Source: Candidatus Zixiibacteriota bacterium
GTDB taxonomy: Bacteria > Zixibacteria > MSB-5A5 > GN15 > PGXB01
Length of the DNA stretch: 64,000 bases
Assembly: GCA_016933695.1 (NCBI GenBank)
Contig: JAFGAL010000015.1
Coordinates: 1 to 64,000 of the forward strand
Direction of reading: 5' to 3'
Shown here: piece by piece, positions 1 to 64,000 of the stretch
Position numbering within the stretch: position 1 is the stretch's first letter
Layout of the letters: each line of letters starts with the position of its first letter
Position numbers and translations under genes: made by a program
Notes under the pieces: generated by a model
What the model saw: the letters and a program-made list of their open reading frames with translations, nothing else
What the model was told of the DNA's origin: nothing
The model's database searches: none

Positions 1-281
1 CCGGAATGCGGCTGGACATTGGCATGTTCCGCCCCGAACAGCTTCTTGGCGCGTTCGCGGGCCAGATCCTCGGCCATATCCACGAATTCGCAACCGCCGT
101 AGTACCGCTTTCCGGGATACCCCTCCGCGTACTTGTTGGTCATCACGCCGCCGGCCGCCTCCAGCACCGCCTCGGAGACAAAATTCTCCGATGCGATCAG
201 TTCGATTTTATTCGATTCCCGAAGCGTTTCATGCGCGATGGCATCATAGATTTCGGGATCAACCTGTTTTAAATATGACAT
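1..281 (-). CDS. glyA: Serine hydroxymethyltransferase, N-terminal part (cut by window edge)
   Basis: PLP enzyme that interconverts serine and glycine with transfer of a one-carbon unit to tetrahydrofolate in the cytoplasm. Reverse translation from the ATG at 281 begins [15 protein letters not shown] and contains [11 protein letters not shown] and [13 protein letters not shown], which are signature stretches of the SHMT N-terminus. About 93 codons lie in the window; the PLP lysine region is beyond the edge. It is the last visible gene of a minus-strand run ilvE-rpiB-glyA, 65 bases downstream of rpiB. The rpiB-glyA pairing is common in bacteria. The family call is firm; only the missing C-terminus limits it. 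Confidence 0.95.
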
Positions 282-313
282 ACGTACCTGCCTGTTTCGT
301 TTTTATCTACCAG

Positions 314-335
314 CGGATCGGACCACACCGATCCG
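314..335. other. Inverted repeat between rpiB and glyA
   Basis: An 8-bp perfect inverted repeat, CGGATCGG and CCGATCCG, with a 6-base loop sits in the short gap between the rpiB stop and the glyA start. No T-run follows it directly on either strand, so it is not a convincing intrinsic terminator. It may be an RNA processing or stabilising hairpin, or an operator. Confidence 0.35.
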
Positions 336-346
336 ATGATTTCATG

Positions 347-811
347 CTAATGTATACGCCCAAGCGTGTCGTCCTTTTCGGTGGCCATGATTTTATTAAC
401 GCGCCGTTCATGACGGCCACCGTCAAACGACGTCGTCAGCCATGTCATGACAATCTGCTCGGCCACATTGTCGGGAGTGTACTTCGATGCCATCGTCAAC
501 ACATTGGCATCGTTGTGTTCCCGCGCCAGTTTGGCCATATCGACATTCAGGCACAGCGATGCGCGAATACCATCGACCTTGTTGGCGGCCATGGTCATGC
601 CGTTGCCGGTCCAGCAAATCGCAATTCCGCGATCGCTTTGCCCGGATGCGACCGACCGCGCCACTTTCAGTCCGAAATCGGGATAATCGACCGATTCGGT
701 ACTGCCGGTCCCGAAATCGACAACGTCATGGCCGAGCCTCTGAAGGATAAGTTTCACTTTTTCTTTCAGCTCGAATCCGGCGTGATCCGCACCGATTGCA
801 ATCTTCATCAT
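347..811 (-). CDS. rpiB: Ribose-5-phosphate isomerase B
   Basis: Interconverts ribulose 5-phosphate and ribose 5-phosphate in the pentose phosphate pathway. The 154-residue product starts MMKIAIGADHAGFELK, carries the RpiB/LacA active-site segment with Cys66 (CWTGNGM) followed by AANK, and the AREHNDANVL segment with His99, which match the catalytic Cys and His of the E. coli enzyme. Length is typical. CWTGNG replaces the more usual CGTG. Two adjacent ATG codons exist; AGGA upstream lies 3 bases from the first and 6 from the second, so the second may be used. It lies 5 bases downstream of ilvE and is probably cotranscribed with it and glyA. Confidence 0.95.
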   Translation of the reverse strand: MMKIAIGADHAGFELKEKVKLILQRLGHDVVDFGTGSTESVDYPDFGLKVARSVASGQSDRGIAICWTGNGMTMAANKVDGIRASLCLNVDMAKLAREHNDANVLTMASKYTPDNVAEQIVMTWLTTSFDGGRHERRVNKIMATEKDDTLGRIH

Positions 812-816
812 GCGTC

Positions 817-1764
817 CTATTTTGCCGCCACGGATTCATGGGCGGGAACATACGTCAACCAGCCCCGGGTATCCTCCTCGCGGCCCTCGACAATATCAAA
901 CAGTTTTTTCTGTAGTTTTTCAGTGATCGGTCCGCGTCGTCCCGCGCCGATCCGGATATCGTCGATATGTGAAATCGGCGAGACTTCAGCGGCCGAGCCG
1001 GTGAAAAAGACTTCATCGGCGATATACAGCATCTCTCTGGGGATGTTCTGTTCTTCCACCTCGATGCCCATCTCGCGCGCCAGAATCATGATCGTGTCGC
1101 GGGTGATACCGGGCAGAACCGATGCGGAAAACGGCGGGGTAATCAGTTTGCCTTTGTACACGATAAAGATGTTTTCACCCGATCCCTCGGAGACATGCCC
1201 GAACGTGTCAAGCGCGATTCCCTCGACATAGCCGCGCGAAATCGCCTCCAGCTTGATCAGCTGGCCGCCCATGTAATTGGCGCCCGATTTGGCCATCATC
1301 GGCATCGTATCCGGAGCATTGCGACGCCATGATGACACGCATACTTTTACCCCTTTCTCCATCGCTTCCGGGCCGAGATATTTGCCCCACGGCCAGGCGG
1401 CAATGGCGACATCAACCGGGCAGTTAGACGGATCGACGCCGAGCGAATCATACCCGCGATACACCACCGGTCGGATATAGCATTCCTCGAGGTTGTTGAT
1501 CGCCACGATATTAAGCGCCGCGTCAAAAATCTCCTGCCTGGAAAACGGGATTTCCATGCGATAAATTTTACAGGAGTTCCAGAGACGGTCGACATGGTCC
1601 TGATGACGGAAACAGGCCGGGCCTTTGGGGGTTTTATAGCAGCGCTGTCCTTCAAACAGCGAGGAGCCGTAATGTACGACATGAGAAAGAACGTGGATTT
1701 TGGCATCGTCCCATTTGACCATCTCCCCGTTCATCCAGATATAATCGACTTTATGAAAAGGCAT
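817..1764 (-). CDS. ilvE: Branched-chain amino acid aminotransferase (class IV)
   Basis: PLP transaminase that links leucine, isoleucine and valine to their 2-keto acids using glutamate/2-oxoglutarate. The 315-residue product shows the fold-type IV signatures: [11 protein letters not shown] near residue 31, [12 protein letters not shown], then MMAKSGANY with Lys159 at the PLP-lysine position, and [10 protein letters not shown]. Length and residue numbering match the E. coli enzyme. It is first in the minus-strand run ilvE-rpiB-glyA and its 5' side is divergent from a lipoprotein gene. In this window it would feed the branched-chain/leucine acyl-CoA genes around 10-17 kb, or serve synthesis; direction cannot be told from sequence. 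Confidence 0.95.
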
Positions 1765-1990
1765 GATTTCCTCCTGCTGGAAGAAAGGTTCGCAGATTTC
1801 AATTCCGGCATGAAATATAGAAAATCAAGACTGGAATTTCAAGGGCAAAGGGAAACTATCTAAATACCGGAAACGAACACAGCTACGACCTTGTAAAAAG
1901 ACTCTGGAGACGTTTTATCTTTTTGTTGACGGCATGCATGATGGAGATGTACTTTTTGATATAAAATGTTACTTCAACAGGGGATTGGAG

Positions 1991-2758
1991 ATGAAAACTT
2001 TTATTTTCTGCGGGGCGCTTATGTTTGCCGCCGCCTTGATTTTAACCGGATGCGAGGATGACAATGCGGTGGAACCGTATGAACCACTTCCTCAGGTCGC
2101 GTTCGTGTATCAGCCTGAGACCAATTACAACACGCCGCTCCAGTTCGAAACGATGCTGGAAAGTCACGGCTATATTACCACGCTGGTCGAGATGGACAGC
2201 ATCGTCACGACCGATTTTACGCTTTTTGATCTGACCATAATCGATTCCAAAATCGGCAGTGGTGATAACTGGGGCGCCAGCAGTCAGGTGACCCGGATCA
2301 TGTCGGCCAACAAGCCGATCCTGGGGATCGGCTTCGGCGGAGCGAGATTTTTCGGCGAGAATCTGTTGGCAATCGGGTGGGATAACGGCGAACCGTTTCT
2401 GGATACCACCTCCACCAGTTTCCTGAATACCGATGTCTCCGTCGACGACATCAAAATTCACCTGACCGACACGCTGTTCTATTTGCCCAATGCGATCACG
2501 CGCACCAACGACTCTATTATCGAAGTGTACAATTACACCGGGACAATCGTTATCGAACCGCCGTCACCGGCGCCGGACTCGATGAAATACTACGGCCGCC
2601 AGCCCAATTACAGCAACCGGTACGCAATCCTTCAGGAAGGTCCGCGCTATTTACTCTGGGGATTCACCAACGGCCCCAATGCCATGACAACCACCGGCCA
2701 GAGCCTGTTTTTGAATGTGGTGGATCGTCTGGTCAACCTGGAAGAAGTGACAGAATAA
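1991..2758 (+). CDS. Putative lipoprotein, glutamine-amidotransferase-like fold
   Basis: Predicted exported lipoprotein of 255 residues. From the ATG at 1991 it begins MKTFIFCGALMFAAALILTGC, a type II signal peptide with lipobox LTGC. An in-frame upstream ATG at 1934 would put 19 hydrophilic residues before the signal peptide, so it is rejected. The body (VAFVYQPETNYNTP, FDLTIIDSKIG, ANKPILGIGFGGARFFGE) looks like a class I glutamine-amidotransferase-like alpha/beta fold with a GIGFGG elbow. The nucleophilic Cys of true amidotransferases is missing at that elbow. No enzymatic role can be assigned. AGGGG lies 7 bases upstream of the start. The gene is alone and divergent from ilvE. Confidence 0.8.
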   Translation: MKTFIFCGALMFAAALILTGCEDDNAVEPYEPLPQVAFVYQPETNYNTPLQFETMLESHGYITTLVEMDSIVTTDFTLFDLTIIDSKIGSGDNWGASSQVTRIMSANKPILGIGFGGARFFGENLLAIGWDNGEPFLDTTSTSFLNTDVSVDDIKIHLTDTLFYLPNAITRTNDSIIEVYNYTGTIVIEPPSPAPDSMKYYGRQPNYSNRYAILQEGPRYLLWGFTNGPNAMTTTGQSLFLNVVDRLVNLEEVTE

Positions 2759-2802
2759 AAAAGATGCCGGGAGAACGACAAACCACAATCATTACTCCCG
2801 GC
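2757..2802 (-). terminator. Intrinsic terminator of the acyl-CoA dehydrogenase operon
   Basis: On the minus strand an 8-bp stem (GCCGGGAG/CTCCCGGC, 2766-2773 with 2795-2802) is followed within 3 bases by six T. It lies 34 bases past the stop of the last operon gene. The loop is long (21 bases). It overlaps the end of the convergent lipoprotein gene and may act on both strands. Confidence 0.65.
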
Positions 2803-2836
2803 TAACCACTACAAATAGAGGCGGGGTATTTATCTG

Positions 2837-3985
2837 TCAGGCGCCTGCCAGCTCCTTGAGGACTTCACGGGCAATGACAATGCGCTGAACCTCCGATGTT
2901 CCCTCACCGATCTCACACAGTTTCATATCACGATAATACCGTTCGGCAGGATACCGTTCGGTATATCCGTCCAGTCCGAGAATCTGGATCGCCTTGTCGG
3001 TGCAATAATGCGCGACTTCGGAAGCGTACAATTTACACATGGCCGAAATCTTGGTATGCTTGTGTCCGTTGTCTTTCAGCCATGCGGTTTTGTACATAAT
3101 CAGACGGGCGGCTTCGACCTGCGTCGCCATATCGGCCAGCATGAACTGCACCGACTGGTGACGAGAAATCGGCTTGCCGTTTTCCAGACGTGCCTCGGCC
3201 TGCTTTGCGGCAAGCTCCAGCGCGGCCTGCGCCAGCCCGATCCCCATCGCGCCGATGGATATCCGGCCGCCGTCAAGCGTGATCATGAACTGCTTGAATC
3301 CTTCTCCCTCTTTGCCCATCAGGTGCCAGTCGGAGATTTTCAAATCATCGAAATGCATGAACGCGGTGTTCGATCCGCGACACCCCAGTTTGTTTTCATG
3401 CTTGCCGATGGAAAATCCCTCCATCCCCTTCTCGATCACGAACGATGAAATCCCATGCACGCCGCCTTCGTCACTGGTGCGGGCGGTGATAATCGAATAC
3501 TCGCAGACTTCCGCCGACGTAATCCAGCACTTGGTGCCGTTGACCAAATAGCCGTCGGCCGTTTTCTCGGCCCGGCTTTTAGTCCCCCCGGCATCGGAGC
3601 CGGCTTCCGGTTCGGTCAGTCCAAATGCGATTAACGCCCCCCTTTCAGCGGCCGGCGGCAGGTATTTTCGGCGCTGTTCTTCAGTGCCGAAAGCATTGAT
3701 GGGGTAGGTCCCCAGCGAATTGTGCGCCGCGAAGGTCAGACCGGTCGAACCGCACACACGCGAGATTTCCTCGACAATGATGGCATACTCGAGCGTGGAC
3801 AGCCCCAGACCGCCGTACTCCTTCGGAACAATACTTCCCCACCACCCCTTGTCGTTGATAACCTTGTGCACGTCCTTCGAGTAGAACTGCTCGCGATCGA
3901 CTTCGACCGCATGCGGAGCGATCTTCTCCTCGCAGTACGTACGCACCTCCTGCCGGAAGTCGTTGTACTTAATGTCAAAATCCAT
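2837..3985 (-). CDS. Acyl-CoA dehydrogenase (short/medium-chain type), copy 2
   Basis: FAD enzyme that introduces a 2,3-double bond into acyl-CoA and passes electrons to ETF. The 382-residue product has the N-terminal helical domain, the FAD-contact stretch FGLTEPEAGSDAGG, the WITSAE segment, and the catalytic-base motif IGEGTSEVQR with Glu361. The Glu in EGTSE is the SCAD/butyryl-CoA dehydrogenase arrangement; isovaleryl- and long-chain enzymes carry the base elsewhere. It is last of four genes (thiolase, Hbd, two dehydrogenases) and starts 2 bases after the stop of the other dehydrogenase. No etfAB genes are in the window. The substrate is probably a C4-type or branched short acyl-CoA, but this is inference. 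Confidence 0.93.
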   Translation of the reverse strand: MDFDIKYNDFRQEVRTYCEEKIAPHAVEVDREQFYSKDVHKVINDKGWWGSIVPKEYGGLGLSTLEYAIIVEEISRVCGSTGLTFAAHNSLGTYPINAFGTEEQRRKYLPPAAERGALIAFGLTEPEAGSDAGGTKSRAEKTADGYLVNGTKCWITSAEVCEYSIITARTSDEGGVHGISSFVIEKGMEGFSIGKHENKLGCRGSNTAFMHFDDLKISDWHLMGKEGEGFKQFMITLDGGRISIGAMGIGLAQAALELAAKQAEARLENGKPISRHQSVQFMLADMATQVEAARLIMYKTAWLKDNGHKHTKISAMCKLYASEVAHYCTDKAIQILGLDGYTERYPAERYYRDMKLCEIGEGTSEVQRIVIAREVLKELAGA

Positions 3986-3987
3986 AA

Positions 3988-5130
3988 TCAGCCTTTCAGC
4001 AGGTCTCGTGAAATGACAATGCGCTGGGCTTCCGATGTCCCTTCATAAATTTCCGTCACACGAGCGTCACGGAAATACCGTTCCACCGGGTATTCCTTGA
4101 CATAGCCGTATCCGCCGTGAATCTGCACCGCTTCGTTGGCGACGAAATTCGCGACTTCCGACGCGACCAGTTTGCCCATGGAAATTTGCCGCGAATGCCG
4201 TCCTTTGGCGTCTTTCAAGACTGCCGCGCGGTACACCATCAGGCGCGCGATATCGATCTGGGTCGCCATATCGGCCAGCTTGAACTGAATCGCCTGGAAT
4301 TCCGACAGGGACCGACCGAACTGCTTGCGTTCTTTGGAATACTTCAGCGCCTCGTCGAACGCCGCCTGGGCGATACCCAGCGCCTGCGCGCCGACTCCGA
4401 CCCGGCCGTTGTCCAACAGCGACAGTGCGATCTTGAAACCCTCGTTTTCCGTCCCGAGCAGATTGGCTTTCGGCACTTTGGCATCCATGAACGACAACTC
4501 CCGCGTATCGGAGCATTTGATCCCCATCTTCTTCTCCGGTGCACCGAGATTCATCCCGTCGGTTCCTTTTGGAACAATAATCGCCGAGACTCCTTTCGGG
4601 CCTTTTTCCGGATCGGTCAGGGCGAACACGATAATGATCCCGGCATACCCGGCTGAGGTAACCCAGCTTTTCGTTCCGTTGAACACATAGCTGTCGCCCT
4701 GGGGAATGGCCTGGCAGGCAAGACTGCCGGCATCGGTGCCCGACCCCGGTTCGGAAAGCGAATACGCGCCGATAATCTCGCCGGCGGCGAGTTTAGGCAG
4801 GTATTCGTCTTTCTGATCATCGGTGCCGTACATATCAATCGCCTGAATCGCCAGCGAATTGTGCACACTGATCGTGATCGCCAATCCGGCGCAGGCCCGC
4901 GAAATCTCCTCGATACACAGCGCGTAGCTGAGCGTGTCGGCGGCCAGTCCGCCGTACTGCTCCGGCGCCAGGAGGCCGAAAAAGCCGAGTTCGGCGGTTT
5001 CCTGCAGTAATTCCGGCGGCATTTCCGCTTTGGCATCGAGCTCTTCCGCAATCGGCGCCAGACGTTTCACCGCGAATTCCCGCGCGGTGTCACGAAGCAG
5101 GATTTGATCTTCAGACAGATTAAAATCCAT
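3988..5130 (-). CDS. Acyl-CoA dehydrogenase (butyryl-CoA dehydrogenase-like), copy 1
   Basis: FAD-dependent acyl-CoA dehydrogenase, 380 residues. Visible family marks are YSLSEPGSGTDAGS (flavin binding), WVTSAGYAG, the segment ERKQFGRSLSEFQAIQFKLADMA (split here only by description) and the catalytic motif YEGTSEAQR with Glu363. Sequence style is that of butyryl-CoA/short-chain dehydrogenases. It lies 11 bases downstream of the 3-hydroxybutyryl-CoA dehydrogenase gene and 2 bases upstream of a second, diverged dehydrogenase, so the two are cotranscribed and probably differ in substrate. Together with thiolase and Hbd it covers all steps between acetyl-CoA and butyryl-CoA except the crotonase step, for which no gene lies in this operon. 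Confidence 0.94.
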   Translation of the reverse strand: MDFNLSEDQILLRDTAREFAVKRLAPIAEELDAKAEMPPELLQETAELGFFGLLAPEQYGGLAADTLSYALCIEEISRACAGLAITISVHNSLAIQAIDMYGTDDQKDEYLPKLAAGEIIGAYSLSEPGSGTDAGSLACQAIPQGDSYVFNGTKSWVTSAGYAGIIIVFALTDPEKGPKGVSAIIVPKGTDGMNLGAPEKKMGIKCSDTRELSFMDAKVPKANLLGTENEGFKIALSLLDNGRVGVGAQALGIAQAAFDEALKYSKERKQFGRSLSEFQAIQFKLADMATQIDIARLMVYRAAVLKDAKGRHSRQISMGKLVASEVANFVANEAVQIHGGYGYVKEYPVERYFRDARVTEIYEGTSEAQRIVISRDLLKG

Positions 5131-5141
5131 AACGGATCCTC

Positions 5142-6005
5142 TTAATTCGAATAATCATAAAAGCCGCGACCGCTCTTTCGTCCGAGATAGCCGGCCTCGA
5201 CCATTTTCTTCAACAACGGACACGGACGATACTTGGGATCGCCCAATTCCTTATACATCACATCCAGAATCGCCAGACACACGTCCAGTCCGATAAAATC
5301 GGCCAGGGTCAGCGGGCCCATCGGGTGCGCCATACCGAGTTTCATTACGGTGTCGATCGATTCCGGCGTTCCCACGCCCTCAAACAGCGTGTACACCGCC
5401 TCGTTGATCATCGGCATCAGGATACGGTTGGCGATGAAACCGGGATAGTCATTGGACGGTACCGGTTCCTTGCCGAGTTTGCGGGCCAGTTCCTGCACCA
5501 GCGTGAATGTCTCTTCCGACGTTCCCAGACCCTTGATCATCTCCACCAGCTTCATCATCGGAACCGGATTCATGAAGTGCATGCCAACCACTTTGTCGGG
5601 GCGTTTGGTGACACCGCCGAGACGGGTGATCGAAATCGACGATGTGTTCGACGCCAGGATGGTGTCGGCCGGGCAGATGGTATCGAGCTTTTTGAAGATT
5701 TCGAGTTTGACATCGAGATTTTCGAAAATCGCCTCGATAACGATCTGGGCGTCTTTCACATCTTCCATTTTGGTGGTGGTTTTTATTTTGGCGAGGGTGT
5801 CGTTCTTATCCTGCTCGCTGATTTTCTCTTTTTTCACCATGCGGTCGAGATTATTCGTAATCGTTTTCATGGCGCGATCCAGGAATTCCTGTTTGGTTTC
5901 CACCAGCAAAACATCATAGCCGCTCATGGCGCACACGTGTACGATACCGTTGCCCATCGTTCCGCCGCCGATAACGGCGATCTTCTTAATATCCTGTACG
6001 TTCAT
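5142..6005 (-). CDS. hbd: 3-hydroxybutyryl-CoA dehydrogenase
   Basis: NAD(P)-dependent oxidation of 3-hydroxyacyl-CoA to 3-ketoacyl-CoA, or the reverse. The 287-residue protein has the Rossmann glycine motif GGGTMGNG (residues 13-20), the catalytic His143 in GMHFMNP, the PVPMMKLVE segment and a C-terminal dimerisation domain ending [11 protein letters not shown]. Length is that of stand-alone Hbd/PaaH rather than the fused FadB form. It sits 18 bases after the thiolase gene and 11 before the first acyl-CoA dehydrogenase. This supports a C4 acyl-CoA pathway role (butyrate formation or oxidation). Confidence 0.95.
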
Positions 6006-6023
6006 AGTACCTCTTCCTGTCGA

Positions 6024-7214
6024 TTACATCATTTCAATTGCCATTGCGACCGCGTGTCCGCCACCCAGACAGAGGGTGGCCAAACCGTTTTTCTTCCCGC
6101 GATCTTTCAGGGCATACATCAAGGTTGTTAATACGCGTGTTCCGGACGCGCCGATCGGATGGCCGAGCGCCACCGCGCCTCCGTGCACGTTGACCCGATC
6201 CCAGTCCCAGCCGAGTTCCTTGCCGTCAGCCAAAGCCTGCACGGAAAACGCTTCGTTGGCTTCGATCAAATCCCAGTGATTGATATCGACGCCCATCTTG
6301 TCCATCAGTTTGCGAATGGCATATATCGGCGAGAAAAAGACCAATTCGGGATCGACACCGGCGACGGCATAGTCGATCACGCGCGCCATCGGCGTCAAAT
6401 TGTTCTCTTTCAGGAATTGTTCTGAGACGACCACACAGGCCGATGATCCGTCGTTCAATCCCGGCGCGTTGCCGGCGGTAACCGTGCCGTCCTTTTCGAA
6501 CGCCGGTTTCAGTTTGGCCAGTGCTTCCAGCGAGATATTCGCGCGGGGGCATTCATCCTTTTCGAAAATGATCGGATCTTTTTTGCGTTGCGGGATTTCA
6601 ATCGGGAAAATTTCACCCGTGAATTTGCCGTTTTCCATCGCGGCGATCGCCTTCCGATGCGAATTAAAGGCGAACTCGTCCTGCTCTTCACGGCTGATGC
6701 CGGCCTTGCGCTGGGTCAGCTCCGCGGCGCTTCCCATGTGCCAGTTCTTGAACGAACACCACAGTCCGTCAAGAACCATCGTATCCTGCAGTTTCTTGTC
6801 GCCGAATTTCAATCCGCCCTTGGCGCCGTGCAAGCAGTACGGCGTTCCTGACATGGATTCCATCCCGCCGGCAACGATACAGTGCTGATCGCCGGCACGA
6901 ATCGACTGCGCCGCCAGCATGACCGCTTTCAGTCCCGAACCGCAGACTTTGTTGATAGTCATCGTGGCAACATGTGAGGGAATCCCGCCGTGGATAGCGG
7001 CCTGGCGGGCGGGAGCCTGCCCCACGCCGGCCTGAACCACCTGCCCCATAATGACTTCGTCAATCTTGTCGGGGTTGATTTTCGCGCGTTTGACAGCTTC
7101 CTTGATAGCCAGGGCGCCGAGTTGCGTTGCGGTAAACGATGACAGTCCGCCCAGAAACGTTCCGATTGCAGAACGGCAGGCCGACACGATGAAGGCTTCA
7201 TTCCGGTCAGGCAT
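6024..7214 (-). CDS. Acetyl-CoA C-acetyltransferase (thiolase)
   Basis: Biosynthetic/degradative thiolase joining two acetyl-CoA to acetoacetyl-CoA or the reverse. The 396-residue product has the acylated Cys91 (KVCGSGLKA), His352 in [14 protein letters not shown] and the second catalytic Cys382 in CLGGGHAVA. In most thiolases the last segment reads CIGGGQG; here QG is replaced by HA. It is the first gene of the four-gene operon, with a good ribosome site (GGAGG, 5 bases from ATG). The 259-base gap to the divergent outer-membrane protein gene carries its promoter. A second, unrelated archaeal-type thiolase is encoded at 14.6-15.8 kb. Confidence 0.95.
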
Positions 7215-7473
7215 CTATTCCTCCGAGTTCATTTTGGTTTTATAAAGACATTGATTGATTCTATATAATCAATTGTGCCGCCTAAAGCAAGAGGCTCCTA
7301 TCAGAAAGCCGGTCAATTACTTCATCTCCGGCGTGAAGGCAGAAATAGGGCAGGTATATTATCCTTTTTTATATTGACAGGGATTATGCACCGATGTTTT
7401 TTGGTCGATTATAAAACGGCAGAGTAAGGCAACCAAACTAACGGCTGTTTAACGTAATACTTGGAGGTATGCA

Positions 7474-8079
7474 ATGAAAAAACTGCTTCTTCTCAGCATC
7501 ATGTTCGTGTTCGCCGCATCGGCCTTTGCGGCGGAAAACCCCATCGACAAAGGAAGCATGATTGTCGGCGGAACTGCCATGTACGCCAGTTTGGGTGGAG
7601 ACATGTATGAAGTCGGTGAAGATGGAAGCATCTCGACCATCACATTAACTCCCTCAATCGGCTATTTCGTCTCTCCCGGCCTGCTGATTGGTGCGGATTT
7701 CACCTACACCAGCATTTCCGGCGGTGACGATGATGAAATCGACTATTCCGTTTTCGGAATCGGCCCCACCGTGGCTTATTTCTTTAATATGGATCCGACT
7801 CGCGTGGAGGTCAAAGGCGCGACTTATCCCTACATTAAAGGCTTTTTTATGTATGGCTCTCTGAGTGCCGGTGACGACGAAGAAGAAGACATCAGCGGAG
7901 ATATCACCGTGACCAGCTTCGGCGGACGTGGCGGCATCATGATGATGCTGTCCAATGCCGTGGCGCTTGACATTGGTGTTCAGTACAACAAAGATTCGTA
8001 TGAGCCTGATGGTGCCGAAGAATCAACCGACGGGACTCGTTTGCAGATCGGCGCCGGCATTACCGCGTTTGTCTGGTAA
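7474..8079 (+). CDS. Small outer-membrane beta-barrel protein
   Basis: Predicted secreted 201-residue barrel protein. It begins with a cleavable signal peptide (MKKLLLLSIMFVFAASAFAA) followed by alternating hydrophobic strands such as TPSIGYFVSPGLLIGADFTY and LDIGVQYN, acidic loops (DDDEIDY, DDEEEDISGD), and ends with a terminal Trp (TAFVW), as expected for outer-membrane insertion. GGAGG lies 6 bases before the ATG. A TTGACA at 7374-7379 is a possible -35 but no good -10 follows at normal spacing. It is monocistronic, closed by a strong terminator. It and the next two genes form a row of small envelope proteins. Specific function unknown. Confidence 0.85.
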   Translation: MKKLLLLSIMFVFAASAFAAENPIDKGSMIVGGTAMYASLGGDMYEVGEDGSISTITLTPSIGYFVSPGLLIGADFTYTSISGGDDDEIDYSVFGIGPTVAYFFNMDPTRVEVKGATYPYIKGFFMYGSLSAGDDEEEDISGDITVTSFGGRGGIMMMLSNAVALDIGVQYNKDSYEPDGAEESTDGTRLQIGAGITAFVW

Positions 8080-8101
8080 ATGATACTAGCGATAATTTCA
8101 A

Positions 8102-8128
8102 GCCGGATCATCCGATCCGGCTTTTTTT
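8102..8128 (+). terminator. Intrinsic terminator
   Basis: Perfect 8-bp stem GCCGGATC/GATCCGGC with a 4-base loop followed by seven T, 22 bases after the stop of the preceding outer-membrane protein gene. The stem arms are identical to those of the terminator at 8959-8984. Confidence 0.95.
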
Positions 8129-8291
8129 ATAAATAACAAGATTCTTTTTATTATTATTGATTAGCCGAAAAACTACATAATCTGGTTGACATTAATCTTT
8201 AAAATACCCCTTATTGGCGGGAGTGAATAATCTCTGACTCGCGATCAGAGGGACAGGATACCATTTAAAAGCAGTACAAACAGGAGGAGAC

Positions 8292-8939
8292 ATGAGAAAA
8301 ATCATTATTCTCAGCGTGTTGTTTTGCGCCTTGATTGTCACGGCACAGGCACAAACAGAAAAACCGAAGCCGATCCTATTCTTCGGTGGTGGAATGGGAT
8401 TGCCAATGGGACCGGATCTATTCAAAGACTTTTGGAAATCAGGCATTGGCATCGGTGGCGGAGTGGGCTTTGAGGTCAATCCCAACATTGAACTTCAGGC
8501 GGCGATTTACTACAATAATTTTCCGACTGATGAGGACGCTTTCCTTGATTACATCGCGGACATGATCGGCGAAGATCCCACCGGTCTTTCTCTTGACGGG
8601 GGATCCACCCGAATCATTGAGGCCATGGCCAACGCCAAATATAAATTGGGCGGCAGTAATTCCTCATCAAGCGTGAAGCCATATGTGCTGGGTGGGGCCG
8701 GTTTTGCAAATCTTAGTTTTTCCGATGTAACGGCCTCCTATGAAGGAGAAACCGAAACCGTAACATTTGAAAGCACCACCAAACTGGCCCTCAACATCGG
8801 TGCGGGTGCCGATTTCATGGTCGGCCCCAAAATCGGTATTTTCGTTGAAGGGAAATATTCGATGGTGTTCACGGAAGGCGATGCTACCAATTATGTGCCA
8901 ATTCGAGCCGGAATGACATTCAAACTTGGTTCCGAATAA
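8292..8939 (+). CDS. Outer-membrane beta-barrel protein (OmpA/OmpW-like barrel)
   Basis: Predicted exported barrel protein of 215 residues with signal peptide MRKIIILSVLFCALIVTAQAQ. The mature part has glycine-rich amphipathic strands (ILFFGGGMGLP, GIGIGGGVGFEV, PYVLGGAGFANLSF, ALNIGAGADFMVG, PIRAGMTFKLG) typical of the OMP_b-brl family. AGGAGGA lies 3-6 bases before the ATG. TTGACA at 8186-8191 is a candidate -35, with only weak -10 matches. The gene has its own terminator. Specific function unknown. Confidence 0.85.
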   Translation: MRKIIILSVLFCALIVTAQAQTEKPKPILFFGGGMGLPMGPDLFKDFWKSGIGIGGGVGFEVNPNIELQAAIYYNNFPTDEDAFLDYIADMIGEDPTGLSLDGGSTRIIEAMANAKYKLGGSNSSSSVKPYVLGGAGFANLSFSDVTASYEGETETVTFESTTKLALNIGAGADFMVGPKIGIFVEGKYSMVFTEGDATNYVPIRAGMTFKLGSE

Positions 8940-8958
8940 CCCAACGGCATAGCAAAAG

Positions 8959-8984
8959 GCCGGATCGGACGATCCGGCTTTTTT
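8959..8984 (+). terminator. Intrinsic terminator
   Basis: Perfect 8-bp stem GCCGGATC/GATCCGGC, 4-base loop, then six T, 19 bases after the stop of the outer-membrane protein gene. Same stem sequence as the terminator 0.85 kb upstream, different loop. Confidence 0.95.
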
Positions 8985-9037
8985 AATCGAAACAATCAAA
9001 AATATCGCTGTGCAACACGCCCCGGAAACAAATCATC

Positions 9038-9068
9038 TTGACATTATCTACTATATAGTCGTTATTAT
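9038..9068 (+). promoter_or_regulatory. Possible sigma-70 promoter
   Basis: TTGACA (9038-9043) is followed after 19 bases by TATTAT (9063-9068). Spacing is longer than the usual 17. It would start transcription about 135 bases before the ATG of the small secreted protein at 9211. Confidence 0.4.
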
Positions 9069-9210
9069 CTCACATCGTAACGTTTTTTCAAACGGCGTAA
9101 ATTGCCTTACTACCATTTGGACGCGAAAAACGAAAACGTTCCTATGGTGTTTTTCGGAATAGCCTCATGATCCAATGGCATCGGATATCTTATAACATAA
9201 GGAGTACAAG

Positions 9211-9702
9211 ATGAAATATATTTTTTGCCTGATACTTATCGCGGTATCGCTGGCAGCCATGCCCCACGATGCAAGGGCCGAGGGTGTCTTTTATGCCGGT
9301 ATGGGGATTGGTAAGATTTTGGCGCCTGAACATTTGCGCCATGATGCAGTTATTTGTTTGTGCATGGAGTGCGGTGCGGGGATCTCATCGTTGAATAGAT
9401 TTGAAATGGCTGCGCATTTTAAAGGTTTGATTTATAACCAAAATAAAAACATCTCCATACTGCTTGATAATAGATTTATGATTTCAGATAATAACAGGTC
9501 CGTCAACCCATACATGGTATTGTCTTTTGGAATCTCAAACATTCCGGAAAATGTTGGTTGGGAAAGCATTGTTCACTTTGGATTCGGTTTCGACACATTG
9601 ATCAGGAATAATACCGGTTCGTACTACGAGTTGAGAGTCTCAGCCGCCGAATCAAAATGCACCACCCTGGAGATCTGCGGCGGACTTAAAACGAAATTCT
9701 GA
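9211..9702 (+). CDS. Secreted cysteine-containing envelope protein, unknown function
   Basis: A 163-residue predicted exported protein with signal peptide MKYIFCLILIAVSLAAMPHDARA. The mature part has barrel-like strands (GVFYAGMGIGKIL, PYMVLSFGISNI, SIVHFGFGFDTLI, SYYELRVSAAE) and ends KTKF. Unlike its two neighbours it holds five cysteines after the signal peptide, three of them in a tight C-x-C-x2-C (residues CLCMEC) plus two near the C-terminus (SKCTTLEIC). AAGGAG lies 6 bases before the start. Local base composition is more AT-rich than the flanking metabolic genes. I do not recognise a family. Confidence 0.75.
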   Translation: MKYIFCLILIAVSLAAMPHDARAEGVFYAGMGIGKILAPEHLRHDAVICLCMECGAGISSLNRFEMAAHFKGLIYNQNKNISILLDNRFMISDNNRSVNPYMVLSFGISNIPENVGWESIVHFGFGFDTLIRNNTGSYYELRVSAAESKCTTLEICGGLKTKF

Positions 9703-9707
9703 ATTTC

Positions 9708-9729
9708 CCACCTGTCGCATTGCAGGTGG
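9708..9729. terminator. Weak bidirectional hairpin between convergent genes
   Basis: Seven-bp stem CCACCTG/CAGGTGG with an 8-base loop between the convergent secreted-protein gene and the carboxylase cluster. No clear T-run follows on either strand, so the terminator call is tentative. Confidence 0.35.
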
Positions 9730-9761
9730 CGCGAATGGTGCCGTCAATTCGGCAGTTGTTT

Positions 9762-10262
9762 CTATTCTTCCGCGATCTCCAGCTCAATAATCGGGGTGTC
9801 GGTATTGACCTGATCGCCGTTCTGAAAATTGATCTTTTTTACTTTGCCGTTGGCGGCGGAGTTCACCTGATTTTCCATTTTCATCGCTTCCACGATCACC
9901 AGCGGCTGTTTTTCCGCAATATCATCACCTTCTTTTACCAACAGCTTGACAATCTTCCCCGGCATGGGCGCGTATATTTTGTCTTTCTCCCCCACCATGC
10001 CGGCGTCGCCACCCGCCATGTCGCCGTCTTCCGACGGTATGGTCAACTCCAGCAACATGCCCTCGACATCGGCAAACACCTTGCCGTCGCGGACCATGCA
10101 ACAGACGGTATGTCTGACCCCGTTCAATTCCACCGTATATTTTCCGGAAGATAATGGTTTGACAATGTATTTGCGGTCGCCGATACTGACTTCGGCCCCG
10201 TTGCCGTTCGGTTCGACCGATGCATCGAGCGTGGTATCCTGATAGAGTAATTGCTGTATCAT
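9762..10262 (-). CDS. Biotin carboxyl carrier subunit of acyl-CoA carboxylase (C-terminal part of an MCC-alpha-type protein)
   Basis: A 166-residue protein whose C-terminal 75 residues form a biotinyl domain with the biotinylated Lys128 in VEAMKMEN, preceded by IYAPMPGKIVKLLV. The N-terminal half (EVSIGDRKYIVKPLSSGKYTVELNG and on) resembles the beta-rich BT/linker region that precedes the carrier domain in methylcrotonyl- and propionyl-CoA carboxylase alpha subunits. Its start overlaps the stop of the biotin carboxylase gene by 4 bases (ATGA), giving translational coupling. Sizes add up to about 670 residues, the length of a single-chain MCC alpha subunit. It is the last gene of the leucine/HMG-CoA cluster. 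Confidence 0.9.
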   Translation of the reverse strand: MIQQLLYQDTTLDASVEPNGNGAEVSIGDRKYIVKPLSSGKYTVELNGVRHTVCCMVRDGKVFADVEGMLLELTIPSEDGDMAGGDAGMVGEKDKIYAPMPGKIVKLLVKEGDDIAEKQPLVIVEAMKMENQVNSAANGKVKKINFQNGDQVNTDTPIIELEIAEE

Positions 10263-11773
10263 TTCGTTATCCTCATACCGATTTCCCAGGCGCCGATGGT
10301 CTGCCAGGGTGATGGTGTCGTGGCCTTGATTGCCGTCATGTTCGGTTTGGCGCTTTTCATCATCGCCAGCGCCGCGGCCGCCGCGGCCGTCTCAACCGCC
10401 GGGATGACATCAACCTCACGATCCTGCATGTGTGTCGGGATAAAATCGGTATAGGTCCGTCCCGCCTTGAATTCCGGATGCGCCAGGACGTCCATCATGA
10501 ATTTGCGCGAGGTTTTGATACCGAGAATATGGTAATCGCCAAGCGCCGCGATCATCTTGGCAATGGCCAGATCGCGGGTGGGGGCATGCACGATCAGCTT
10601 GGCCAGAATGGGATCGTACTCCACCCCGACTTTCGTGCCGCCGGTCACGCCGCTGTCGACCCGGATACCCGGTCCGACCGGTTCTTCATAGTACAGGATA
10701 TTCCCCGATGACGGGAAGAAATTGTTCTCGGCGTCTTCGGCATAAACGCGGCATTCGATGGCGTGTCCGCGCTGTGACGCACGGAACAGGTACTCCGACA
10801 TCTTCTCCCCTGCCGCGATGCGTATCTGTTCCACCACCAGATCGGATCCGGTGGTCATTTCCGTCACCGGATGTTCGACCTGAATACGGGTGTTCATTTC
10901 CAGAAAATAAAAACCGCCGTTCTTATCGACCAGAAATTCAACCGTCCCGGCATTGCGATACCCGGCTGTCTCGGCGGCGCGCACCGCGGCCTGCCCCATT
11001 TGCGCCCGGAGCGCGGGCGTCAGCGCCATCGACGGGGACTCTTCGATTATCTTCTGATGCCGCCGTTGTATCGAGCATTCCCGTTCGAACAGGTGAATCG
11101 TATTGCCGTGATTGTCGGCCATCACCTGAAATTCGATATGCCGGGGATTTTCGAGGTATTTTTCCAGATAGACGGTATCATCGCCGAACGCGTTTTTAGC
11201 CTCGCGCATCGCCGCTTCGACCGACGCCTGAAGTTCCTCCGGTTCATGCACCACCCGCATTCCCTTGCCGCCGCCCCCAGCCGCGGCCTTGATCAGCACC
11301 GGATACCCGGCTTCGTGCGCGGCTTCCTCGAACGTGCGCAGATCGGCCCCCGCGCCTTTCATGCCGGGAATAACCGGCACCCCGGCGCCCGACATCTTGA
11401 TTCGCGCCTCGACCTTGTTGCCCATCAGCCGCATGGCCTTTGCCGACGGTCCGATGAACGTTATTCCGGCTTCTTCGCACCTTTCCGGGAACAGCGGATT
11501 CTCGGCCAGAAAGCCATAGCCGGGATGGATGGCATCGCAATGGAAGCTTTTCGCCGCCGCGATGATTTTATCCAGCGCCAGGTACGATTCCAGCGGCGGC
11601 GGCGGGCCGATCTCAATCGCTTCATCGGCCATCCGCACGTGCACCGCATCGGCATCGGCAGTGGAATAAATCGCCAGGGTCGGGATCTTGAGTAAACGGC
11701 AGGCATTGATAATGCGTACCGCGATTTCGCCCCGATTGGCGACCAGTATTTTCTTGAACAATGTATCCGACAT
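10259..11773 (-). CDS. Biotin carboxylase subunit of acyl-CoA (methylcrotonyl-CoA) carboxylase
   Basis: ATP-grasp biotin carboxylase of 504 residues that carboxylates the biotin of the partner carrier. It starts KKILVANRGEIAVRI, has the ATP-binding glycine loop KAAAGGGGKGMR, the FLEMNTRIQVEHPVTEM active-site segment and the RVYAEDAENNFFPSSG segment. After the carboxylase domain the chain runs about 50 residues further, through an Ala-rich stretch, and ends SPWQTIGAWEIGMRITK. That resembles the beginning of the BT domain of single-chain alpha subunits. The ATG at 11773 overlaps the hydratase stop by one base (TGATG); an in-frame TTG one codon earlier is less likely. The carrier gene overlaps its end by 4 bases. 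Confidence 0.93.
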   Translation of the reverse strand: MSDTLFKKILVANRGEIAVRIINACRLLKIPTLAIYSTADADAVHVRMADEAIEIGPPPPLESYLALDKIIAAAKSFHCDAIHPGYGFLAENPLFPERCEEAGITFIGPSAKAMRLMGNKVEARIKMSGAGVPVIPGMKGAGADLRTFEEAAHEAGYPVLIKAAAGGGGKGMRVVHEPEELQASVEAAMREAKNAFGDDTVYLEKYLENPRHIEFQVMADNHGNTIHLFERECSIQRRHQKIIEESPSMALTPALRAQMGQAAVRAAETAGYRNAGTVEFLVDKNGGFYFLEMNTRIQVEHPVTEMTTGSDLVVEQIRIAAGEKMSEYLFRASQRGHAIECRVYAEDAENNFFPSSGNILYYEEPVGPGIRVDSGVTGGTKVGVEYDPILAKLIVHAPTRDLAIAKMIAALGDYHILGIKTSRKFMMDVLAHPEFKAGRTYTDFIPTHMQDREVDVIPAVETAAAAAALAMMKSAKPNMTAIKATTPSPWQTIGAWEIGMRITK

Positions 11774-12558
11774 CAATCTTCAACCCACTTCGGTTTACGT
11801 TTTTGCAAAAAGGCGTTCATGCCTTCCTGTCCCTCATCGGAAATGCGCAGTTTCGCGATCATCTCCGCCGTGAACGGTTTGTACTCATCTTCGGCCATGT
11901 TCGGCACCGACGACACCAGCTCTTTCGCCACCCCGACCGCTTCCGGCCCCGATGACTTGATCATGTTCAACAGGGCATCGACCGCATCGTCAAGCTCCGC
12001 ATCGGCTACACACTGGTTGACCAGCCCGACCGCAAATGCTTTTCTGCCGTTCATGCGTTCGCCGGTAATAAAAAACTCGCGGGCCTTTCCCTCGCCGATT
12101 TTCTTCACGACATACGGCCCGATACACGCCGGCACCAGACCGATCTTGACTTCGGAAAACGAGAATTTCGCATTCTCGGCGGCAATGGCCACGTCGCACA
12201 CCGCCACGAACCCGACTCCCCCGCCGATCGCGGCCCCGTTGATCCGTCCGATCACCGGACAGCGGAAATGATAGATTTTCGCAAACAAATCCGCCAGCGC
12301 GTTGGATTCTTTCAGATTCTCTTCGAACGACTGCGTGATCACGCGTTTCATCCAGTTCAAATCCGCCCCGGCACAAAACGATTTCCCCTCGCCGGTCAGG
12401 ACCACTGCGCGCAGGTTCTTGTCCTTGTCCAATTCGGTGAACAATTCGGTCATCTCGTAAATGACCGTATCATTGAACGCATTATGCACGTCCGGACGAC
12501 AGAACTGCACATACGCCACGTTGTCGGTAATCTTGCAGGACAGTGTTTGATAACTCAT
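11773..12558 (-). CDS. liuC: Methylglutaconyl-CoA hydratase (enoyl-CoA hydratase family)
   Basis: Crotonase-fold enzyme of 261 residues converting 3-methylglutaconyl-CoA and HMG-CoA. Visible marks are FCAGADLNWMKR (oxyanion-hole stretch), GRINGAAIGGGVGFVAVCDVAIA, FSFSEVKIGLVPACIGPYV and GLVNQC; the NWM and VPACIGPYVV parts are typical of LiuC/AUH-type hydratases rather than crotonase. The start at 12558 (MSYQTLSCK) has AGGGG 6 bases upstream and lies 8 bases after the carboxylase beta stop. The frame is open further upstream, inside the beta-subunit gene, but that part has no crotonase homology. The context (both MCC subunits and HMG-CoA synthase) strongly supports the leucine-pathway assignment. 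Confidence 0.92.
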   Translation of the reverse strand: MSYQTLSCKITDNVAYVQFCRPDVHNAFNDTVIYEMTELFTELDKDKNLRAVVLTGEGKSFCAGADLNWMKRVITQSFEENLKESNALADLFAKIYHFRCPVIGRINGAAIGGGVGFVAVCDVAIAAENAKFSFSEVKIGLVPACIGPYVVKKIGEGKAREFFITGERMNGRKAFAVGLVNQCVADAELDDAVDALLNMIKSSGPEAVGVAKELVSSVPNMAEDEYKPFTAEMIAKLRISDEGQEGMNAFLQKRKPKWVED

Positions 12559-12566
12559 ACCATCCC

Positions 12567-14174
12567 CTACATCCTGAACACACCGTACTGCTGATCGGGA
12601 ATCGGCGCATTGAGCGACATCGAAATCCCCAGCGCAATCGCCTCGCGGGTGTCGGTCATGCCGATCACGCCGTCGTCCCACAGCCGTGCCGTCGAATAGT
12701 ACGGCGTCGCTTCGGACTCGTATTTTTCGATAATCGGCTTGCGGATTTCCTCGACCTCTTCCGGCGTCAGCTTCTTGCCTTCGCGTTCCAACTGCTTGAT
12801 CTTGACCGTTGCCAGCACGTCCGCGGCCTGCTCGCCACCCATGACACAGATACGCGAGTTCGGCCACATCCACAGCAGACGCGGGAAATACCCACGCCCG
12901 CACATGGCGTAGTTTCCGGCGCCGAACGAACCGCCCACGATCACCGTGAATTTCGGCACCTGGGCGTTGGCCACCGCGTGCACCAGCTTGGCACCGTCGC
13001 GGGCGATACCGCCCGCTTCGTACTGCCGTCCCACGATAAAGCCGGTAATGTTCTGCAAAAACAACAGCGGGATTTTGCGGATCGTGCACAGCTCGATAAA
13101 ATGCGCGCCCTTCAGCGACGATTCCGAGAACAGCACACCGTTGTTGGCGAGGATTCCCACCGGGTAGCCCATGATCCGCGCGAATCCGCAGACCAGGGTA
13201 ATCCCGTACAATTCCTTGAATTCATGGAATTTCGACCCGTCGACCAACCGCGCGATCAACTCGCGAATATCGTACTGCTTGCGGTAATCGTACGGCACCA
13301 CCCCGTGCAGTTCATCGGGATCATAGTACGGGTCTTCCGGCTCCGCCATATCGAGTTCGGTTTTCGGTTTGGAATTGATATTCTCGATAATATTCCGCGC
13401 AATCGCCAGCGCATGCTGATCGTTTTGCGCGTAATGGTCAGAGACGCCCGACGTCCGGCAGTGCACATCCGCTCCGCCCAGGTCCTCCGCCGAGACCACC
13501 TCGCCGGTCGCGGCTTTCACCAGCGGCGGTCCGCCGATAAAAATGGTTCCCTGCTTGCGCACGATGACGGTTTCATCCGACATGGCGGGCAAATACGCCC
13601 CGCCGGCAGTGCAGGAACCGAGGACCAGCGATATTTGCGGGATGCCCTTCGCCGACATCCGCGCCTGATTATAAAAGATTCTTCCGAAATGATCCTTGTC
13701 CGGAAAAACACCGGACTGCAGCGGCAGATAAATACCCCCGGAGTCGACCAGATAGATACACGGCAGATTATTCTCTTCGGCAATCGCCTGCGCGCGGGCA
13801 TGCTTGAGAATGGTCATCGGATAGTACGTTCCGCCTTTGACGGTCGCATCGTTGGCAACCACCATCACTTCCTTGCCGTGCACCACTCCGATCCCGGTAA
13901 TCAATCCCGAGGCGGGTGCGTCGTTATCGTACATATCGTACGATGCCAGCGATGACAGTTCCAGAAACGGCGTATTCTTGTCAAAGAGGCGGCTGACCCG
14001 CTCGCGCGTCAGAAGTTTCCCGCGATCGAGATGCACCTTGCGGGCGCGTTCCGTCCCGCCTTCTTTGATCTTATCCAGTCGTTCCTTGAGGATCAGGTGT
14101 TCTTCTTTATTACGCCTGTAGTTTTCTTTGAAAACATCGGAAGAGGGGCTGATCTTGGATTCGATTCTAAACAT
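12567..14174 (-). CDS. liuB: Methylcrotonyl-CoA carboxylase beta (carboxyltransferase) subunit
   Basis: Carboxyltransferase moving CO2 from biotin to 3-methylcrotonyl-CoA in leucine breakdown. The 535-residue length equals typical MCC beta. Marks include [20 protein letters not shown] (followed by [18 protein letters not shown]), [39 protein letters not shown], and the C-terminal [11 protein letters not shown], which together distinguish MCC beta from propionyl-CoA carboxylase. It follows the DUF35 gene after a 76-base gap with its own ribosome site (GGTGGG). The shorter MmdA-type carboxyltransferase at 34.8 kb is a separate paralogue with a different substrate. Confidence 0.95.
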
Positions 14175-14250
14175 TTATTCCCACCCCTGAAAACAGGATA
14201 GACAAAATTATACGGGACCGTAATAATCCGGCCCCGATGTACTTATCGAT

Positions 14251-14646
14251 TTAATACCACTTGGGCACGAATTTGTACCCGTAGCTGAGGACACCGTGAC
14301 TCCCGTGGGTTTGCACCCGACGGAACTCAATCACCACTTCCATCCCGACCTTGATCTTCTCCACTTCGCAGTCCGCGATCTGCGCCATGAGCTTGACCCC
14401 GTTCGTCAACTCGGCAATCCCGACCGCGTACGGTGCCTCGTCGGTGAACTGCGACGGTGCCACGCGGATAACCGTATACGTGAGAATCTTTCCCGTATCC
14501 GGCAGAGTGATCGTCTCAAACTCCCGGGCGCCGCATTCCGGACAAATCAGTCGTGGCGGAAACGCGATGTATCCGCACGTGGTGCACTTGCCGGCTTCAA
14601 GGCGATAGCGCTGGGCTTTCTCTCTCCAGATTCGTGATGGAAACAT
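14251..14646 (-). CDS. Zn-ribbon OB-fold protein (DUF35) partnering thiolase/HMG-CoA synthase
   Basis: A 131-residue protein with N-terminal zinc-ribbon cysteines Cys21, Cys24, Cys35 and Cys38 (CTTC...CPEC) followed by an OB-fold (GKILTYTVIRVAP to EVVIEFRRVQ). In archaea this protein bridges acetoacetyl-CoA thiolase and HMG-CoA synthase in a complex with a shared CoA-binding site. The identical gene neighbourhood here (HMG-CoA synthase, thiolase, DUF35 in order) makes the same role very likely. Its ATG overlaps the thiolase stop by one base (TGATG), consistent with stoichiometric coupled translation. Confidence 0.9.
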   Translation of the reverse strand: MFPSRIWREKAQRYRLEAGKCTTCGYIAFPPRLICPECGAREFETITLPDTGKILTYTVIRVAPSQFTDEAPYAVGIAELTNGVKLMAQIADCEVEKIKVGMEVVIEFRRVQTHGSHGVLSYGYKFVPKWY

Positions 14647-15815
14647 CAGGCCACCTCCAGGATATGTACCAGGGTCGATCCGCCGGATCCACCCATGTTT
14701 TGCATTAAAGCCGTCTTGGGATTGTTCTTCAACTGACGACCGTTTTCAGCTTCGCCGCGCAATTGCTTGACGACTTCGACCGCCTGGCCGATACCCGTGG
14801 CGCCCACCGGGTGCCCTTTCGATTTCAGGCCGCCGGAGGTGTTGATCGGGAACGATCCCTCCAGTCCGGTTTCGCCCTTCTGTGCCGCGACACCGCCCTT
14901 CCCCGGCGCGAACACGCCGAGCGATTCGGAGACGATGATTTCGGCAATCGTGAAGCAATCGTGCACTTCCGCGAAATCGATATCCTTGATGGTTTTGCCG
15001 GCCATATCGAACGCCCGCTTCGCCGCCATCCTGGTCGCATCCAGCGTGGTCAGGTCTTTGCGTGAATGCAGAGCGATCGTATCGGTGGCATGCCCGGACC
15101 CGATGATCTTGATAATCGGCTTGCCGAGTTTCCTGGCGATATCGACCGTGGTCAGGATCACCGCCGCCGCGCCGTCGGTAATCGGCGAGCAGTCCAGAAT
15201 CCTGAGCGGCGACGCCACCATCACCGAATTGTTGACTTCCTCGATACTGATCTTGAAGGGATACTGCGCGTTGGGGTTCATCGAACCGTTGTGATGGTTC
15301 TTGACCGCCACCGACGACAGCATGTCGCGCGTGGTGCCGTATTTTTCCATGTGCGCCACCGCCATCAGGGCGTACAGCCCCGGGAAGGTTGCGCCGTGGA
15401 ACACTTCGTATTCCTGATCCGCCGCGGTCGCCAGCGCGTAGGTCGCACCGTCGCCCGAGACGTCCGTCATTTTCTCCACACCGCCGGCCAGTACGATATC
15501 GGACATGCCCGACGCCACTTCGATATAGGCGGTGCGAAACGCCAGCCCGCCCGAGGCACACGCGGATTCGACCCGCGATGCAGGAAGATTCTTGATTCCG
15601 AGATAATCGGCCATCATCGACGCCAGGTGCTCCTGCCCGACAAACAAGCCCCCGGTCATACAACCGATGGTCATCGAGTCCAGTGTATCCACTCCGGCAT
15701 CGTCGATCGCCATCAGGGCCGCCTCGACAAACAAATCGCGGAACGACTTGGTCCAGATCTCACCCCATTTATTCATCCCTATGCCGACTACTGCGACATC
15801 TCTCATCTGTGCCAC
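14646..15815 (-). CDS. Archaeal-type acetyl-CoA acetyltransferase (thiolase-like)
   Basis: A 389-residue member of the SCP-x/archaeal acetoacetyl-CoA thiolase branch. It opens [13 protein letters not shown], has the nucleophilic Cys86 in VESACASGG, the [10 protein letters not shown] segment with a catalytic His, and [14 protein letters not shown] near the C-terminus. It lacks the CxGGGQG end of classical thiolases such as the one at 6.0-7.2 kb. It starts 3 bases after the HMG-CoA synthase stop and ends in a one-base overlap with the DUF35 gene. In the archaeal complex this enzyme forms acetoacetyl-CoA and hands it to HMG-CoA synthase. Confidence 0.92.
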
Positions 15816-15818
15816 CTC

Positions 15819-16868
15819 CTAATTGTTCTTCAGGATTTTGTGACGGAACTTGGCATAGGTTCCATAGTCCACAAAGGTCAGGTTTTCATCAAGCAGTTTC
15901 GCCGTGCGCACGGCCTTGTCGCGAACCTCGTCGATACGGTCGGTCACTTTCCAGACAAACGCATCCGATCCGGCCCCGGAGCCGTACGACACCATCAGGA
16001 TCATGTCGCCCGGTTTGGCGACGTCGAGGGTCGCGGTCAAACCGATCGGTGACGCGCCCGAATAGGTGTTGCCCAGACGCGGCGACAGCCACCCCGGCTC
16101 GATCTGTTCCTTGGTGAATCCGAGCATCTTGGCCACCCGAAGCGGGAATTTGCCGTTCGGCTGGTGGAACACCGCCCACTTGAAATCCTGCGGTTTCATC
16201 CCGGACATTTCCAGAATACCGTTGGCCGCTCCCATGGTCGTGCGGAAATACGCCGGCTCGCCCGTGAACCGTCCCCCATGCTGGGGATAATGTTCGTATT
16301 CGCGACGCCAGAAATCCGGCGTGTCGGTCGTGAACGAATAGGTATGCACCGCTTCCGCAATCAGGTTGTCACTGCCCATGATGAAGGCCGCCGCACCCGC
16401 CGCGGTGGAATATTCCAGCGCATCGCCCGGCGCACCCTGCGACGTGTCGCCGCCGATCGCCAGACCGTATTTAATATACCCCGACTTGACCAGCCCGAGA
16501 CAGACAAACATCGCCTCCGAACCGGCCTTGCAGGCAAACTCGAAATCCGCGACATGAAGCGACGGACACGCGCCGAGCGCATCCGCAACCACTGTCCCGG
16601 ACGGTTTGACCGCATAGGGATGGGATTCCGAACCGATATACACCGCCCCGATATCGGCGGGATTGACATTCCCCGCACGTTTCAGGGCGTTTTTGGCCGC
16701 CTCAACCGAAAGCGTGATCGTGTCAACATCCGGCGGCGGGACCGATTTCTGAGTCAGCATCAATCCTTTTTTGTAGCTGGGCGCATCCGCACCCCAGACC
16801 TTGGCGATCTCCTCGACCTTGATCCGGTGGCGGGGTATATGCGCGCCATACCCGACGATTCCTACCAT
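15819..16868 (-). CDS. Hydroxymethylglutaryl-CoA synthase, archaeal type
   Basis: Condenses acetyl-CoA with acetoacetyl-CoA to HMG-CoA. The 349-residue protein (archaeal HMGCS length) begins [16 protein letters not shown], and has the expected catalytic set: Glu81 in [11 protein letters not shown], the acylated Cys113 in [10 protein letters not shown], and His235 in [10 protein letters not shown]. The ATG at 16868 has GAGGTG 6 bases upstream; an in-frame TTG 30 bases earlier is rejected. It heads the minus-strand cluster ending with the biotin carrier. No HMG-CoA reductase or HMG-CoA lyase gene is present in the window. The product may serve leucine breakdown run in reverse, isovaleryl-CoA synthesis, or a mevalonate pathway encoded elsewhere. 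Confidence 0.94.
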
Positions 16869-17038
16869 AGGGAGCACCTCGTTTGTAAATCTATTCAAGC
16901 CATGTTGTCAGCACTGATAGTCGATCCGCTAAGAAAACCAATATAACGCATTTGATACGGCTTTGGCAAGCCCATTTTGCACGCGTTCTGCGGCCGGATA
17001 TATATGTGAAATGGCCGCTGTTACAATTAAAATCCCCC

Positions 17039-17066
17039 TTGCCAGACATATCATTCCGTGTATAAT
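17039..17066 (+). promoter_or_regulatory. Sigma-70 promoter, nearly on top of the start codon
   Basis: TTGCCA (17039-17044), a 16-base spacer and a perfect TATAAT (17061-17066). The expected transcription start, about 17073, falls at the ATG of the next gene (17074), which has no ribosome site. It may give a leaderless mRNA. Confidence 0.6.
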
Positions 17067-17073
17067 ATACGAT

Positions 17074-17676
17074 ATGCAGAGAATGATTTTCATCATGGCG
17101 GGCGTGCTGATTTTCCTGTCGGGTACATTCGTATCGGCACAGGAACTCAACGGGCAATTGGAAATCCCGCGCACCTACGACCAACCGGTCGACACCAATG
17201 TCATCATTTTCGAGGGCGAGCAGTACATTTTCGCGATCGTGCCGCCTGCCGGATGGGTGACCGATCTGGACAACGCCGCGCACGACGGGTACACCGCCGC
17301 AATGTTCCCCGACAGCGCATCATATTTCCGGTCTCGACAGATTATTTATATCTGGATATTTCCGCTCGATTCGATGAGTTTCGAGCAGTTCGTTTCCGCC
17401 GATTCGGCATCGTACCTGGCGAGTATCAACGGATTGATATTCTCCGAACGCAAGATTGTGAGCGATAGCACGGAAAACGATATTGTCGTACTGGAAGCGT
17501 ACGATCCCGGCGGCAAGACCGATCTGGCGGCGCTGGCGTATATCGATGGCGAGGATGAAATCATCGTCCTGCAGTTAAGCATTTACGACCGGATGTATTA
17601 CGCCGACGCGCGCGCGAGTCTTAACGAAGTCCTTGCCAATTTCGCCATTCTTCCCCGCACTCCGAACGAAGAGTAG
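17074..17676 (+). CDS. Secreted protein of unknown function
   Basis: A 200-residue exported protein. From ATG 17074 it begins MQRMIFIMAGVLIFLSGTFVSAQ, a signal peptide with a likely cut after SAQ or VSA. The start at 17083 would lose the only positive charge, so 17074 is preferred; a frame extension upstream to 16963 is rejected because it crosses the promoter. The mature part (YIFAIVPPAGWVTDLDNAA, then AMFPDSASYF, IYIWIFPLDSMSFEQFVSAD, IVVLEAYDPGGKTDLAALAYID) resembles small secreted PsbP/DUF1795-like folds that hold PPAGW segments near the N-terminus. No catalytic motif is seen. It stands alone, divergent from the HMG-CoA cluster. Confidence 0.75.
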   Translation: MQRMIFIMAGVLIFLSGTFVSAQELNGQLEIPRTYDQPVDTNVIIFEGEQYIFAIVPPAGWVTDLDNAAHDGYTAAMFPDSASYFRSRQIIYIWIFPLDSMSFEQFVSADSASYLASINGLIFSERKIVSDSTENDIVVLEAYDPGGKTDLAALAYIDGEDEIIVLQLSIYDRMYYADARASLNEVLANFAILPRTPNEE

Positions 17677-17700
17677 ACATTTGCAATGAGATAAAGGTTG

Positions 17701-17893
17701 CAACCCACCGCCGGGACTTGTTGAAAAAGCCATTGCAAAATAAGCTCGAGATTTATCAATGCACAATCCCACAGCAGAGCTGTGGGTTACCCATTGAGAG
17801 TGAAATTCAATATGATCATTAGGCGCGGTTACTCGCAGTTTTACCGTGGGAATACAATCCCAAAAAATAACCCACCGAAAGCGGTGGGTTATT
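17701..17893. repeat. Cluster of REP-like CCCACCGC hairpins
   Basis: The gene-free stretch holds three related motifs: CAACCCACCGCCGGG at 17701, a perfect 8-bp hairpin CCCACAGC/GCTGTGGG at 17768-17786, and CCCACCG/CGGTGGG inside a 12-bp stem at 17866-17893. The same CCCACCGC core appears on the minus strand at 49505-49554 and 49843-49892. They look like short extragenic palindromes. Confidence 0.5.
17866..17893 (-). terminator. Bidirectional intrinsic terminator
   Basis: A 12-bp stem (AATAACCCACCG with CGGTGGGTTATT) and 4-base loop. On the minus strand it runs into TTATTTTTT past the gene at 17928; on the plus strand AATTTTCATTTT follows. It separates convergent genes. Confidence 0.8.
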
Positions 17894-17927
17894 AATTTTC
17901 ATTTTCTGCAGTGGGGAAACGTGCGGC

Positions 17928-18932
17928 CTACCCCTCCGCGTCCAGCGATGTGCCGGCGGTGCTGAACATGTTGGCCATCATTTGCTCATACATGGCCATA
18001 AACCGGAAAAACGCGCGGCCGTGACCGTGATGCGGGCTATGCATCTCCGGCAACACCCGGACATTGTCCAGCGACTCGACCAAATCACTCAACGCGCTTT
18101 CAAAGGTCGCGCTCAACTGCGTGAAGAATTCCTCGAAACCGGTTGTCTCGGTCTCATTGGCGGCCGGTTCGCTCACTGACGGATCTTCGACCGACGGATT
18201 TTCCACCGACGGGATGTCTTCATCCACCACATCGGTGGCGGCTTCCTGCGAAGTCACCGCGATGGTCGCGTCCATGGTCGTGTCGGAAATTGACACGCCC
18301 TCGGTTTCCACCACGATCGCTTCGACCGGATCGACAACGATTGGCTCTTCGCCCTCGACATCGGCAGACGGATGCAAGGCCGCCTGAAGGCCTGCGATCA
18401 GGGAATCGAAATTGGCCTGAAGACTCTCCGCCAGCGCCGTGGAATCGCCGTCGTAACTATCGGCCAGCTCGAACATCGCGAGTGCAAACGCCCCGGTCGA
18501 TTCGTTGATCGCGCCGACCGTCGCCTCGTCAAGCCCCCCGGTCTCGATCAGGGTCGAGATCTGATCCGAGGTTGCCTCCAGAATATTCTCGACGCCCTCT
18601 TCGGCCATTTCAGCGGCCTTTTGCTGACGCATTTCGGCAATCCGCTCGGCGTATTTCATCCGGTGACGAATATCCGCCATCCCGCGAAAATGTCCGCGTC
18701 GCAGGTGATGCCAGTCATGGCCGCACCGGCAACCGTCTTTGCGGGCGCCGTCCTCGGTTAATATGTCACTCGGGATATATTCGTCACCGATGACCAGATT
18801 TTCGTCGGCAACATCAACATCTTTTTCAACCGTCACCGGAACGGCAATGGTTTCTTTCTCCGGCGCGGTTTCGGCCGCGGTTACGGTCGGCGAATACATA
18901 ATACCGGCGGAACTGACAGCACCAACTTCCAT
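17928..18932 (-). CDS. Acidic low-complexity protein of unknown function
   Basis: A 334-residue protein without signal peptide or membrane segment, starting MEVGAVSSAGIMYSPTVTAA. It has an acidic first third, a short Cys/His stretch (DGCRCGHDWHHLRRGHFRG, about residues 66-84) that could bind a metal, a predicted helical part (RMKYAERIAEMRQQKAAEMA), and a long Asp/Glu/Ser/Val-rich linker with the repeated unit PSVE(N/D)PSVSEP. The C-terminal helix carries HSPHHGHGRAFFRFMAMYEQ. The short MEVGAVSSA-type start with early Tyr/Pro recalls proteins of flagellar clusters, but no flagellar gene is nearby, so no function is given. It is followed by a strong terminator. Confidence 0.7.
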   Translation of the reverse strand: MEVGAVSSAGIMYSPTVTAAETAPEKETIAVPVTVEKDVDVADENLVIGDEYIPSDILTEDGARKDGCRCGHDWHHLRRGHFRGMADIRHRMKYAERIAEMRQQKAAEMAEEGVENILEATSDQISTLIETGGLDEATVGAINESTGAFALAMFELADSYDGDSTALAESLQANFDSLIAGLQAALHPSADVEGEEPIVVDPVEAIVVETEGVSISDTTMDATIAVTSQEAATDVVDEDIPSVENPSVEDPSVSEPAANETETTGFEEFFTQLSATFESALSDLVESLDNVRVLPEMHSPHHGHGRAFFRFMAMYEQMMANMFSTAGTSLDAEG

Positions 18933-19160
18933 TACAAAACCCCGTTTTTTGCTTTTGTCCTTATGCTGATTTTATCGACCAATTCGGTATATTATTTATA
19001 TCGTCGACACCGGCACAACATGGCAGGAAAATTGTCTTGCAAATACGTTACTGTTTATATCATATTGATTCGTCTGACGGACAGGGCCTGTTTTATCGGG
19101 GAAATAAAAACATAACACGCAGAAAGTAACGCTATAACCAATAAGCCAAAATGGAGTGAC

Positions 19161-20111
19161 ATGATGAAACGGATTTTATGGTCGGTATTGTTCGGGGCGA
19201 TGGTGTTTGCCGCCCTCATGATCGCCGGGTGCAGTGACGATGACGACGCGCCCACCCGGATCGTCACCGACGACAACAACAACATGCCGTTCGAAATCGT
19301 CAGTGACGTTTACGACGAGTCGGGCATCATGGAGGCGTTCACCCGCACCATGCAGTTGACATCGGCGTTGATCGATATGGAATTCGCGGATAAAACCGAC
19401 GGGCTCAAGAAAGTCCTGGCGACATCGAACGACGCCGACAGTATCATCATCAGTGCCGTTCATTCCTACAACTACAGCAACGGCTGGCATATCTGGCTTT
19501 GTGACGCGATCATATATGTCGGTGGTGCGCCGCTGATCGAAGTTTCGGCAATCGACTCCCTGCAAATGCGCATCGAAAATGAACCGCAGGCACTACCGAG
19601 CGAAAACATCGACGAATTCCGGATTATCGCACGGTATACCTGGGAAACACAGGATGGCAGTCAGGTGGCATCCGCGGTTCATAATCTGCGGTTACTTAAA
19701 GACCTTCTCGCCGATCCCAATACACTGACGATCGACGCTGAAATCAGCGAGAATCATTCGGTGATTTTCACGTCCGACAGCAGTGAATGCGCATATGATG
19801 CGTTATTCTTTGAAGGTGTTGACGGCCTCGAATTCGATCTCGACGCCGAGGGAGAAACGGTCGAATGCCCGAATGCCGGAGGAATCGGAATCGGTTCGCT
19901 GATCTCACTGGAATGTACCAGCGAGTATCATCCGATGGACACGCTGATGATTATGGCAGAGTGGGAATTCACGGCGGACGTGCTCGATGACGGTAAAATT
20001 CGGTATATGTATACCGATGGCAATTTCACTTTTATCACCACACAAGAGTGTCAAGAGGAAAGCAAATCCGCACCGGCCAGTTTATGGCTGTGGAACCCGA
20101 TTTGCGAATAG
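19161..20111 (+). CDS. Putative lipoprotein of unknown function
   Basis: A 316-residue predicted lipoprotein: MMKRILWSVLFGAMVFAALMIAGC with lipobox IAGC, then an acidic Asp run (SDDDDAP) that would keep it in the outer membrane rather than the inner if lipoprotein sorting follows the usual +2 Ser rule. The mature part has no recognisable domain; it holds several cysteines (WLCDAI, SSECAYD, VECPNAGG, SLECTSEY, QECQEE) that could form disulfides. GGAG lies 4 bases from the first and 7 from the second of two adjacent ATG codons. It is monocistronic, with its own terminator. Confidence 0.78.
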   Translation: MMKRILWSVLFGAMVFAALMIAGCSDDDDAPTRIVTDDNNNMPFEIVSDVYDESGIMEAFTRTMQLTSALIDMEFADKTDGLKKVLATSNDADSIIISAVHSYNYSNGWHIWLCDAIIYVGGAPLIEVSAIDSLQMRIENEPQALPSENIDEFRIIARYTWETQDGSQVASAVHNLRLLKDLLADPNTLTIDAEISENHSVIFTSDSSECAYDALFFEGVDGLEFDLDAEGETVECPNAGGIGIGSLISLECTSEYHPMDTLMIMAEWEFTADVLDDGKIRYMYTDGNFTFITTQECQEESKSAPASLWLWNPICE

Positions 20112-20130
20112 AAAATAGCGAAAACACTGG

Positions 20131-20164
20131 CGGCAGGGGCGGTCGTCTCCCCTGCCGTTTTTTT
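20131..20164 (+). terminator. Intrinsic terminator
   Basis: Nine-bp perfect stem CGGCAGGGG/CCCCTGCCG, 9-base loop, then seven T, 19 bases past the lipoprotein stop. Confidence 0.93.
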
Positions 20165-20258
20165 ATTGGCAATTATACATTGTTGATTGCATCCGAAGCC
20201 ATGAATTCCGTATACTGTCTCAATACTCAATAACAAATAACGCAAACAAGGATGATCA

Positions 20259-20888
20259 ATGAAACAGTTATCGTTGTCTATCGTGATAATCGTGCTAACC
20301 ACGCTGGCAATTGCACCGGTTACCGCCGATGCCCAGGTCGATTTGCATTTCGGCACCAAAGGCGGAATGATTGCATCGAGTATTTCCTCCGATATCACCA
20401 ACGCTGAAACGAAAAGGGGTTTAATAATCGGCGGCTTTGTCGAAATCCGCATGGGCGCGCTGTCGCTTCAACCGGAACTGATGTACGTATCACGCGGCTA
20501 TGAACTCAAACAGGCGGCATTGCCCAAGGTCGGCGATATCAAAGAGGTGGAAATAAACTACGTTGAATTGCCAATACTGGTCAAATATGCACCGGTGTCA
20601 ACACAGCTTGTCCGTCCGCATCTTTTCGCCGGGCCGGCAATCGCCGTCGAAATCGGCGCGACATCATACACCTATACCAGCGAAGCCGAAGTCAGCGACC
20701 TGGTCCACAATGTCGAGGTGAACGGTGTGATCGGAGTCGGGGTCGATATCGCCCTCGGCACGGGTAATATTGTTTTCGATTTTCGATACATGCACGGGTT
20801 GACCAGTACATTCGATACCGGTAAACCCGAAGTCTCTGACGGCGGCAAGAATACCGGTTTTGCTGTTATGGCGGGGTATTCGCTGTAA
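20259..20888 (+). CDS. PorT-like outer-membrane beta-barrel protein
   Basis: A 209-residue exported protein with signal peptide ending PVTADAQ. The pattern FGTKGGMIASSI, SLQPELMYVSRGYEL, INYVELPILVKYAPV, RPHLFAGPAIAVEIGA and FDFRYMHGL is that of the PorT/OMP_b-brl_2 family of eight-stranded barrels common in Bacteroidetes and relatives. It ends GYSL. The AAGG ribosome site is 7 bases from the ATG. It is followed 28 bases later by the GT-C/TPR membrane protein gene and may be cotranscribed with it. Function within the family is generally unknown. Confidence 0.85.
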   Translation: MKQLSLSIVIIVLTTLAIAPVTADAQVDLHFGTKGGMIASSISSDITNAETKRGLIIGGFVEIRMGALSLQPELMYVSRGYELKQAALPKVGDIKEVEINYVELPILVKYAPVSTQLVRPHLFAGPAIAVEIGATSYTYTSEAEVSDLVHNVEVNGVIGVGVDIALGTGNIVFDFRYMHGLTSTFDTGKPEVSDGGKNTGFAVMAGYSL

Positions 20889-20916
20889 GTGACCAAACCT
20901 AAGGGCAACTTGTGGC

Positions 20917-22929
20917 ATGAAAGCACCCAATCGCGTATTGAGCGGCGCCTACCTCATTCTGGCGGGACTCTTCGTCCTCAGAATAGTGCCTTTATTCCTG
21001 CCGGAATCCCGAACCTGGGGATTTAATCAGTTATTATTCCTGCCGGAATGGTGGACATATGCCTATCTCGCTCTGTCCGTGACAGCCCTGATCCTGCCGT
21101 TTTATCGTTTCACCGATACAATTGGCATAAAAGCCATCAAGACGATTAATCGCCATGTGTTCGAAATTCCTCATCGCGGGTATTTTCGGATTGGTATGGT
21201 CGCCGCCATGCTGTTTTTATTTATTCTATTCTCAACCCCGACCCATTTTCTTGGCGATGGATACCAGATGATTGCCAATCTGTCCGAGCAGGCCGGACAG
21301 TTCTTCAAGTGGAGTGAGATGGGCACAACCCTACTGCAATCATCGATCTATTCCCTGCTGAGCGATTCGAACGAAACCGCGGCTCTGTTGACATTCAGAA
21401 TTATATCCTGGGGTTCCGGGATCCTGAGCATTTATCTGTACGTTCTTATTGCACGTATTATCACGGACAATCCGCTCAAACGGTTATTGGTTTTGATGGT
21501 TCTGATACTTTCAGGCTCGCTTCTGCTGTTTTTCGGCTATGTCGAAAATTACCCCCTTCTGCAGGCCATTTACGCGGCATTTATCTATTTCGGTTTGCGG
21601 CGTTTGCATACGGGGCGCGGTTTGCTATCGGTCACGATCGTATTCTTTATGGGGTTATTCTTGCACTTGCAGGTCGCGATGTTTTTCCCGGCGCTAATCT
21701 ATTTGGGATTGGCTGAAGGCAAAGGGAATCGATTGCATGTACACTACAAGTGGATGGTGTTTGCAATTCTGGCAGTGATCGGTATTGCGCTATTGGGATT
21801 GGCCGTTTACACATATCGAACGGATTTATCTTTTGCCGGTCATTTCATGCCGTTTCTCACGGGAAAAGCCGTCGCCCCCGGGTACACCGTTTTCAGTCTG
21901 CCGCATTTACTTGATATCGGGAATGAATTGCTCCTGCTGTCCCCCGCAATCATGGTGTTCGTGGCATTACTCATTGCGGAAAGAAAAGAAATCCGCATGA
22001 CCAAAACCGCATGGTTTCTGATCATCTCCTCTCTGGGGGGATTGTTGTTTTTGCTGGTGATCGATCCCAAGCTGTCCATGCCGCGCGATTGGGATCTTTT
22101 CTCGTTGTCGGCACTGGCGCCGACCCTGCTTCTCGTGCATCTTCTGCCCGAGACGAGCCATCATATCATGACGCGCCTGCTCCCGTCACTGGGGCTGTAT
22201 CTGTTGCTTGCGGTCGGCATGTTCTTGTCAACCGCCCTGAATACGAAGGCATCGTTAGACAATATCGAATACATTATTCATCTCGACCGGGGCAAATCGC
22301 TTTCGAGTCTGATCTGCCTTCGGGATTTTTACCGCAAACATGATATGCCCGCCCGTGCGGATTCGGTGAACATGACCTATTATTTTTATTATCCCAATGA
22401 CCGGATGATCAAGGAGGCATTCGACGCGCTGGCCGTGGGGGATGTCGGCAAAGCCGAACGATTGCTGACGTTGATCGCGCCGGATAAGTTCAACTCGCAT
22501 TATCACAGTTTGCTGGCAACATACTATTATATCAAAGGCAATCTCGACTCCGCCCTGTATGAAACCAAGGCGGCTATCCAACTGGGACGCTACAGCGTTG
22601 ATCTGTATCGCAAGCTGGGACTGATACATCTGGCGCGAGACCGATTTGATGATGCCGCCTCCGCGCTTCGCGCGGCGCATGCCATCGACCCGCATGATGA
22701 AAAGGTTATAGAAAATCTCGCGGCGGTGTTTCTGGCGTCGCAACAGGCCGATTCGGTTGCATATTATTCCAATCAACTTATTACGGCCGATTCCGGCCAT
22801 ACTCAGGGATATGTATTGCTGTATTCATTGTATTATCAACTCAATCAATCCGATTCGGCACAGAAATATGCCGAGTTGTATTATCGTTTCGGCGGCAGTG
22901 ATTCAGTCCAAATGGACGCACCTCAGTAG
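20917..22929 (+). CDS. Polytopic membrane protein with C-terminal TPR repeats (GT-C-like)
   Basis: A 670-residue inner-membrane protein. Residues 1-450 hold about ten or more hydrophobic segments (for example AYLILAGLFVLRIVPLFL, MVAAMLFLFILFSTP, LLVLMVLILSGSLLLFFGY) and a soluble loop with THFLGDGYQMIANL after the third segment; an acidic GDGY in the first large loop is reminiscent of GT-C glycosyltransferases. From about residue 460 follow TPR-like helices (KAERLLTLIAPDKF, GNLDSALYETKAAIQLG, DRFDDAASALRAAHAIDP, ADSVAYYSNQLI). A membrane glycosyltransferase or related envelope enzyme is the best guess, but not proven. No strong ribosome site is seen. It is followed by a methyltransferase gene 27 bases later. 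Confidence 0.78.
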   Translation: MKAPNRVLSGAYLILAGLFVLRIVPLFLPESRTWGFNQLLFLPEWWTYAYLALSVTALILPFYRFTDTIGIKAIKTINRHVFEIPHRGYFRIGMVAAMLFLFILFSTPTHFLGDGYQMIANLSEQAGQFFKWSEMGTTLLQSSIYSLLSDSNETAALLTFRIISWGSGILSIYLYVLIARIITDNPLKRLLVLMVLILSGSLLLFFGYVENYPLLQAIYAAFIYFGLRRLHTGRGLLSVTIVFFMGLFLHLQVAMFFPALIYLGLAEGKGNRLHVHYKWMVFAILAVIGIALLGLAVYTYRTDLSFAGHFMPFLTGKAVAPGYTVFSLPHLLDIGNELLLLSPAIMVFVALLIAERKEIRMTKTAWFLIISSLGGLLFLLVIDPKLSMPRDWDLFSLSALAPTLLLVHLLPETSHHIMTRLLPSLGLYLLLAVGMFLSTALNTKASLDNIEYIIHLDRGKSLSSLICLRDFYRKHDMPARADSVNMTYYFYYPNDRMIKEAFDALAVGDVGKAERLLTLIAPDKFNSHYHSLLATYYYIKGNLDSALYETKAAIQLGRYSVDLYRKLGLIHLARDRFDDAASALRAAHAIDPHDEKVIENLAAVFLASQQADSVAYYSNQLITADSGHTQGYVLLYSLYYQLNQSDSAQKYAELYYRFGGSDSVQMDAPQ

Positions 22930-22956
22930 CCATTAAACACGGAAAGGGACTATGCC

Positions 22957-23664
22957 ATGTATTCACAAACGGCGCGATATTATGATCTGATATACCGTCA
23001 GTTCAAGGACTATCCCAACGAGTGCCGACTGGTCGACGAGTTTGTCAGGACTCACCTGCCGTCTGCCAAACGCCTGCTCGATGTTGCCTGTGGAAGCGGC
23101 ACACATGCTGAAATTCTGTCGCGCGAGTACGGATACCAGGTCGACGGACTTGATCTCGAACCGGATTTTGTTGAGATCGCCGGAGGCAAAGCGATCAACG
23201 GTTCCATCTATCATGCGGATATGACCGATTTCGATCTTGGCACGACCTATGATGTCATTCTCTGCTTATTCAGTTCCATAGCATATGCCAAAACCGAAAA
23301 GCATATTATCCGCGCTCTGACCTGTTTTCGAAAACATCTGGCCGGCGGCGGGATGATTCTGGTGGAACCCTGGTTTGCGCCGGATGAGTTTTTCCCCGGA
23401 CGCGTGCATCTCGACACCGCCGAAGACGAAAACACAAAAATCTGCCGAATGGCATACAGCGACGCGGCCGGGACCGTATCCCGCATTCACTTCGAGTACC
23501 TTCTCGGCACCGGTGAGGGTCTTGCCCATTTCAGCGAGATTCATGAACTGGGTCTGCTTACCAAAGCGCAAATGCTTGACTGCTTTCATCGGGCCGGTCT
23601 TGATGTTTCCTATCAGACCGGCGGATTCTGCGGCCGGGGTTTGTATATAGCACGAATGCTTTAG
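22957..23664 (+). CDS. SAM-dependent class I methyltransferase
   Basis: A 235-residue cytoplasmic methyltransferase. Motif I is LLDVACGSGTHAEIL (residues about 40-54), the acidic end of beta 2 is VDGLDLEPDFV, motif IV is YDVILCLFSSIAYAKT, and the post-I GGGMILVEPWF matches the sugar N-methyltransferase/TylM1-like branch. Substrate is unknown; relatives act on dTDP-amino sugars or small molecules. It lies 27 bases behind the GT-C/TPR gene, with AAAGGGA 7 bases before the ATG, so a link to envelope sugar modification is possible. Confidence 0.88.
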   Translation: MYSQTARYYDLIYRQFKDYPNECRLVDEFVRTHLPSAKRLLDVACGSGTHAEILSREYGYQVDGLDLEPDFVEIAGGKAINGSIYHADMTDFDLGTTYDVILCLFSSIAYAKTEKHIIRALTCFRKHLAGGGMILVEPWFAPDEFFPGRVHLDTAEDENTKICRMAYSDAAGTVSRIHFEYLLGTGEGLAHFSEIHELGLLTKAQMLDCFHRAGLDVSYQTGGFCGRGLYIARML

Positions 23665-23752
23665 GCTGATCGCCCATCAGGTTCCACTGGATTAACGCGC
23701 CTCGGTGTATTATTTTCGACGGAAACGTTGATATACAGAGAAAGGCGGCTCA

Positions 23753-24526
23753 ATGAAAACACTGACCCTGCTGTCATGGAACGTAAACGGTATCCGTGCC
23801 ATTGCTCGCAAAGATGCTTTTGGCTGGTTCCATGAGCAGAAACCCGATATCCTGTGTATTCAGGAAACCAAAGCGCAGGAAGATCAAATTCCCAGGGATT
23901 TCCGGGAAATCGACGGATACCACACCTATTTCAGCGCCGCCGAACGCAAAGGATACAGCGGTGTCGGGCTGTATACAAAAGAAGAGCCGCGCGATGTCAA
24001 ACACGGTTTCGGAATCAACGAATTCGACAGCGAGGGGCGCACCATTATCGCTGAGTACGAAAAATTCATTCTGTGCAATATTTACTTCCCCAACGGTAAG
24101 GCCTCGAAAGAACGCCTGGCCTACAAAATGGCGTTCTATGATGCCTTTTTGAATCATATCGAAAAGCGGCGCAAGAAAGACACCGAAATCATTATCTGCG
24201 GCGATGTCAATACCGCCCACAAGGAAATCGATCTGGCCCATCCCAAAGAGAATGAAAAAGTATCCGGTTTCCTTCCCGAAGAACGCGCCTGGATCGACAA
24301 ACTGGTACAACAGGGCTATCTCGATACCCTGCGCATGTTCAACCAGGAACCCGGTCAATACAGCTGGTGGGATTTGAAATCCCGCGCCCGCGAACGGAAT
24401 GTTGGCTGGCGGATTGACTATTTCCTCGTCAGCGCCGGGCTTGAACAGAATGTAAAAAACGCCTTTATCATGCCGGAAATCATGGGTTCGGACCACTGCC
24501 CGGTCGGCATTGAACTGGCGCTGTAA
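23753..24526 (+). CDS. xth: Exodeoxyribonuclease III / AP endonuclease
   Basis: Mg-dependent 3'-5' exonuclease and class II AP endonuclease of base excision repair. The 257-residue product begins LLSWNVNGIRAIARK, has the metal-binding Glu38 in CIQETKAQ, YSGVGLYTK, the CGDVNTAHKEIDL Asp/Asn pair, WRIDYFLVS and the C-terminal catalytic His in GSDHCPVGIEL. Length and motif order are those of ExoA-type enzymes. AAAGG lies 10 bases upstream of the ATG. It seems to be transcribed alone or weakly linked to neighbours. Confidence 0.95.
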   Translation: MKTLTLLSWNVNGIRAIARKDAFGWFHEQKPDILCIQETKAQEDQIPRDFREIDGYHTYFSAAERKGYSGVGLYTKEEPRDVKHGFGINEFDSEGRTIIAEYEKFILCNIYFPNGKASKERLAYKMAFYDAFLNHIEKRRKKDTEIIICGDVNTAHKEIDLAHPKENEKVSGFLPEERAWIDKLVQQGYLDTLRMFNQEPGQYSWWDLKSRARERNVGWRIDYFLVSAGLEQNVKNAFIMPEIMGSDHCPVGIELAL

Positions 24527-24614
24527 TGTCTCTTTTCTTGCTCTATGCGGGGCAAACCGGTATATTAGGCCGGCACCAAAACAACCATTCGGAGTGATGA
24601 CATAGAGGTATGCA

Positions 24615-25589
24615 ATGGAAAAAATACTGATTACCGGCGCCATCGGACAGATCGGCTCGGAATTGACGATGGCCCTGCGGGAACGCTACGGCAAAGAAAA
24701 CGTGATTGCCACCGATATCAGAATGCCCACCGACGTCGACCTGCGCGACCAGGGACCGTTCGAGTTTCTCGACTGCCTCGATCCGCATCATATTACCCGC
24801 GTCATGCAGATATACCAGGTTGACACCATCTACCATCTCGCCGCGATTCTGTCGGCGGTCGGCGAGGCGAAACCCAATCAGGCCTGGATGGTGAATGTCA
24901 ATGGGCTGTATAATATTCTCGAGGCCGCGCGGCAATATCATTGCGCGCTTTTTGTCCCCAGTTCCATCGGCGCATTTGGACGGTCAACCCCCAAGGACAA
25001 AACACCCCAGGACACGATCCAGCGGCCGGATACCATGTACGGTGTCTCCAAGGTTACCGGGGAATTGATCTGCGATTATTACCACAAACGGTTCGGACTC
25101 GACTCCCGCGGCGTGCGTTTCCCCGGCCTCATCTCGTATGAAACCGAGCCGGGCGGCGGAACCACCGATTACGCGGTGGAGATATTTTTCGAAGCACTCA
25201 AGCATAAAAAGTATACCTGTTATCTGAAGGAAGATACCTCGCTGGATATGATGTATATGCCGGATGCGATCACGGCCATGATTCAACTGATGGAAGCCGA
25301 TCCGTCGCGTCTCAAACATCGCAATGCGTTCAATGTCACCGCGATGAATTTCACGCCGGCACAACTGGCCGAAGAAATCAGGAAACATATCCCCGAATTT
25401 GAAATTGAATATTCAGTCGATCCGATCCGGCAGGAGATCGCCGATTCCTGGCCGAATTCGCTCGATGACAGCGCGGCGCGCGAAGAATGGGGCTGGAATC
25501 CGAAATATTCCATGGCAGCCCTGACCAAGGATATGCTGGATAAAATCACCGAACGGATTGAACTGCCGTCGGAACAAAAATCACGCTGA
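24615..25589 (+). CDS. NAD-dependent epimerase family, L-threonine 3-dehydrogenase type
   Basis: Extended short-chain dehydrogenase of 324 residues. It has the glycine motif GAIGQIGSEL (residues 8-17), catalytic Tyr142 and Lys146 in YGVSK, SSIGAFG with the catalytic Ser/Thr region, and the C-terminal stretch SWPNSLDDSAAREEWGW. That last stretch is characteristic of the epimerase-like L-threonine dehydrogenases that oxidise threonine to 2-amino-3-ketobutyrate. The partner glycine C-acetyltransferase (kbl) is not in the window. The GAGG ribosome site stands 6 bases before the ATG in a TATGCAATG context also seen at the 7474 gene. Confidence 0.88.
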   Translation: MEKILITGAIGQIGSELTMALRERYGKENVIATDIRMPTDVDLRDQGPFEFLDCLDPHHITRVMQIYQVDTIYHLAAILSAVGEAKPNQAWMVNVNGLYNILEAARQYHCALFVPSSIGAFGRSTPKDKTPQDTIQRPDTMYGVSKVTGELICDYYHKRFGLDSRGVRFPGLISYETEPGGGTTDYAVEIFFEALKHKKYTCYLKEDTSLDMMYMPDAITAMIQLMEADPSRLKHRNAFNVTAMNFTPAQLAEEIRKHIPEFEIEYSVDPIRQEIADSWPNSLDDSAAREEWGWNPKYSMAALTKDMLDKITERIELPSEQKSR

Positions 25590-25614
25590 GTTTTACCGTT
25601 TTTCCCTAATAATT

Positions 25615-25648
25615 CAGGGCCGGGTCGCAGACCAGCAATCCGGCCCTG
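25615..25648 (+). terminator. Probable terminator hairpin
   Basis: Nine-bp perfect stem CAGGGCCGG/CCGGCCCTG with a 16-base loop, 25 bases past the stop. The following ATTATC is only weakly T-rich, so efficiency is uncertain. Confidence 0.5.
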
Positions 25649-25716
25649 ATTATCTGCCATCGCGCCAATTTTATCATAACCCATTGTAATTTACTCAGAT
25701 ATATCCGAGACCAAAC

Positions 25717-25750
25717 CATTTCATTATAATACACTATCATTTCATTATAA
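25717..25750. repeat. Two direct repeats of CATTTCATTATAA, 21 bases apart
   Basis: CATTTCATTATAA occurs at 25717-25729 and again at 25738-25750. The centre-to-centre distance is 21 bases, two helical turns, as for tandem operator half-sites. Each copy contains TATAA. Confidence 0.5.
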
Positions 25751-25982
25751 AACGCTCACCCGCATTACTACTCCTCTCTCATTTGCTTATCTATTGCATA
25801 TCAACACATTAGACTTCCCGTTATTTGGGCACGTCTTTTGATGGGATGGCATAATGGCTTTTAATGGGCAATCATCGAAAGATGACTGCAAATGGATAGT
25901 GAGTGTTTTTTGTGCAGCTACCGGATGCAAGGAATGAGAGATCGTCAGTTAAACAATAATATGGCCTCAAAAGGAATAGAAA

Positions 25983-27929
25983 ATGAATTGCATGTATCCA
26001 AAACTGTCTGAGCCGGGTCGAATCGGCAATCTGGTGATTAAAAACCGGGTTGTCAAAGCCCCTCAGTCAACAGGTATGAGTAATATCGATGGAAGTGTTT
26101 CGGAACGTCTGGTTCGCCATTATCGTGAATTGGCGCGCGGCGGAACCGGTTTGATTGTGGTTGAATACGCTTTTGTCGACAATATCGCCAGCAAATCGGC
26201 CCATTGCCAGCTTGGGATTTCAAATGTCGAACATATTCCCGGTCTGGCCTGGCTGGCTGATGTCATCAAAGACAATGGAGCGCGCGCGGCGATTCAAATC
26301 GAACATTGCGGACGTCAGAAATTCCTGGGAGCGCCGCCGATCAAGTCGGCTTCGGCTATTGCCTGGCCGGCGCTGATGCAACGCGTGGGCCGCAACGCCA
26401 TCCCGGAACCCCTGACAATCGATGAAATTCTGGAAATCGAAGAGGCTTTCGGGCAGGCCGCCCTTCGGGCGGTAATGGCCGGATTCGAGTTGATCGAAAT
26501 CCACGGCGCTCACGGGTATCTCATCACCAATTTCCTCTCCCCTCATACCAACAAACGCGACGATATGTACGGCGGCTCACTGGAAAACCGGATGCGGTTC
26601 CTTCTGGAAATCGTCAACAATATTCGTGGCAAAATCGGCCCGAATTTCCCGCTGACGGTTCGTCTCAGCGGCTCCGACTACGAACCGGACGGGTTCGGCA
26701 TAGAGGAAACCATACAGGTGTGCAAAGTCCTCGAGACCCGAGGTATCGATGCCATTCATGTTTCCGGCGGCGATCACCATCAAATGATTCACCAGGTCAG
26801 CCCGATGGCCGTCAATCGCGGACATAACGTCTGGGCGGCAGAAGCCATCAAAAAAGCAATCTCCATTCCGGTTATCGCATCCGGCTCGATCACCATGCCG
26901 GATTATGCCGAGGAAATTATCGCCACCGGCAAGGGGGATTTCGTGGGGCTGGGACGTCCGCTCTGGGCCGACCAATACTGGACGAAAAAGGCGATCGCTG
27001 GACATCCGGAAGACATTCGCCCCTGCATCCGCTGTAACGAAGGGTGCCTGGAACGCACGTTTTTCCGCTTCCGCGCCGTTACCTGCGGTGTCAATCCGAC
27101 TATCGGGCGTGAAGGCGACCTGCAAATCACTCCCGCCGAGAAACCGAAACGCGTGGTGGTGATCGGTGGCGGCCCCGGCGGGATGGAAGCCGCGCGTGTT
27201 TGCGCCATGCGCGGTCACAAAGTGACGCTGTATGAGAAACGCAAATTGGGCGGCGTTCTGAATGAAGCCTCGGTGCCCGAATTCAAATCCGACATCCGGT
27301 TTTTCCAGCAATACCTGATGACACAAATGAAGAAACTCAAGGTGGGTATAATCGAAAAACAGGCCAAAGTCGATATGTTCGACGGCACCAATTACGACGT
27401 TGCGATTGTCGCGATCGGCGCCAAACCGTCCAAGTTAACTATCCCCGGAATCGATCGGGCCATGGTCTATGAGGCGGTGGATATTCTCAATAACAGCCGC
27501 AATGAAGGTGAAAACGTGGTCGTGATCGGCGGTGGTCTGGTCGGCTCCGAGGTTGCCATGTTTCTCTCGGAACAGGGCAAAAATGTCACGGTCGTGGAAA
27601 TGCTCGATGAAATCATGAGGGATTGCGCCGTCACCGATAAGATCGCCTACTCCGAACGAATCGCCGATGACAGGATCAAAATTATCACCTCGTATAAACT
27701 GGATGAAATCAGGGAACACAGTGTCATCATCGTCGACAAGGCCGGTCGCCGGTGTGAACTGGAAGCCGACATGGTCGTCATGGCCGTCGGGTACTCCGCC
27801 CAGCATGAGCTGTACAGCCAGCTGAAGAAGGAAACCGAAATGGAAGTGTACGCCATCGGCGACTGCGTGGTGCCGGGCAAGATCTATGACGCCATTCATA
27901 CGGCATATAAAATGGCGATTCAAATATAG
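25983..27929 (+). CDS. NADH:flavin oxidoreductase (2,4-dienoyl-CoA reductase / 2-enoate reductase family)
   Basis: A 648-residue iron-sulfur flavoprotein. Residues 1-340 form an Old Yellow Enzyme barrel (ELIEIHGAHGYLITNFLSP, then TNKRDDMYGGSLENRMRF). A C-x2-C-x3-C-x12-C cluster (CIRCNEGC...TCGVNP) binds 4Fe-4S. The C-terminal part has two dinucleotide-binding folds (VVVIGGGPGGMEAARV; NVVVIGGGLVGSEVAMFL). This layout fits FadH and clostridial 2-enoate reductases, which reduce conjugated double bonds of acyl-CoAs or free enoates. It is followed 33 bases later by butyrate kinase, which points to short-chain fatty acid metabolism. Substrate cannot be told from sequence. Confidence 0.92.
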   Translation: MNCMYPKLSEPGRIGNLVIKNRVVKAPQSTGMSNIDGSVSERLVRHYRELARGGTGLIVVEYAFVDNIASKSAHCQLGISNVEHIPGLAWLADVIKDNGARAAIQIEHCGRQKFLGAPPIKSASAIAWPALMQRVGRNAIPEPLTIDEILEIEEAFGQAALRAVMAGFELIEIHGAHGYLITNFLSPHTNKRDDMYGGSLENRMRFLLEIVNNIRGKIGPNFPLTVRLSGSDYEPDGFGIEETIQVCKVLETRGIDAIHVSGGDHHQMIHQVSPMAVNRGHNVWAAEAIKKAISIPVIASGSITMPDYAEEIIATGKGDFVGLGRPLWADQYWTKKAIAGHPEDIRPCIRCNEGCLERTFFRFRAVTCGVNPTIGREGDLQITPAEKPKRVVVIGGGPGGMEAARVCAMRGHKVTLYEKRKLGGVLNEASVPEFKSDIRFFQQYLMTQMKKLKVGIIEKQAKVDMFDGTNYDVAIVAIGAKPSKLTIPGIDRAMVYEAVDILNNSRNEGENVVVIGGGLVGSEVAMFLSEQGKNVTVVEMLDEIMRDCAVTDKIAYSERIADDRIKIITSYKLDEIREHSVIIVDKAGRRCELEADMVVMAVGYSAQHELYSQLKKETEMEVYAIGDCVVPGKIYDAIHTAYKMAIQI

Positions 27930-27962
27930 GATTATGCTGACAGAACCGACAAGAGGACAACC

Positions 27963-29030
27963 ATGGAAAAGAACATACTGGTAATCAATCCCGGATCGAC
28001 ATCAACGAAAATCGCCATGTATAAGAATGAACAACCGGTTTTCTCGGAGGAGATTTCACACCGCGCTGAGGATTTGGCGAAATTCGAGAGCATCATGGAT
28101 CAACAGGAATTTCGTGAAGGCCTGATCATTTCTGCCCTCCAAAAGGCCGGTTATCACATAAACGACATCGACTGCATCATCGCGCGCGGCGGGGCGCTGC
28201 GCCCCCTCCCGAGCGGGACGTATCGTATTAACGATCATATGCTCTACGATCTCAAAGAAGGCGTCTACGGTCTGCATGCGTCGAACCTGGGTGCGGTACT
28301 GGCCCGTCGTATCGCCGATACAATTAAAGTGGACGCATTCATTGTCGACCCGATCACGGTAACGGAACTGGAAGATATCGCCAAGTTATCCGGACTTCCC
28401 GATATCGAACGCGTGAGTATTTTCCACGCCTTGAACCAGAAAGCGGTCGCTCGTCTGGCCGCCAGAGACCTGGGCAAACGATATGCGGATTGCCGGTTTA
28501 TTGTCGCCCATCTCGGGGGCGGTATTTCGGTGGGAGTGCATAAATACGGCCGGGTGGTCGATGTCAACAACGCTCTGAACGGTGACGGCCCGTTCGCGCC
28601 CACGCGCTCGGGACATTTGCCGGTCTGGAGTCTGGTTGAGCTGGCGTTCTCCGGAAAATACACGGAACGGCAGTTGAAGGAAAAAATCTGGAGTAACGGC
28701 GGCGTGACGGCATACCTGGGCACCAGCGACATGCGAGAGGTCAAGGAACGCATCAAACAGGGCGACCAAAAAGCCCGGCTGGTGTATGAGGCCATGGCCT
28801 ACCAGGTCGCCAAGGAAATCGGCGCATTTTCGGCGGTACTCGAAGGCAAGGTCGACGCGATCGTGCTGTCGGGAGGATTGGCCAGAGATGAGGAGTTTGT
28901 CGGGTTAATCAAAAAACAGGTGGGATTTATCGCAGATTTTATGATATACCCGGGTAGTGATGAAATGCGGGCGCTTGATATGGGGGCCGTGCGAGTATTA
29001 ATCGGTGAAGAAGAGGCCAAAGAATACTGA
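27963..29030 (+). CDS. buk: Butyrate kinase
   Basis: ASKHA-fold acyl kinase that interconverts butyryl phosphate plus ADP with butyrate plus ATP. The 355-residue product opens VINPGSTSTKIAMY, has IIARGGALRPLPSGTY, ASNLGAVLARRIA, FIVDPITVTEL, the HALNQKAVAR segment and VAHLGGGISVGVHK, all typical of Buk (acetate kinase is longer with other motifs). It directly follows the enoate-reductase-like gene. The usual partner phosphotransbutyrylase (ptb) is not in the window, so it must be elsewhere or replaced. The ribosome site is AGAGGA, 5 bases from the ATG. Confidence 0.95.
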   Translation: MEKNILVINPGSTSTKIAMYKNEQPVFSEEISHRAEDLAKFESIMDQQEFREGLIISALQKAGYHINDIDCIIARGGALRPLPSGTYRINDHMLYDLKEGVYGLHASNLGAVLARRIADTIKVDAFIVDPITVTELEDIAKLSGLPDIERVSIFHALNQKAVARLAARDLGKRYADCRFIVAHLGGGISVGVHKYGRVVDVNNALNGDGPFAPTRSGHLPVWSLVELAFSGKYTERQLKEKIWSNGGVTAYLGTSDMREVKERIKQGDQKARLVYEAMAYQVAKEIGAFSAVLEGKVDAIVLSGGLARDEEFVGLIKKQVGFIADFMIYPGSDEMRALDMGAVRVLIGEEEAKEY

Positions 29031-29098
29031 AGCAGCGGGCGATTATCGCTCAGATTTCCGGTATTTGAAAAAATGGACATCGTGACCGGTTAAAGTAC

Positions 29099-29127
29099 TT
29101 GACTCTTGATGAAATCCGCTATATAAA
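29099..29127 (+). promoter_or_regulatory. Sigma-70 promoter of the methylmalonyl-CoA mutase operon
   Basis: TTGACT (29099-29104), a 17-base spacer and TATAAA (29122-29127); 5 of 6 matches in both boxes. Start expected near 29134, giving a leader of about 53 bases before mutA. Confidence 0.75.
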
Positions 29128-29186
29128 GACGCTTGTTAAAAACGTTTAGTATGTATTATGAATGAAAATAGTTGGGAATAAAAACC

Positions 29187-31358
29187 ATGTCATCGGAGAA
29201 TAAAACACGGCCGCACTCCAAAGCGGATTCAGGAAGGCTTTTTGAAGAGTTTCCGCCTTCCGATCCGGCGCAGTGGCGAGCCGAGGTTGACCGTCTGCTC
29301 AAGGGCGTGCCGTATGAAAAACGGATGCTGACCAATACCCCCGAGGGAATCATTTTACAACCGATCTACCGGCGTGAGGATAGTGCGGATATTCCGCATA
29401 TCCACGCCCTGCCCGGTTTTTCACCGTTTCACCGTGGCGGCCATGCCGTCAAAAACGGCGGCAACACCTGGGAAATCGCTCAGGAGACATCAGGCCTTAC
29501 GCCGCAGGCGGTCAATGCCGAGCTTCGTCATGATCTGAAATGCGGTCAGACCGCAATCAATCTGATACTTGATCGTGCCTCTCGCCTGGGATTCGATCCC
29601 GATCAGGCACAAACGGAAATGGTCGGCGCGGACGGAGTTTCCATATCTTCAGCGAGAGAACTTGCGGTTGCACTGGCGGGAATCGATATCCAGCAGACAC
29701 CGGTGTACATTCATGCCGGCAACTGCGCCCTCCCCTATTTGGGTTTTCTGCTGGCTGTCGTAAAGGAACAGAAAGCCGATCCGACGGATCTTCGCGGAGC
29801 AGTGGCAATCGATCCGCTGGGAGAACTGGTTGCCTGCGGATCGATACGTGAGTCGCTGACGGAATCGTACGACGACATGGCGCGCCTGACGGCCTGGGCA
29901 TCCGAACACGCGCCGCAACTCGGAACGATCTGGATACATGCCGGGCGGTATCATGACGGCGGTGCGAGTGCCGTGCAGGAACTGGCCTTTGCGCTGGCGA
30001 CCGGAGTGGCGTATTTGCGTGAAATGGACAAGCGCAATCTGGCGCTCGAAACCGTCGTTCCAAGAATGCGATTCAGTTTCGCGGTCGGCACGCACTTTTT
30101 TATGGAAGTTGCCAAACTCCGGGCGGCGCGCCTGCTCTGGAACCGGATTTTGGAATCCTGCGATATCACCGAGTCGGTACGGGCGATGTGGATGCATGTC
30201 CGGACATCACGTCAGACCAAGACGACCTATGATCCGCATGTGAATCTTCTGCGGGCCACCACCGAAGCCTTCTCCGGCATCGTTGGCGGAGCCGACAGCC
30301 TGCACGTGGCGCCGTTCGATGAGCAGGTACATCAGCCTGACGATTTTTCTCGACGGATTGCACGCAATATGCAAAACGTCCTCAAAGACGAATCGCATCT
30401 CAGCCAGATCATCGACCCCGCCGGCGGATCATGGTATGTCGAGCGCCTGACCGCCGATCTGGCCGAAGCCGCCTGGAAACTGCTTCAGGATGTCGAGACT
30501 CGCGGCGGGATGTTTGCCGCTCTTCAAGAGGGATTTCCACAGGCGGAGATTGCGGCGGTTTACGAAAAACGTGCAGATGACTTTGCCAGCCGGAAAACCG
30601 TCATGGTGGGAATCAATAATTACCCCAACCTCACCGAACGCAAATTGAATGATCATGTCATCGACCGGGCCGATTTTCTCGACAAACGCTCAAGAGCAAT
30701 CCAAGCGGTTCGAACCGGCGGCGATCATCAGTCGGCCGTCACCGTTTTGCAGAAACTCACCGATTTGCTCGATGCCGATCAGGATGCTATCGTGTCGGCA
30801 GTCATCGATGCCGCCGCGTATGGCGCAACGCTCGGTGAAATCCACAAGACGCTTCATGCGAACAGCAAACCGGCACCGACCGTAACGCCTATCCCGGTTC
30901 GTCGCCTGGCCGAACCGTTGGAGAAACTTCGCAGGGCGATAGAAACCAAACGCGTCGAATCCGGCGGGATGAAAGTGTATCTGGCGACTCTGGGACCGGT
31001 CGGGAAATACATGCCCAGGCTGGATTTCGCCGCGAGTTTTTTCGAAATCGGCGGATTCGAAGTCATCCGTACCATGGGGCACGACACCCCGGAGGAAGCC
31101 GCCCAAAAGGCCCTCGATGCCAAGGCGAACATTGTGGTCATTTGCGGACGGGACGATGATTACACCACCGGCGCCCCGGCGGTCGCACGAAAAATAAAAG
31201 CGGCCAACGCCAGTGCCAAAGTGGTTCTGGCAGGACTTCCGGACGAGGAAACCCGCCGGGCGTTCACCGAAGCCGGAGTGGATGAGTTTATTCATATCAA
31301 ATCCAATCTGCTGAAAACACTTCAGGGTTTTGCCGCCGGATTGGGGGTGTCATCATGA
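29187..31358 (+). CDS. mutA: Methylmalonyl-CoA mutase small (beta, MutA) subunit
   Basis: Non-catalytic subunit of heterodimeric adenosylcobalamin-dependent methylmalonyl-CoA mutase. The 723-residue protein has the TIM-barrel part ([46 protein letters not shown]-like segments) and a C-terminal flavodoxin-like B12 fold, [18 protein letters not shown], which lacks the DxHxxG cobalamin histidine found in the large subunit. That is typical of MutA. ATG at 29187 is chosen over an in-frame TTG at 29172; the ribosome site is weak (GGGA). It overlaps mutB by 4 bases and is preceded by a good promoter. Confidence 0.93.
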
Positions 31359-33532
31359 GTCGCATACCGAATTTGAATGATATAAAGCTGGAATCGGTCA
31401 AACCCGAAACCAACTATGAAACCTGGAAAAACCGTGTCGAGGCCGAAACCGGCCAAAAAGCGGAAGATCTGATCTGGCACACGATGGAACAGATCGATGT
31501 CAAACCACTCTATACGGAAGAAGATATTACGAACTTCGAGCATCTGGGCTATACTGCCGGTCTTCCCCCGTTTTTACGCGGTCCGTACGCCAGTATGTAT
31601 GTTATCCGTCCCTGGACGGTGCGGCAGTATGCCGGATTCTCCACCGCCGAGGAGTCAAACGCGTTCTATCGCCGCAATCTCGCCGCCGGACAGAAAGGCC
31701 TGTCCGTGGCCTTCGACCTTGCCACTCATCGCGGCTATGATTCCGATCACCCGCGTGTGATCGGGGATGTCGGCAAAGCGGGCGTGGCGGTCGATTCCAT
31801 TCTGGACATGGAGATTCTATTCAGCGGCATTCCACTCGACAAGATGTCGGTCTCGATGACCATGAACGGCGCGGTGCTTCCGGTCCTGGCGTTTTATATC
31901 GTCGCCGCTCTCGAACAGGGCGCTGAGATGAAAGATCTCGCGGGGACGATCCAGAACGACATTCTCAAAGAATATATGGTGCGCAATACTTATATCTATC
32001 CCCCGGTCGGGTCGATGCGCATTATCGGTGATATTATCGCGTTCACGGCGAAGCATATGCCAAAGTTCAACAGCATATCCATTTCCGGTTATCACATGCA
32101 GGAGGCGGGCGCGACCGCCGATCTGGAAATGGCCTATACTCTGTCCGATGGGCTGGAATACGTTCGCACCGGATTGAAGGCCGGACTGACTATCGATGAA
32201 TTCGCCCCCCGACTGTCGTTTTTTTGGGGAATCGGCATGAATTATTTCATGGAGATCGCCAAGATGCGCGCGGCGCGGATGATCTGGGCGAAACTGATGA
32301 AGCAGTTCAATCCAAAGAATCCGAAATCGATGATGTTGCGGACGCATTCGCAAACCTCCGGGTGGAGCCTGACCGAACAGGATCCGTTTAACAACGTCAC
32401 GCGAACCTGTATCGAAGCGATGGCGGCGGCACTGGGACACACCCAGAGCCTGCACACCAATGCTCTTGATGAAGCAATCGCTTTGCCGACCGATTTCAGC
32501 GCGCGCATCGCCCGCAATACTCAGTTGTATCTGCAGGATGAAACGCAGATCTGCCGGGTAATCGATCCCTGGGGCGGTTCGTATTATGTCGAAGCCCTGA
32601 CCGATGCGCTAGCCCATAAGGCCTGGGCGCATATTCAGGAAGTCGAACGGTTAGGCGGTATGGCCAAAGCCATCGAAGCCGGTTTGCCGAAAATGCGAAT
32701 TGAGGAGGCCGCGGCCCGACGTCAGGCGCATATCGATTCCGGCGCGGAAACCATTATCGGAGTCAATCGTTATCGGCTTGACAAAGAGGAGCCGATTGAC
32801 ATTCTTGAGGTTGACAACCAGGTAGTGCGGCAACAACAATTGGCACGGCTGGAGAAGCTGCGCCGGCAACGTGATGATGCCGCGGTGACTCAAGCGTTGG
32901 CGGCGCTGACCCAATCCGCCAAAAGCGGTGAAGGCAATTTGCTGGAGCTGTCAATACGGGCGGCACAGGCGCGCGCGACGCTGGGAGAAATCAGCGATGC
33001 ACTGGAGAACGTGTGGGGGCGTCACAAAGCGGAAACAAAGACCATTTCCGGAATATACAGCAGCGAGTACATGAAATCTGACACGATCGTCGAAGTTCGG
33101 CGTTTAACCGATGAGTTCGCGGCCAAAGAAGGCCGCCGTCCCCGAATCCTGATCGCCAAAATGGGTCAGGACGGTCACGATCGCGGGGCCAAAGTCATTG
33201 CCACCGCATTTGCCGATCTCGGCTTCGATGTCGATGTCGGGCCATTGTTTCAGACCCCGGAGGAAACCGCGCGACAGGCGGTGGAAAACGACGTCCATGT
33301 CATCGGCATGAGTTCTCTGGCAGCCGGACACAAAACCCTTCTGCCGGCGCTGGTCGCGGAGTTGAAAAAACTCGGCCGCGCGGATATCATGGTGGTTATC
33401 GGCGGTGTCATCCCCGCCCAGGATTACCAGTTCCTGTACGATCATGGCGCCAGTGCCATTTTCGGACCGGGCACGGTCATTCCGGTGGCCGCAAAGAACA
33501 TTCTGAAACAGTTGCTGGGAGACACAGAGTAA
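31355..33532 (+). CDS. mutB: Methylmalonyl-CoA mutase large (alpha, catalytic) subunit
   Basis: Adenosylcobalamin enzyme that interconverts (R)-methylmalonyl-CoA and succinyl-CoA. The 725-residue chain shows [61 protein letters not shown] and the cobalamin-binding [13 protein letters not shown] with His608 as lower cobalt ligand, followed by [10 protein letters not shown] and VVIGGVIP. Its ATG overlaps the mutA stop (ATGA), so the two subunits are translationally coupled. The chaperone gene meaB follows 16 bases later and the Na+-pumping decarboxylase genes come next. Confidence 0.97.
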
Positions 33533-33548
33533 CCCCTGAGTGAATGTG

Positions 33549-34694
33549 ATGACTGACAAACCGCGAAAGAATAAGTCCCCGGACCCCGATCCCCCGTCGG
33601 CCCTGCATGTCATGCCGGGCATTGAAAGCAGTCATGACGGCATGCCATCGTCGAGTGTGAACAACAATCGCCCCCGGGCGAAGGTGACACCGATGACGAC
33701 CGAGCAGTATGTCGACGGCATTCTCAACGGAGACCGCACCATTATCGGTCGCGCCATCACGCTGGTCGAGTCGAATGCTCTGCCTCATCAGCAACAGGCG
33801 CAGGATGTCCTGCGTCTATTATTGCCATATGCCGGCAAATCGATTCGCGTGGGGATTACGGGTGTTCCCGGTGCCGGCAAGAGCACGTTGATCGAGGCAT
33901 TGGGATGCCGGCTTACCGAACAGGGACATAAGGTCGCGGTGATGGCGGTCGATCCGTCCAGCAGTCTTACCCGGGGCAGTATTCTCGGAGATAAAACGCG
34001 TATGGAGCGTCTGTCGCAGGACAGCAACGCGTTTATTCGTCCCAGCCCCAGTGGCGGGGCACTGGGCGGTGTCACGCGGAAATCCCGTGAAATCATCATT
34101 GTCTTTGAAGCCGCCGGGTACGATGTCGTACTGGTCGAAACGGTCGGTGTCGGGCAGAGTGAAATCGCGGTGCGTTCCCTGGTCGATTTCTTCCTGCTGG
34201 TGCTTATCGCAGGAGCCGGTGATGAACTACAGGGAATCAAGCGTGGCGTTTTTGAACTCGCCGATGCGGTTCTGGTCAATAAGGCCGACGGCGATAACGT
34301 GCAGGCCGCCAGGTTCTCGCGTGAGGAGTACGAACGCGCCCTGCACTATTTGCAACCGGCCACTCAGGGCTGGCTAACCGGCGCGTATACGGCATCGGCG
34401 GCCACCGGTGAGGGTATCGACGACCTGTGGGACGTCATCGAACGATTTCGGGACATCACCGTCGCCAACGGGGAATTCGCCCGCCGTCGGCGGGAACAGG
34501 TCAAGGACTGGTTGCACGGCATGGTGCGGGAACGTCTGCGGGAAACCTTTTACTCCAGCGATGCCGTTACGGCGATATTGCCGAAACTTGAACAGGACGT
34601 CATGAACGGCTCACTGCCGGTCACGCGGGCGGCCTGGCAATTACTGGAGACGTTCGAGGAAGCCGTGAGACGGAATCGGAGGAATGAGCGGTAG
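33549..34694 (+). CDS. meaB: Methylmalonyl-CoA mutase chaperone GTPase MeaB (ArgK family)
   Basis: G3E-type GTPase that loads and protects the cobalamin cofactor of the mutase. The 381-residue product has Walker A GVPGAGKSTLIE, VMAVDPSSSLTRGSILGDKTRM (quoted in part), the FIRPSPSGGALGGV segment, VLVETVGVGQSE and the guanine-specificity NKAD. About 50 N-terminal residues (DKPRKNKSPDPDPP and on) precede the conserved part and make it longer than typical MeaB. The start is uncertain: ATG 33549, GTG 33540, or an internal ATG such as MTTEQYVDGIL near 33693. Location directly after mutAB confirms the role. Confidence 0.93.
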   Translation: MTDKPRKNKSPDPDPPSALHVMPGIESSHDGMPSSSVNNNRPRAKVTPMTTEQYVDGILNGDRTIIGRAITLVESNALPHQQQAQDVLRLLLPYAGKSIRVGITGVPGAGKSTLIEALGCRLTEQGHKVAVMAVDPSSSLTRGSILGDKTRMERLSQDSNAFIRPSPSGGALGGVTRKSREIIIVFEAAGYDVVLVETVGVGQSEIAVRSLVDFFLLVLIAGAGDELQGIKRGVFELADAVLVNKADGDNVQAARFSREEYERALHYLQPATQGWLTGAYTASAATGEGIDDLWDVIERFRDITVANGEFARRRREQVKDWLHGMVRERLRETFYSSDAVTAILPKLEQDVMNGSLPVTRAAWQLLETFEEAVRRNRRNER

Positions 34695-34845
34695 CCGCGG
34701 GGATGGTCTCTTTCCCCTGTTCGGGGAATCTGCGTTTGGGCATGAAACACACCGGTTACTTCAGAGGAATAAACCATTTGTCATATCAATAGATGCAACG
34801 GAAAACAATATAATCGTACACTAGTGTTAATCAGGGTTATGTACC

Positions 34846-36396
34846 ATGGCTGAATCCAAAATAGATCAGTTGCGAAAACGACGAGAATATCTCATCAAAG
34901 GCGGCGGTGACAAGCGCATTGCCAAACAACATGAACTGGGCAAACTCACGGCACGGGAGCGGCTCGCATTGCTTTTCGAAGAAGACACGTTTCGCGAATC
35001 CCTGCTCCACATGAAGCACCGGTGCGCCCATTTCGGGGTGGCCGGCAAGGACTTCCCCGGCGAGGGTGTGGTCACCGGACACGGTCTGGTGGATGGTCGC
35101 CCCGTATATGCCGCCAGTCAGGATTTTACCGTGGCCGGCGGATCGGTCGGTGAAACCACCTCCGAAAAAATCAGACAGGCGATGGATGCGGCGTTGAAAA
35201 CCGGCGATCCGTTCGTCATGATCAACGACAGCGGCGGCGCCCGCATTCAGGAGGGCGTCGATTCGCTTTCCGGATACGGTCACATCTTCTATCGCAATGT
35301 CCTACTCTCCGGCGTCGTACCGCAGATCAGCATCATCGCCGGCCCCTGTGCCGGTGGCGCGGCCTATTCCCCGGCGCTGACCGATTTCATCATACAAGTT
35401 CGTCATGAAGGTCAACTCTATATCACCGGCCCACTCGTTATCAAGCAGGTGACCGGTGAGGATATCTCCGCCGAACAACTCGGCGGCGTGGAAAGCCACG
35501 CGCATTATTCCGGCGTGGTGCATTTCATCGCGGAAAACGACGAAGACGCCATCAATATCACCAGACGGTTGTTATCGTTCCTGCCGAGTAACAACTCCGA
35601 AGACCCGCCGTTCGTGGCGGATTTGCACGACGAGGAAATGATTCCCGATGACAGCATGAACACGATCGTTCCCAACGATTCCCGTGAACCGTACGACATG
35701 CACGAAATCATCTATCGTTTCGTGGACAACGGTGATTTCATGGAAGTGCAGGAACATTTCGCCGAGAACATCATTATCGGTTTCGGGCGTCTGACCGGAT
35801 ACTCGATCGGCATTATCGCCAATCAGCCGATGCACAAGGCCGGTGTCCTCGATATCGATTCCTCGGATAAGGCCTCGCGTTTCATCCGTTTCTGCAATGC
35901 CTTTAATATCCCAATCGTCACGTTCGTTGACGTCCCCGGATTCATGCCGGGTGTCCAGCAGGAGTACGGCGGGATTATCCGTCATGGCGCCAAGATGCTG
36001 TTTGCGTATGCCGCCGCTACCGTTCCGAAACTGACGGTCGTGGTGCGCAAGGCGTACGGCGGGGCGTTTCTTGCGATGTGCTCCAAGAGCATGGGGGCCG
36101 ATCTCCTGTGCGCCTGGCCGACCGCGGAAATTGCGGTCATGGGCGCCGAGGGTGCGGTCAATGTTCTCTATCGCAAGGAAATCGCCGACGCCGACGATCC
36201 CGAATCGGAACGTGCCAAACGACTGGATGAGTACCGAGAGACATTCGCCAATCCGTATTTCGCCGCCAGCCACGGCATGGTCGATGAAATTCTGGAGCCG
36301 AGTGAAACGCGGGCGTATCTGGCCTCCGCACTCGACGTTCTCAAAGCCAAGCGGGAACTGCGGCCGCAGAAGAAACACGGTTTGATTCCACTGTAA
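34846..36396 (+). CDS. mmdA: Methylmalonyl-CoA decarboxylase alpha (carboxyltransferase) subunit
   Basis: Carboxyltransferase of 516 residues that moves carboxyl groups between methylmalonyl-CoA and biotin. Typical marks: MINDSGGARIQEGVDSLSGY, IAGPCAGGAAYSPALTDF, ITGPLVIKQVTGE, FVDVPGFMPGVQQEYGGIIR and VVRKAYGGAFLAM. Alone it cannot be told from propionyl-CoA carboxylase beta, but the next three genes encode the delta, carrier and membrane beta subunits of a Na+-translocating decarboxylase, which settles the assignment. A 151-base gap separates it from meaB. Confidence 0.94.
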   Translation: MAESKIDQLRKRREYLIKGGGDKRIAKQHELGKLTARERLALLFEEDTFRESLLHMKHRCAHFGVAGKDFPGEGVVTGHGLVDGRPVYAASQDFTVAGGSVGETTSEKIRQAMDAALKTGDPFVMINDSGGARIQEGVDSLSGYGHIFYRNVLLSGVVPQISIIAGPCAGGAAYSPALTDFIIQVRHEGQLYITGPLVIKQVTGEDISAEQLGGVESHAHYSGVVHFIAENDEDAINITRRLLSFLPSNNSEDPPFVADLHDEEMIPDDSMNTIVPNDSREPYDMHEIIYRFVDNGDFMEVQEHFAENIIIGFGRLTGYSIGIIANQPMHKAGVLDIDSSDKASRFIRFCNAFNIPIVTFVDVPGFMPGVQQEYGGIIRHGAKMLFAYAAATVPKLTVVVRKAYGGAFLAMCSKSMGADLLCAWPTAEIAVMGAEGAVNVLYRKEIADADDPESERAKRLDEYRETFANPYFAASHGMVDEILEPSETRAYLASALDVLKAKRELRPQKKHGLIPL

Positions 36397-36414
36397 AACG
36401 AAAGGACACGAGAT

Positions 36415-36759
36415 ATGGAAACCTCATTTCGTTTTGGGCTGGAATTTGCGGCAATCGGCATTGTAATCGTGTTCGCCGCCCTGACATTGATTTCAGTCGT
36501 CATCTCACTGGTACGGCGGGCCGATTCCGGCTGGCAAAAGAAAGAAACCGTCCAGTTGGAGGAAGCTCTGACACGCGAGCAGAATATCGACACCACCACG
36601 CTGGTGTTGATATGTGCCGCCGCCGCGACCATGATACAGGGACGATTCTATATTCGTCAGGTCCGCCGGTTACTGCCGCGAGATGCACAGCGCGGCCCCT
36701 GGTCGGCGCAGGGCCGGGCGATTCTGCACGGTTCGCACGTCGTTCCCAAAAAGAGATAA
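36415..36759 (+). CDS. mmdD: Na+-translocating decarboxylase delta/gamma subunit (OadG/MmdD-like)
   Basis: A 114-residue protein with one N-terminal membrane helix (residues about 9-33, FAAIGIVIVFAALTLISVVISLV) followed by a charged, Glu-rich linker. It ends with the conserved tail QRGPWSAQGRAILHGSHVV, seen in OadG/MmdD subunits that hold the carboxyltransferase onto the membrane subunit. The second hydrophobic stretch (TTLVLICAAAATMI) is shorter. It lies 18 bases behind mmdA, in the expected order alpha-delta-carrier-beta. Confidence 0.88.
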   Translation: METSFRFGLEFAAIGIVIVFAALTLISVVISLVRRADSGWQKKETVQLEEALTREQNIDTTTLVLICAAAATMIQGRFYIRQVRRLLPRDAQRGPWSAQGRAILHGSHVVPKKR

Positions 36760-36797
36760 CAGCAATGTGTTCATATGATGGTTTTAGGAGATAATCA

Positions 36798-37205
36798 ATG
36801 AAACTCAAGATAACAGTTCATGGTGTTGCCTACGAAGTCGATGTGGAAGTACTCGACCCGGGTGAGGGCTTCCTGACGGCGACGTCATTGCCGCGTGCCC
36901 AGGCTCGTGTTCAGCGTTCCGTTTCAAACAGTGCGCCGACGGTTCCTCCGGCAGCCGGTCCGGCCAAAGCCGCTCCGACCGGTGGCGGCAACGGCGGCTC
37001 GGTAACCTCCCCGATTGCGGGGACGGTCGTGGAAATCAAGTGCAAGGCGGGCGACGATGTGACCGAAGGTCAGGTCCTGCTCGTCATTGAAGCCATGAAG
37101 ATGAAAACCTCCATTGCCGCTCCAACCGGCGGCAAGGTGAAATCAGTCCCGGTGGCGGTGGGTGACACGGTGCGTGAAAGTCAGACGCTCGTGGAACTCG
37201 CCTGA
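36798..37205 (+). CDS. mmdC: Biotin carrier (gamma) subunit of methylmalonyl-CoA decarboxylase
   Basis: A 135-residue biotin carrier. The N-terminus KLKITVHGVAYEVDVEV resembles the association domain of OadA/MmdC, followed by an Ala/Pro/Gly-rich flexible linker (about residues 45-70) and a biotinyl domain with Lys101 in EAMKMKTS. It carries the carboxyl group from MmdA to MmdB at the membrane. It is cotranscribed with mmdA, mmdD and mmdB. It is distinct from the carrier at 9.8 kb, whose motif reads EAMKMEN. Confidence 0.94.
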   Translation: MKLKITVHGVAYEVDVEVLDPGEGFLTATSLPRAQARVQRSVSNSAPTVPPAAGPAKAAPTGGGNGGSVTSPIAGTVVEIKCKAGDDVTEGQVLLVIEAMKMKTSIAAPTGGKVKSVPVAVGDTVRESQTLVELA

Positions 37206-37232
37206 TGACGGGGGTTCACCAGAGAGCAACAC

Positions 37233-38357
37233 ATGGAAATATTAATTAACTTTCTCCAAACCGGGGCCTTTGGCAATTTTACCATTGGTAACCTGTGTAT
37301 GCTTATCGTCGGTTGCTTCTTCTTGTACCTGGGTATCTCGAAGGACTACGAGCCGCTTTTGTTGGTGCCGATCGGCTTCGGCATTCTGGTCGGCAATATT
37401 CCCTTCGTCCAGGGCATGAATATCGGTATCTATGAAGAAAACAGTATTCTGTCCTACCTGTACAAGGGCGTGACGCAGGGATGGTATCCGTCGCTGATCT
37501 TTCTCGGTCTCGGCGCGATGACCGATTTTTCCTGCATGCTTGCCAATCCGCGTCTGATACTGCTCGGCGCGGCGGCACAGGGCGGAATCTTTTTAACCTT
37601 CCTGGGTGCGATATTACTGGGTTTCGGGTACAAGGATGCCGCGGCGATCGGCATTATCGGCGGGGCGGACGGTCCGACGGCGATTTTTCTGTCGTCAAAA
37701 ATGGCGCCGCATCTGCTGGGAGCAATCGCAGTATCGGCCTATTCCTACATGGCGCTCGTTCCGGTCATTCAACCGCCGATTATCAAACTGCTGACAACCA
37801 AGAAGGAACGCCGGATCAAGATGCAACCGGCCAAGCCGGTGAGTAAACGCCTGCGCATACTCTTTCCGATTATCGCGTTTCTCATCACCGGTTTTATCGC
37901 TCCGGGATCGATCAACCTGCTGGGCTTTCTCTTCTTCGGAAATGTCCTGAAGGAGTGCGGTGTTACCGAACGTCTGGCCAACACCGCCCGGACGGCCTTT
38001 GTGGATATCGTGACGATCCTGCTGGGTTTGACGGTGGGGGCGTCGACCGATGCCAGCCGTTTTCTCACGCCGGATTCGATCAAGATCTTCATCCTCGGAG
38101 CCACGTCGTTCGCAATCGCCACCGCCTCCGGTGTCCTGTTCGCGAAACTGATGAGTGCGGTTTCCAAGAAACCGCTGAATCCGATTATCGGCGCGGCCGG
38201 TGTGTCGGCGGTACCGGACTCGGCACGGGTTTGCCAGATGATGGGAGCCAAAGAGGATCCGAGCAATTACCTAATCATGCATGCCATGGCGCCCAATGTT
38301 GCGGGAGTGATCGGCTCCGCGGTCGGCGCCGGGATTTTGCTGGCAACCTTCGGATGA
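37233..38357 (+). CDS. mmdB: Na+-translocating decarboxylase beta subunit
   Basis: Integral membrane subunit (374 residues, about nine or more helices) that decarboxylates carboxybiotin and pumps Na+ out of the cell. It has the two family signatures: GIIGGADGPTAIFLSSK with Asp146 at the position essential for Na+ transport, and the C-terminal GAAGVSAVPDSARV. Length is typical of OadB/MmdB/GcdB. It closes the mmdADCB operon, which is followed by a strong terminator. With MutAB it would couple the succinyl-CoA to propionyl-CoA route to a Na+ gradient. Confidence 0.96.
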   Translation: MEILINFLQTGAFGNFTIGNLCMLIVGCFFLYLGISKDYEPLLLVPIGFGILVGNIPFVQGMNIGIYEENSILSYLYKGVTQGWYPSLIFLGLGAMTDFSCMLANPRLILLGAAAQGGIFLTFLGAILLGFGYKDAAAIGIIGGADGPTAIFLSSKMAPHLLGAIAVSAYSYMALVPVIQPPIIKLLTTKKERRIKMQPAKPVSKRLRILFPIIAFLITGFIAPGSINLLGFLFFGNVLKECGVTERLANTARTAFVDIVTILLGLTVGASTDASRFLTPDSIKIFILGATSFAIATASGVLFAKLMSAVSKKPLNPIIGAAGVSAVPDSARVCQMMGAKEDPSNYLIMHAMAPNVAGVIGSAVGAGILLATFG

Positions 38358-38416
38358 TCATGGGAGATTACGTCCAAAACGACTGAAGACACTTACAATA
38401 CGTGGTTATACAAAAG

Positions 38417-38447
38417 GCGCGACGAAATCACCGTCGCGCTTTTTTTT
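38417..38447 (+). terminator. Intrinsic terminator of the mmd operon
   Basis: Perfect 8-bp stem GCGCGACG/CGTCGCGC, 7-base loop, then eight T, 59 bases past the mmdB stop and just before the convergent kinase-like gene. Confidence 0.95.
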
Positions 38448-38462
38448 GCCATATTGATGCAG

Positions 38463-39182
38463 TCACTTGCCCCATTCCAGATTTTCCAGCTCGAGGCGCA
38501 GATGTCCCGCCATATTGAATTTCCGGCTGATCAGAGAATGCCGCCGTCCCATCACAATCTGCCGGATTTCATCACCGGCGCGGGCATACCCGTCGCGGCC
38601 ACCGATCATTTCATAGAGAATCCCAATTAGATCGTACACGTCCTGTTGTATCTTGGCTTTGGTGGCCCGTCCGAGATCGAAAAAATCCAGCAGATAGACA
38701 TCAAACCCGATCCCGCGACGTTTCACCATGACATTGTCGGAATGAATGTCGCCGTGATACTCTCCAAGAAAATGCACCGGCTCGATTCCCAGCGCCAGGG
38801 CATACAACAGGTGCAACGCCTCGAACGATGTCAGCCGTTTTCCACGACTTCGGGCCAGATAACTTGACAGCATCTCACCGTCGACGAAATCCGACACCAG
38901 GAAGTCGATTTTCCGGCCCCTGACCCGGGCGGTGTCCCGGTGATGGTACTGGATCACGATCGGACAGGAGCGCAGTTTGTATAGTTTCCGGGCGTATTGC
39001 AACAGCGGCCTTTCCCGGTCACGGGTTCGCGGATAAAACAGCTTGGCGGCCCGAATGATACCGGTTCGATTCTCCCTGATTTTATACACCTCCCCTTCCC
39101 ATCCACTTCCCATTTGCGCGATAATCTCATAATGCGAGCCGAGACTTCGGCCCGGTTCCAGGTCGTATTTTTCGATTACCAT
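38463..39182 (-). CDS. Protein kinase-like protein (small Ser/Thr kinase fold)
   Basis: A 239-residue kinase-fold protein. It has a glycine loop QMGSGWEGEVYKI (Gly25-Gly30), Lys47 in RAAKLF, a hinge-like FLVSDFVDGEML, the catalytic loop YHGDIHSDNVMV (HGD in place of HRD; Asp145, Asn150) and DFFDLG (Asp166) in place of DFG. HGDxHxxN is closer to aminoglycoside/RIO/ABC1-type small kinases than to Hanks kinases. It lacks membrane or sensory domains. An upstream in-frame ATG at 39218 would add MFLPKSGGGKIG, but ATG 39182 has GGGA 8 bases upstream and starts the folded part. Substrate unknown. Confidence 0.8.
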   Translation of the reverse strand: MVIEKYDLEPGRSLGSHYEIIAQMGSGWEGEVYKIRENRTGIIRAAKLFYPRTRDRERPLLQYARKLYKLRSCPIVIQYHHRDTARVRGRKIDFLVSDFVDGEMLSSYLARSRGKRLTSFEALHLLYALALGIEPVHFLGEYHGDIHSDNVMVKRRGIGFDVYLLDFFDLGRATKAKIQQDVYDLIGILYEMIGGRDGYARAGDEIRQIVMGRRHSLISRKFNMAGHLRLELENLEWGK

Positions 39183-39281
39183 GCCGATCTTCCCGCCTCC
39201 CGATTTCGGTAAAAACATGATATATTAAGAAACGTACGTCTCCTGATGTCTCTTGTCAAACAGATACATGGTATTTCGGAT

Positions 39282-39399
39282 AAAAAAAGAGGGGGAATCT
39301 CCCCCTCCATCTCTCTTGGGCTAACAAGAACTGAAGCCTGCCAGGGTGCTTCAGCATGGTCAGTATCGCCCGGAATTATTATCTCAGTATTAGCGATAC
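39282..39399 (-). ncRNA. Candidate structured RNA ending in an intrinsic terminator
   Basis: On the minus strand three hairpins follow one another: GTATCGC/GCGATAC (39399-39363, long loop), CTGAAGC/GCTTCAG (39354-39331, 10-base loop), and a compact GAGGGGGA/TCCCCCTC stem with a 3-base loop (39307-39289) followed at once by seven T (39288-39282). No minus-strand gene lies upstream that needs a terminator. It could be a small RNA or a leader attenuator of the kinase-like gene 100 bases downstream. No known riboswitch consensus was recognised. Confidence 0.45.
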
Positions 39400-39480
39400 A
39401 TTGGAGATTGAAAAGCATGGATGTTTTTTGCGTTTGCGCCGATAATAGAACAAAATCGATACGACGGTTAAGGGGCATCC

Positions 39481-40611
39481 ATGGCAAAACATAACCCGGT
39501 TAAAATGCTGGTAATCGACGGAGACAGGGACTATCGGACCGCACTGATCCAGGCGCTGGAGGCGATCGACTATGTCGCGGTGGTGGGCGCGTTCGAAAAT
39601 ATCAATAGCGCAATTGCGCAGATAACCAAACTGGCGCCGGAAATCGTCCTGCTGGATTTCAACATGCCTGCCAAACAGGCCAAAAGCGCGATTGACTCCA
39701 TCAAACGTATCGACGAGACAATCGAAGTGATTCTCGTTTCGGAATCGACCAACACGACTTCGAAAAGCTCCCTGAAGGCGCTGGATCTGGGGGCTTTGTA
39801 TTTTATCCGCAAACCACCCATTAACAGCGTCTCCGAAAACGCCGTCTATTTCAATAAATATCTCCGGCCGATTATCAACCTGCATTATATCAACCGCACC
39901 ACCGAGAAGGTGCGGCAGGCCGAACCGGCCGCTCCGCCATCAATCGCAACGCCGCCATCGCCGACACCTTCCGGCGCGACGATCAAACGATTTCAATTGT
40001 CCGACTATGATATCGTCGCCATCGGCACGTCGCTGGGCGGCCCGAAGGCATTGTACGAATTGATCCCCGCGCTCCCCGCGGACTTCCCTCTTCCGGTTGT
40101 CATTGTCCAGCACATGCCCAAAGGGTTTACCGAAAGCCTCAGCGCCAATCTCGACGCCAAATCCAAACTGATCGTAGTCGAAGCCCGTGGCGGCGAAAAA
40201 CTCCAGGGAGGCTATGTCTATCTGGCCACCGGCGGTAAACATCTGGAAATCGCCCGCAACCCTCGGATGCCCGGACGGAATTACATCACGCGGTCGATCG
40301 ACAGCGATCCCGTTCACGGATGCAAACCGGCGGTCGATGTAATGTTTCACTCTTTGGTCGGTTCGATACAGGGCGGAATTCTGGCGGTCGTTTTAACCGG
40401 AATGGGCGTTGACGGTCTCGCGGGAGTACGCGCCCTGAAAGCGCACAAGAACTGCTATTGCATCACCCAGGATCAGGCCAGTTGCGCGGTGTACGGTATG
40501 CCGGCGGAAATCGTCAAAGCCGGTCTGTCGGATCTATCCCTCTCCCCGGTCCGTATCGCTGAAAGGCTGACACAAATCGTGCAACTACGAAAAGTCGCTT
40601 CGACCGTCTGA
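39481..40611 (+). CDS. cheB: CheB-type receiver plus methylesterase
   Basis: Chemotaxis-type protein-glutamate methylesterase of 376 residues. A receiver domain (1-130) has Asp59 in IVLLDFNMP and Lys111 in FIRKPP; a Pro-rich linker (150-165) leads to the esterase domain with the Ser184-His211-Asp311 triad (GTSLGGPKAL, VQHMPKGFT, LTGMGVDGLAG). The receiver is slightly unusual: the acidic pair is IDGDRD, with Asp at 13, 15 and 17. No cheA, cheR or receptor gene is in the window. AGGGG lies 5 bases before the ATG. It may serve a distant chemosensory system. Confidence 0.93.
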   Translation: MAKHNPVKMLVIDGDRDYRTALIQALEAIDYVAVVGAFENINSAIAQITKLAPEIVLLDFNMPAKQAKSAIDSIKRIDETIEVILVSESTNTTSKSSLKALDLGALYFIRKPPINSVSENAVYFNKYLRPIINLHYINRTTEKVRQAEPAAPPSIATPPSPTPSGATIKRFQLSDYDIVAIGTSLGGPKALYELIPALPADFPLPVVIVQHMPKGFTESLSANLDAKSKLIVVEARGGEKLQGGYVYLATGGKHLEIARNPRMPGRNYITRSIDSDPVHGCKPAVDVMFHSLVGSIQGGILAVVLTGMGVDGLAGVRALKAHKNCYCITQDQASCAVYGMPAEIVKAGLSDLSLSPVRIAERLTQIVQLRKVASTV

Positions 40612-40633
40612 ATTAAACCACTGAACCATGGTT

Positions 40634-41569
40634 TTACTCATATTGTCTGCTGAAATTGTCATCGAACGGTTCGACATGCACCAACACGTCGACCACGTCG
40701 GGAACGTCGTTGATCAAACGATACTTGACATCGCGGGCGATCTCATGCCCCGCGCGAACCGTGATTTTCGGATCAACCAGCACGTGCAAATCGACCTGAA
40801 CGCCTGATCCGATATGACGGGTGCGAATCGCGTGCACTTCGCGAACACCATGAATGTTCCTGACCAGATCGTGAAGACGCATGCGTTCCTCGCGACCGAC
40901 CCCGATATCGGTCAACTGATTGAGCGCCGGCCAGAGAATTTTCCAGGCCGCCTGCAGGATGAGCAGTGACACCACAATCGCACCGATATGATCGAGAAAA
41001 AACCACTCCGGGCGAAGTTTGGTGCCCAATACCGCTATTGCCACGGGCAACGAACTGAAACCGTCGGAACGGTGATGCCAGGCGTTGGCGGACAGCGCGG
41101 TCGAACCGATTTTTCTGCTGACGGCAATAGTCCGGCGATATAATATCTCCTTGCTGACCATTGAAACGCACGCGGCAAAAAAGACAATCCATCCGGGTGA
41201 GGTTTGGTGCGGGACACTCAAGGTCGAAAGCGCCTTGTATACCAATCCGACTCCCACGGCGGCCAACACCGCCCCGATAAGAAGTGTTATCAGGGTTTCG
41301 ATACGTCCATGGCCGTGCGGATGATCGGCATCGGCGGGCGCCGACCAGTATTTCGCGCCGACAATCACCACCACATCGGTGACCGAATCGGATAGACTGT
41401 GCACCCCGTCGGCAACCAGGGCCTGGCTGTTGCCGAAAACGCCGAGGATGAATTTCACCGCCGACAGCAGAAGATTGACCGCCAGTCCCCAGGCGGTAAC
41501 CCGCTGAACGGCGCGTGACTGGGCAACAGCCCCCGCGGTACGCGTTTCAGATAATTGTTCCGGGTTCAT
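40634..41569 (-). CDS. Cation diffusion facilitator (CDF) metal transporter
   Basis: Proton-coupled divalent metal exporter of 311 residues with six predicted helices and a C-terminal cytoplasmic ferredoxin-like domain (from about residue 225). Metal-site motifs are LVADGVHSLSDSVTD in helix 2 (Asp54, His57, Asp61), DADHPHGHGRIE in the loop, and ANAWHHRSDGFSS in helix 5. The His-rich pattern suits Zn, Fe or Mn export; substrate is not decided. It lies 22 bases from the convergent cheB end and 21 bases downstream of the SSS symporter, with which it may be cotranscribed. Confidence 0.93.
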   Translation of the reverse strand: MNPEQLSETRTAGAVAQSRAVQRVTAWGLAVNLLLSAVKFILGVFGNSQALVADGVHSLSDSVTDVVVIVGAKYWSAPADADHPHGHGRIETLITLLIGAVLAAVGVGLVYKALSTLSVPHQTSPGWIVFFAACVSMVSKEILYRRTIAVSRKIGSTALSANAWHHRSDGFSSLPVAIAVLGTKLRPEWFFLDHIGAIVVSLLILQAAWKILWPALNQLTDIGVGREERMRLHDLVRNIHGVREVHAIRTRHIGSGVQVDLHVLVDPKITVRAGHEIARDVKYRLINDVPDVVDVLVHVEPFDDNFSRQYE

Positions 41570-41590
41570 GATATATGAATCGGTTCCGTC

Positions 41591-43033
41591 TCACTGATTG
41601 GACACATCCTGTCCGGAAAAGATACTGAAAACGGGAGTCGTGACCAAGGAAATAATCATCCCGATTGTCCCCGCCTGCGGCGACGGCATCTCCATCCCAT
41701 ACAGAACCAGACAGACGGTCAGTCCCAGCACCGATGACGCAATGGCGCCGAGTTTGTTGGCTCGTTTGGTAAACAATCCCCAGATAAACGGTCCCAGAAA
41801 CACCGATCCGATCGCGCCCCAGGAGATTCCCAGGATAGCCACGATGGTCGACGGCCGGTAATAGGCGATGATAACCGAGACCACCACAAAAAAGGCGCTG
41901 AGGACGCGCATTAACAGGGTCAGTTTTTTGTCGGACACGCCGGGATTGATAAATCCGGCATAAACGTCTTTGGCAATTGACGAGCTGGAAATCAGCACCA
42001 GCGCCGCCAGCGTGGACATCGACGCCGACAGAATCAAAAGTAATATCAGCACCGACAGCGATTCAGGAATGACGTTGACCAACAGCTCCGGCATCAGGGC
42101 ATCGAAAATCGGTTTGCCGCCGTCAAACGCGGCGGGAGCGTTTTCCGGGTTCAGGAAAAACCGCGTGGTGGCTCCGGTGAAATAGCCGACGCCACCGATG
42201 AGGATGGCGAAAAAAGTCGAGGCGCCCATGCCGATTTTAATCGCGCGCGTATCGCGGATCGCGTAAAATTTCTGGATCAACTGCGGCATGGCAAACGGCG
42301 CGACACTGGTTAAAAATACCAGAGAAAACAGCGGCCACCATCCCGGGGGACCGACCACTTCGGTGAGTTTGGGATTGATTGCCGCAAGCGTATCGGTGAT
42401 AGTGCCCAGCCCTCCCGCTGCTTTGAGAGTACTGCCGAACAGAATCAACACGCCGACGGTCATAATCATGCCGAACACCACGTCAATCATGGTCATTGAC
42501 CGATACCCGCCCAGCACCAGATAGATGGCTGTAAAGCCACCCATGAATATCAGGGCCAGAGTATAATCCATGTTGAACGTGGCCTGAAACAAATACGACA
42601 GTCCCATAAACACCGCCGCCGAGTACGGCACGAAAAAGACAAATATCGAAAGAGCCGCAAACAATTTGAGAAATTTACTGTCGTAGCGGATATCGAAATA
42701 CTCCGCCATGGTATGCACTTTGTACTCCACCGACATCGCCTTGATGCGCGGTCCCAGAAGCCACCACACCCCCAATACCCCGAGCAGGGCATTTCCGACT
42801 GCGATCCATAAACCGGAATACCCGAACCCCCACCCGACCTTGCCGGCAAAACCGATAAACAGCACCGCTGAGAAATACGCGGTGCCGTAGGTAAAGGCGG
42901 TCATCAACGGCCCGATTTTTCCACCGCCGAGGAAAAAGTCGGAAAATGACTTGGCCCTGCGCATGCCTAAAATCCCGATGACGATAATCATCAGGGCATA
43001 AACGATCAATATACTGGTCTTAATTATAAGCAC
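41591..43033 (-). CDS. Sodium:solute symporter (SSS family)
   Basis: Na+-coupled transporter with about 13 hydrophobic segments, 480 residues from GTG 43033. It begins LIIKTSILIVYALMIIVIGILG, then MRRAKSFSDFFLGGGKIGP, a signature opening of SSS/PanF-like proteins, and has GFGYSGLWIAVGNALLG and PFAMPQLIQKFYAIRD. GGGAG lies 5 bases before the GTG. A TTG-started upstream extension to 43174 would add about 47 hydrophilic residues before the first helix and is rejected. Substrate unknown (proline, pantothenate and others in the family). It would use the Na+ gradient that MmdB can build. Confidence 0.9.
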   Translation of the reverse strand: MLIIKTSILIVYALMIIVIGILGMRRAKSFSDFFLGGGKIGPLMTAFTYGTAYFSAVLFIGFAGKVGWGFGYSGLWIAVGNALLGVLGVWWLLGPRIKAMSVEYKVHTMAEYFDIRYDSKFLKLFAALSIFVFFVPYSAAVFMGLSYLFQATFNMDYTLALIFMGGFTAIYLVLGGYRSMTMIDVVFGMIMTVGVLILFGSTLKAAGGLGTITDTLAAINPKLTEVVGPPGWWPLFSLVFLTSVAPFAMPQLIQKFYAIRDTRAIKIGMGASTFFAILIGGVGYFTGATTRFFLNPENAPAAFDGGKPIFDALMPELLVNVIPESLSVLILLLILSASMSTLAALVLISSSSIAKDVYAGFINPGVSDKKLTLLMRVLSAFFVVVSVIIAYYRPSTIVAILGISWGAIGSVFLGPFIWGLFTKRANKLGAIASSVLGLTVCLVLYGMEMPSPQAGTIGMIISLVTTPVFSIFSGQDVSNQ

Positions 43034-43254
43034 GGTCTCTCCCACGTTGACGGGTTGGTACGACACAATCGCAAACGACACGGTCGCTCGAAACGGTCTT
43101 CCCTCCGAAGTGTTTTTACAGACTGATATGGTAATAAAGTCGCGTCCCAAACACAAGCGACGTTTTTTATGCAACCCCGGGAATTGAAGTTGACAAATGG
43201 AGCTGGCTTGAAGATTTTATTGATATCATCTATTAAGGTTTAGGACGACCGAAA

Positions 43255-44064
43255 ATGAAGACTTTCACTCACGATGTCTTGGGCAAGGTTAACAAACCGG
43301 TCTGCCGACTCGGTTTGTCCGCCTCATATCGCCCGGGAAAAGCAATTATCCATAAAGCACTCGATTCCGGGATTAATGTCTTTTTCGGCTACGGATTCGA
43401 TACCAACCTGACCAAAGTCATGCGCGACATTCTCAAGCGGGACCGAGAAAAATACGTCATCATCACCGGAGCGTATAATCTTTTAATCGGGCATTTCAAT
43501 CTTGAACGTTCACTGGAGAAACGTCTGCGGCAATTCGGAACCGACTATATCGATGCCTTTTTATACCTGGGCGTCATGAAGGAAAAGCAATTCCCGGAAC
43601 ATCTACGCGAACGCTTTTATCGAATGAAAGAGTCGGGCAAAGTCCGGGCAATCGGTATGTCCTGCCATGATCGGCAATTCGCCGGCCGTCTCTGTGCCGA
43701 GGGTGCGATCGATGTTCTCATGATGCGTTACAATGCCGCCCATCCCGGAGCGGAGCAGGACATTTTCCCGCACGTGCAAACCCATCAACCCGGGATTGTC
43801 AGTTACACCGCCACCCGCTGGGGGTATTTACTGCGTCGACCGAAAGGCTGGCCGTCGGACGGACGCATCCCCACCCCCCCGGAATGCTATCGGTTCGTAT
43901 TGTCCAATCCCAACGTTCAGGTATGCCTGACCGCACCGCGTAACGCCGCCGAATTCTCACAGAATTTGACCGCACTTGAAGACGGGCCTCTCAATGCTGA
44001 AGACATGGCCTTTATGCGAACATTCGGCAATGCCGTCCATCATACCAAGAAATGGTTTATGTAA
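43255..44064 (+). CDS. Aldo/keto reductase family protein
   Basis: A 269-residue TIM-barrel oxidoreductase-like protein. Visible are VCRLGLSASYRPGKAIIHKALDSGI (given in part), FFGYGFDTN in place of the usual DTA.YG with Tyr, GHFNLERSLEKRLRQFGTDYIDAFLYLG, and SGKVRAIGMSCHDRQFAG. The C-terminal segment VLSNPNVQVCLTAPRNAAEF is a family mark. It is closest to AKR proteins without the C-terminal ferredoxin domain. TTGACA lies 59 bases upstream as a candidate -35. It is 12 bases ahead of the DUF169 gene and likely cotranscribed. Confidence 0.85.
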   Translation: MKTFTHDVLGKVNKPVCRLGLSASYRPGKAIIHKALDSGINVFFGYGFDTNLTKVMRDILKRDREKYVIITGAYNLLIGHFNLERSLEKRLRQFGTDYIDAFLYLGVMKEKQFPEHLRERFYRMKESGKVRAIGMSCHDRQFAGRLCAEGAIDVLMMRYNAAHPGAEQDIFPHVQTHQPGIVSYTATRWGYLLRRPKGWPSDGRIPTPPECYRFVLSNPNVQVCLTAPRNAAEFSQNLTALEDGPLNAEDMAFMRTFGNAVHHTKKWFM

Positions 44065-44076
44065 ATCGGAGGCGCC

Positions 44077-44826
44077 ATGGACAAGAACATCATCAGCCGG
44101 TTTCTCGACCTTTGGCATTTGTACTTTCCCAATCAGGAATTGCCGTTGGTCTGGTACTACAGTAATGAAATTGCCGGAACAGAGCCTGCCGAATCATCCA
44201 ACGATTGGCATTGCCTGATCTGCGATCTCGGGAAGGTTCGCAACGGTGTCCCACTGGCCTTTGACGTAGAGTCTATCGGTTGTCATGGCGCATTGCGTTC
44301 GGCGGGATTTATTCAAACGATGGGTGAGAATTTCGAGGCATTTCTTTCCTGCGGCATCCCCGGCAGTACGAAGGGTCTGCGTTACAAGAAAACGCCGGAG
44401 CTGGTGAAGCAACAATATGCTGTTATGCCGTCGTTCACCGCACCCGGGAAATATCTGGCCTTCAAACGATGGGACAAATTGGATGAAAACGACAACCCGA
44501 TGGCGGTGGTGTTTTTCGCCAACCCCGATACGCTTTCCGGGTTGTTCACGCTGGTCGGCTATGACGACGCCTCAGTCGATAGTGTCATCGCCCCGTTCGG
44601 CGCCGGATGCGCCTCGATCATTTACGCACCCTATTGCGAGCTGACCGCGGGAGCCCATCGGGCTGTCCTGGGGATGTTCGACGTTTCCGCCCGCCCCTGT
44701 ATACCGAAAGACCGGCTGACATTCTCGGTCACCTGGCCGAGATTCGAACGTATGCTGGCCGGTATGGACGAATGTTTCCTGACCACCGATAGCTGGGCCA
44801 GGGTCCGCACGCGCCTGTCCGAATAA
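44077..44826 (+). CDS. DUF169 family protein
   Basis: A 249-residue cytoplasmic protein matching the DUF169 pattern: LPLVWYYS near the start, CLICDLGKVRNGVPLAFD, then SIGCHGALRSAGF, YAVMPSFTAPGKYLAFKRW, VVFFANPDTLSGLFTLVGYD, and FGAGCASIIYAPYCE. Conserved cysteines (WHCLICD, GCHGA, GAGCASI) suggest a metal or cofactor site. Function of the family is not known. It follows the aldo/keto reductase gene by 12 bases. Confidence 0.85.
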   Translation: MDKNIISRFLDLWHLYFPNQELPLVWYYSNEIAGTEPAESSNDWHCLICDLGKVRNGVPLAFDVESIGCHGALRSAGFIQTMGENFEAFLSCGIPGSTKGLRYKKTPELVKQQYAVMPSFTAPGKYLAFKRWDKLDENDNPMAVVFFANPDTLSGLFTLVGYDDASVDSVIAPFGAGCASIIYAPYCELTAGAHRAVLGMFDVSARPCIPKDRLTFSVTWPRFERMLAGMDECFLTTDSWARVRTRLSE

Positions 44827-45095
44827 CCCATTACGCCGATATCCGGCGGAGACCAGGAGACTTATTTTTACCGGGATCGGCACAGAAAATATAAACCATT
44901 CTTGCCATCAATTACGTAAAAAGAACGTAATAATAATATATGGAAACAGACGTTCCCGTGCCGGAGGAGCCGACCGTTTCGAAGGAATCCTGGGGTGGGG
45001 CACACCGGACCGGGTTCGCACCGGCGATTGATTACTGAAGGCTGAATGTGTTTTCCGGGAGCAATATAAACGGATTTGAATTTAAGAAAAAGGTG

Positions 45096-45124
45096 TTGAT
45101 CTTTTGTATATTGGTCGATATATT
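45096..45124 (+). promoter_or_regulatory. Sigma-70 promoter with a long leader before the RRM gene
   Basis: TTGATC (45096-45101), 17-base spacer, TATATT (45119-45124). Start expected near 45131, giving a leader of about 175 bases before the ATG at 45307. Confidence 0.65.
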
Positions 45125-45186
45125 AGAATAGAAAGTTAATAATCCCTCAGGAAGATTGCTTAAGACTTGTATCTGTTTGTCAAATC

Positions 45187-45288
45187 ATGAAAAAGCGTAT
45201 CGAAGAGTGGATCCGGCGCAATGGTGCGCATGAACGCGTTTATCTGTGCAACGAGATTTCCTTGGTAAAAAGGTTCGTGTCGGGATAA
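45187..45288 (+). CDS. Possible short leader ORF (33 codons)
   Basis: Open frame inside the long leader: MKKRIEEWIRRNGAHERV and 15 further residues, ending 18 bases before the RRM start codon. Basic, with one Cys. There is no ribosome site before the ATG, so translation is doubtful. It overlaps a GCGC/GCGC hairpin around 45217-45230. Confidence 0.2.
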   Translation: MKKRIEEWIRRNGAHERVYLCNEISLVKRFVSG

Positions 45289-45306
45289 ACAAAATCGGAG
45301 AGCAGA

Positions 45307-45600
45307 ATGAACATCTACGTGGGCAACCTGCCGTACAACACGTCAGAGGAAGATCTTCGTCAGGCTTTTGAAAGTTTTGGCGAGGTTACCAACGTCAACA
45401 TCATCAAGGACAAATTCACCGGCGAATCTCGCGGGTTTGGTTTTGTCGAAATGGCTTCCAAAGATGAAGCGCAGGCCGCGATTTCCGGTCTGAGCGGCAC
45501 CGAAATGGGCGGCCGGACGTTGAATATCAACGAAGCTCGTCCCCGCACCGAGAGAAGCGGTGGTGGTGGCGGCGGCGGACGTCGTCAAAACAACTGGTAA
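45307..45600 (+). CDS. Small RRM RNA-binding protein
   Basis: A 97-residue single-RRM protein of the bacterial glycine-rich RNA-binding type, related to cyanobacterial Rbp proteins. RNP2 is IYVGNL (residues 3-8), RNP1 is RGFGFVEM (42-49), followed by a C-terminal tail of Gly repeats ending RRQNNW. Such proteins bind mRNA and are often induced by cold. The GGAG ribosome site is 6 bases upstream. The long leader after a good promoter and the strong terminator fit a highly expressed, post-transcriptionally controlled gene. Confidence 0.95.
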   Translation: MNIYVGNLPYNTSEEDLRQAFESFGEVTNVNIIKDKFTGESRGFGFVEMASKDEAQAAISGLSGTEMGGRTLNINEARPRTERSGGGGGGGRRQNNW

Positions 45601-45625
45601 CAGAAGATTCTATATCTTACCTTTC

Positions 45626-45659
45626 GGGGAATCGACCATCCGGTCGATTCCCCTTTTTT
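45626..45659 (+). terminator. Strong intrinsic terminator
   Basis: Perfect 12-bp stem GGGGAATCGACC/GGTCGATTCCCC, 4-base loop, six T, 25 bases past the RRM gene stop. Confidence 0.96.
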
Positions 45660-45731
45660 ATAATCTTTCCGCTGGCTTTTCCCGCTCGTTTTTCTATATT
45701 CCCGCCAATTATCATACCGCTTGGGGGTTGT

Positions 45732-46502
45732 ATGGAATGGTATTTATACCCGGCCGTTGTTGCCGCCGGCTTTGCCTGTGGATTCATCAATACGCTGGCT
45801 GGCAGTGGTTCGCTGATTACCCTGCCGTTGCTGATATTTCTTGGTCTTCCCGCCACGGTTGCCAATGGTACCAACCGGGTGGCCATCCTTCTGCAGAACA
45901 TAGTCGCGGTCAGCAGTTTCAAACACCAGAAGGTCCTTGACCTGAAAAACGGCCTGACGCTTGCAATCCCCGCGATTATTGGATCGATTCTCGGCGCGCA
46001 GATTGCGGTTAATCTCAACGAAGATATCATGCGCAAAACCATTGGTTTCTTGATGGTGGTGATGCTCTTCCTCATTCTCCTGCGTCCGAAACGCTGGCTC
46101 GAAGGCCGTCCCGAAGACATGAACAAACGGTTCTGGCTGAAGATGATTATCTTTTTTGCGGTGGGGATGTACGGCGGTTTCATTCAAGCCGGAGTCGGTT
46201 TTTTCCTGATCGCCAGCCTGGTACTTGGCGCCGGATTCGACCTGGTGCGCGCCAATGCCGTCAAGAATCTGATCATACTCTGCTTCACGATATTCGCCCT
46301 GGCGATTTTTGTGTTCAACGACCAGGTTCGCTGGGAGATCGGACTCATTCTGGCCATCGGCAATATGTCCGGCGCGGCTATCGCCGCCCGGCTGGCGGTA
46401 AAAAAAGGCGCCATGTTCGTGCGGTATGTGCTGATCGCGGTAGTGATCGTGGCGGCGATTGCGCTGTTGGACATCCACAAAATCGTGGCTGGTTTGTTCT
46501 AA
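45732..46502 (+). CDS. TauE/SafE family membrane transporter
   Basis: A 256-residue membrane protein with about eight helices and the two inverted family motifs: AGFACGFINTLAGSGSLITLP (N-terminal; given to 20 residues or so) and FAVGMYGGFIQAGVGFFLI (central). The family exports sulfite, sulfoacetate or other organosulfonates, but many members are uncharacterised. GGGGG lies 4 bases before the ATG. It is flanked by terminators or gaps on both sides and probably transcribed alone. Confidence 0.9.
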   Translation: MEWYLYPAVVAAGFACGFINTLAGSGSLITLPLLIFLGLPATVANGTNRVAILLQNIVAVSSFKHQKVLDLKNGLTLAIPAIIGSILGAQIAVNLNEDIMRKTIGFLMVVMLFLILLRPKRWLEGRPEDMNKRFWLKMIIFFAVGMYGGFIQAGVGFFLIASLVLGAGFDLVRANAVKNLIILCFTIFALAIFVFNDQVRWEIGLILAIGNMSGAAIAARLAVKKGAMFVRYVLIAVVIVAAIALLDIHKIVAGLF

Positions 46503-46521
46503 TACCACAACCGATTCATGA

Positions 46522-46551
46522 TTGACAAGCCTTCCCTGCCCGATGTATGTT
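46522..46551 (+). promoter_or_regulatory. Probable sigma-70 promoter of the Mop gene
   Basis: TTGACA (46522-46527), 18-base spacer, TATGTT (46546-46551). Start near 46558 gives a leader of about 29 bases with CAGGAGG. Confidence 0.5.
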
Positions 46552-46586
46552 GTTTTGTACCCATTTCTATAATCAGGAGGTGTATC

Positions 46587-46796
46587 ATGAAATACGGGGC
46601 AAGAAACCAAATCATCGGTGAAATAACCGAAATCAGGCGCGGCGATGTTATGTGTCAGGTGCGGTTAAATGTCACCGCCGACGCGGTCATGAATTCGGTA
46701 ATGACCATGGAATCACTGGAGGATTTGGGCATCAAGGTCGGCGACAAGGTAAAAATCGTCGTCAAAGCCATCAATGTTTTGCTGGTGAAGGAATAA
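46587..46796 (+). CDS. Molbindin-like TOBE/Mop domain protein
   Basis: A 69-residue single TOBE/Mop domain: MKYGARNQIIGEITEIRRGD, VMCQVRLNV, and a C-terminal LGIKVGDKVKIVVKAINVLLVKE. Stand-alone Mop proteins bind molybdate or tungstate as oligomers and act in storage or homeostasis. CAGGAGG stands 6 bases before the ATG, which decides against the frame extension back to 46518. It is convergent with clpB. Confidence 0.88.
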   Translation: MKYGARNQIIGEITEIRRGDVMCQVRLNVTADAVMNSVMTMESLEDLGIKVGDKVKIVVKAINVLLVKE

Positions 46797-46799
46797 ACA

Positions 46800-46821
46800 G
46801 GCGGGCCGGAACTGGCCCGCC
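46800..46821 (-). terminator. Hairpin between convergent mop and clpB genes
   Basis: Perfect 8-bp stem GGCGGGCC/GGCCCGCC with a 6-base loop. On the minus strand TGTTTATT follows, moderately T-rich. Probably ends clpB transcription and perhaps mop as well. Confidence 0.5.
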
Positions 46822-46833
46822 CCTGATGTATGA

Positions 46834-49464
46834 TTAGTGATCGGATACTGGCTTAGTTTTCCGGTGTCGCTGATCGGGGAGAATCACAATCTCATAATCG
46901 ATATAATCAATTGTGATCCGGTCACCCGGCTGGATCTCCCCGGCAAGGATCCGGCGTGCGATTTTCTGGCTGAGTTCCTTGTTGATCAGCCGCTTGATCT
47001 GACGCGCTCCGAAGGTCGGATCATAGCCGGTCAACGCCAGCGACGCCAGCGCCGCATCGGTCAACTCCGCGGTGATATCCCGGTCGGCAAGCAATTTCTG
47101 CAATTGGGCAAACTGCAACCGGACAATATCCTTGATTTCGTCTTTGTTCAACGCCGAAAAGACAATCGTCTCATCGACCCGGTTGAGAAATTCCGGACGG
47201 AGTTCTCGTCCTAACAGGTTGAGGACTTCCCCGCGCATGCGCTGATAGATTTCCTCGCGGTTCTGTTCGGTGATATGCGCCGATTCCTCGCGAATATACT
47301 CCGCACCGATATTCGATGTCATGATTAAAATACTGTTCTTGAACGACACCGTCCGGCCCTTATTGTCGGTCAAACGACCGTCATCGAGAACCTGCAGCAA
47401 AATGTTAAACACCTCCGGGTGCGCCTTTTCGATTTCATCAAGCAAAACCACCGCGTATGGTCGCCGTCTCACCGCTTCGGTCAACTGTCCCCCCTCTTCA
47501 TAGCCGACATATCCCGGCGGCGCACCGATCAAGCGTGACACCGAGAATTTCTCCATGTATTCCGACATGTCGATTCTGACAATGGCTTCTTCGGTGCCGT
47601 ATAAAAACTCCGCCAGCGCCCGCGCCAGCTCGGTTTTCCCCACTCCGGTCGGTCCGAGGAAAATAAACGATCCCAGCGGACGATTGGGGTCGGACAATCC
47701 CGCCCGCGATTGCCGCACCGCATCGGCCACGGCCATAACCGCCTGATCCTGCCCGATCACCCGTTCATGTAATTTGGCTTCGAGATGCAGGAGTTTTTCC
47801 TTCTCCGATTCAGTCAATCGCGACACCGGTATGCCGGTCCACTTGGCAACCACTTCGGCGACGTCGTCGGCGTCTACTTCTTCTTTGAGCAGTTTGCGCG
47901 TGGATTGAATCGATGTCAGTGAATGCGTAAGAAACTCCAGCTTCTTCTCGGCCTCCACCAACAGTCCGTATTTGATCTTGGCGGCTTCTTCATAGTTGGC
48001 AATACGTTCCGCCTCTGACGAACGCAGTTTCAGACTTTCGATTTCCGCCTTGGTGTCATGGATTGCTTTAACCGTGTCTTTTTCCTTCTGCCAGTGCGTG
48101 CGAAGATCATCCCGTTGCGCATACAGGTCTTTGAGTTCCTCTTCGATCGGTTTGATTCGCTCACCGGCGTCTTGTTCGCGTTTGACACCTTCTTTTTCGA
48201 TTTCCAGCTGACGGATTCGTTTCTCCAGCGCGTCCAACTCCTCCGGCATGGAATCGATGGAAATCCGCAGTTCGGCGGCCGCCTCGTCGATCAGATCAAT
48301 AGCCTTGTCGGGAAGGAATCGGTCGGCGATATAGCGATCCGACAGCCGCGCCGCCGCCACCATCGCTTCGTCCTTGATTTTGATCCCATGATGCAATTCA
48401 TAGCATTCGCGCAATCCGCGCAGAATCGAAACCGTGTCCTCCACCGATGACGGCTCGACCAGCACCGGCGCAAAACGTCGTTCCAGCGCGGCGTCTTTTT
48501 CAATGTGCTTGCGGTACTCATCGAGCGTCGTGGCGCCCACACAGCGCAGTTCACCGCGCGCCAGAGCGGGTTTGAGCATGTTCGAGGCATCCATCGAACC
48601 ACCGACCGCACCGGCCCCGACAATAGTGTGCAGTTCATCAATAAACAGGATAATCCTGCCCTGCGCCTGTTCGACCTCCTTTAATATCGCCTTTAGTCGT
48701 TCCTCGAATTCCCCGCGGAATTTCGATCCGGCAATAAGCGATCCCAGGTCAAGCGCCACGACCGTCCGATCGGTCAGCGTTTCGGGCACTTCGCCGATCG
48801 CGATTTTCTGCGCCAGTCCTTCGACAATCGCGGTCTTCCCCACGCCCGGTTCACCGATCAGCACCGGGTTGTTCTTGGTCCGACGGGAGAGGATCTTGAT
48901 CACGCGACGGATTTCATCCGCACGACCGATCACCGGATCGAGTTTTCCCTCACGCGCCTGCGCGGTCAAATCCCGCGAGTATTTTTCCAGCACGCGATAT
49001 TTGGATTCGGGATTGTCGTCGGTGATACGCGTAGTACCCCGGATCGACTCCAGCGCCTTCAACACGGCATCGCGGTTAATTCCCGCGTTTTTCAACAATT
49101 CCTGGGCTTTGCTTTTCACATCGAGCAACGTCAGCAGGATATGTTCCACCGAGACGTACTCATCCTTGAGTTTGGATGCTTCGCTCTCGGCTTTGTACAG
49201 CACCTGTGACAGTTCATTTGAGGCGTAGATTTGCCCGCCTTCCTGACGAGGGAGCAGTTTCAACTGATCGGCGATCTTGTCTTTCAGCGCATCATCATCG
49301 ATACCGATCTTCTTGATCACATTCCCCGCCAGCCCGTCATCCTGATGCAACAGCGCCGCCAGTAAATGAAGCGGCATGACTTGCGGATGCGACTCGGACT
49401 GCGCCATTTGCTGGGCGTAATTGAGTGCATCCAGCGACCGTTGGGTCAGTTTATTCATGTTCAT
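46834..49464 (-). CDS. clpB: ClpB disaggregase (Hsp104 family)
   Basis: Hexameric AAA+ ATPase of 876 residues that rescues aggregated proteins with DnaK. N-domain repeats start at [19 protein letters not shown]-1 has [15 protein letters not shown] and [12 protein letters not shown]; a coiled-coil M domain (about residues 410-525, [19 protein letters not shown] and on) marks it as ClpB and not ClpA/C; AAA-2 has [11 protein letters not shown] and [14 protein letters not shown]. The C-terminus ends KTKPVSDH. Two ATG codons (49464, 49458) are possible. It is the last gene of the minus-strand chaperone cluster. Confidence 0.98.
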
Positions 49465-49504
49465 ATAGCATCAACTCTTTTATATCTGGTAACAAACCGG
49501 TGCC

Positions 49505-49554
49505 CCGCCGCCTGCGGTGGGACGGATCGCTCACATCTTATTGCTTGCCGAATG
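49505..49554 (-). repeat. REP-like repeat, copy A
   Basis: 50-base element with a GC-rich imperfect hairpin (minus strand CCCACCGCAGGCGGCGG). It matches copy B at 49843-49892 in 41 of 50 positions, in the same orientation. The two flank the small membrane-protein gene. Confidence 0.6.
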
Positions 49555-49568
49555 TACTGGGTATTCGA

Positions 49569-49817
49569 TCAATCGTTTTCATCTATATAATCCTGTTTTT
49601 TCTCATCCTCACGCACGTATTGAATATGCTCAACCGCTTCCTTGCGGTCGGCATTCTGAAACTGGGCGTACACATGTTCGCCCATGAACCGATTGCCGGA
49701 ACTGATCCATTCCTTTTTCATCCAGTGCCGATAGATAACCCACCCGCAACCGCTGAATACTGCCAGAAGCAGTCCCAGAAACAGACCAATACTTATATAC
49801 GAATCCAGGTTTTCCAT
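49569..49817 (-). CDS. Small single-span membrane protein
   Basis: An 82-residue protein between dnaJ and clpB: MENLDSYISIGLFLGLLLAV, with one membrane helix at about residues 7-29 that includes a SGCGW turn, then a basic RHWMKKEW and an acidic C-terminal tail ending KKQDYIDEND. The start at 49817 is chosen because the open frame upstream runs through repeat copy B. No clear ribosome site. No family recognised. The gene with its flanking repeats interrupts the chaperone cluster. Confidence 0.55.
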   Translation of the reverse strand: MENLDSYISIGLFLGLLLAVFSGCGWVIYRHWMKKEWISSGNRFMGEHVYAQFQNADRKEAVEHIQYVREDEKKQDYIDEND

Positions 49818-49842
49818 ACGGTTGTACTTCCATGCCTGTTGT

Positions 49843-49892
49843 CCGCCGCTTGCGGTGGGACAGATTGCACACGCCTTATTGTTTGTCGAAAG
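49843..49892 (-). repeat. REP-like repeat, copy B
   Basis: Second copy of the 50-base element at 49505-49554, with nine differences, mostly C/T or G/A transitions. Core on the minus strand is CCCACCGCAAGCGGCGG. Confidence 0.6.
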
Positions 49893-50010
49893 CATCCTTC
49901 GAAAACTCAGGATCTTTGACAGGGCTTACGACCTGCTCTTACTCCTTTCCCTCGCTCCTCGGGATCTTCGACGGCAATCTCGAACTGCCCTTTCATTCAA
50001 CAGATCCTTT

Positions 50011-50934
50011 TTATACAAAGGTCTTTTGCAACTCCTCCAGCAATTCCTTCTGGCGTGGAGTGAGGGTATCCGGGACATCGATCACGACTTCGACATACTG
50101 ATCGCCCTGCGTGCCGTTGACCGACAAGCCCATTCCCTTCAGCCGGAGTTTGGTTCCCGATTTGGTATACGGCGGGATGGTCAGGTTAATCGTGCGCGTC
50201 AGCGTTTTCACCTGCACTTTGCCTCCCAGCACCGCATCGGGATAACTCACCGTCACTTTGGAATGGATATCATTCCCGCGACGTTCAAACTGCTCGCTTT
50301 TTTTTACATTCACGGTTACGATTAAATCTCCATTGCTCTGGCCGTTGTCTCCGGGAAATCCCATGCCACGGAGACGGATTTTCCCGCCGTCGGCGATGCC
50401 GGCGGGGATTTTCACCCGAAGGCGGCGCTGTTTTATTCCGGCGCCGGGATTTTTCGCGACAATAGTCTTCTCCGTCCCGCGCATCGCCTCTTCAAATGAT
50501 ACGCTCAGCGACACCGCCGCGTCGCGCCCGCGCGATGCCCGTCGCCGCGGACGGCTTCGGGCCTGCCGAAACGGCGAACCGCCGCCGAAAATGGATCCGA
50601 ACAACTCGGAAAAGACATCCATCCCCTCGGCGTTGTCGAACCGGAAAAACCGCTCGAACTGCGAGGCGTCGAATCCACCGGAATGACGCGGATCGAAACT
50701 GGGGCCGCCGGTGAATGCGCCGTACTTGCGCATGGTATCGTACTGCCGGCGCTTTTTCTCATCGCCCAGCACGTCGTACGCCTCGGAAATTTCCTTGAAC
50801 CGTTCCTCGGCGGCCTTGTCACCCTTGTTGCGGTCGGGATGAAACTGCTTGGCAAGTTTCCGGAACGCCTTTTTGATATCATCCTGCGACGCGTTTTCCG
50901 CAACACCAAGCGTTTTGTAAAAGTCTTTTGACAT
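50011..50934 (-). CDS. DnaJ-like co-chaperone, CbpA type (no zinc finger)
   Basis: A 307-residue J protein. J domain 1-70 with HPD at residues 32-34 (FHPDRNKGDK), a Gly/Phe-rich linker (GSIFGGGSPFRQA), an Arg-rich stretch (ARSRPRRRASRGRD), then two beta-sandwich substrate domains (RLRVKIPAGIADGGKIRLRG, LTIPPYTKSGTKLRLKGMG). The four CxxCxGxG zinc-finger repeats of class I DnaJ are absent, so it is class II. It follows dnaK by 91 bases across a hairpin terminator. No class I dnaJ or grpE lies in the window. Confidence 0.95.
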   Translation of the reverse strand: MSKDFYKTLGVAENASQDDIKKAFRKLAKQFHPDRNKGDKAAEERFKEISEAYDVLGDEKKRRQYDTMRKYGAFTGGPSFDPRHSGGFDASQFERFFRFDNAEGMDVFSELFGSIFGGGSPFRQARSRPRRRASRGRDAAVSLSVSFEEAMRGTEKTIVAKNPGAGIKQRRLRVKIPAGIADGGKIRLRGMGFPGDNGQSNGDLIVTVNVKKSEQFERRGNDIHSKVTVSYPDAVLGGKVQVKTLTRTINLTIPPYTKSGTKLRLKGMGLSVNGTQGDQYVEVVIDVPDTLTPRQKELLEELQKTFV

Positions 50935-50996
50935 CGTTGAGTATTCTCATCTCCCTTCCACATACAGCCTACGCCAAAGCAGACGTTTTGTCAATG

Positions 50997-51021
50997 AAAA
51001 CGGGGCCTTACGGCCCCGTTT
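50997..51021 (-). terminator. Terminator hairpin between dnaK and the J-protein gene
   Basis: On the minus strand a 10-bp perfect stem AAACGGGGCC/GGCCCCGTTT with a 4-base loop, ending in four T. It lies right after the dnaK stop and probably lowers expression of the downstream genes. Confidence 0.65.
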
Positions 51022-51025
51022 CCCG

Positions 51026-52933
51026 TCACTTCTCATCAACCACTTCGTAGTCGGCATCGACCGTGTCGTCTTTGCCGCTTTCGGGGCCGCCGGGCGACTC
51101 CGGACCGGGGTTTGCCCCCGGTTGCGGTCCGGCCGACGCCTGTTGATACATATTCGCGGCCGCACCCTGCCAGAGCTGATTGAGTGCCTCGACCGAGGCC
51201 TCCATCTCGGCCGTATCATCAGTATTCAACGCGGCTTTCACGCGCTCGATACCCGCCTCGATTTTGGCCCGGGAATCCGCATCCAGCTTGTCGCCGTATT
51301 CTTTCAGATTCTTCTCGGTCTGAAACACCATCGCATCGGCGCTGTTGCGGACGTCTATTTTGCGACGTTTTTCCCTGTCATCCTGTTCGTGCATTTTGGC
51401 GTCATTGACCATCTTGTTGATATCGGCCTCATTCAAACCCGACGACGCCTCGATCCGGACGTTCTGCGACTTACCGGTGCCGAGGTCCTTGGCGGTGACG
51501 TTCAATATGCCGTTGGCATCGATATCGAACGTCACCTCGATCTGCGGCATACCGCGCGGTGCGGGCGGAATCCCATCAAGGATGAATTTGCCGATCGTCT
51601 TGTTGTCGATCGCCATCTCGCGTTCACCCTGCAGGACATGAATATCCACCGCCGGCTGACTGTCGGACGCCGTCGAAAAAACCTGCGTTTTTTTGGTCGG
51701 GATGGTCGTGTTGCGTTCGATCAACCGCGTCGTCACCCCGCCCAGCGTTTCGATACCGAGCGACAGCGGCGTCACGTCCAGAAGCAGAACATCTTTGACG
51801 TCACCGGTCAGCACCCCGCCCTGAATCGCCGCGCCGACCGCAACGACTTCATCGGGATTGACGCTCTTGTTCGGTTCCTTGCCGAATAACTGCTTGACCA
51901 GCGAGACGACTTTTGGCATACGCGTCATGCCGCCGACCAGGACAACGTCGTCGATATTGGTGAACGCAATCCCGGCATCGTCGACCGCCTTGCGGCACGG
52001 TGCAATGGTGCGTTCCAGAAGGTCATCCACCAACTGCTCGAATTTGGCGCGCGACAGAGTCAGATTCAGATGTTTCGGCCCATTGCTGTCGGCGGTGATA
52101 AACGGCAGGTTGATAGTCGTTTCCATCGTCGACGACAGCTCGATCTTGGCCTTCTCCGCCGCCTCTTTCAAACGCTGGATCGCCATCGGATCGCGCGACA
52201 GGTCGATTCCCTCCTGCTTCCGAAACTCGTCGACCAGCCAGTCGATAATGCGCTTGTCGAAATCATCGCCGCCCAGATGCGTGTCGCCGTTGGTCGAGAG
52301 GACCTCGAAGACCCCGTCGGACAATTCCAGGATGGAAATATCGAACGTGCCGCCGCCGAGATCATACACCGCGATCTTGCCGGTTTTCTTCTTGTCGAGA
52401 CCGTATGCCAGCGCCGCCGCGGTCGGTTCGTTAATGATCCGTTTCACTTCCAGTCCGGCGATGCGCCCGGCATCTTTGGTCGCCTGACGCTGGCTGTCAT
52501 TGAAATAGGCCGGGATCGTAATCACCGCCTCGGTGACTTTGGTGCCGAGATAATCCTCGGCGGTCTTTTTCATTTTTACCAGCACCATCGCCGAGATCTC
52601 CTGCGGCGTGTATTTCTTGCCGTTCATCTCGACCGTGGCATTGTCGTTGTCTCCGGCCACGACCTTGTACGGGAAGTTTTTCGTCTCGGAGCTGACCTCG
52701 CTGAACTTGCGGCCCATGAACCGCTTGATCGAAAAGATCGTGTTCATCGGGTTGGTCACTGCCTGACGTTTGGCCACCTGCCCAACCAGTCGTTCGCCGT
52801 TTTTGTCGATCGCCACCACCGACGGAGTCGTGCGCGCCCCTTCGGAGTTGGTGATCACGACCGGATCCTTGCCCTCGATTACCGAGACACAGGAGTTGGT
52901 CGTTCCCAAATCTATGCCGATTATTTTACTCAT
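51026..52933 (-). CDS. dnaK: Hsp70 chaperone DnaK
   Basis: ATP-dependent chaperone of 635 residues. The nucleotide-binding domain has [46 protein letters not shown]; the substrate domain has [17 protein letters not shown] and RNTTIPTKK; the C-terminal lid ends with a Gly/Pro-rich linker and acidic tail [10 protein letters not shown] close to the usual EEVxDxxK. ATG 52933 with AGGG 9 bases upstream is preferred to an in-frame GTG at 52942. hsp20 lies upstream and the J-protein gene downstream. Confidence 0.98.
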
Positions 52934-52955
52934 CGATATCACCCTTTCTTACCTG

Positions 52956-52986
52956 AAAAAACGGGCGAGTCGTTCCACTCGCCCGT
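52956..52986 (-). terminator. Intrinsic terminator between hsp20 and dnaK
   Basis: Minus-strand 10-bp perfect stem ACGGGCGAGT/ACTCGCCCGT with a 6-base loop, directly followed by T5-6. It follows the hsp20 stop by 32 bases, so dnaK is transcribed by readthrough or from its own promoter. Confidence 0.9.
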
Positions 52987-53018
52987 CTCGTGTTTGTAAC
53001 GGTTGCCCGATCTCGCGA

Positions 53019-53462
53019 TTATTTGACCTGAACCGCGATTTCCTTCGGTTTGGCCTTCTCCAACTTCCGGAGAGTGACATTCAACACCCCGTCCTTGTAG
53101 TCCGCCGAAATATTGTCGCCTTCGACATTGTCGGGCAGTGTGAACGACCGCGAGAAGGAACCGTAGATGCGTTCGGCTCGGATATAATTCCGGTCCTTAA
53201 TCTCGGATTCCTGTTTCCGTTCACCGCTGATGCGAAGCACGCCGTCCTCAACCAGCACCTTGATGTCGTCCTTTTTCATGCCCGGCAGTTCCACATGGAG
53301 ATTGATCGACTCCTTGTCCTCAACAATGTCCACCCGGGGCATGAAATCACAGCTGGCGTCATTCTTGAATACCGGCGCGCGGAAAAACGAATCCAGCACC
53401 GAGTCAAAGTCCTGCGAAATCCGATTCAGAACGCGATTGGGGTTGTAACGTACCAGTGTCAT
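53019..53462 (-). CDS. Small heat-shock protein Hsp20
   Basis: ATP-independent holdase of 147 residues. The alpha-crystallin domain runs from about residue 40 (PRVDIVEDKESINLHVELPG) to 135, with SRSFTLPDNVE and the A-x-Y-x-(D)GVL motif ADYKDGVLNVTL. The last residues AVQVK are shorter than the classical IxI tail. AGGAGG lies 8 bases before the ATG. The 221-base region upstream has a -24/-12-like element and TGACA boxes. It heads the minus-strand chaperone cluster. Confidence 0.96.
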   Translation of the reverse strand: MTLVRYNPNRVLNRISQDFDSVLDSFFRAPVFKNDASCDFMPRVDIVEDKESINLHVELPGMKKDDIKVLVEDGVLRISGERKQESEIKDRNYIRAERIYGSFSRSFTLPDNVEGDNISADYKDGVLNVTLRKLEKAKPKEIAVQVK

Positions 53463-53530
53463 CTCACTTACCTCCTCTTTACAAGAGTTTTATTGATGTT
53501 TTCTTTTTTTCATCTTTCGCTTATGATTAT

Positions 53531-53546
53531 ATCAATTGGCGTGCCA
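53531..53546 (-). promoter_or_regulatory. Sigma-54-like -24/-12 element overlapping a TATAAT
   Basis: On the minus strand TGGCACG-CCAA-TTGAT fits the -24 half of the sigma-54 consensus fully and the -12 half except that GC is GA. TATAAT overlaps its end and could be a sigma-70 -10, though no good -35 is seen. Start near 53521 gives a leader of about 58 bases. Confidence 0.4.
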
Positions 53547-53596
53547 AAAAATGTAAGGCATTAACTTACAACAAGATAATAAATACATGATAATAT

Positions 53597-53676
53597 TGAC
53601 ATGTCACAGTATGCCAGTAAGGCAGAACATGACAGCCATAATGACATACGCCAATGCCAGATTGACTGAAATGTCA
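53597..53676. promoter_or_regulatory. Cluster of TGACA/TGTCA boxes upstream of hsp20
   Basis: Inverted repeats TGACATGTCA (53597-53606) and TGAC-N6-GTCA (53663-53676), with two direct TGACA copies between (53630-53634, 53642-53646). They lie about 50-145 bases upstream of the -24/-12-like element, where enhancer-binding activators usually sit. Confidence 0.4.
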
Positions 53677-53683
53677 GGCAGTG

Positions 53684-55888
53684 TTATTTTGATTGACGAG
53701 AGAGTATCTCTTCGGCCGTTTTGCTCAGTTTGGAACCGCCAAAAAACAGCTTCTGCGATGCCGAGATCGATTCTGAGAAGTCTTTAATGGTCTGTATCGC
53801 TTCCCGGTCACCAATGCGTCCCAGCGCCTTGAGCGTGGCCATTTTAAGCTCTTCACGCGACGATCGCCCTGACGTCAACTCGGAGAGCATATCATGATCA
53901 GTAAGCAATTTCGCCAGATACACTTTGGCATCGTTTCCGCCGAGTATGCCCAGTGCGGTAATGATGCGGATGATCTCGCCGCGCCGTTTTCGTGCCAGAT
54001 CAATCAGTTCCGGAACGATTTCCGCCGATCCGACAATACCCAGCGAGATTAAGGCGCTTTCACGGATTTCGGCGTCATCATCGTTAACCATTACCAAAAG
54101 CAGATCGGCGGCTTCTTCTCCGCCGATTTTTTCCAATGCCGAAACAATCGCCCTGCGGACCCGCGTATCGGAATCGGTGATATGCTGGCGAAGCACCCGG
54201 CAGGCATCGAAATCCTGCAAGGCGCCCAGAACGAAAATCGCATTGCGCACCTGATACCACAATGTATCCGGCAACTCCCGGCGCGATTCATCGCGGGCAA
54301 AATTCTTTTCATTGGCCATGAAACGACTTAAAACGTTCAGCGAGGACTTGCCCATTTCGGGCAGTATCTTAAGGACCTGCTGGCGCACGTGACGGGATTC
54401 ATGAGAAATCACTTCCGAAAGCGCAAACGCCATCTCTTCGGATCCAATCGCCACCATGATATCCCGCAAATCCTGAATATGCTGATGGTCGCCATTGATC
54501 AGGTGGTTGACCAGACCGGAGATAATCTCACTGCGATTCATCTCCTCCACGGCTTTCTTCACCGCGATGGATTCATAACACCAGATGCCCTCAGCCAATT
54601 GCCGATGCGCCGATAACGCTCGTCCCAATGTCGCGGGTATAGTCAGAATATTTTGTGACAGGCAACTTCGCACGATTTCCCAGATCAGATCGGAGAACTC
54701 GAAGGTTTCCTCATGGGAATCAAGAAATGTACATATCTTCTCCGTCAGGTATTCCAGAAGCGACGTACCGGTCAGATTCAGGCAGGAACCGACCGCGATT
54801 TTCAACAGGGCCAACGCCCTCTGCCGCAGGTCGAGGTTATTGCCGGCCAGATAATGCAGCAGACGGTCGATCACCACCTGGGCCTTGGCCTGCTGTCCCG
54901 TGCGTAATAGACGTCCGAAATGATCGGTAAACTCTCCGACATGCTGGAATGACAACAGCTGGTTGAAAAAACCATCCAGATAGCGGTCGATATTCTCGAC
55001 GGCAGTGATGCGAATCTTGCTGGCGGCGGGCATAATCGACGTATACGATGACCGGTCAATCCCGTGCGACAGGGCAATCTCATCAAGCCGACGAATGATA
55101 TTATCATGATCGGGATGATAATGCAGGGCCGCGATAAGTCGGCGGCAGGATTCGCCGTCATCCGACTCCGCCTTTTCCAGCCGTTGCGAAATCAGGGCAA
55201 CGATATCATCGGCGGGAATCCGCCCGATCTTTTCCGGAACCAGAAACGCCACCAACTGCGGATAATAATCATGACAATACCGGGCAATATAATCACCGTG
55301 GTTATCCTGCGAAACAGAGACCAACTCCGCCAGGTCTTCGTAATCATTGGGAAGGATATCAGTGATGATCCCCCGCACGGAAAAATCCCGAATGACCTCG
55401 GACGGGAACTTCCGGCCCCTTTCAAACAGCAGGTACCCGGCCTCATCGTTGACGGTGATCGTGGCGATGTTCTGGTTTGTGATATATGTCGTCAGCAGGT
55501 TCTGATAATCCCCGGACCGCAATCGCTTGACAAAACGCGCGAGAAACAGCCCCAGTTCATCCGCGGTCATGCCGGCGGAGAACAGGATATTGCCGACGTC
55601 CAGCACCTGCATGTAATCCATAATCTGATCGGTGAAAATGGACGGTTTGGTTTTTATGTTCAAGGCATACAGATGCCCGGAGGCGATATGCAAATTGACA
55701 TGTTTTTTAAAGCGAAAGATTTTCTCCATTAACAGAAAAGGACGACCGATGGCCTTGCGGGTCAGTGGATGATCGACCGAATAGATCGAAGCCTTTTTCG
55801 CGGCAATGTACAACTCCCGGAGCATTTCATGCGCCAGTTCGTTGAGATTGGTCGTCAAATCCGCTTCGGTGTACATGATTTCGTTCAT
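53684..55888 (-). CDS. HEAT-repeat protein of the envelope operon
   Basis: A 734-residue protein without signal peptide. The N-terminal 330 residues are helical with no recognised domain (AAKKASIYSVDHPLTRKAIG, FLLMEKIFRFKKHVNLHIAS). The C-terminal 250 residues are HEAT-like repeats: SRHVRQQVLKILPEMGKSSL, TRVRRAIVSALEKIGGEEAA, AEIRESALISLGIVGSAEI, REELKMATLKALGRIGDREA. It is likely a cytoplasmic scaffold. Start 55888 has GGGAG 4 bases upstream, and a single base separates it from the preceding stop. Upstream in-frame starts lie inside the propeller lipoprotein gene. It is the last gene of the operon. Confidence 0.85.
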   Translation of the reverse strand: MNEIMYTEADLTTNLNELAHEMLRELYIAAKKASIYSVDHPLTRKAIGRPFLLMEKIFRFKKHVNLHIASGHLYALNIKTKPSIFTDQIMDYMQVLDVGNILFSAGMTADELGLFLARFVKRLRSGDYQNLLTTYITNQNIATITVNDEAGYLLFERGRKFPSEVIRDFSVRGIITDILPNDYEDLAELVSVSQDNHGDYIARYCHDYYPQLVAFLVPEKIGRIPADDIVALISQRLEKAESDDGESCRRLIAALHYHPDHDNIIRRLDEIALSHGIDRSSYTSIMPAASKIRITAVENIDRYLDGFFNQLLSFQHVGEFTDHFGRLLRTGQQAKAQVVIDRLLHYLAGNNLDLRQRALALLKIAVGSCLNLTGTSLLEYLTEKICTFLDSHEETFEFSDLIWEIVRSCLSQNILTIPATLGRALSAHRQLAEGIWCYESIAVKKAVEEMNRSEIISGLVNHLINGDHQHIQDLRDIMVAIGSEEMAFALSEVISHESRHVRQQVLKILPEMGKSSLNVLSRFMANEKNFARDESRRELPDTLWYQVRNAIFVLGALQDFDACRVLRQHITDSDTRVRRAIVSALEKIGGEEAADLLLVMVNDDDAEIRESALISLGIVGSAEIVPELIDLARKRRGEIIRIITALGILGGNDAKVYLAKLLTDHDMLSELTSGRSSREELKMATLKALGRIGDREAIQTIKDFSESISASQKLFFGGSKLSKTAEEILSRQSK

Positions 55889-55889
55889 G

Positions 55890-57017
55890 TTACTCTCCCA
55901 GGCATTGAACCGATCCGTTTTGCAGGACGACAAAGACATTGGTTCCGTCGGTGACCGCCGGGAATCGAATCTCATGTTTGAAAAAGCGCCGGGAAATCAT
56001 TCGCCCGTCGGCTTTATCCAGACAGTACACATGGCGGTCAAGCGACGCAAATACCACTTTATCGCCTACCAGTATCGGTGAGGATAAGATCACCCCCTCG
56101 GTCTTGAATTCCCACACCGTCGTGCCGTCGCGTTTATCCAGCGCATGCAAAACACCGTCGCTGTCCCCGAAATACAGGCACCGATCGTCCACGGCCGGAG
56201 CGGTCCAGATTGACCGGTCAAACTGCCGCGACCAGACCGTTGATCCGTCGTTCTTCTCCACAGCATACACGCCGCCCTCGATGGCGGTCACATACACGCG
56301 ATCATTCACGACGACCTTGCTAACCAGTGGCTGTTGCAGATTCACGGCAATAATGCGCTTTCCATTCCCGGCATCGAAGCCGTATACCCATCCGTCATCA
56401 AACGGAAAATACACCGTCCCCTCGCTGAAACTCGGCCCGCCCAGGCTGTTGCCGCCGACACTATCCCGCCAGATCATGGCACCGGTCAGCCGGTTGTAGC
56501 AATAGACGCTCCCCAGCGAGGACGCGACATACACGTTGTTTTCTACTATTATCGGCGTCCCGGAGACATCCTTTAAACGGACTTTCCACAGCGACTCACG
56601 GGTATGAAGATTGAAGCAGACGAAATAGTCTTTGGGCGGCGCCACGCTGAAATAAGCCAGCGAATCAACCACCACCAGGCCGGTTTGCGCACCGGATCGC
56701 TCTTTGTGGCGTCCGCGGAATTTCCCGGTTGACGGCTCATAGAAATAGATACGCCCCCGGCTTCCCGGGATAATCAGTCGTCCCGCCCCGATAGTCAGCG
56801 GCCCGATCGGCGCCTCGGAAATCCGATCCTCCCATTTCACGTTCAAAACACCGGAAAAACCGGTTTCACTCACCGCCGTTGCGGCGGCGTCGCCACGGGC
56901 ATATTGCCAGCTCGATTCGGGAATGATTTCATCCCGTTTCAGCCGGAATTTTCTGGTACAACCGGACACAAGCAGTATGCCGATTAACACCCACGCGATC
57001 AATCGAAACCGGTTCAT
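55890..57017 (-). CDS. PQQ-type beta-propeller lipoprotein (BamB-like)
   Basis: A 375-residue predicted lipoprotein: MNRFRLIAWVLIGILLVSGC with lipobox VSGC. The mature part holds repeated seven- or eight-blade propeller units with the AxDxxTGxxxW-like signature, e.g. CFNLHTRESLWKVRL, CYNRLTGAMIWRDSV, GFDAGNGKRIIAVNL, AVEKNDGSTVWSRQF, ALDKRDGTTVWEFKT, CLDKADGRMISRRFF. The layout is that of BamB, the propeller lipoprotein of the outer-membrane assembly machine. The start codon overlaps the stop of the Omp85-fusion gene (TGATG). This coupling to a barrel gene supports a BamB-like role, but that is inference. Confidence 0.85.
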   Translation of the reverse strand: MNRFRLIAWVLIGILLVSGCTRKFRLKRDEIIPESSWQYARGDAAATAVSETGFSGVLNVKWEDRISEAPIGPLTIGAGRLIIPGSRGRIYFYEPSTGKFRGRHKERSGAQTGLVVVDSLAYFSVAPPKDYFVCFNLHTRESLWKVRLKDVSGTPIIVENNVYVASSLGSVYCYNRLTGAMIWRDSVGGNSLGGPSFSEGTVYFPFDDGWVYGFDAGNGKRIIAVNLQQPLVSKVVVNDRVYVTAIEGGVYAVEKNDGSTVWSRQFDRSIWTAPAVDDRCLYFGDSDGVLHALDKRDGTTVWEFKTEGVILSSPILVGDKVVFASLDRHVYCLDKADGRMISRRFFKHEIRFPAVTDGTNVFVVLQNGSVQCLGE

Positions 57018-59812
57018 CAGAAATTCCATCCGAAGAAAAAGTCAAAGTCGGTTCGGTCGCTGATATTATTGAAATCCGTGGTCCGGGAGAAATCAAAACG
57101 CAGGAGAATCATCCCCCCCAAAGCGACCCGGAATCCGGCGCCGAATGAGCCGATAAACTGATCGAACTCGTCTTCCCAGGCCGAGCCGGTATCGAAAAAC
57201 AGCGCGCCACGGATGGCCTGAAAACCGATACCGCCGATCGGAAATCCCACCAGTAAATTATCTATCAAAGGGAAACGCAATTCGTGAGAGGCGAACAACA
57301 CATTGCGGGTGTACCATTCGCGACGGTCAAACCCGCGGAATGACCAGCTCCCGCCGAAATAGATGCGCTGAGGTTCGTCGCCGGATGAGCTGTAGGCAAA
57401 CAGCCGCGAGGCAAACGCCGAAAACCGCCCCAGTCGGATATAGTGGCGAAGGTCAACCAGCCCCATGCGATTGTAAAGCCGGCCTTCATTCACTGCGGAG
57501 GTGACTCCGACCGTGACATTGTACCGATGCCCCTCGATCGGCCCGGAAAGATCCCAGAGGCTGTTATCGGAGACAAACGACAGGTAATTGGACATAAGGA
57601 ATGCTTCCCGGCGTTTTAAAAACATCCAAACGTCCTTGTCCGAATAGCGCAGATACGTGCTGGTTTCAATACGGTTGAATTTGGAAAGCGGATAATTCAG
57701 ATAGACCAGTCCGCCGACCTGACGCTCGAAATAATACCCCTCATAATCATTATAGTACTCATTATAAAAATGATATCCGCCCACGCCCCAGTTGACTCGA
57801 CGCTTTTTGTTCAGATAGGTCACGCCGACATTGAAACTGGACAGAAAATCATCCTTGGTCTCGGCCGTGTTGGTTAATAAGAAATAGAAAATGTTATCGC
57901 CGAGCATGTCGGACATCGCCATTTGCAGTCCGCCCAGTGTCCCGTAGACGGGATCATAGCCGATTGCCGACTGCGCGATATCGAACGAGTATTCATTGTT
58001 ATAATGCACGGTTGAGCGGACCGATTCGTTCGCCAGCATCCCCGGTTTCCAGAATACCTTGCCCTGAGGGGGATCATCCGCCGCCAGCACCAGCGAATCG
58101 TTCAGGGTTGTCTTGTAAATGTGATAACCGAAATCCTGATACCCGCCGAAAACCAACTCCTGGTTGACCTCATCGATCCTGGGATCATACGCTCCGGTCA
58201 ATAGACTAGTGAGTTTATTGATCGAACGATCCGGATTGAGACGAAAGATATTAAACGCACCGTCACGATCCGACGAAAACAGGATTCCCTGTGCGCCGGC
58301 ATCGGGCGTGATATCTCGCCAGTTGCCTGAGGTTATCGGTACCGGCTCTCCTCCGTCGCGCGGGATCGTATACAGATTCATGGCGCCGATGTCGCCGTCC
58401 AAACACCGATTCGACGAGAACACCAGCGTGTCTCCGGAAAGCAAGAACGCCGGATCGATATCATGATACCAGTCGTCGGTGATCTGCGTCAGATCACCGG
58501 TTAACAGGTTTATAAGATAAATATCGGTGACACCGCTTTTCGGCGCACCGCTGAACACTGCGCTTTTGCCGTCGGGTGAAAATCTCGGTGAGGTGACACT
58601 GATCAATCCCGGCAGTTCGTATTTATGAACGATTTTGCGATCGGTAATATCATACAGGTACAACACATCGGTTTCGGCAGATTTGGAAGAAAACAGCACC
58701 ATCCCGTCGTTGTTGGCGTCGATGCCGCTTTGCAACAGGTGCAACGACTCGAATCCGGCAGTGCGTTCGCCTTTGAGTATCGTCTGCAGTTTCAGTTTCT
58801 CGCCATTGGGGTGCATCATATACAATCCCGAGTACCCCATTTTATTGGCCTTGAAAACAATCCAGCGCCCGCCGTTCTTGCCATTATTCAGCGTTATCGG
58901 GACTCCTTTCACGGAATACCCGCTTCGGGTCAGCTGTTGGGTCTCATTCTTGGCCAAACCGCCGCCGGCCATTTCCGGGAAATAGCGCTTTTTCAGGTGG
59001 TATTCCCATTTTCGTGAGACTTCCTTGAGATCATCTCCCAGAGTGATTTCCACGATTTCATCGAATGACCGGGACTTCCACCAGTTCTCCAGAAGCAAGA
59101 CCAGCTTGTCGGAACCGTAGTGGTCGTTGATGAACTCGCAAATCGACTGCCCAAGTTTGTACATGAAATACGTCCCGGAAACCATATACATTTCGGGGAT
59201 CGTTATCAACCGTCCCGAAAGCACCATATCCTTGACGACCATGTCGGCATCGGTGTCCCACTCGATCGACCAGAACTCGGCGATCCCCTCGATAAACCAG
59301 AGCGGCGGCGCCGCCATGCGCATGAAGCGTTGTTTGGTCATGACGGTTTGCAGTTTGGAGATGGTGAACACGTGCACCAGCTCATGCCGGATGACATGGG
59401 CGAAATCGCGATAAGAGCCGTTGTAGGGAACCACGACTCGTCCTTTAAGAAACTCGGTAAATCCGCCCACCGATTCGGGCAGAAGCGACGTGGTCACATT
59501 GGTCTGCGTGAAATAATTCCCGGAGCTGTAAATGATAAGCGGGATCGGTTTATAGACCTCATGTTTGAATTTGCCGGCGAGAACGTCGTAACTGTCTTCT
59601 GCCAGACGGGCCGCAATTCGCGCGATCATATTCTCTTCGGGGTAAAAGAAAATGCGGAAATGCTCGGTTTCCATCACCTGCCAGTCGAAATTCGTATACT
59701 GCACTTTGTTTTTGCCGAAATAAAACTGCCCCCACGAAGCCGACGGCAGACAGCAGGATACTATTACGATTGTCAGTACCACTGTTATGCGGGTCGCCAG
59801 ACGAGTCATCAT
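57017..59812 (-). CDS. Metalloprotease-propeller-Omp85 barrel fusion protein
   Basis: A 931-residue outer-membrane protein with three parts. After a signal peptide (MMTRLATRITVVLTIVIVSC, then CLPSASWGQ) comes a gluzincin metalloprotease domain with HELVH (His143-His147) and downstream WFIEGIAEFW (third ligand Glu). Residues about 310-620 are TolB/WD40-like propeller repeats (SPRFSPDGKSAVFSG, DIDPAFLLSGDTLVFSS, GILFSSDRDGAFNIF). The C-terminal third is an Omp85-type barrel with GGSWSFRGF (RGF 826-828), FDTGSAW, and a terminal Phe. No POTRA domains are visible. An upstream ATG (59872) adds 20 basic residues; 59812 is preferred. The BamB-like gene overlaps its stop. Confidence 0.88.
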   Translation of the reverse strand: MMTRLATRITVVLTIVIVSCCLPSASWGQFYFGKNKVQYTNFDWQVMETEHFRIFFYPEENMIARIAARLAEDSYDVLAGKFKHEVYKPIPLIIYSSGNYFTQTNVTTSLLPESVGGFTEFLKGRVVVPYNGSYRDFAHVIRHELVHVFTISKLQTVMTKQRFMRMAAPPLWFIEGIAEFWSIEWDTDADMVVKDMVLSGRLITIPEMYMVSGTYFMYKLGQSICEFINDHYGSDKLVLLLENWWKSRSFDEIVEITLGDDLKEVSRKWEYHLKKRYFPEMAGGGLAKNETQQLTRSGYSVKGVPITLNNGKNGGRWIVFKANKMGYSGLYMMHPNGEKLKLQTILKGERTAGFESLHLLQSGIDANNDGMVLFSSKSAETDVLYLYDITDRKIVHKYELPGLISVTSPRFSPDGKSAVFSGAPKSGVTDIYLINLLTGDLTQITDDWYHDIDPAFLLSGDTLVFSSNRCLDGDIGAMNLYTIPRDGGEPVPITSGNWRDITPDAGAQGILFSSDRDGAFNIFRLNPDRSINKLTSLLTGAYDPRIDEVNQELVFGGYQDFGYHIYKTTLNDSLVLAADDPPQGKVFWKPGMLANESVRSTVHYNNEYSFDIAQSAIGYDPVYGTLGGLQMAMSDMLGDNIFYFLLTNTAETKDDFLSSFNVGVTYLNKKRRVNWGVGGYHFYNEYYNDYEGYYFERQVGGLVYLNYPLSKFNRIETSTYLRYSDKDVWMFLKRREAFLMSNYLSFVSDNSLWDLSGPIEGHRYNVTVGVTSAVNEGRLYNRMGLVDLRHYIRLGRFSAFASRLFAYSSSGDEPQRIYFGGSWSFRGFDRREWYTRNVLFASHELRFPLIDNLLVGFPIGGIGFQAIRGALFFDTGSAWEDEFDQFIGSFGAGFRVALGGMILLRFDFSRTTDFNNISDRTDFDFFFGWNF

Positions 59813-59927
59813 GAATCCAAACTTTGTTATCCGATTGCCAATCAGCCGCTTTCCATAACGGCGGAGATACATTATTCATATCGGCATAATGCCGTTCGGT
59901 TTACAATCCCCGATCCGCTTTCCGGAA

Positions 59928-60914
59928 TTAATGTATCCCGGTGTCGTATCCGCAGGCAATGCAAATTCCGTTTCGCAATCCCGCCGGATTGATCCGATAC
60001 CCCCGGCGCGAGATCACGACCGCTCCACATGACGGGCAACGCGTATCCGCTTTGTCGGTTAAATGCACATTGCCCAAAAAGACATAATCCAGTTTCTTTT
60101 TTGCTATTTCGTAGGCGCTTTCAAGCGTTTCCAGCGGTGTGGGAGGATTGGTCATGCGATAGGTCGGGTAATAAGCCGAAAAATGCAGGGGGATGCGCGG
60201 TGACAGCCCGGCAATGAAATCGGTCAATCGTTCAAAATCATCCGAGGTGTCATTGCGGCCCGGAATCACCAGATTGGTCACCTCAATATGCGTTCCATAC
60301 TCGTACAAGCGCGAGATTGTATGCACAACCGGAGCCTGTTTTCCCTTGCAAATGCGTTTATAGAAATCTTCATTCATGGCTTTTAAATCGATGTTGGCGG
60401 CGTCAATAATCGGTAGTAACTCCTCCAGCGGTTCCGGGTTTATGTATCCGTTGGAAACCAGCACGTTTTTTAAGCCGGCCTCATGTATTAAACGCCCGGC
60501 CGCCCTGATATATTCAAACCAAATTAACGGTTCGGAATACGTATACGCGATTCCGATTGAATTTCGTCCGGCGGCAAGCTCGACCAGCTCATCCGGTTCA
60601 ACATATCTCGTGGGGACTTTGGTCTGTGAAATATCCCAGTTCTGGCAGTTGGCGCATTTGAAATTACAGCCATTGGCGCCGGTGGAGAAGATGACCGATC
60701 CCGGATGAAAGTGATACAGCGGCTTTTTTTCTATCGGATCATAGGCTCCAGTCACCAGTTCGCCGTAATTTTCCGTAACCAGCGTCCCCCCCCGATTGAA
60801 TCGGGTTCGGCAAATTCCCACCTTGCCTTCGGTTAGAAGGCATTCGGCCGGGCAAAGCCAGCACCGGACTTTACCGTCCGCGAGTTTTTCCGAATATGCC
60901 GCCGGTATTATCAT
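59928..60914 (-). CDS. amrS: AmmeMemoRadiSam-type radical SAM enzyme
   Basis: A 328-residue radical SAM protein of the AmrS/PflA-like group. The 4Fe-4S motif is CNFKCANC (Cys83, Cys87, Cys90), followed by QNWDISQ. An N-terminal CWLCPAECLLTEGKVGICR cysteine set and the C-terminal zinc-ribbon-like CPSCGAVV...CIACGYD are typical. In other genomes AmrS occurs with AMMECR1 and MEMO homologues, neither of which is in this window. The reaction is unknown. Its ATG overlaps the stop of the heptosyltransferase-HAD gene by 4 bases, so translation is coupled. Confidence 0.92.
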   Translation of the reverse strand: MIIPAAYSEKLADGKVRCWLCPAECLLTEGKVGICRTRFNRGGTLVTENYGELVTGAYDPIEKKPLYHFHPGSVIFSTGANGCNFKCANCQNWDISQTKVPTRYVEPDELVELAAGRNSIGIAYTYSEPLIWFEYIRAAGRLIHEAGLKNVLVSNGYINPEPLEELLPIIDAANIDLKAMNEDFYKRICKGKQAPVVHTISRLYEYGTHIEVTNLVIPGRNDTSDDFERLTDFIAGLSPRIPLHFSAYYPTYRMTNPPTPLETLESAYEIAKKKLDYVFLGNVHLTDKADTRCPSCGAVVISRRGYRINPAGLRNGICIACGYDTGIH

Positions 60915-62500
60915 GGATACGATCCTTGTCCGCCCCTTACTATATAATCTACGGCTTCACCGAGATTCTCAACAATTTTTTCCGGCCAAAAGGCATACTG
61001 CCGGTCGATCAGGGATTCCTGCTGTCTTCCGTATCCGGTGCGAACCAGAATTCCGTTCGCTCCGACAACATATGCCAAAGCACAATCGGTCAGCTTATCC
61101 CCGACGACATACGACAGATGCGGATTGATATTGTGACGCCGCGCGGCCGTCTCCACCATACCGCTTCCCGGCTTGCGATCAGTGGAATGCCGGGCATATC
61201 CGGCAACCGTTCCCTTTTTATAATAGGGACAATACAGGATATCGTCAAGCGGTGCGTCCTGGTCGGCAAACAGGCGCATGACACGTGTGTTTACCGCCTG
61301 CACGGAGAGCTCGTCGAAAAACCCCCGCGCCACTCCCGATTGATTGGACAGCACGATAATCTTGTATCCGGCGCGACGGACGGCACGAATCGCGTCGACC
61401 GCGCGGGTTTCCGGCTCAACATCCGACGGCGTCGAAATAAAATACTTCTCTTTAATCAGCGTCCCGTCGCGATCGACAAACAAGGCCTTCTCCCCTTTGG
61501 AGTTTCCCGCAAGCATCTTCTGCAGATTGTCCATGACATCATTGACCTCAATCCGCGTGAAACAATACTGCGTTTCACGATGGCAGGCCTTTTGCCCGTG
61601 CAGTGAGCAGGGACGGCAGTATTCCTCGACTTCAAGCACGCGATCCTGTAATCCGCGCGGGGTAAAGCCGAGCGTCGGATGAGTCGGGCCAAACAGCGCC
61701 AGCACCGGGGTTCCCACCGAGGAGCCGAGATGCATCAGACCGGAATCATTGCTGATGAGAATTTCGGCACGCGTGATTTCGCGCGCCACGGTGATTAAAT
61801 CGGCATCAAGCAAAATCCGCAGCTTTTCCTCGGGGAATTCACTCGCCAGATCCAGCATGGCACTATCTGATGACGACAACAACAGTAAAACCGTGCCGAT
61901 ATTATCACCAATAATCCGCCGCACCAACTCACGGAACCGATCCGCCGGCCACTGTTTGGCGGGATATGATGCTCCCGGCGCAATAGCTATCAGCGGAAGG
62001 CTATCGGTTACTGTTCCATGAGAGTCATTCGAATCCGGCGGCAGATGCAAAACCGGACGACGGCAATACACGTCCCCTCCAACCGCCTCGACCGCTTGAT
62101 CATAAAGGTCTATGGCATGCGGAGGATTATCGATAATGCGATGACGTTTGACCGCCGCCATTCGCTCCAGACGCCGCTTGGGATACTGGGTTTTATACGG
62201 TGCGCTGATATAGCGGGTGATAAATTGCGAGCGGATATTCCCATGCAGATCACAGACCAGGTCAAAGCCGATTCGATCGAGTTGTTCGGCGGTATGATAC
62301 AGCTGCAAAAGCGTGATTTTCTGCGGCAACGTGATTACATCATCAACGCCCGCGAAACAGCGCACCAGTGATGCGGTACGTTCCCGTGTAAGGAAATATA
62401 TGCGCGATTCGGGGTACGATAATTTCAGATTCAGAACCGGCGCGGAGGTCAACAGCACGTCGCCGATTGCCCCCAGCCTGATGACGAGAATGTTTTTCAT
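60911..62500 (-). CDS. Heptosyltransferase (GT9) fused to a HAD phosphatase (GmhB-like)
   Basis: A 529-residue two-domain protein. Residues 1-325 form a GT-B glycosyltransferase of family 9 (ILVIRLGAIGDVLLTSAP, IAIAPGASYPAKQWP, LISNDSGLMHLGSSVGTPV then LALFGPTHP), which transfers heptose onto lipid A core. Residues 343-515 are a HAD phosphatase of the HisB-N/GmhB type (ALFVDRDGTLI, VLSNQSGVARGFF, RKPGSGM, YVVGDKLTDCALA). The zinc cysteines of canonical GmhB (CPHH, CDCRKP) are mostly lost (CPYY, STDRKP). GmhB makes the heptose precursor for heptosyltransferases, so the fusion joins two steps of one pathway. It lies between uppP and amrS. Confidence 0.93.
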   Translation of the reverse strand: MKNILVIRLGAIGDVLLTSAPVLNLKLSYPESRIYFLTRERTASLVRCFAGVDDVITLPQKITLLQLYHTAEQLDRIGFDLVCDLHGNIRSQFITRYISAPYKTQYPKRRLERMAAVKRHRIIDNPPHAIDLYDQAVEAVGGDVYCRRPVLHLPPDSNDSHGTVTDSLPLIAIAPGASYPAKQWPADRFRELVRRIIGDNIGTVLLLLSSSDSAMLDLASEFPEEKLRILLDADLITVAREITRAEILISNDSGLMHLGSSVGTPVLALFGPTHPTLGFTPRGLQDRVLEVEEYCRPCSLHGQKACHRETQYCFTRIEVNDVMDNLQKMLAGNSKGEKALFVDRDGTLIKEKYFISTPSDVEPETRAVDAIRAVRRAGYKIIVLSNQSGVARGFFDELSVQAVNTRVMRLFADQDAPLDDILYCPYYKKGTVAGYARHSTDRKPGSGMVETAARRHNINPHLSYVVGDKLTDCALAYVVGANGILVRTGYGRQQESLIDRQYAFWPEKIVENLGEAVDYIVRGGQGSYP

Positions 62501-62504
62501 TGCC

Positions 62505-63278
62505 TTATATGAAATACAGTATACCTAATATGCCAATGATAAGGCAATAAATACCGAAATATTGAAATTTCCCCTTCTTGATAATACTCAGAAGCAAATA
62601 GACGGCAAACAGTCCGGATAAAAAGGAAACTGCCGTCCCGACCGCATACTGGCCGATCAAAGTTGTGTCCAGGTCGACAATTTCACGAAGTTTGAATACA
62701 ATGGCGCCCGCAATAGCCGGAATGGAAAGCAAAAACGAAAACTCGGCGGCTTCCATCGGCTTGATGCCGACAAACATTCCGGCCGCAATCGTGGAACCGG
62801 ATCGCGAAATCCCCGGGAAAATCGCCAGCGCCTGCCCGCATCCGATTAAAAACGCCTTTCCGCCGGAGACCTCGCCGCCTTTTTTCTTTATCACTCCCGT
62901 AAGAAGCAAAACAAACCCGGTAATCACCAGCATAACCGATGTCAGAACCGGCGACGAAAAGGCCTCTTCGATGATATCATCGAACAATAGCGCCACGACC
63001 ACCGCGGGAATCGTCCCGAGGATGAGAAAGAGAATCATCCGCCGTTCGGTTTTCATGGAACGATCGAACAGCGCCAGAATCAGCCTTATAATCCGTTCCC
63101 GGAAATATATCAAAACGGCCATCAGGGTCCCGAAATGCACCAGCAACTCAAAGACCACCCCGTTCAATTTGACTCCCAGAAGATGCTGGGTCAGCACGAG
63201 ATGTCCCGATGACGACACGGGCAAAAACTCGGTCAGCCCCTGTAATACGCCAAGAATGATTGCGTCAAGATAATTCAT
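62505..63278 (-). CDS. uppP: Undecaprenyl-diphosphate phosphatase (UppP/BacA)
   Basis: Integral membrane phosphatase of 257 residues that recycles undecaprenyl diphosphate to the monophosphate for peptidoglycan and O-antigen synthesis. Both signature regions are present: QGLTEFLPVSSSGHLVL (residues 14-30) and PGISRSGSTIAAGM. Eight or so helices. Its SD (GGAG) lies inside the 3' arm of a hairpin just upstream of the ATG. It heads the minus-strand envelope operon and is followed by the heptosyltransferase gene 4 bases later. Confidence 0.97.
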   Translation of the reverse strand: MNYLDAIILGVLQGLTEFLPVSSSGHLVLTQHLLGVKLNGVVFELLVHFGTLMAVLIYFRERIIRLILALFDRSMKTERRMILFLILGTIPAVVVALLFDDIIEEAFSSPVLTSVMLVITGFVLLLTGVIKKKGGEVSGGKAFLIGCGQALAIFPGISRSGSTIAAGMFVGIKPMEAAEFSFLLSIPAIAGAIVFKLREIVDLDTTLIGQYAVGTAVSFLSGLFAVYLLLSIIKKGKFQYFGIYCLIIGILGILYFI

Positions 63279-63284
63279 AATAAA

Positions 63285-63306
63285 AGCTCCGGCGTTGACC
63301 GGAGCT
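63285..63306 (-). terminator. Hairpin that may terminate or mask the uppP ribosome site
   Basis: Perfect 8-bp stem AGCTCCGG/CCGGAGCT with a 6-base loop between the outer-membrane protein gene and uppP. On the minus strand TTTTATT follows and then the uppP ATG, so the GGAG ribosome site is in the stem. On the plus strand six T follow (63308-63313). Confidence 0.65.
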
Positions 63307-63333
63307 GTTTTTTCATTCGTTTCTCACTGAATC

Positions 63334-63981
63334 CTAAAAAGCCCGAAATTCGACACCAAAGAACAATCCGGCGTTTCCGTCGAGCTGAAATTCACCGTAA
63401 ATATTGAACTCCTCCGATGCCTCAAATTTGGCGCCGGCGTTCAGCCCGGCGAAGAAATCGGATTCATCATTATCTCCAGCTGATACTTTTTCCATGCGAA
63501 GATTGAGTCGGCCGTAAGGAATAATGCGACGGCCGGAATCGAAACGATACGGAATGGAGATGATCGCATTGCCGCCTATTTGCAACACCGAGCCACCCTC
63601 GAAATCGACATATTCCAGAAATCCGCCAAAGGCGAGATCAAACGGATTCTTACGGTTGCGATCATAATAATCCAGGAATTCGTATTTGAAATCCGCACCG
63701 AACATGATCTTGGGATCGGCGCCTTCAATATCGGGATCGAAGAAACCGAGTTTTACTCTTCCTTCGGTGTAATCCGAAAAGCCGTATGTCAGATTGCCGA
63801 ACACCGATGTTCCCTCATCGCAGATACCGATATGCCCGCCGACCAAGCCCAGACCGTATCCGCAGGCGTCGGCCGTGGTCAAATTGCCCATTGCCAATCC
63901 GGCGGCACTTCGACCCTGCACCGGTGAAACCATACCAGCCATCAAGAGCAATACCAACGCAACACTGCATTTCACCTTCAT
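63334..63981 (-). CDS. Outer-membrane beta-barrel protein
   Basis: A 215-residue exported protein with signal peptide MKVKCSVALVLLLMAGMVSP ending VQG. Barrel-like strands follow (FGNLTYGFSDYTEGRVKLGF, MFGADFKYEFLDYY, FDLAFGGFLEYVDFEGG, IIPYGRLNLRMEKV, FNIYGEFQLDGNAGLFFGVEF) with a terminal Phe (FRAF). AAGGAG is 8 bases or less before the ATG. Function unknown. It lies upstream of the envelope operon, separated by a hairpin. Confidence 0.85.
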   Translation of the reverse strand: MKVKCSVALVLLLMAGMVSPVQGRSAAGLAMGNLTTADACGYGLGLVGGHIGICDEGTSVFGNLTYGFSDYTEGRVKLGFFDPDIEGADPKIMFGADFKYEFLDYYDRNRKNPFDLAFGGFLEYVDFEGGSVLQIGGNAIISIPYRFDSGRRIIPYGRLNLRMEKVSAGDNDESDFFAGLNAGAKFEASEEFNIYGEFQLDGNAGLFFGVEFRAF

Positions 63982-64000
63982 TTTCCACTCCTTCGTACAT

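Follow-up and report, generated by a model that had tools for sequence, protein, structure and literature searches.

A metallopeptidase–propeller–Omp85 fusion and its BamB-like lipoprotein partner, a candidate outer-membrane device of Zixibacteria, KSB1 and Latescibacterota

In the window, the 64,000-nucleotide stretch of Candidatus Zixiibacteriota DNA analysed here, we find a metallopeptidase–propeller–Omp85 fusion protein (MPO) whose gene is followed directly by that of a BamB-like PQQ-propeller lipoprotein, an arrangement that recurs in three phyla. The two proteins probably constitute a device of outer-membrane assembly or quality control that is separate from the ordinary membrane-protein assembly machines. 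We put at roughly 40% the chance that the pair acts as a periplasm-facing, barrel-anchored protease or chaperone of outer-membrane protein biogenesis. Slightly more tentative is the fuller proposal that Zixibacteria, KSB1 and Latescibacterota have, apart from BAM and TAM, a third Omp85 machine of near-universal occurrence, in which the peptidase and propellers would replace the POTRA domains and the lipoprotein would complete a two-protein assembly and quality-control device.

Domain architecture of MPO

MPO is encoded on the minus strand, like all the features of the cluster described below, by an ORF of 931 codons for residues (57017–59812). Its hydrophobic N terminus is typical of a Sec signal peptide (residues ~1–28; 59729–59812) with a putative cleavage site, and orthologues keep the mature start Q(F/Y)YFGKNK. 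A Peptidase_MA-type domain follows at residues ~45–290 (58943–59680), which matches Peptidase_MA_2 (PF13485) at 28.9 bits, just below the Pfam cut-off of 32.4. The same family is matched by 11 of 12 orthologues (best E value 8e-12) in a Pfam scan of 12 rows of our 67-row alignment. Its cut-off is passed by some relatives in Latescibacterota and KSB1, and scores among relatives reach 48.8 bits. PF00149, which we take to be a metallophosphoesterase family, has no Pfam match in MPO.

Two motifs mark the peptidase domain. The first is the zinc-binding HELVH (residues 143–147; 59372–59386), with H143, E144 and H147 invariant in the 67 aligned sequences, and the second is WFIEGIAE (residues 172–179; 59276–59299), where W172, E175, G176, A178 and E179 are invariant in the same set. 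Assigning by motif from the gluzincin families, the third zinc ligand is likely E175 or E179. HExxH is kept in 67/68, 30/30 and 24/26 full-length MPO proteins of the three phyla and EGxAE, like it, is nearly invariant across the family, so that selection preserves the active site.

Residues ~299–569 (58106–58918) form a TolB-like β-propeller that matches PD40 at 41.5 bits (Pfam cut-off 20.9) and TIGR02800 at 75 bits. The C-terminal part of the protein, residues 609–931 (57020–57988), is an Omp85-type 16-strand β-barrel that scores 27.6 bits against PF01103 in the genome profile search (cut-off 24); most of the relatives scanned also lie above this cut-off. The barrel carries the RGF-type motif of Omp85 loop 6 as GGSWSFRG (residues 820–827; 57332–57355), with G820, G821, W823, R826 and G827 invariant in the 67 sequences. 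Pfam detects no POTRA domain (PF07244) in MPO, the peptidase and propeller occupying the region ahead of the barrel, and the score against the BamA equivalog TIGR03303 is 17 bits, below the cut-off of 297.

The AlphaFold2 model of MPO, built with 67 orthologues in the alignment (pLDDT 83, pTM 0.79), displays a helical domain at residues 45–290, propeller strands at 299–569 and 16 long strands at 609–929. In Foldseek searches, TolB structures are the best matches of the propeller (E value 8e-11), and the barrel retrieves BamA and TamA; for BamA barrels in isolation, the target-normalised TM score reaches 0.60. Confidence is low in several stretches of the model, among them the linker at ~599–616, the signal region and two peptidase-domain loops, so that the mutual orientation of the domains is not fixed by it. 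A sequence-only reading of this DNA had proposed an HELVH peptidase, a TolB-type propeller and an Omp85 barrel with the RGF loop, without POTRA domains; profiles, model and Foldseek matches together support that architecture, and the predicted structure contains both the 16-strand Omp85-like barrel and a helical domain at the position of the peptidase.

The BamB-like lipoprotein and its pairing with MPO

The MPO gene ends in a TGATG stop/start overlap (57015–57019) with the gene of a 375-residue PQQ-propeller protein (55890–57017; PQQ_2, 113 bits). This protein has a VSGC lipobox with Cys20 (56958–56969), and a lipobox-like motif is present in all 20 sequences that we inspected. Its AlphaFold2 model is of high confidence (pLDDT 95.8), and its best natural fold matches in Foldseek are YxaL and BamB. 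The window protein thus has both a lipoprotein signal and a BamB-type PQQ-propeller fold; its BamB equivalog score is 128.7 bits, below the cut-off of 285.2.

The coupling of MPO to this lipoprotein, likewise proposed from the sequence, holds in all three phyla. Among loci with room for a downstream gene, the lipoprotein gene lies directly 3′ of MPO in 71 of 72 in Zixibacteria (71 of 76 in total, four being at contig ends), 28 of 29 in KSB1 (28 of 30 in total, with one contig end) and 21 of 28 in Latescibacterota (21 of 30 in total, with two contig ends), or 120/129 across the three phyla. Exceptions include one genome in which the gene is directly downstream with a broken frame (G271), one in which it lies ~1.3 kb downstream (G260) and one in which it is on a different contig from MPO (G151). 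At L147 (Latescibacterota) and L149 (KSB1), the two loci outside Zixibacteria that have 9-kb flanks and the lipoprotein partner, none of the other window neighbours that we tested was found.

Distances between MPO proteins correlate with those between their lipoproteins (Spearman 0.53–0.76 within phyla), a correlation that mostly reflects shared descent and does not prove binding. For each of the two proteins, all 108 nearest neighbours fall within their own phylum (108/108); in the MPO tree the three phyla separate completely and in the lipoprotein tree for the most part, a parting by phylum that fits co-inheritance. Read from gene order, the adjacency of the two genes shows functional linkage and is no proof of binding. 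In E. coli, BamB binds the POTRA domains of BamA; because MPO is without POTRA domains, any docking of the lipoprotein on MPO would have to differ from that of BamB on BamA.

Distribution of the MPO family

By profile search at E ≤ 1e-20, the MPO family is found in 131 of 133 Zixibacteria genomes, including 79/79 of those with completeness of 90% or more and low contamination, as well as in 82/82 KSB1 genomes (56 with a match of at least 800 bits) and 61/64 Latescibacterota genomes (25 with a match of at least 800 bits); these tallies also count a longer paralogue. This near-universal conservation indicates a housekeeping role. The paralogue, typically of ~1,030–1,160 residues, is present in most Zixibacteria genomes. 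In the source genome (G000:C15:7537-10833, locus L046:7537-10833), it is a 1098-residue protein with the domain order of MPO and intact HHELTH and EGYAEF motifs. It adjoins murA-like and OmpA-like genes, identified by eye, and no PQQ lipoprotein gene lies nearby.

The HEAT-repeat protein and the gene neighbourhood

One base separates the lipoprotein gene from that of a 734-residue HEAT-repeat protein (53684–55888; HEAT_2, 81 bits), the junction reading TAA-c-ATG at 55892–55886. The three genes, their frames and both junctions are as first described. The HEAT protein, which the sequence-only reading listed as coupled to the fusion, is probably a cytosolic neighbour. It has no N-terminal hydrophobic stretch, and 13 of 14 sequences, the window protein and 12 of 13 others, are without a signal-like N terminus; the exception, L068, may have an over-extended start. 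In 61 Zixibacteria loci with room, its gene lies downstream of the pair in 42 and only upstream in four, and was not found in 15. Since it has no signal peptide and its gene is absent or displaced in 19/61 relatives with room, we reject the HEAT protein as a third component. A conserved stretch at its N-terminal end, several hundred residues long, has no convincing Pfam match.

The cluster sits in a block that is conserved order-wide (50011–63981), comprising genes for a small barrel protein, UppP, a GT9/HAD fusion, a radical-SAM protein, MPO, the PQQ lipoprotein, in some cases the HEAT protein, Hsp20, DnaK and CbpA. Since both sequence and gene order are conserved across the order, the arrangement is not a product of chance. 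Read by eye, the single ORF at 60911–62500 seems to join a GT9-type heptosyltransferase to a GmhB-like HAD phosphatase. DnaK, Hsp20 and CbpA belong to cytosolic families. We rejected the UppP, GT9, radical-SAM and DnaK neighbours as functional partners, as they are not kept at L147 and L149. Elsewhere in the window, a propionate/methylmalonyl-CoA block (29172–38357) encodes two mutase subunits, MeaB, a carboxyltransferase and the beta subunit of a sodium-pumping decarboxylase.

Other outer-membrane machines in the same genome

The source genome encodes an 832-residue BamA-like ORF with POTRA domains (two matches in the part scanned), followed by Skp-like and LpxD-like ORFs that were identified by eye. 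It also encodes a BamD-family protein (96.7 bits) and a TamA-like Omp85 ORF of 634 residues, with a TamB ORF one base away. With a POTRA-bearing BamA and BamD encoded, we reject MPO as a replacement of BAM, and with a TamA-like Omp85 adjoining TamB, as a replacement of TAM; because all of these are present, MPO is an addition to both. The idea that the module is self-contained and stands in for POTRA domains and BamB/C/D is not supported, given the POTRA-bearing BamA, the BamD-family protein and the TamA–TamB pair.

The sole part for which the pair could stand in is BamB, a role that is conceivable because we found no other stand-alone BamB-sized PQQ protein in this 82%-complete genome. Taken further, the lipoprotein would serve the regular BamA as its BamB, and MPO would be a BAM-associated protease. 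We consider such an accessory set improbable: at 128.7 bits the lipoprotein falls far short of the 285.2 bits required of a BamB equivalog, its linkage is to MPO and not to bamA, and at 82% completeness another BamB may simply be missing from the assembly.

A proposed role in outer-membrane biogenesis

We propose that the zinc peptidase and TolB-like propeller of MPO would lie on the periplasmic side of the membrane, where POTRA domains would otherwise be, and that MPO and the lipoprotein could together act locally in the biogenesis and quality control of outer-membrane proteins, in parallel with BAM and TAM. Unfolded barrel proteins, or clients of other kinds in the envelope, may be kept close to the barrel by the propellers, and the peptidase may cut stalled clients or process particular ones, much as BepA does on BAM. 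The POTRA domains of studied Omp85 proteins are periplasmic. The enzyme domain of PlpD, once thought to be displayed, also sits in the periplasm (PMC11116518), and the HExxH peptidase BepA acts on BAM in the assembly or degradation of LptD (PMC8423444). BepA illustrates that such a peptidase at the site of outer-membrane assembly can both assist and degrade its clients. We regard as most economical a peptidase or chaperone that is anchored by the barrel, faces the periplasm and has the BamB-like lipoprotein as its partner. Counting against this reading, assembly is already covered by BAM and TAM, and the window protein scores below the curated cut-off for Peptidase_MA.

Protein translocation is known for Omp85/TpsB barrels, FhaC among them, from a 2014 survey of the superfamily (PMC4104836), and with its intact peptidase motif MPO might instead serve in secretion or processing. 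Together with the lipoprotein, the barrel would export or surface-display dedicated substrates from which the peptidase removes a signal, or the peptidase–propeller portion would itself be displayed in a type V-like manner. This seems unlikely. The best-studied enzyme–Omp85 fusion, PlpD, turned out to be periplasmic, the lipoprotein alone of the window neighbours tested accompanies MPO at both L147 and L149, and a dedicated secretion device is seldom so near-universal.

Profile and fold both place the propeller nearest to TolB, and the paralogue of the source genome has an OmpA-like gene beside it, both of which would suit an envelope-organising anchor. Its propeller would bind peptidoglycan-associated proteins of the Pal/OmpA type, and its barrel would serve mainly to hold it in the membrane. 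Such an anchor leaves the invariant zinc motif and the invariant Omp85 FRG loop unexplained, and the fact that the two are kept together across three phyla argues against MPO being a mere anchor. In addition, we recognised no OmpA or Pal gene beside the window copy of MPO, and we give this alternative little weight. Least probable is that MPO acts on outer-membrane lipids or lipoproteins. For this one might cite the reuse of an Omp85 scaffold in lipid homeostasis by the phospholipase PlpD (PMC11116518) and the order-wide synteny of MPO with UppP and the GT9/HAD gene, UppP and heptosyltransferase-type neighbours hinting at envelope glycolipids. Against it, the enzymatic domain of MPO is peptidase-like, and neither the deeper-branching Zixibacteria loci nor L147 and L149 showed this synteny.

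If the assembly or quality-control reading is correct, the pair would show that Omp85 barrels can serve an assembly pathway without POTRA domains, or that an Omp85 protein can have built-in quality-control proteolysis. With its near-universal occurrence, intact peptidase site and conserved partner, it offers a concrete two-protein device, and suggests that an extra component is at work in the outer membranes of a large uncultured group. To our knowledge, no such component is known in model bacteria such as E. coli.

Comparison with known systems

Like BamA and BamB of the BAM complex, the MPO pair combines an Omp85 barrel with a PQQ-propeller lipoprotein of the BamB fold; unlike them, it is without POTRA domains, has a peptidase and a second propeller fused to the barrel and occurs alongside a true BamA. 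BepA is also an HExxH peptidase at a site of outer-membrane assembly, as MPO would be, but it is a separate periplasmic M48 protein with TPRs, whereas the MPO peptidase belongs to another family and is fused to the barrel (PMC8423444). PlpD, of the patatin–Omp85 type, resembles MPO in having an enzyme domain ahead of an Omp85 barrel in one polypeptide, and differs in that it has a phospholipase and a POTRA domain, where MPO has a zinc peptidase, a propeller and a lipoprotein partner and no POTRA domain (PMC11116518). The "Metallo" subfamily likewise has an N-terminal metal-dependent domain on an Omp85 barrel; in the 2014 survey this domain is PF00149 and is called a metalloprotease, whereas MPO matches PF13485 (PMC4104836).

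The closest parallel is the WD40-Omp85 subfamily of Heinz and Lithgow, described in the same survey as a TolB-like propeller and an Omp85 barrel without POTRA domains and likened to a BamA–BamB fusion (PMC4104836). Among the papers searched, this survey alone has the term WD40-Omp85, and a literature search on Zixibacteria and the outer membrane returned nothing pertinent. MPO also has a TolB-like propeller directly before the barrel and no POTRA domain. The survey treats its additional subfamilies as horizontally spread, whereas MPO is near-universal in three phyla, a contrast drawn with the survey's description rather than with its listed sequences (PMC4104836). The POTRA-less propeller–Omp85 type was thus already named in 2014, and to it MPO adds two elements that the text of the survey does not describe, a peptidase domain and a conserved lipoprotein partner.
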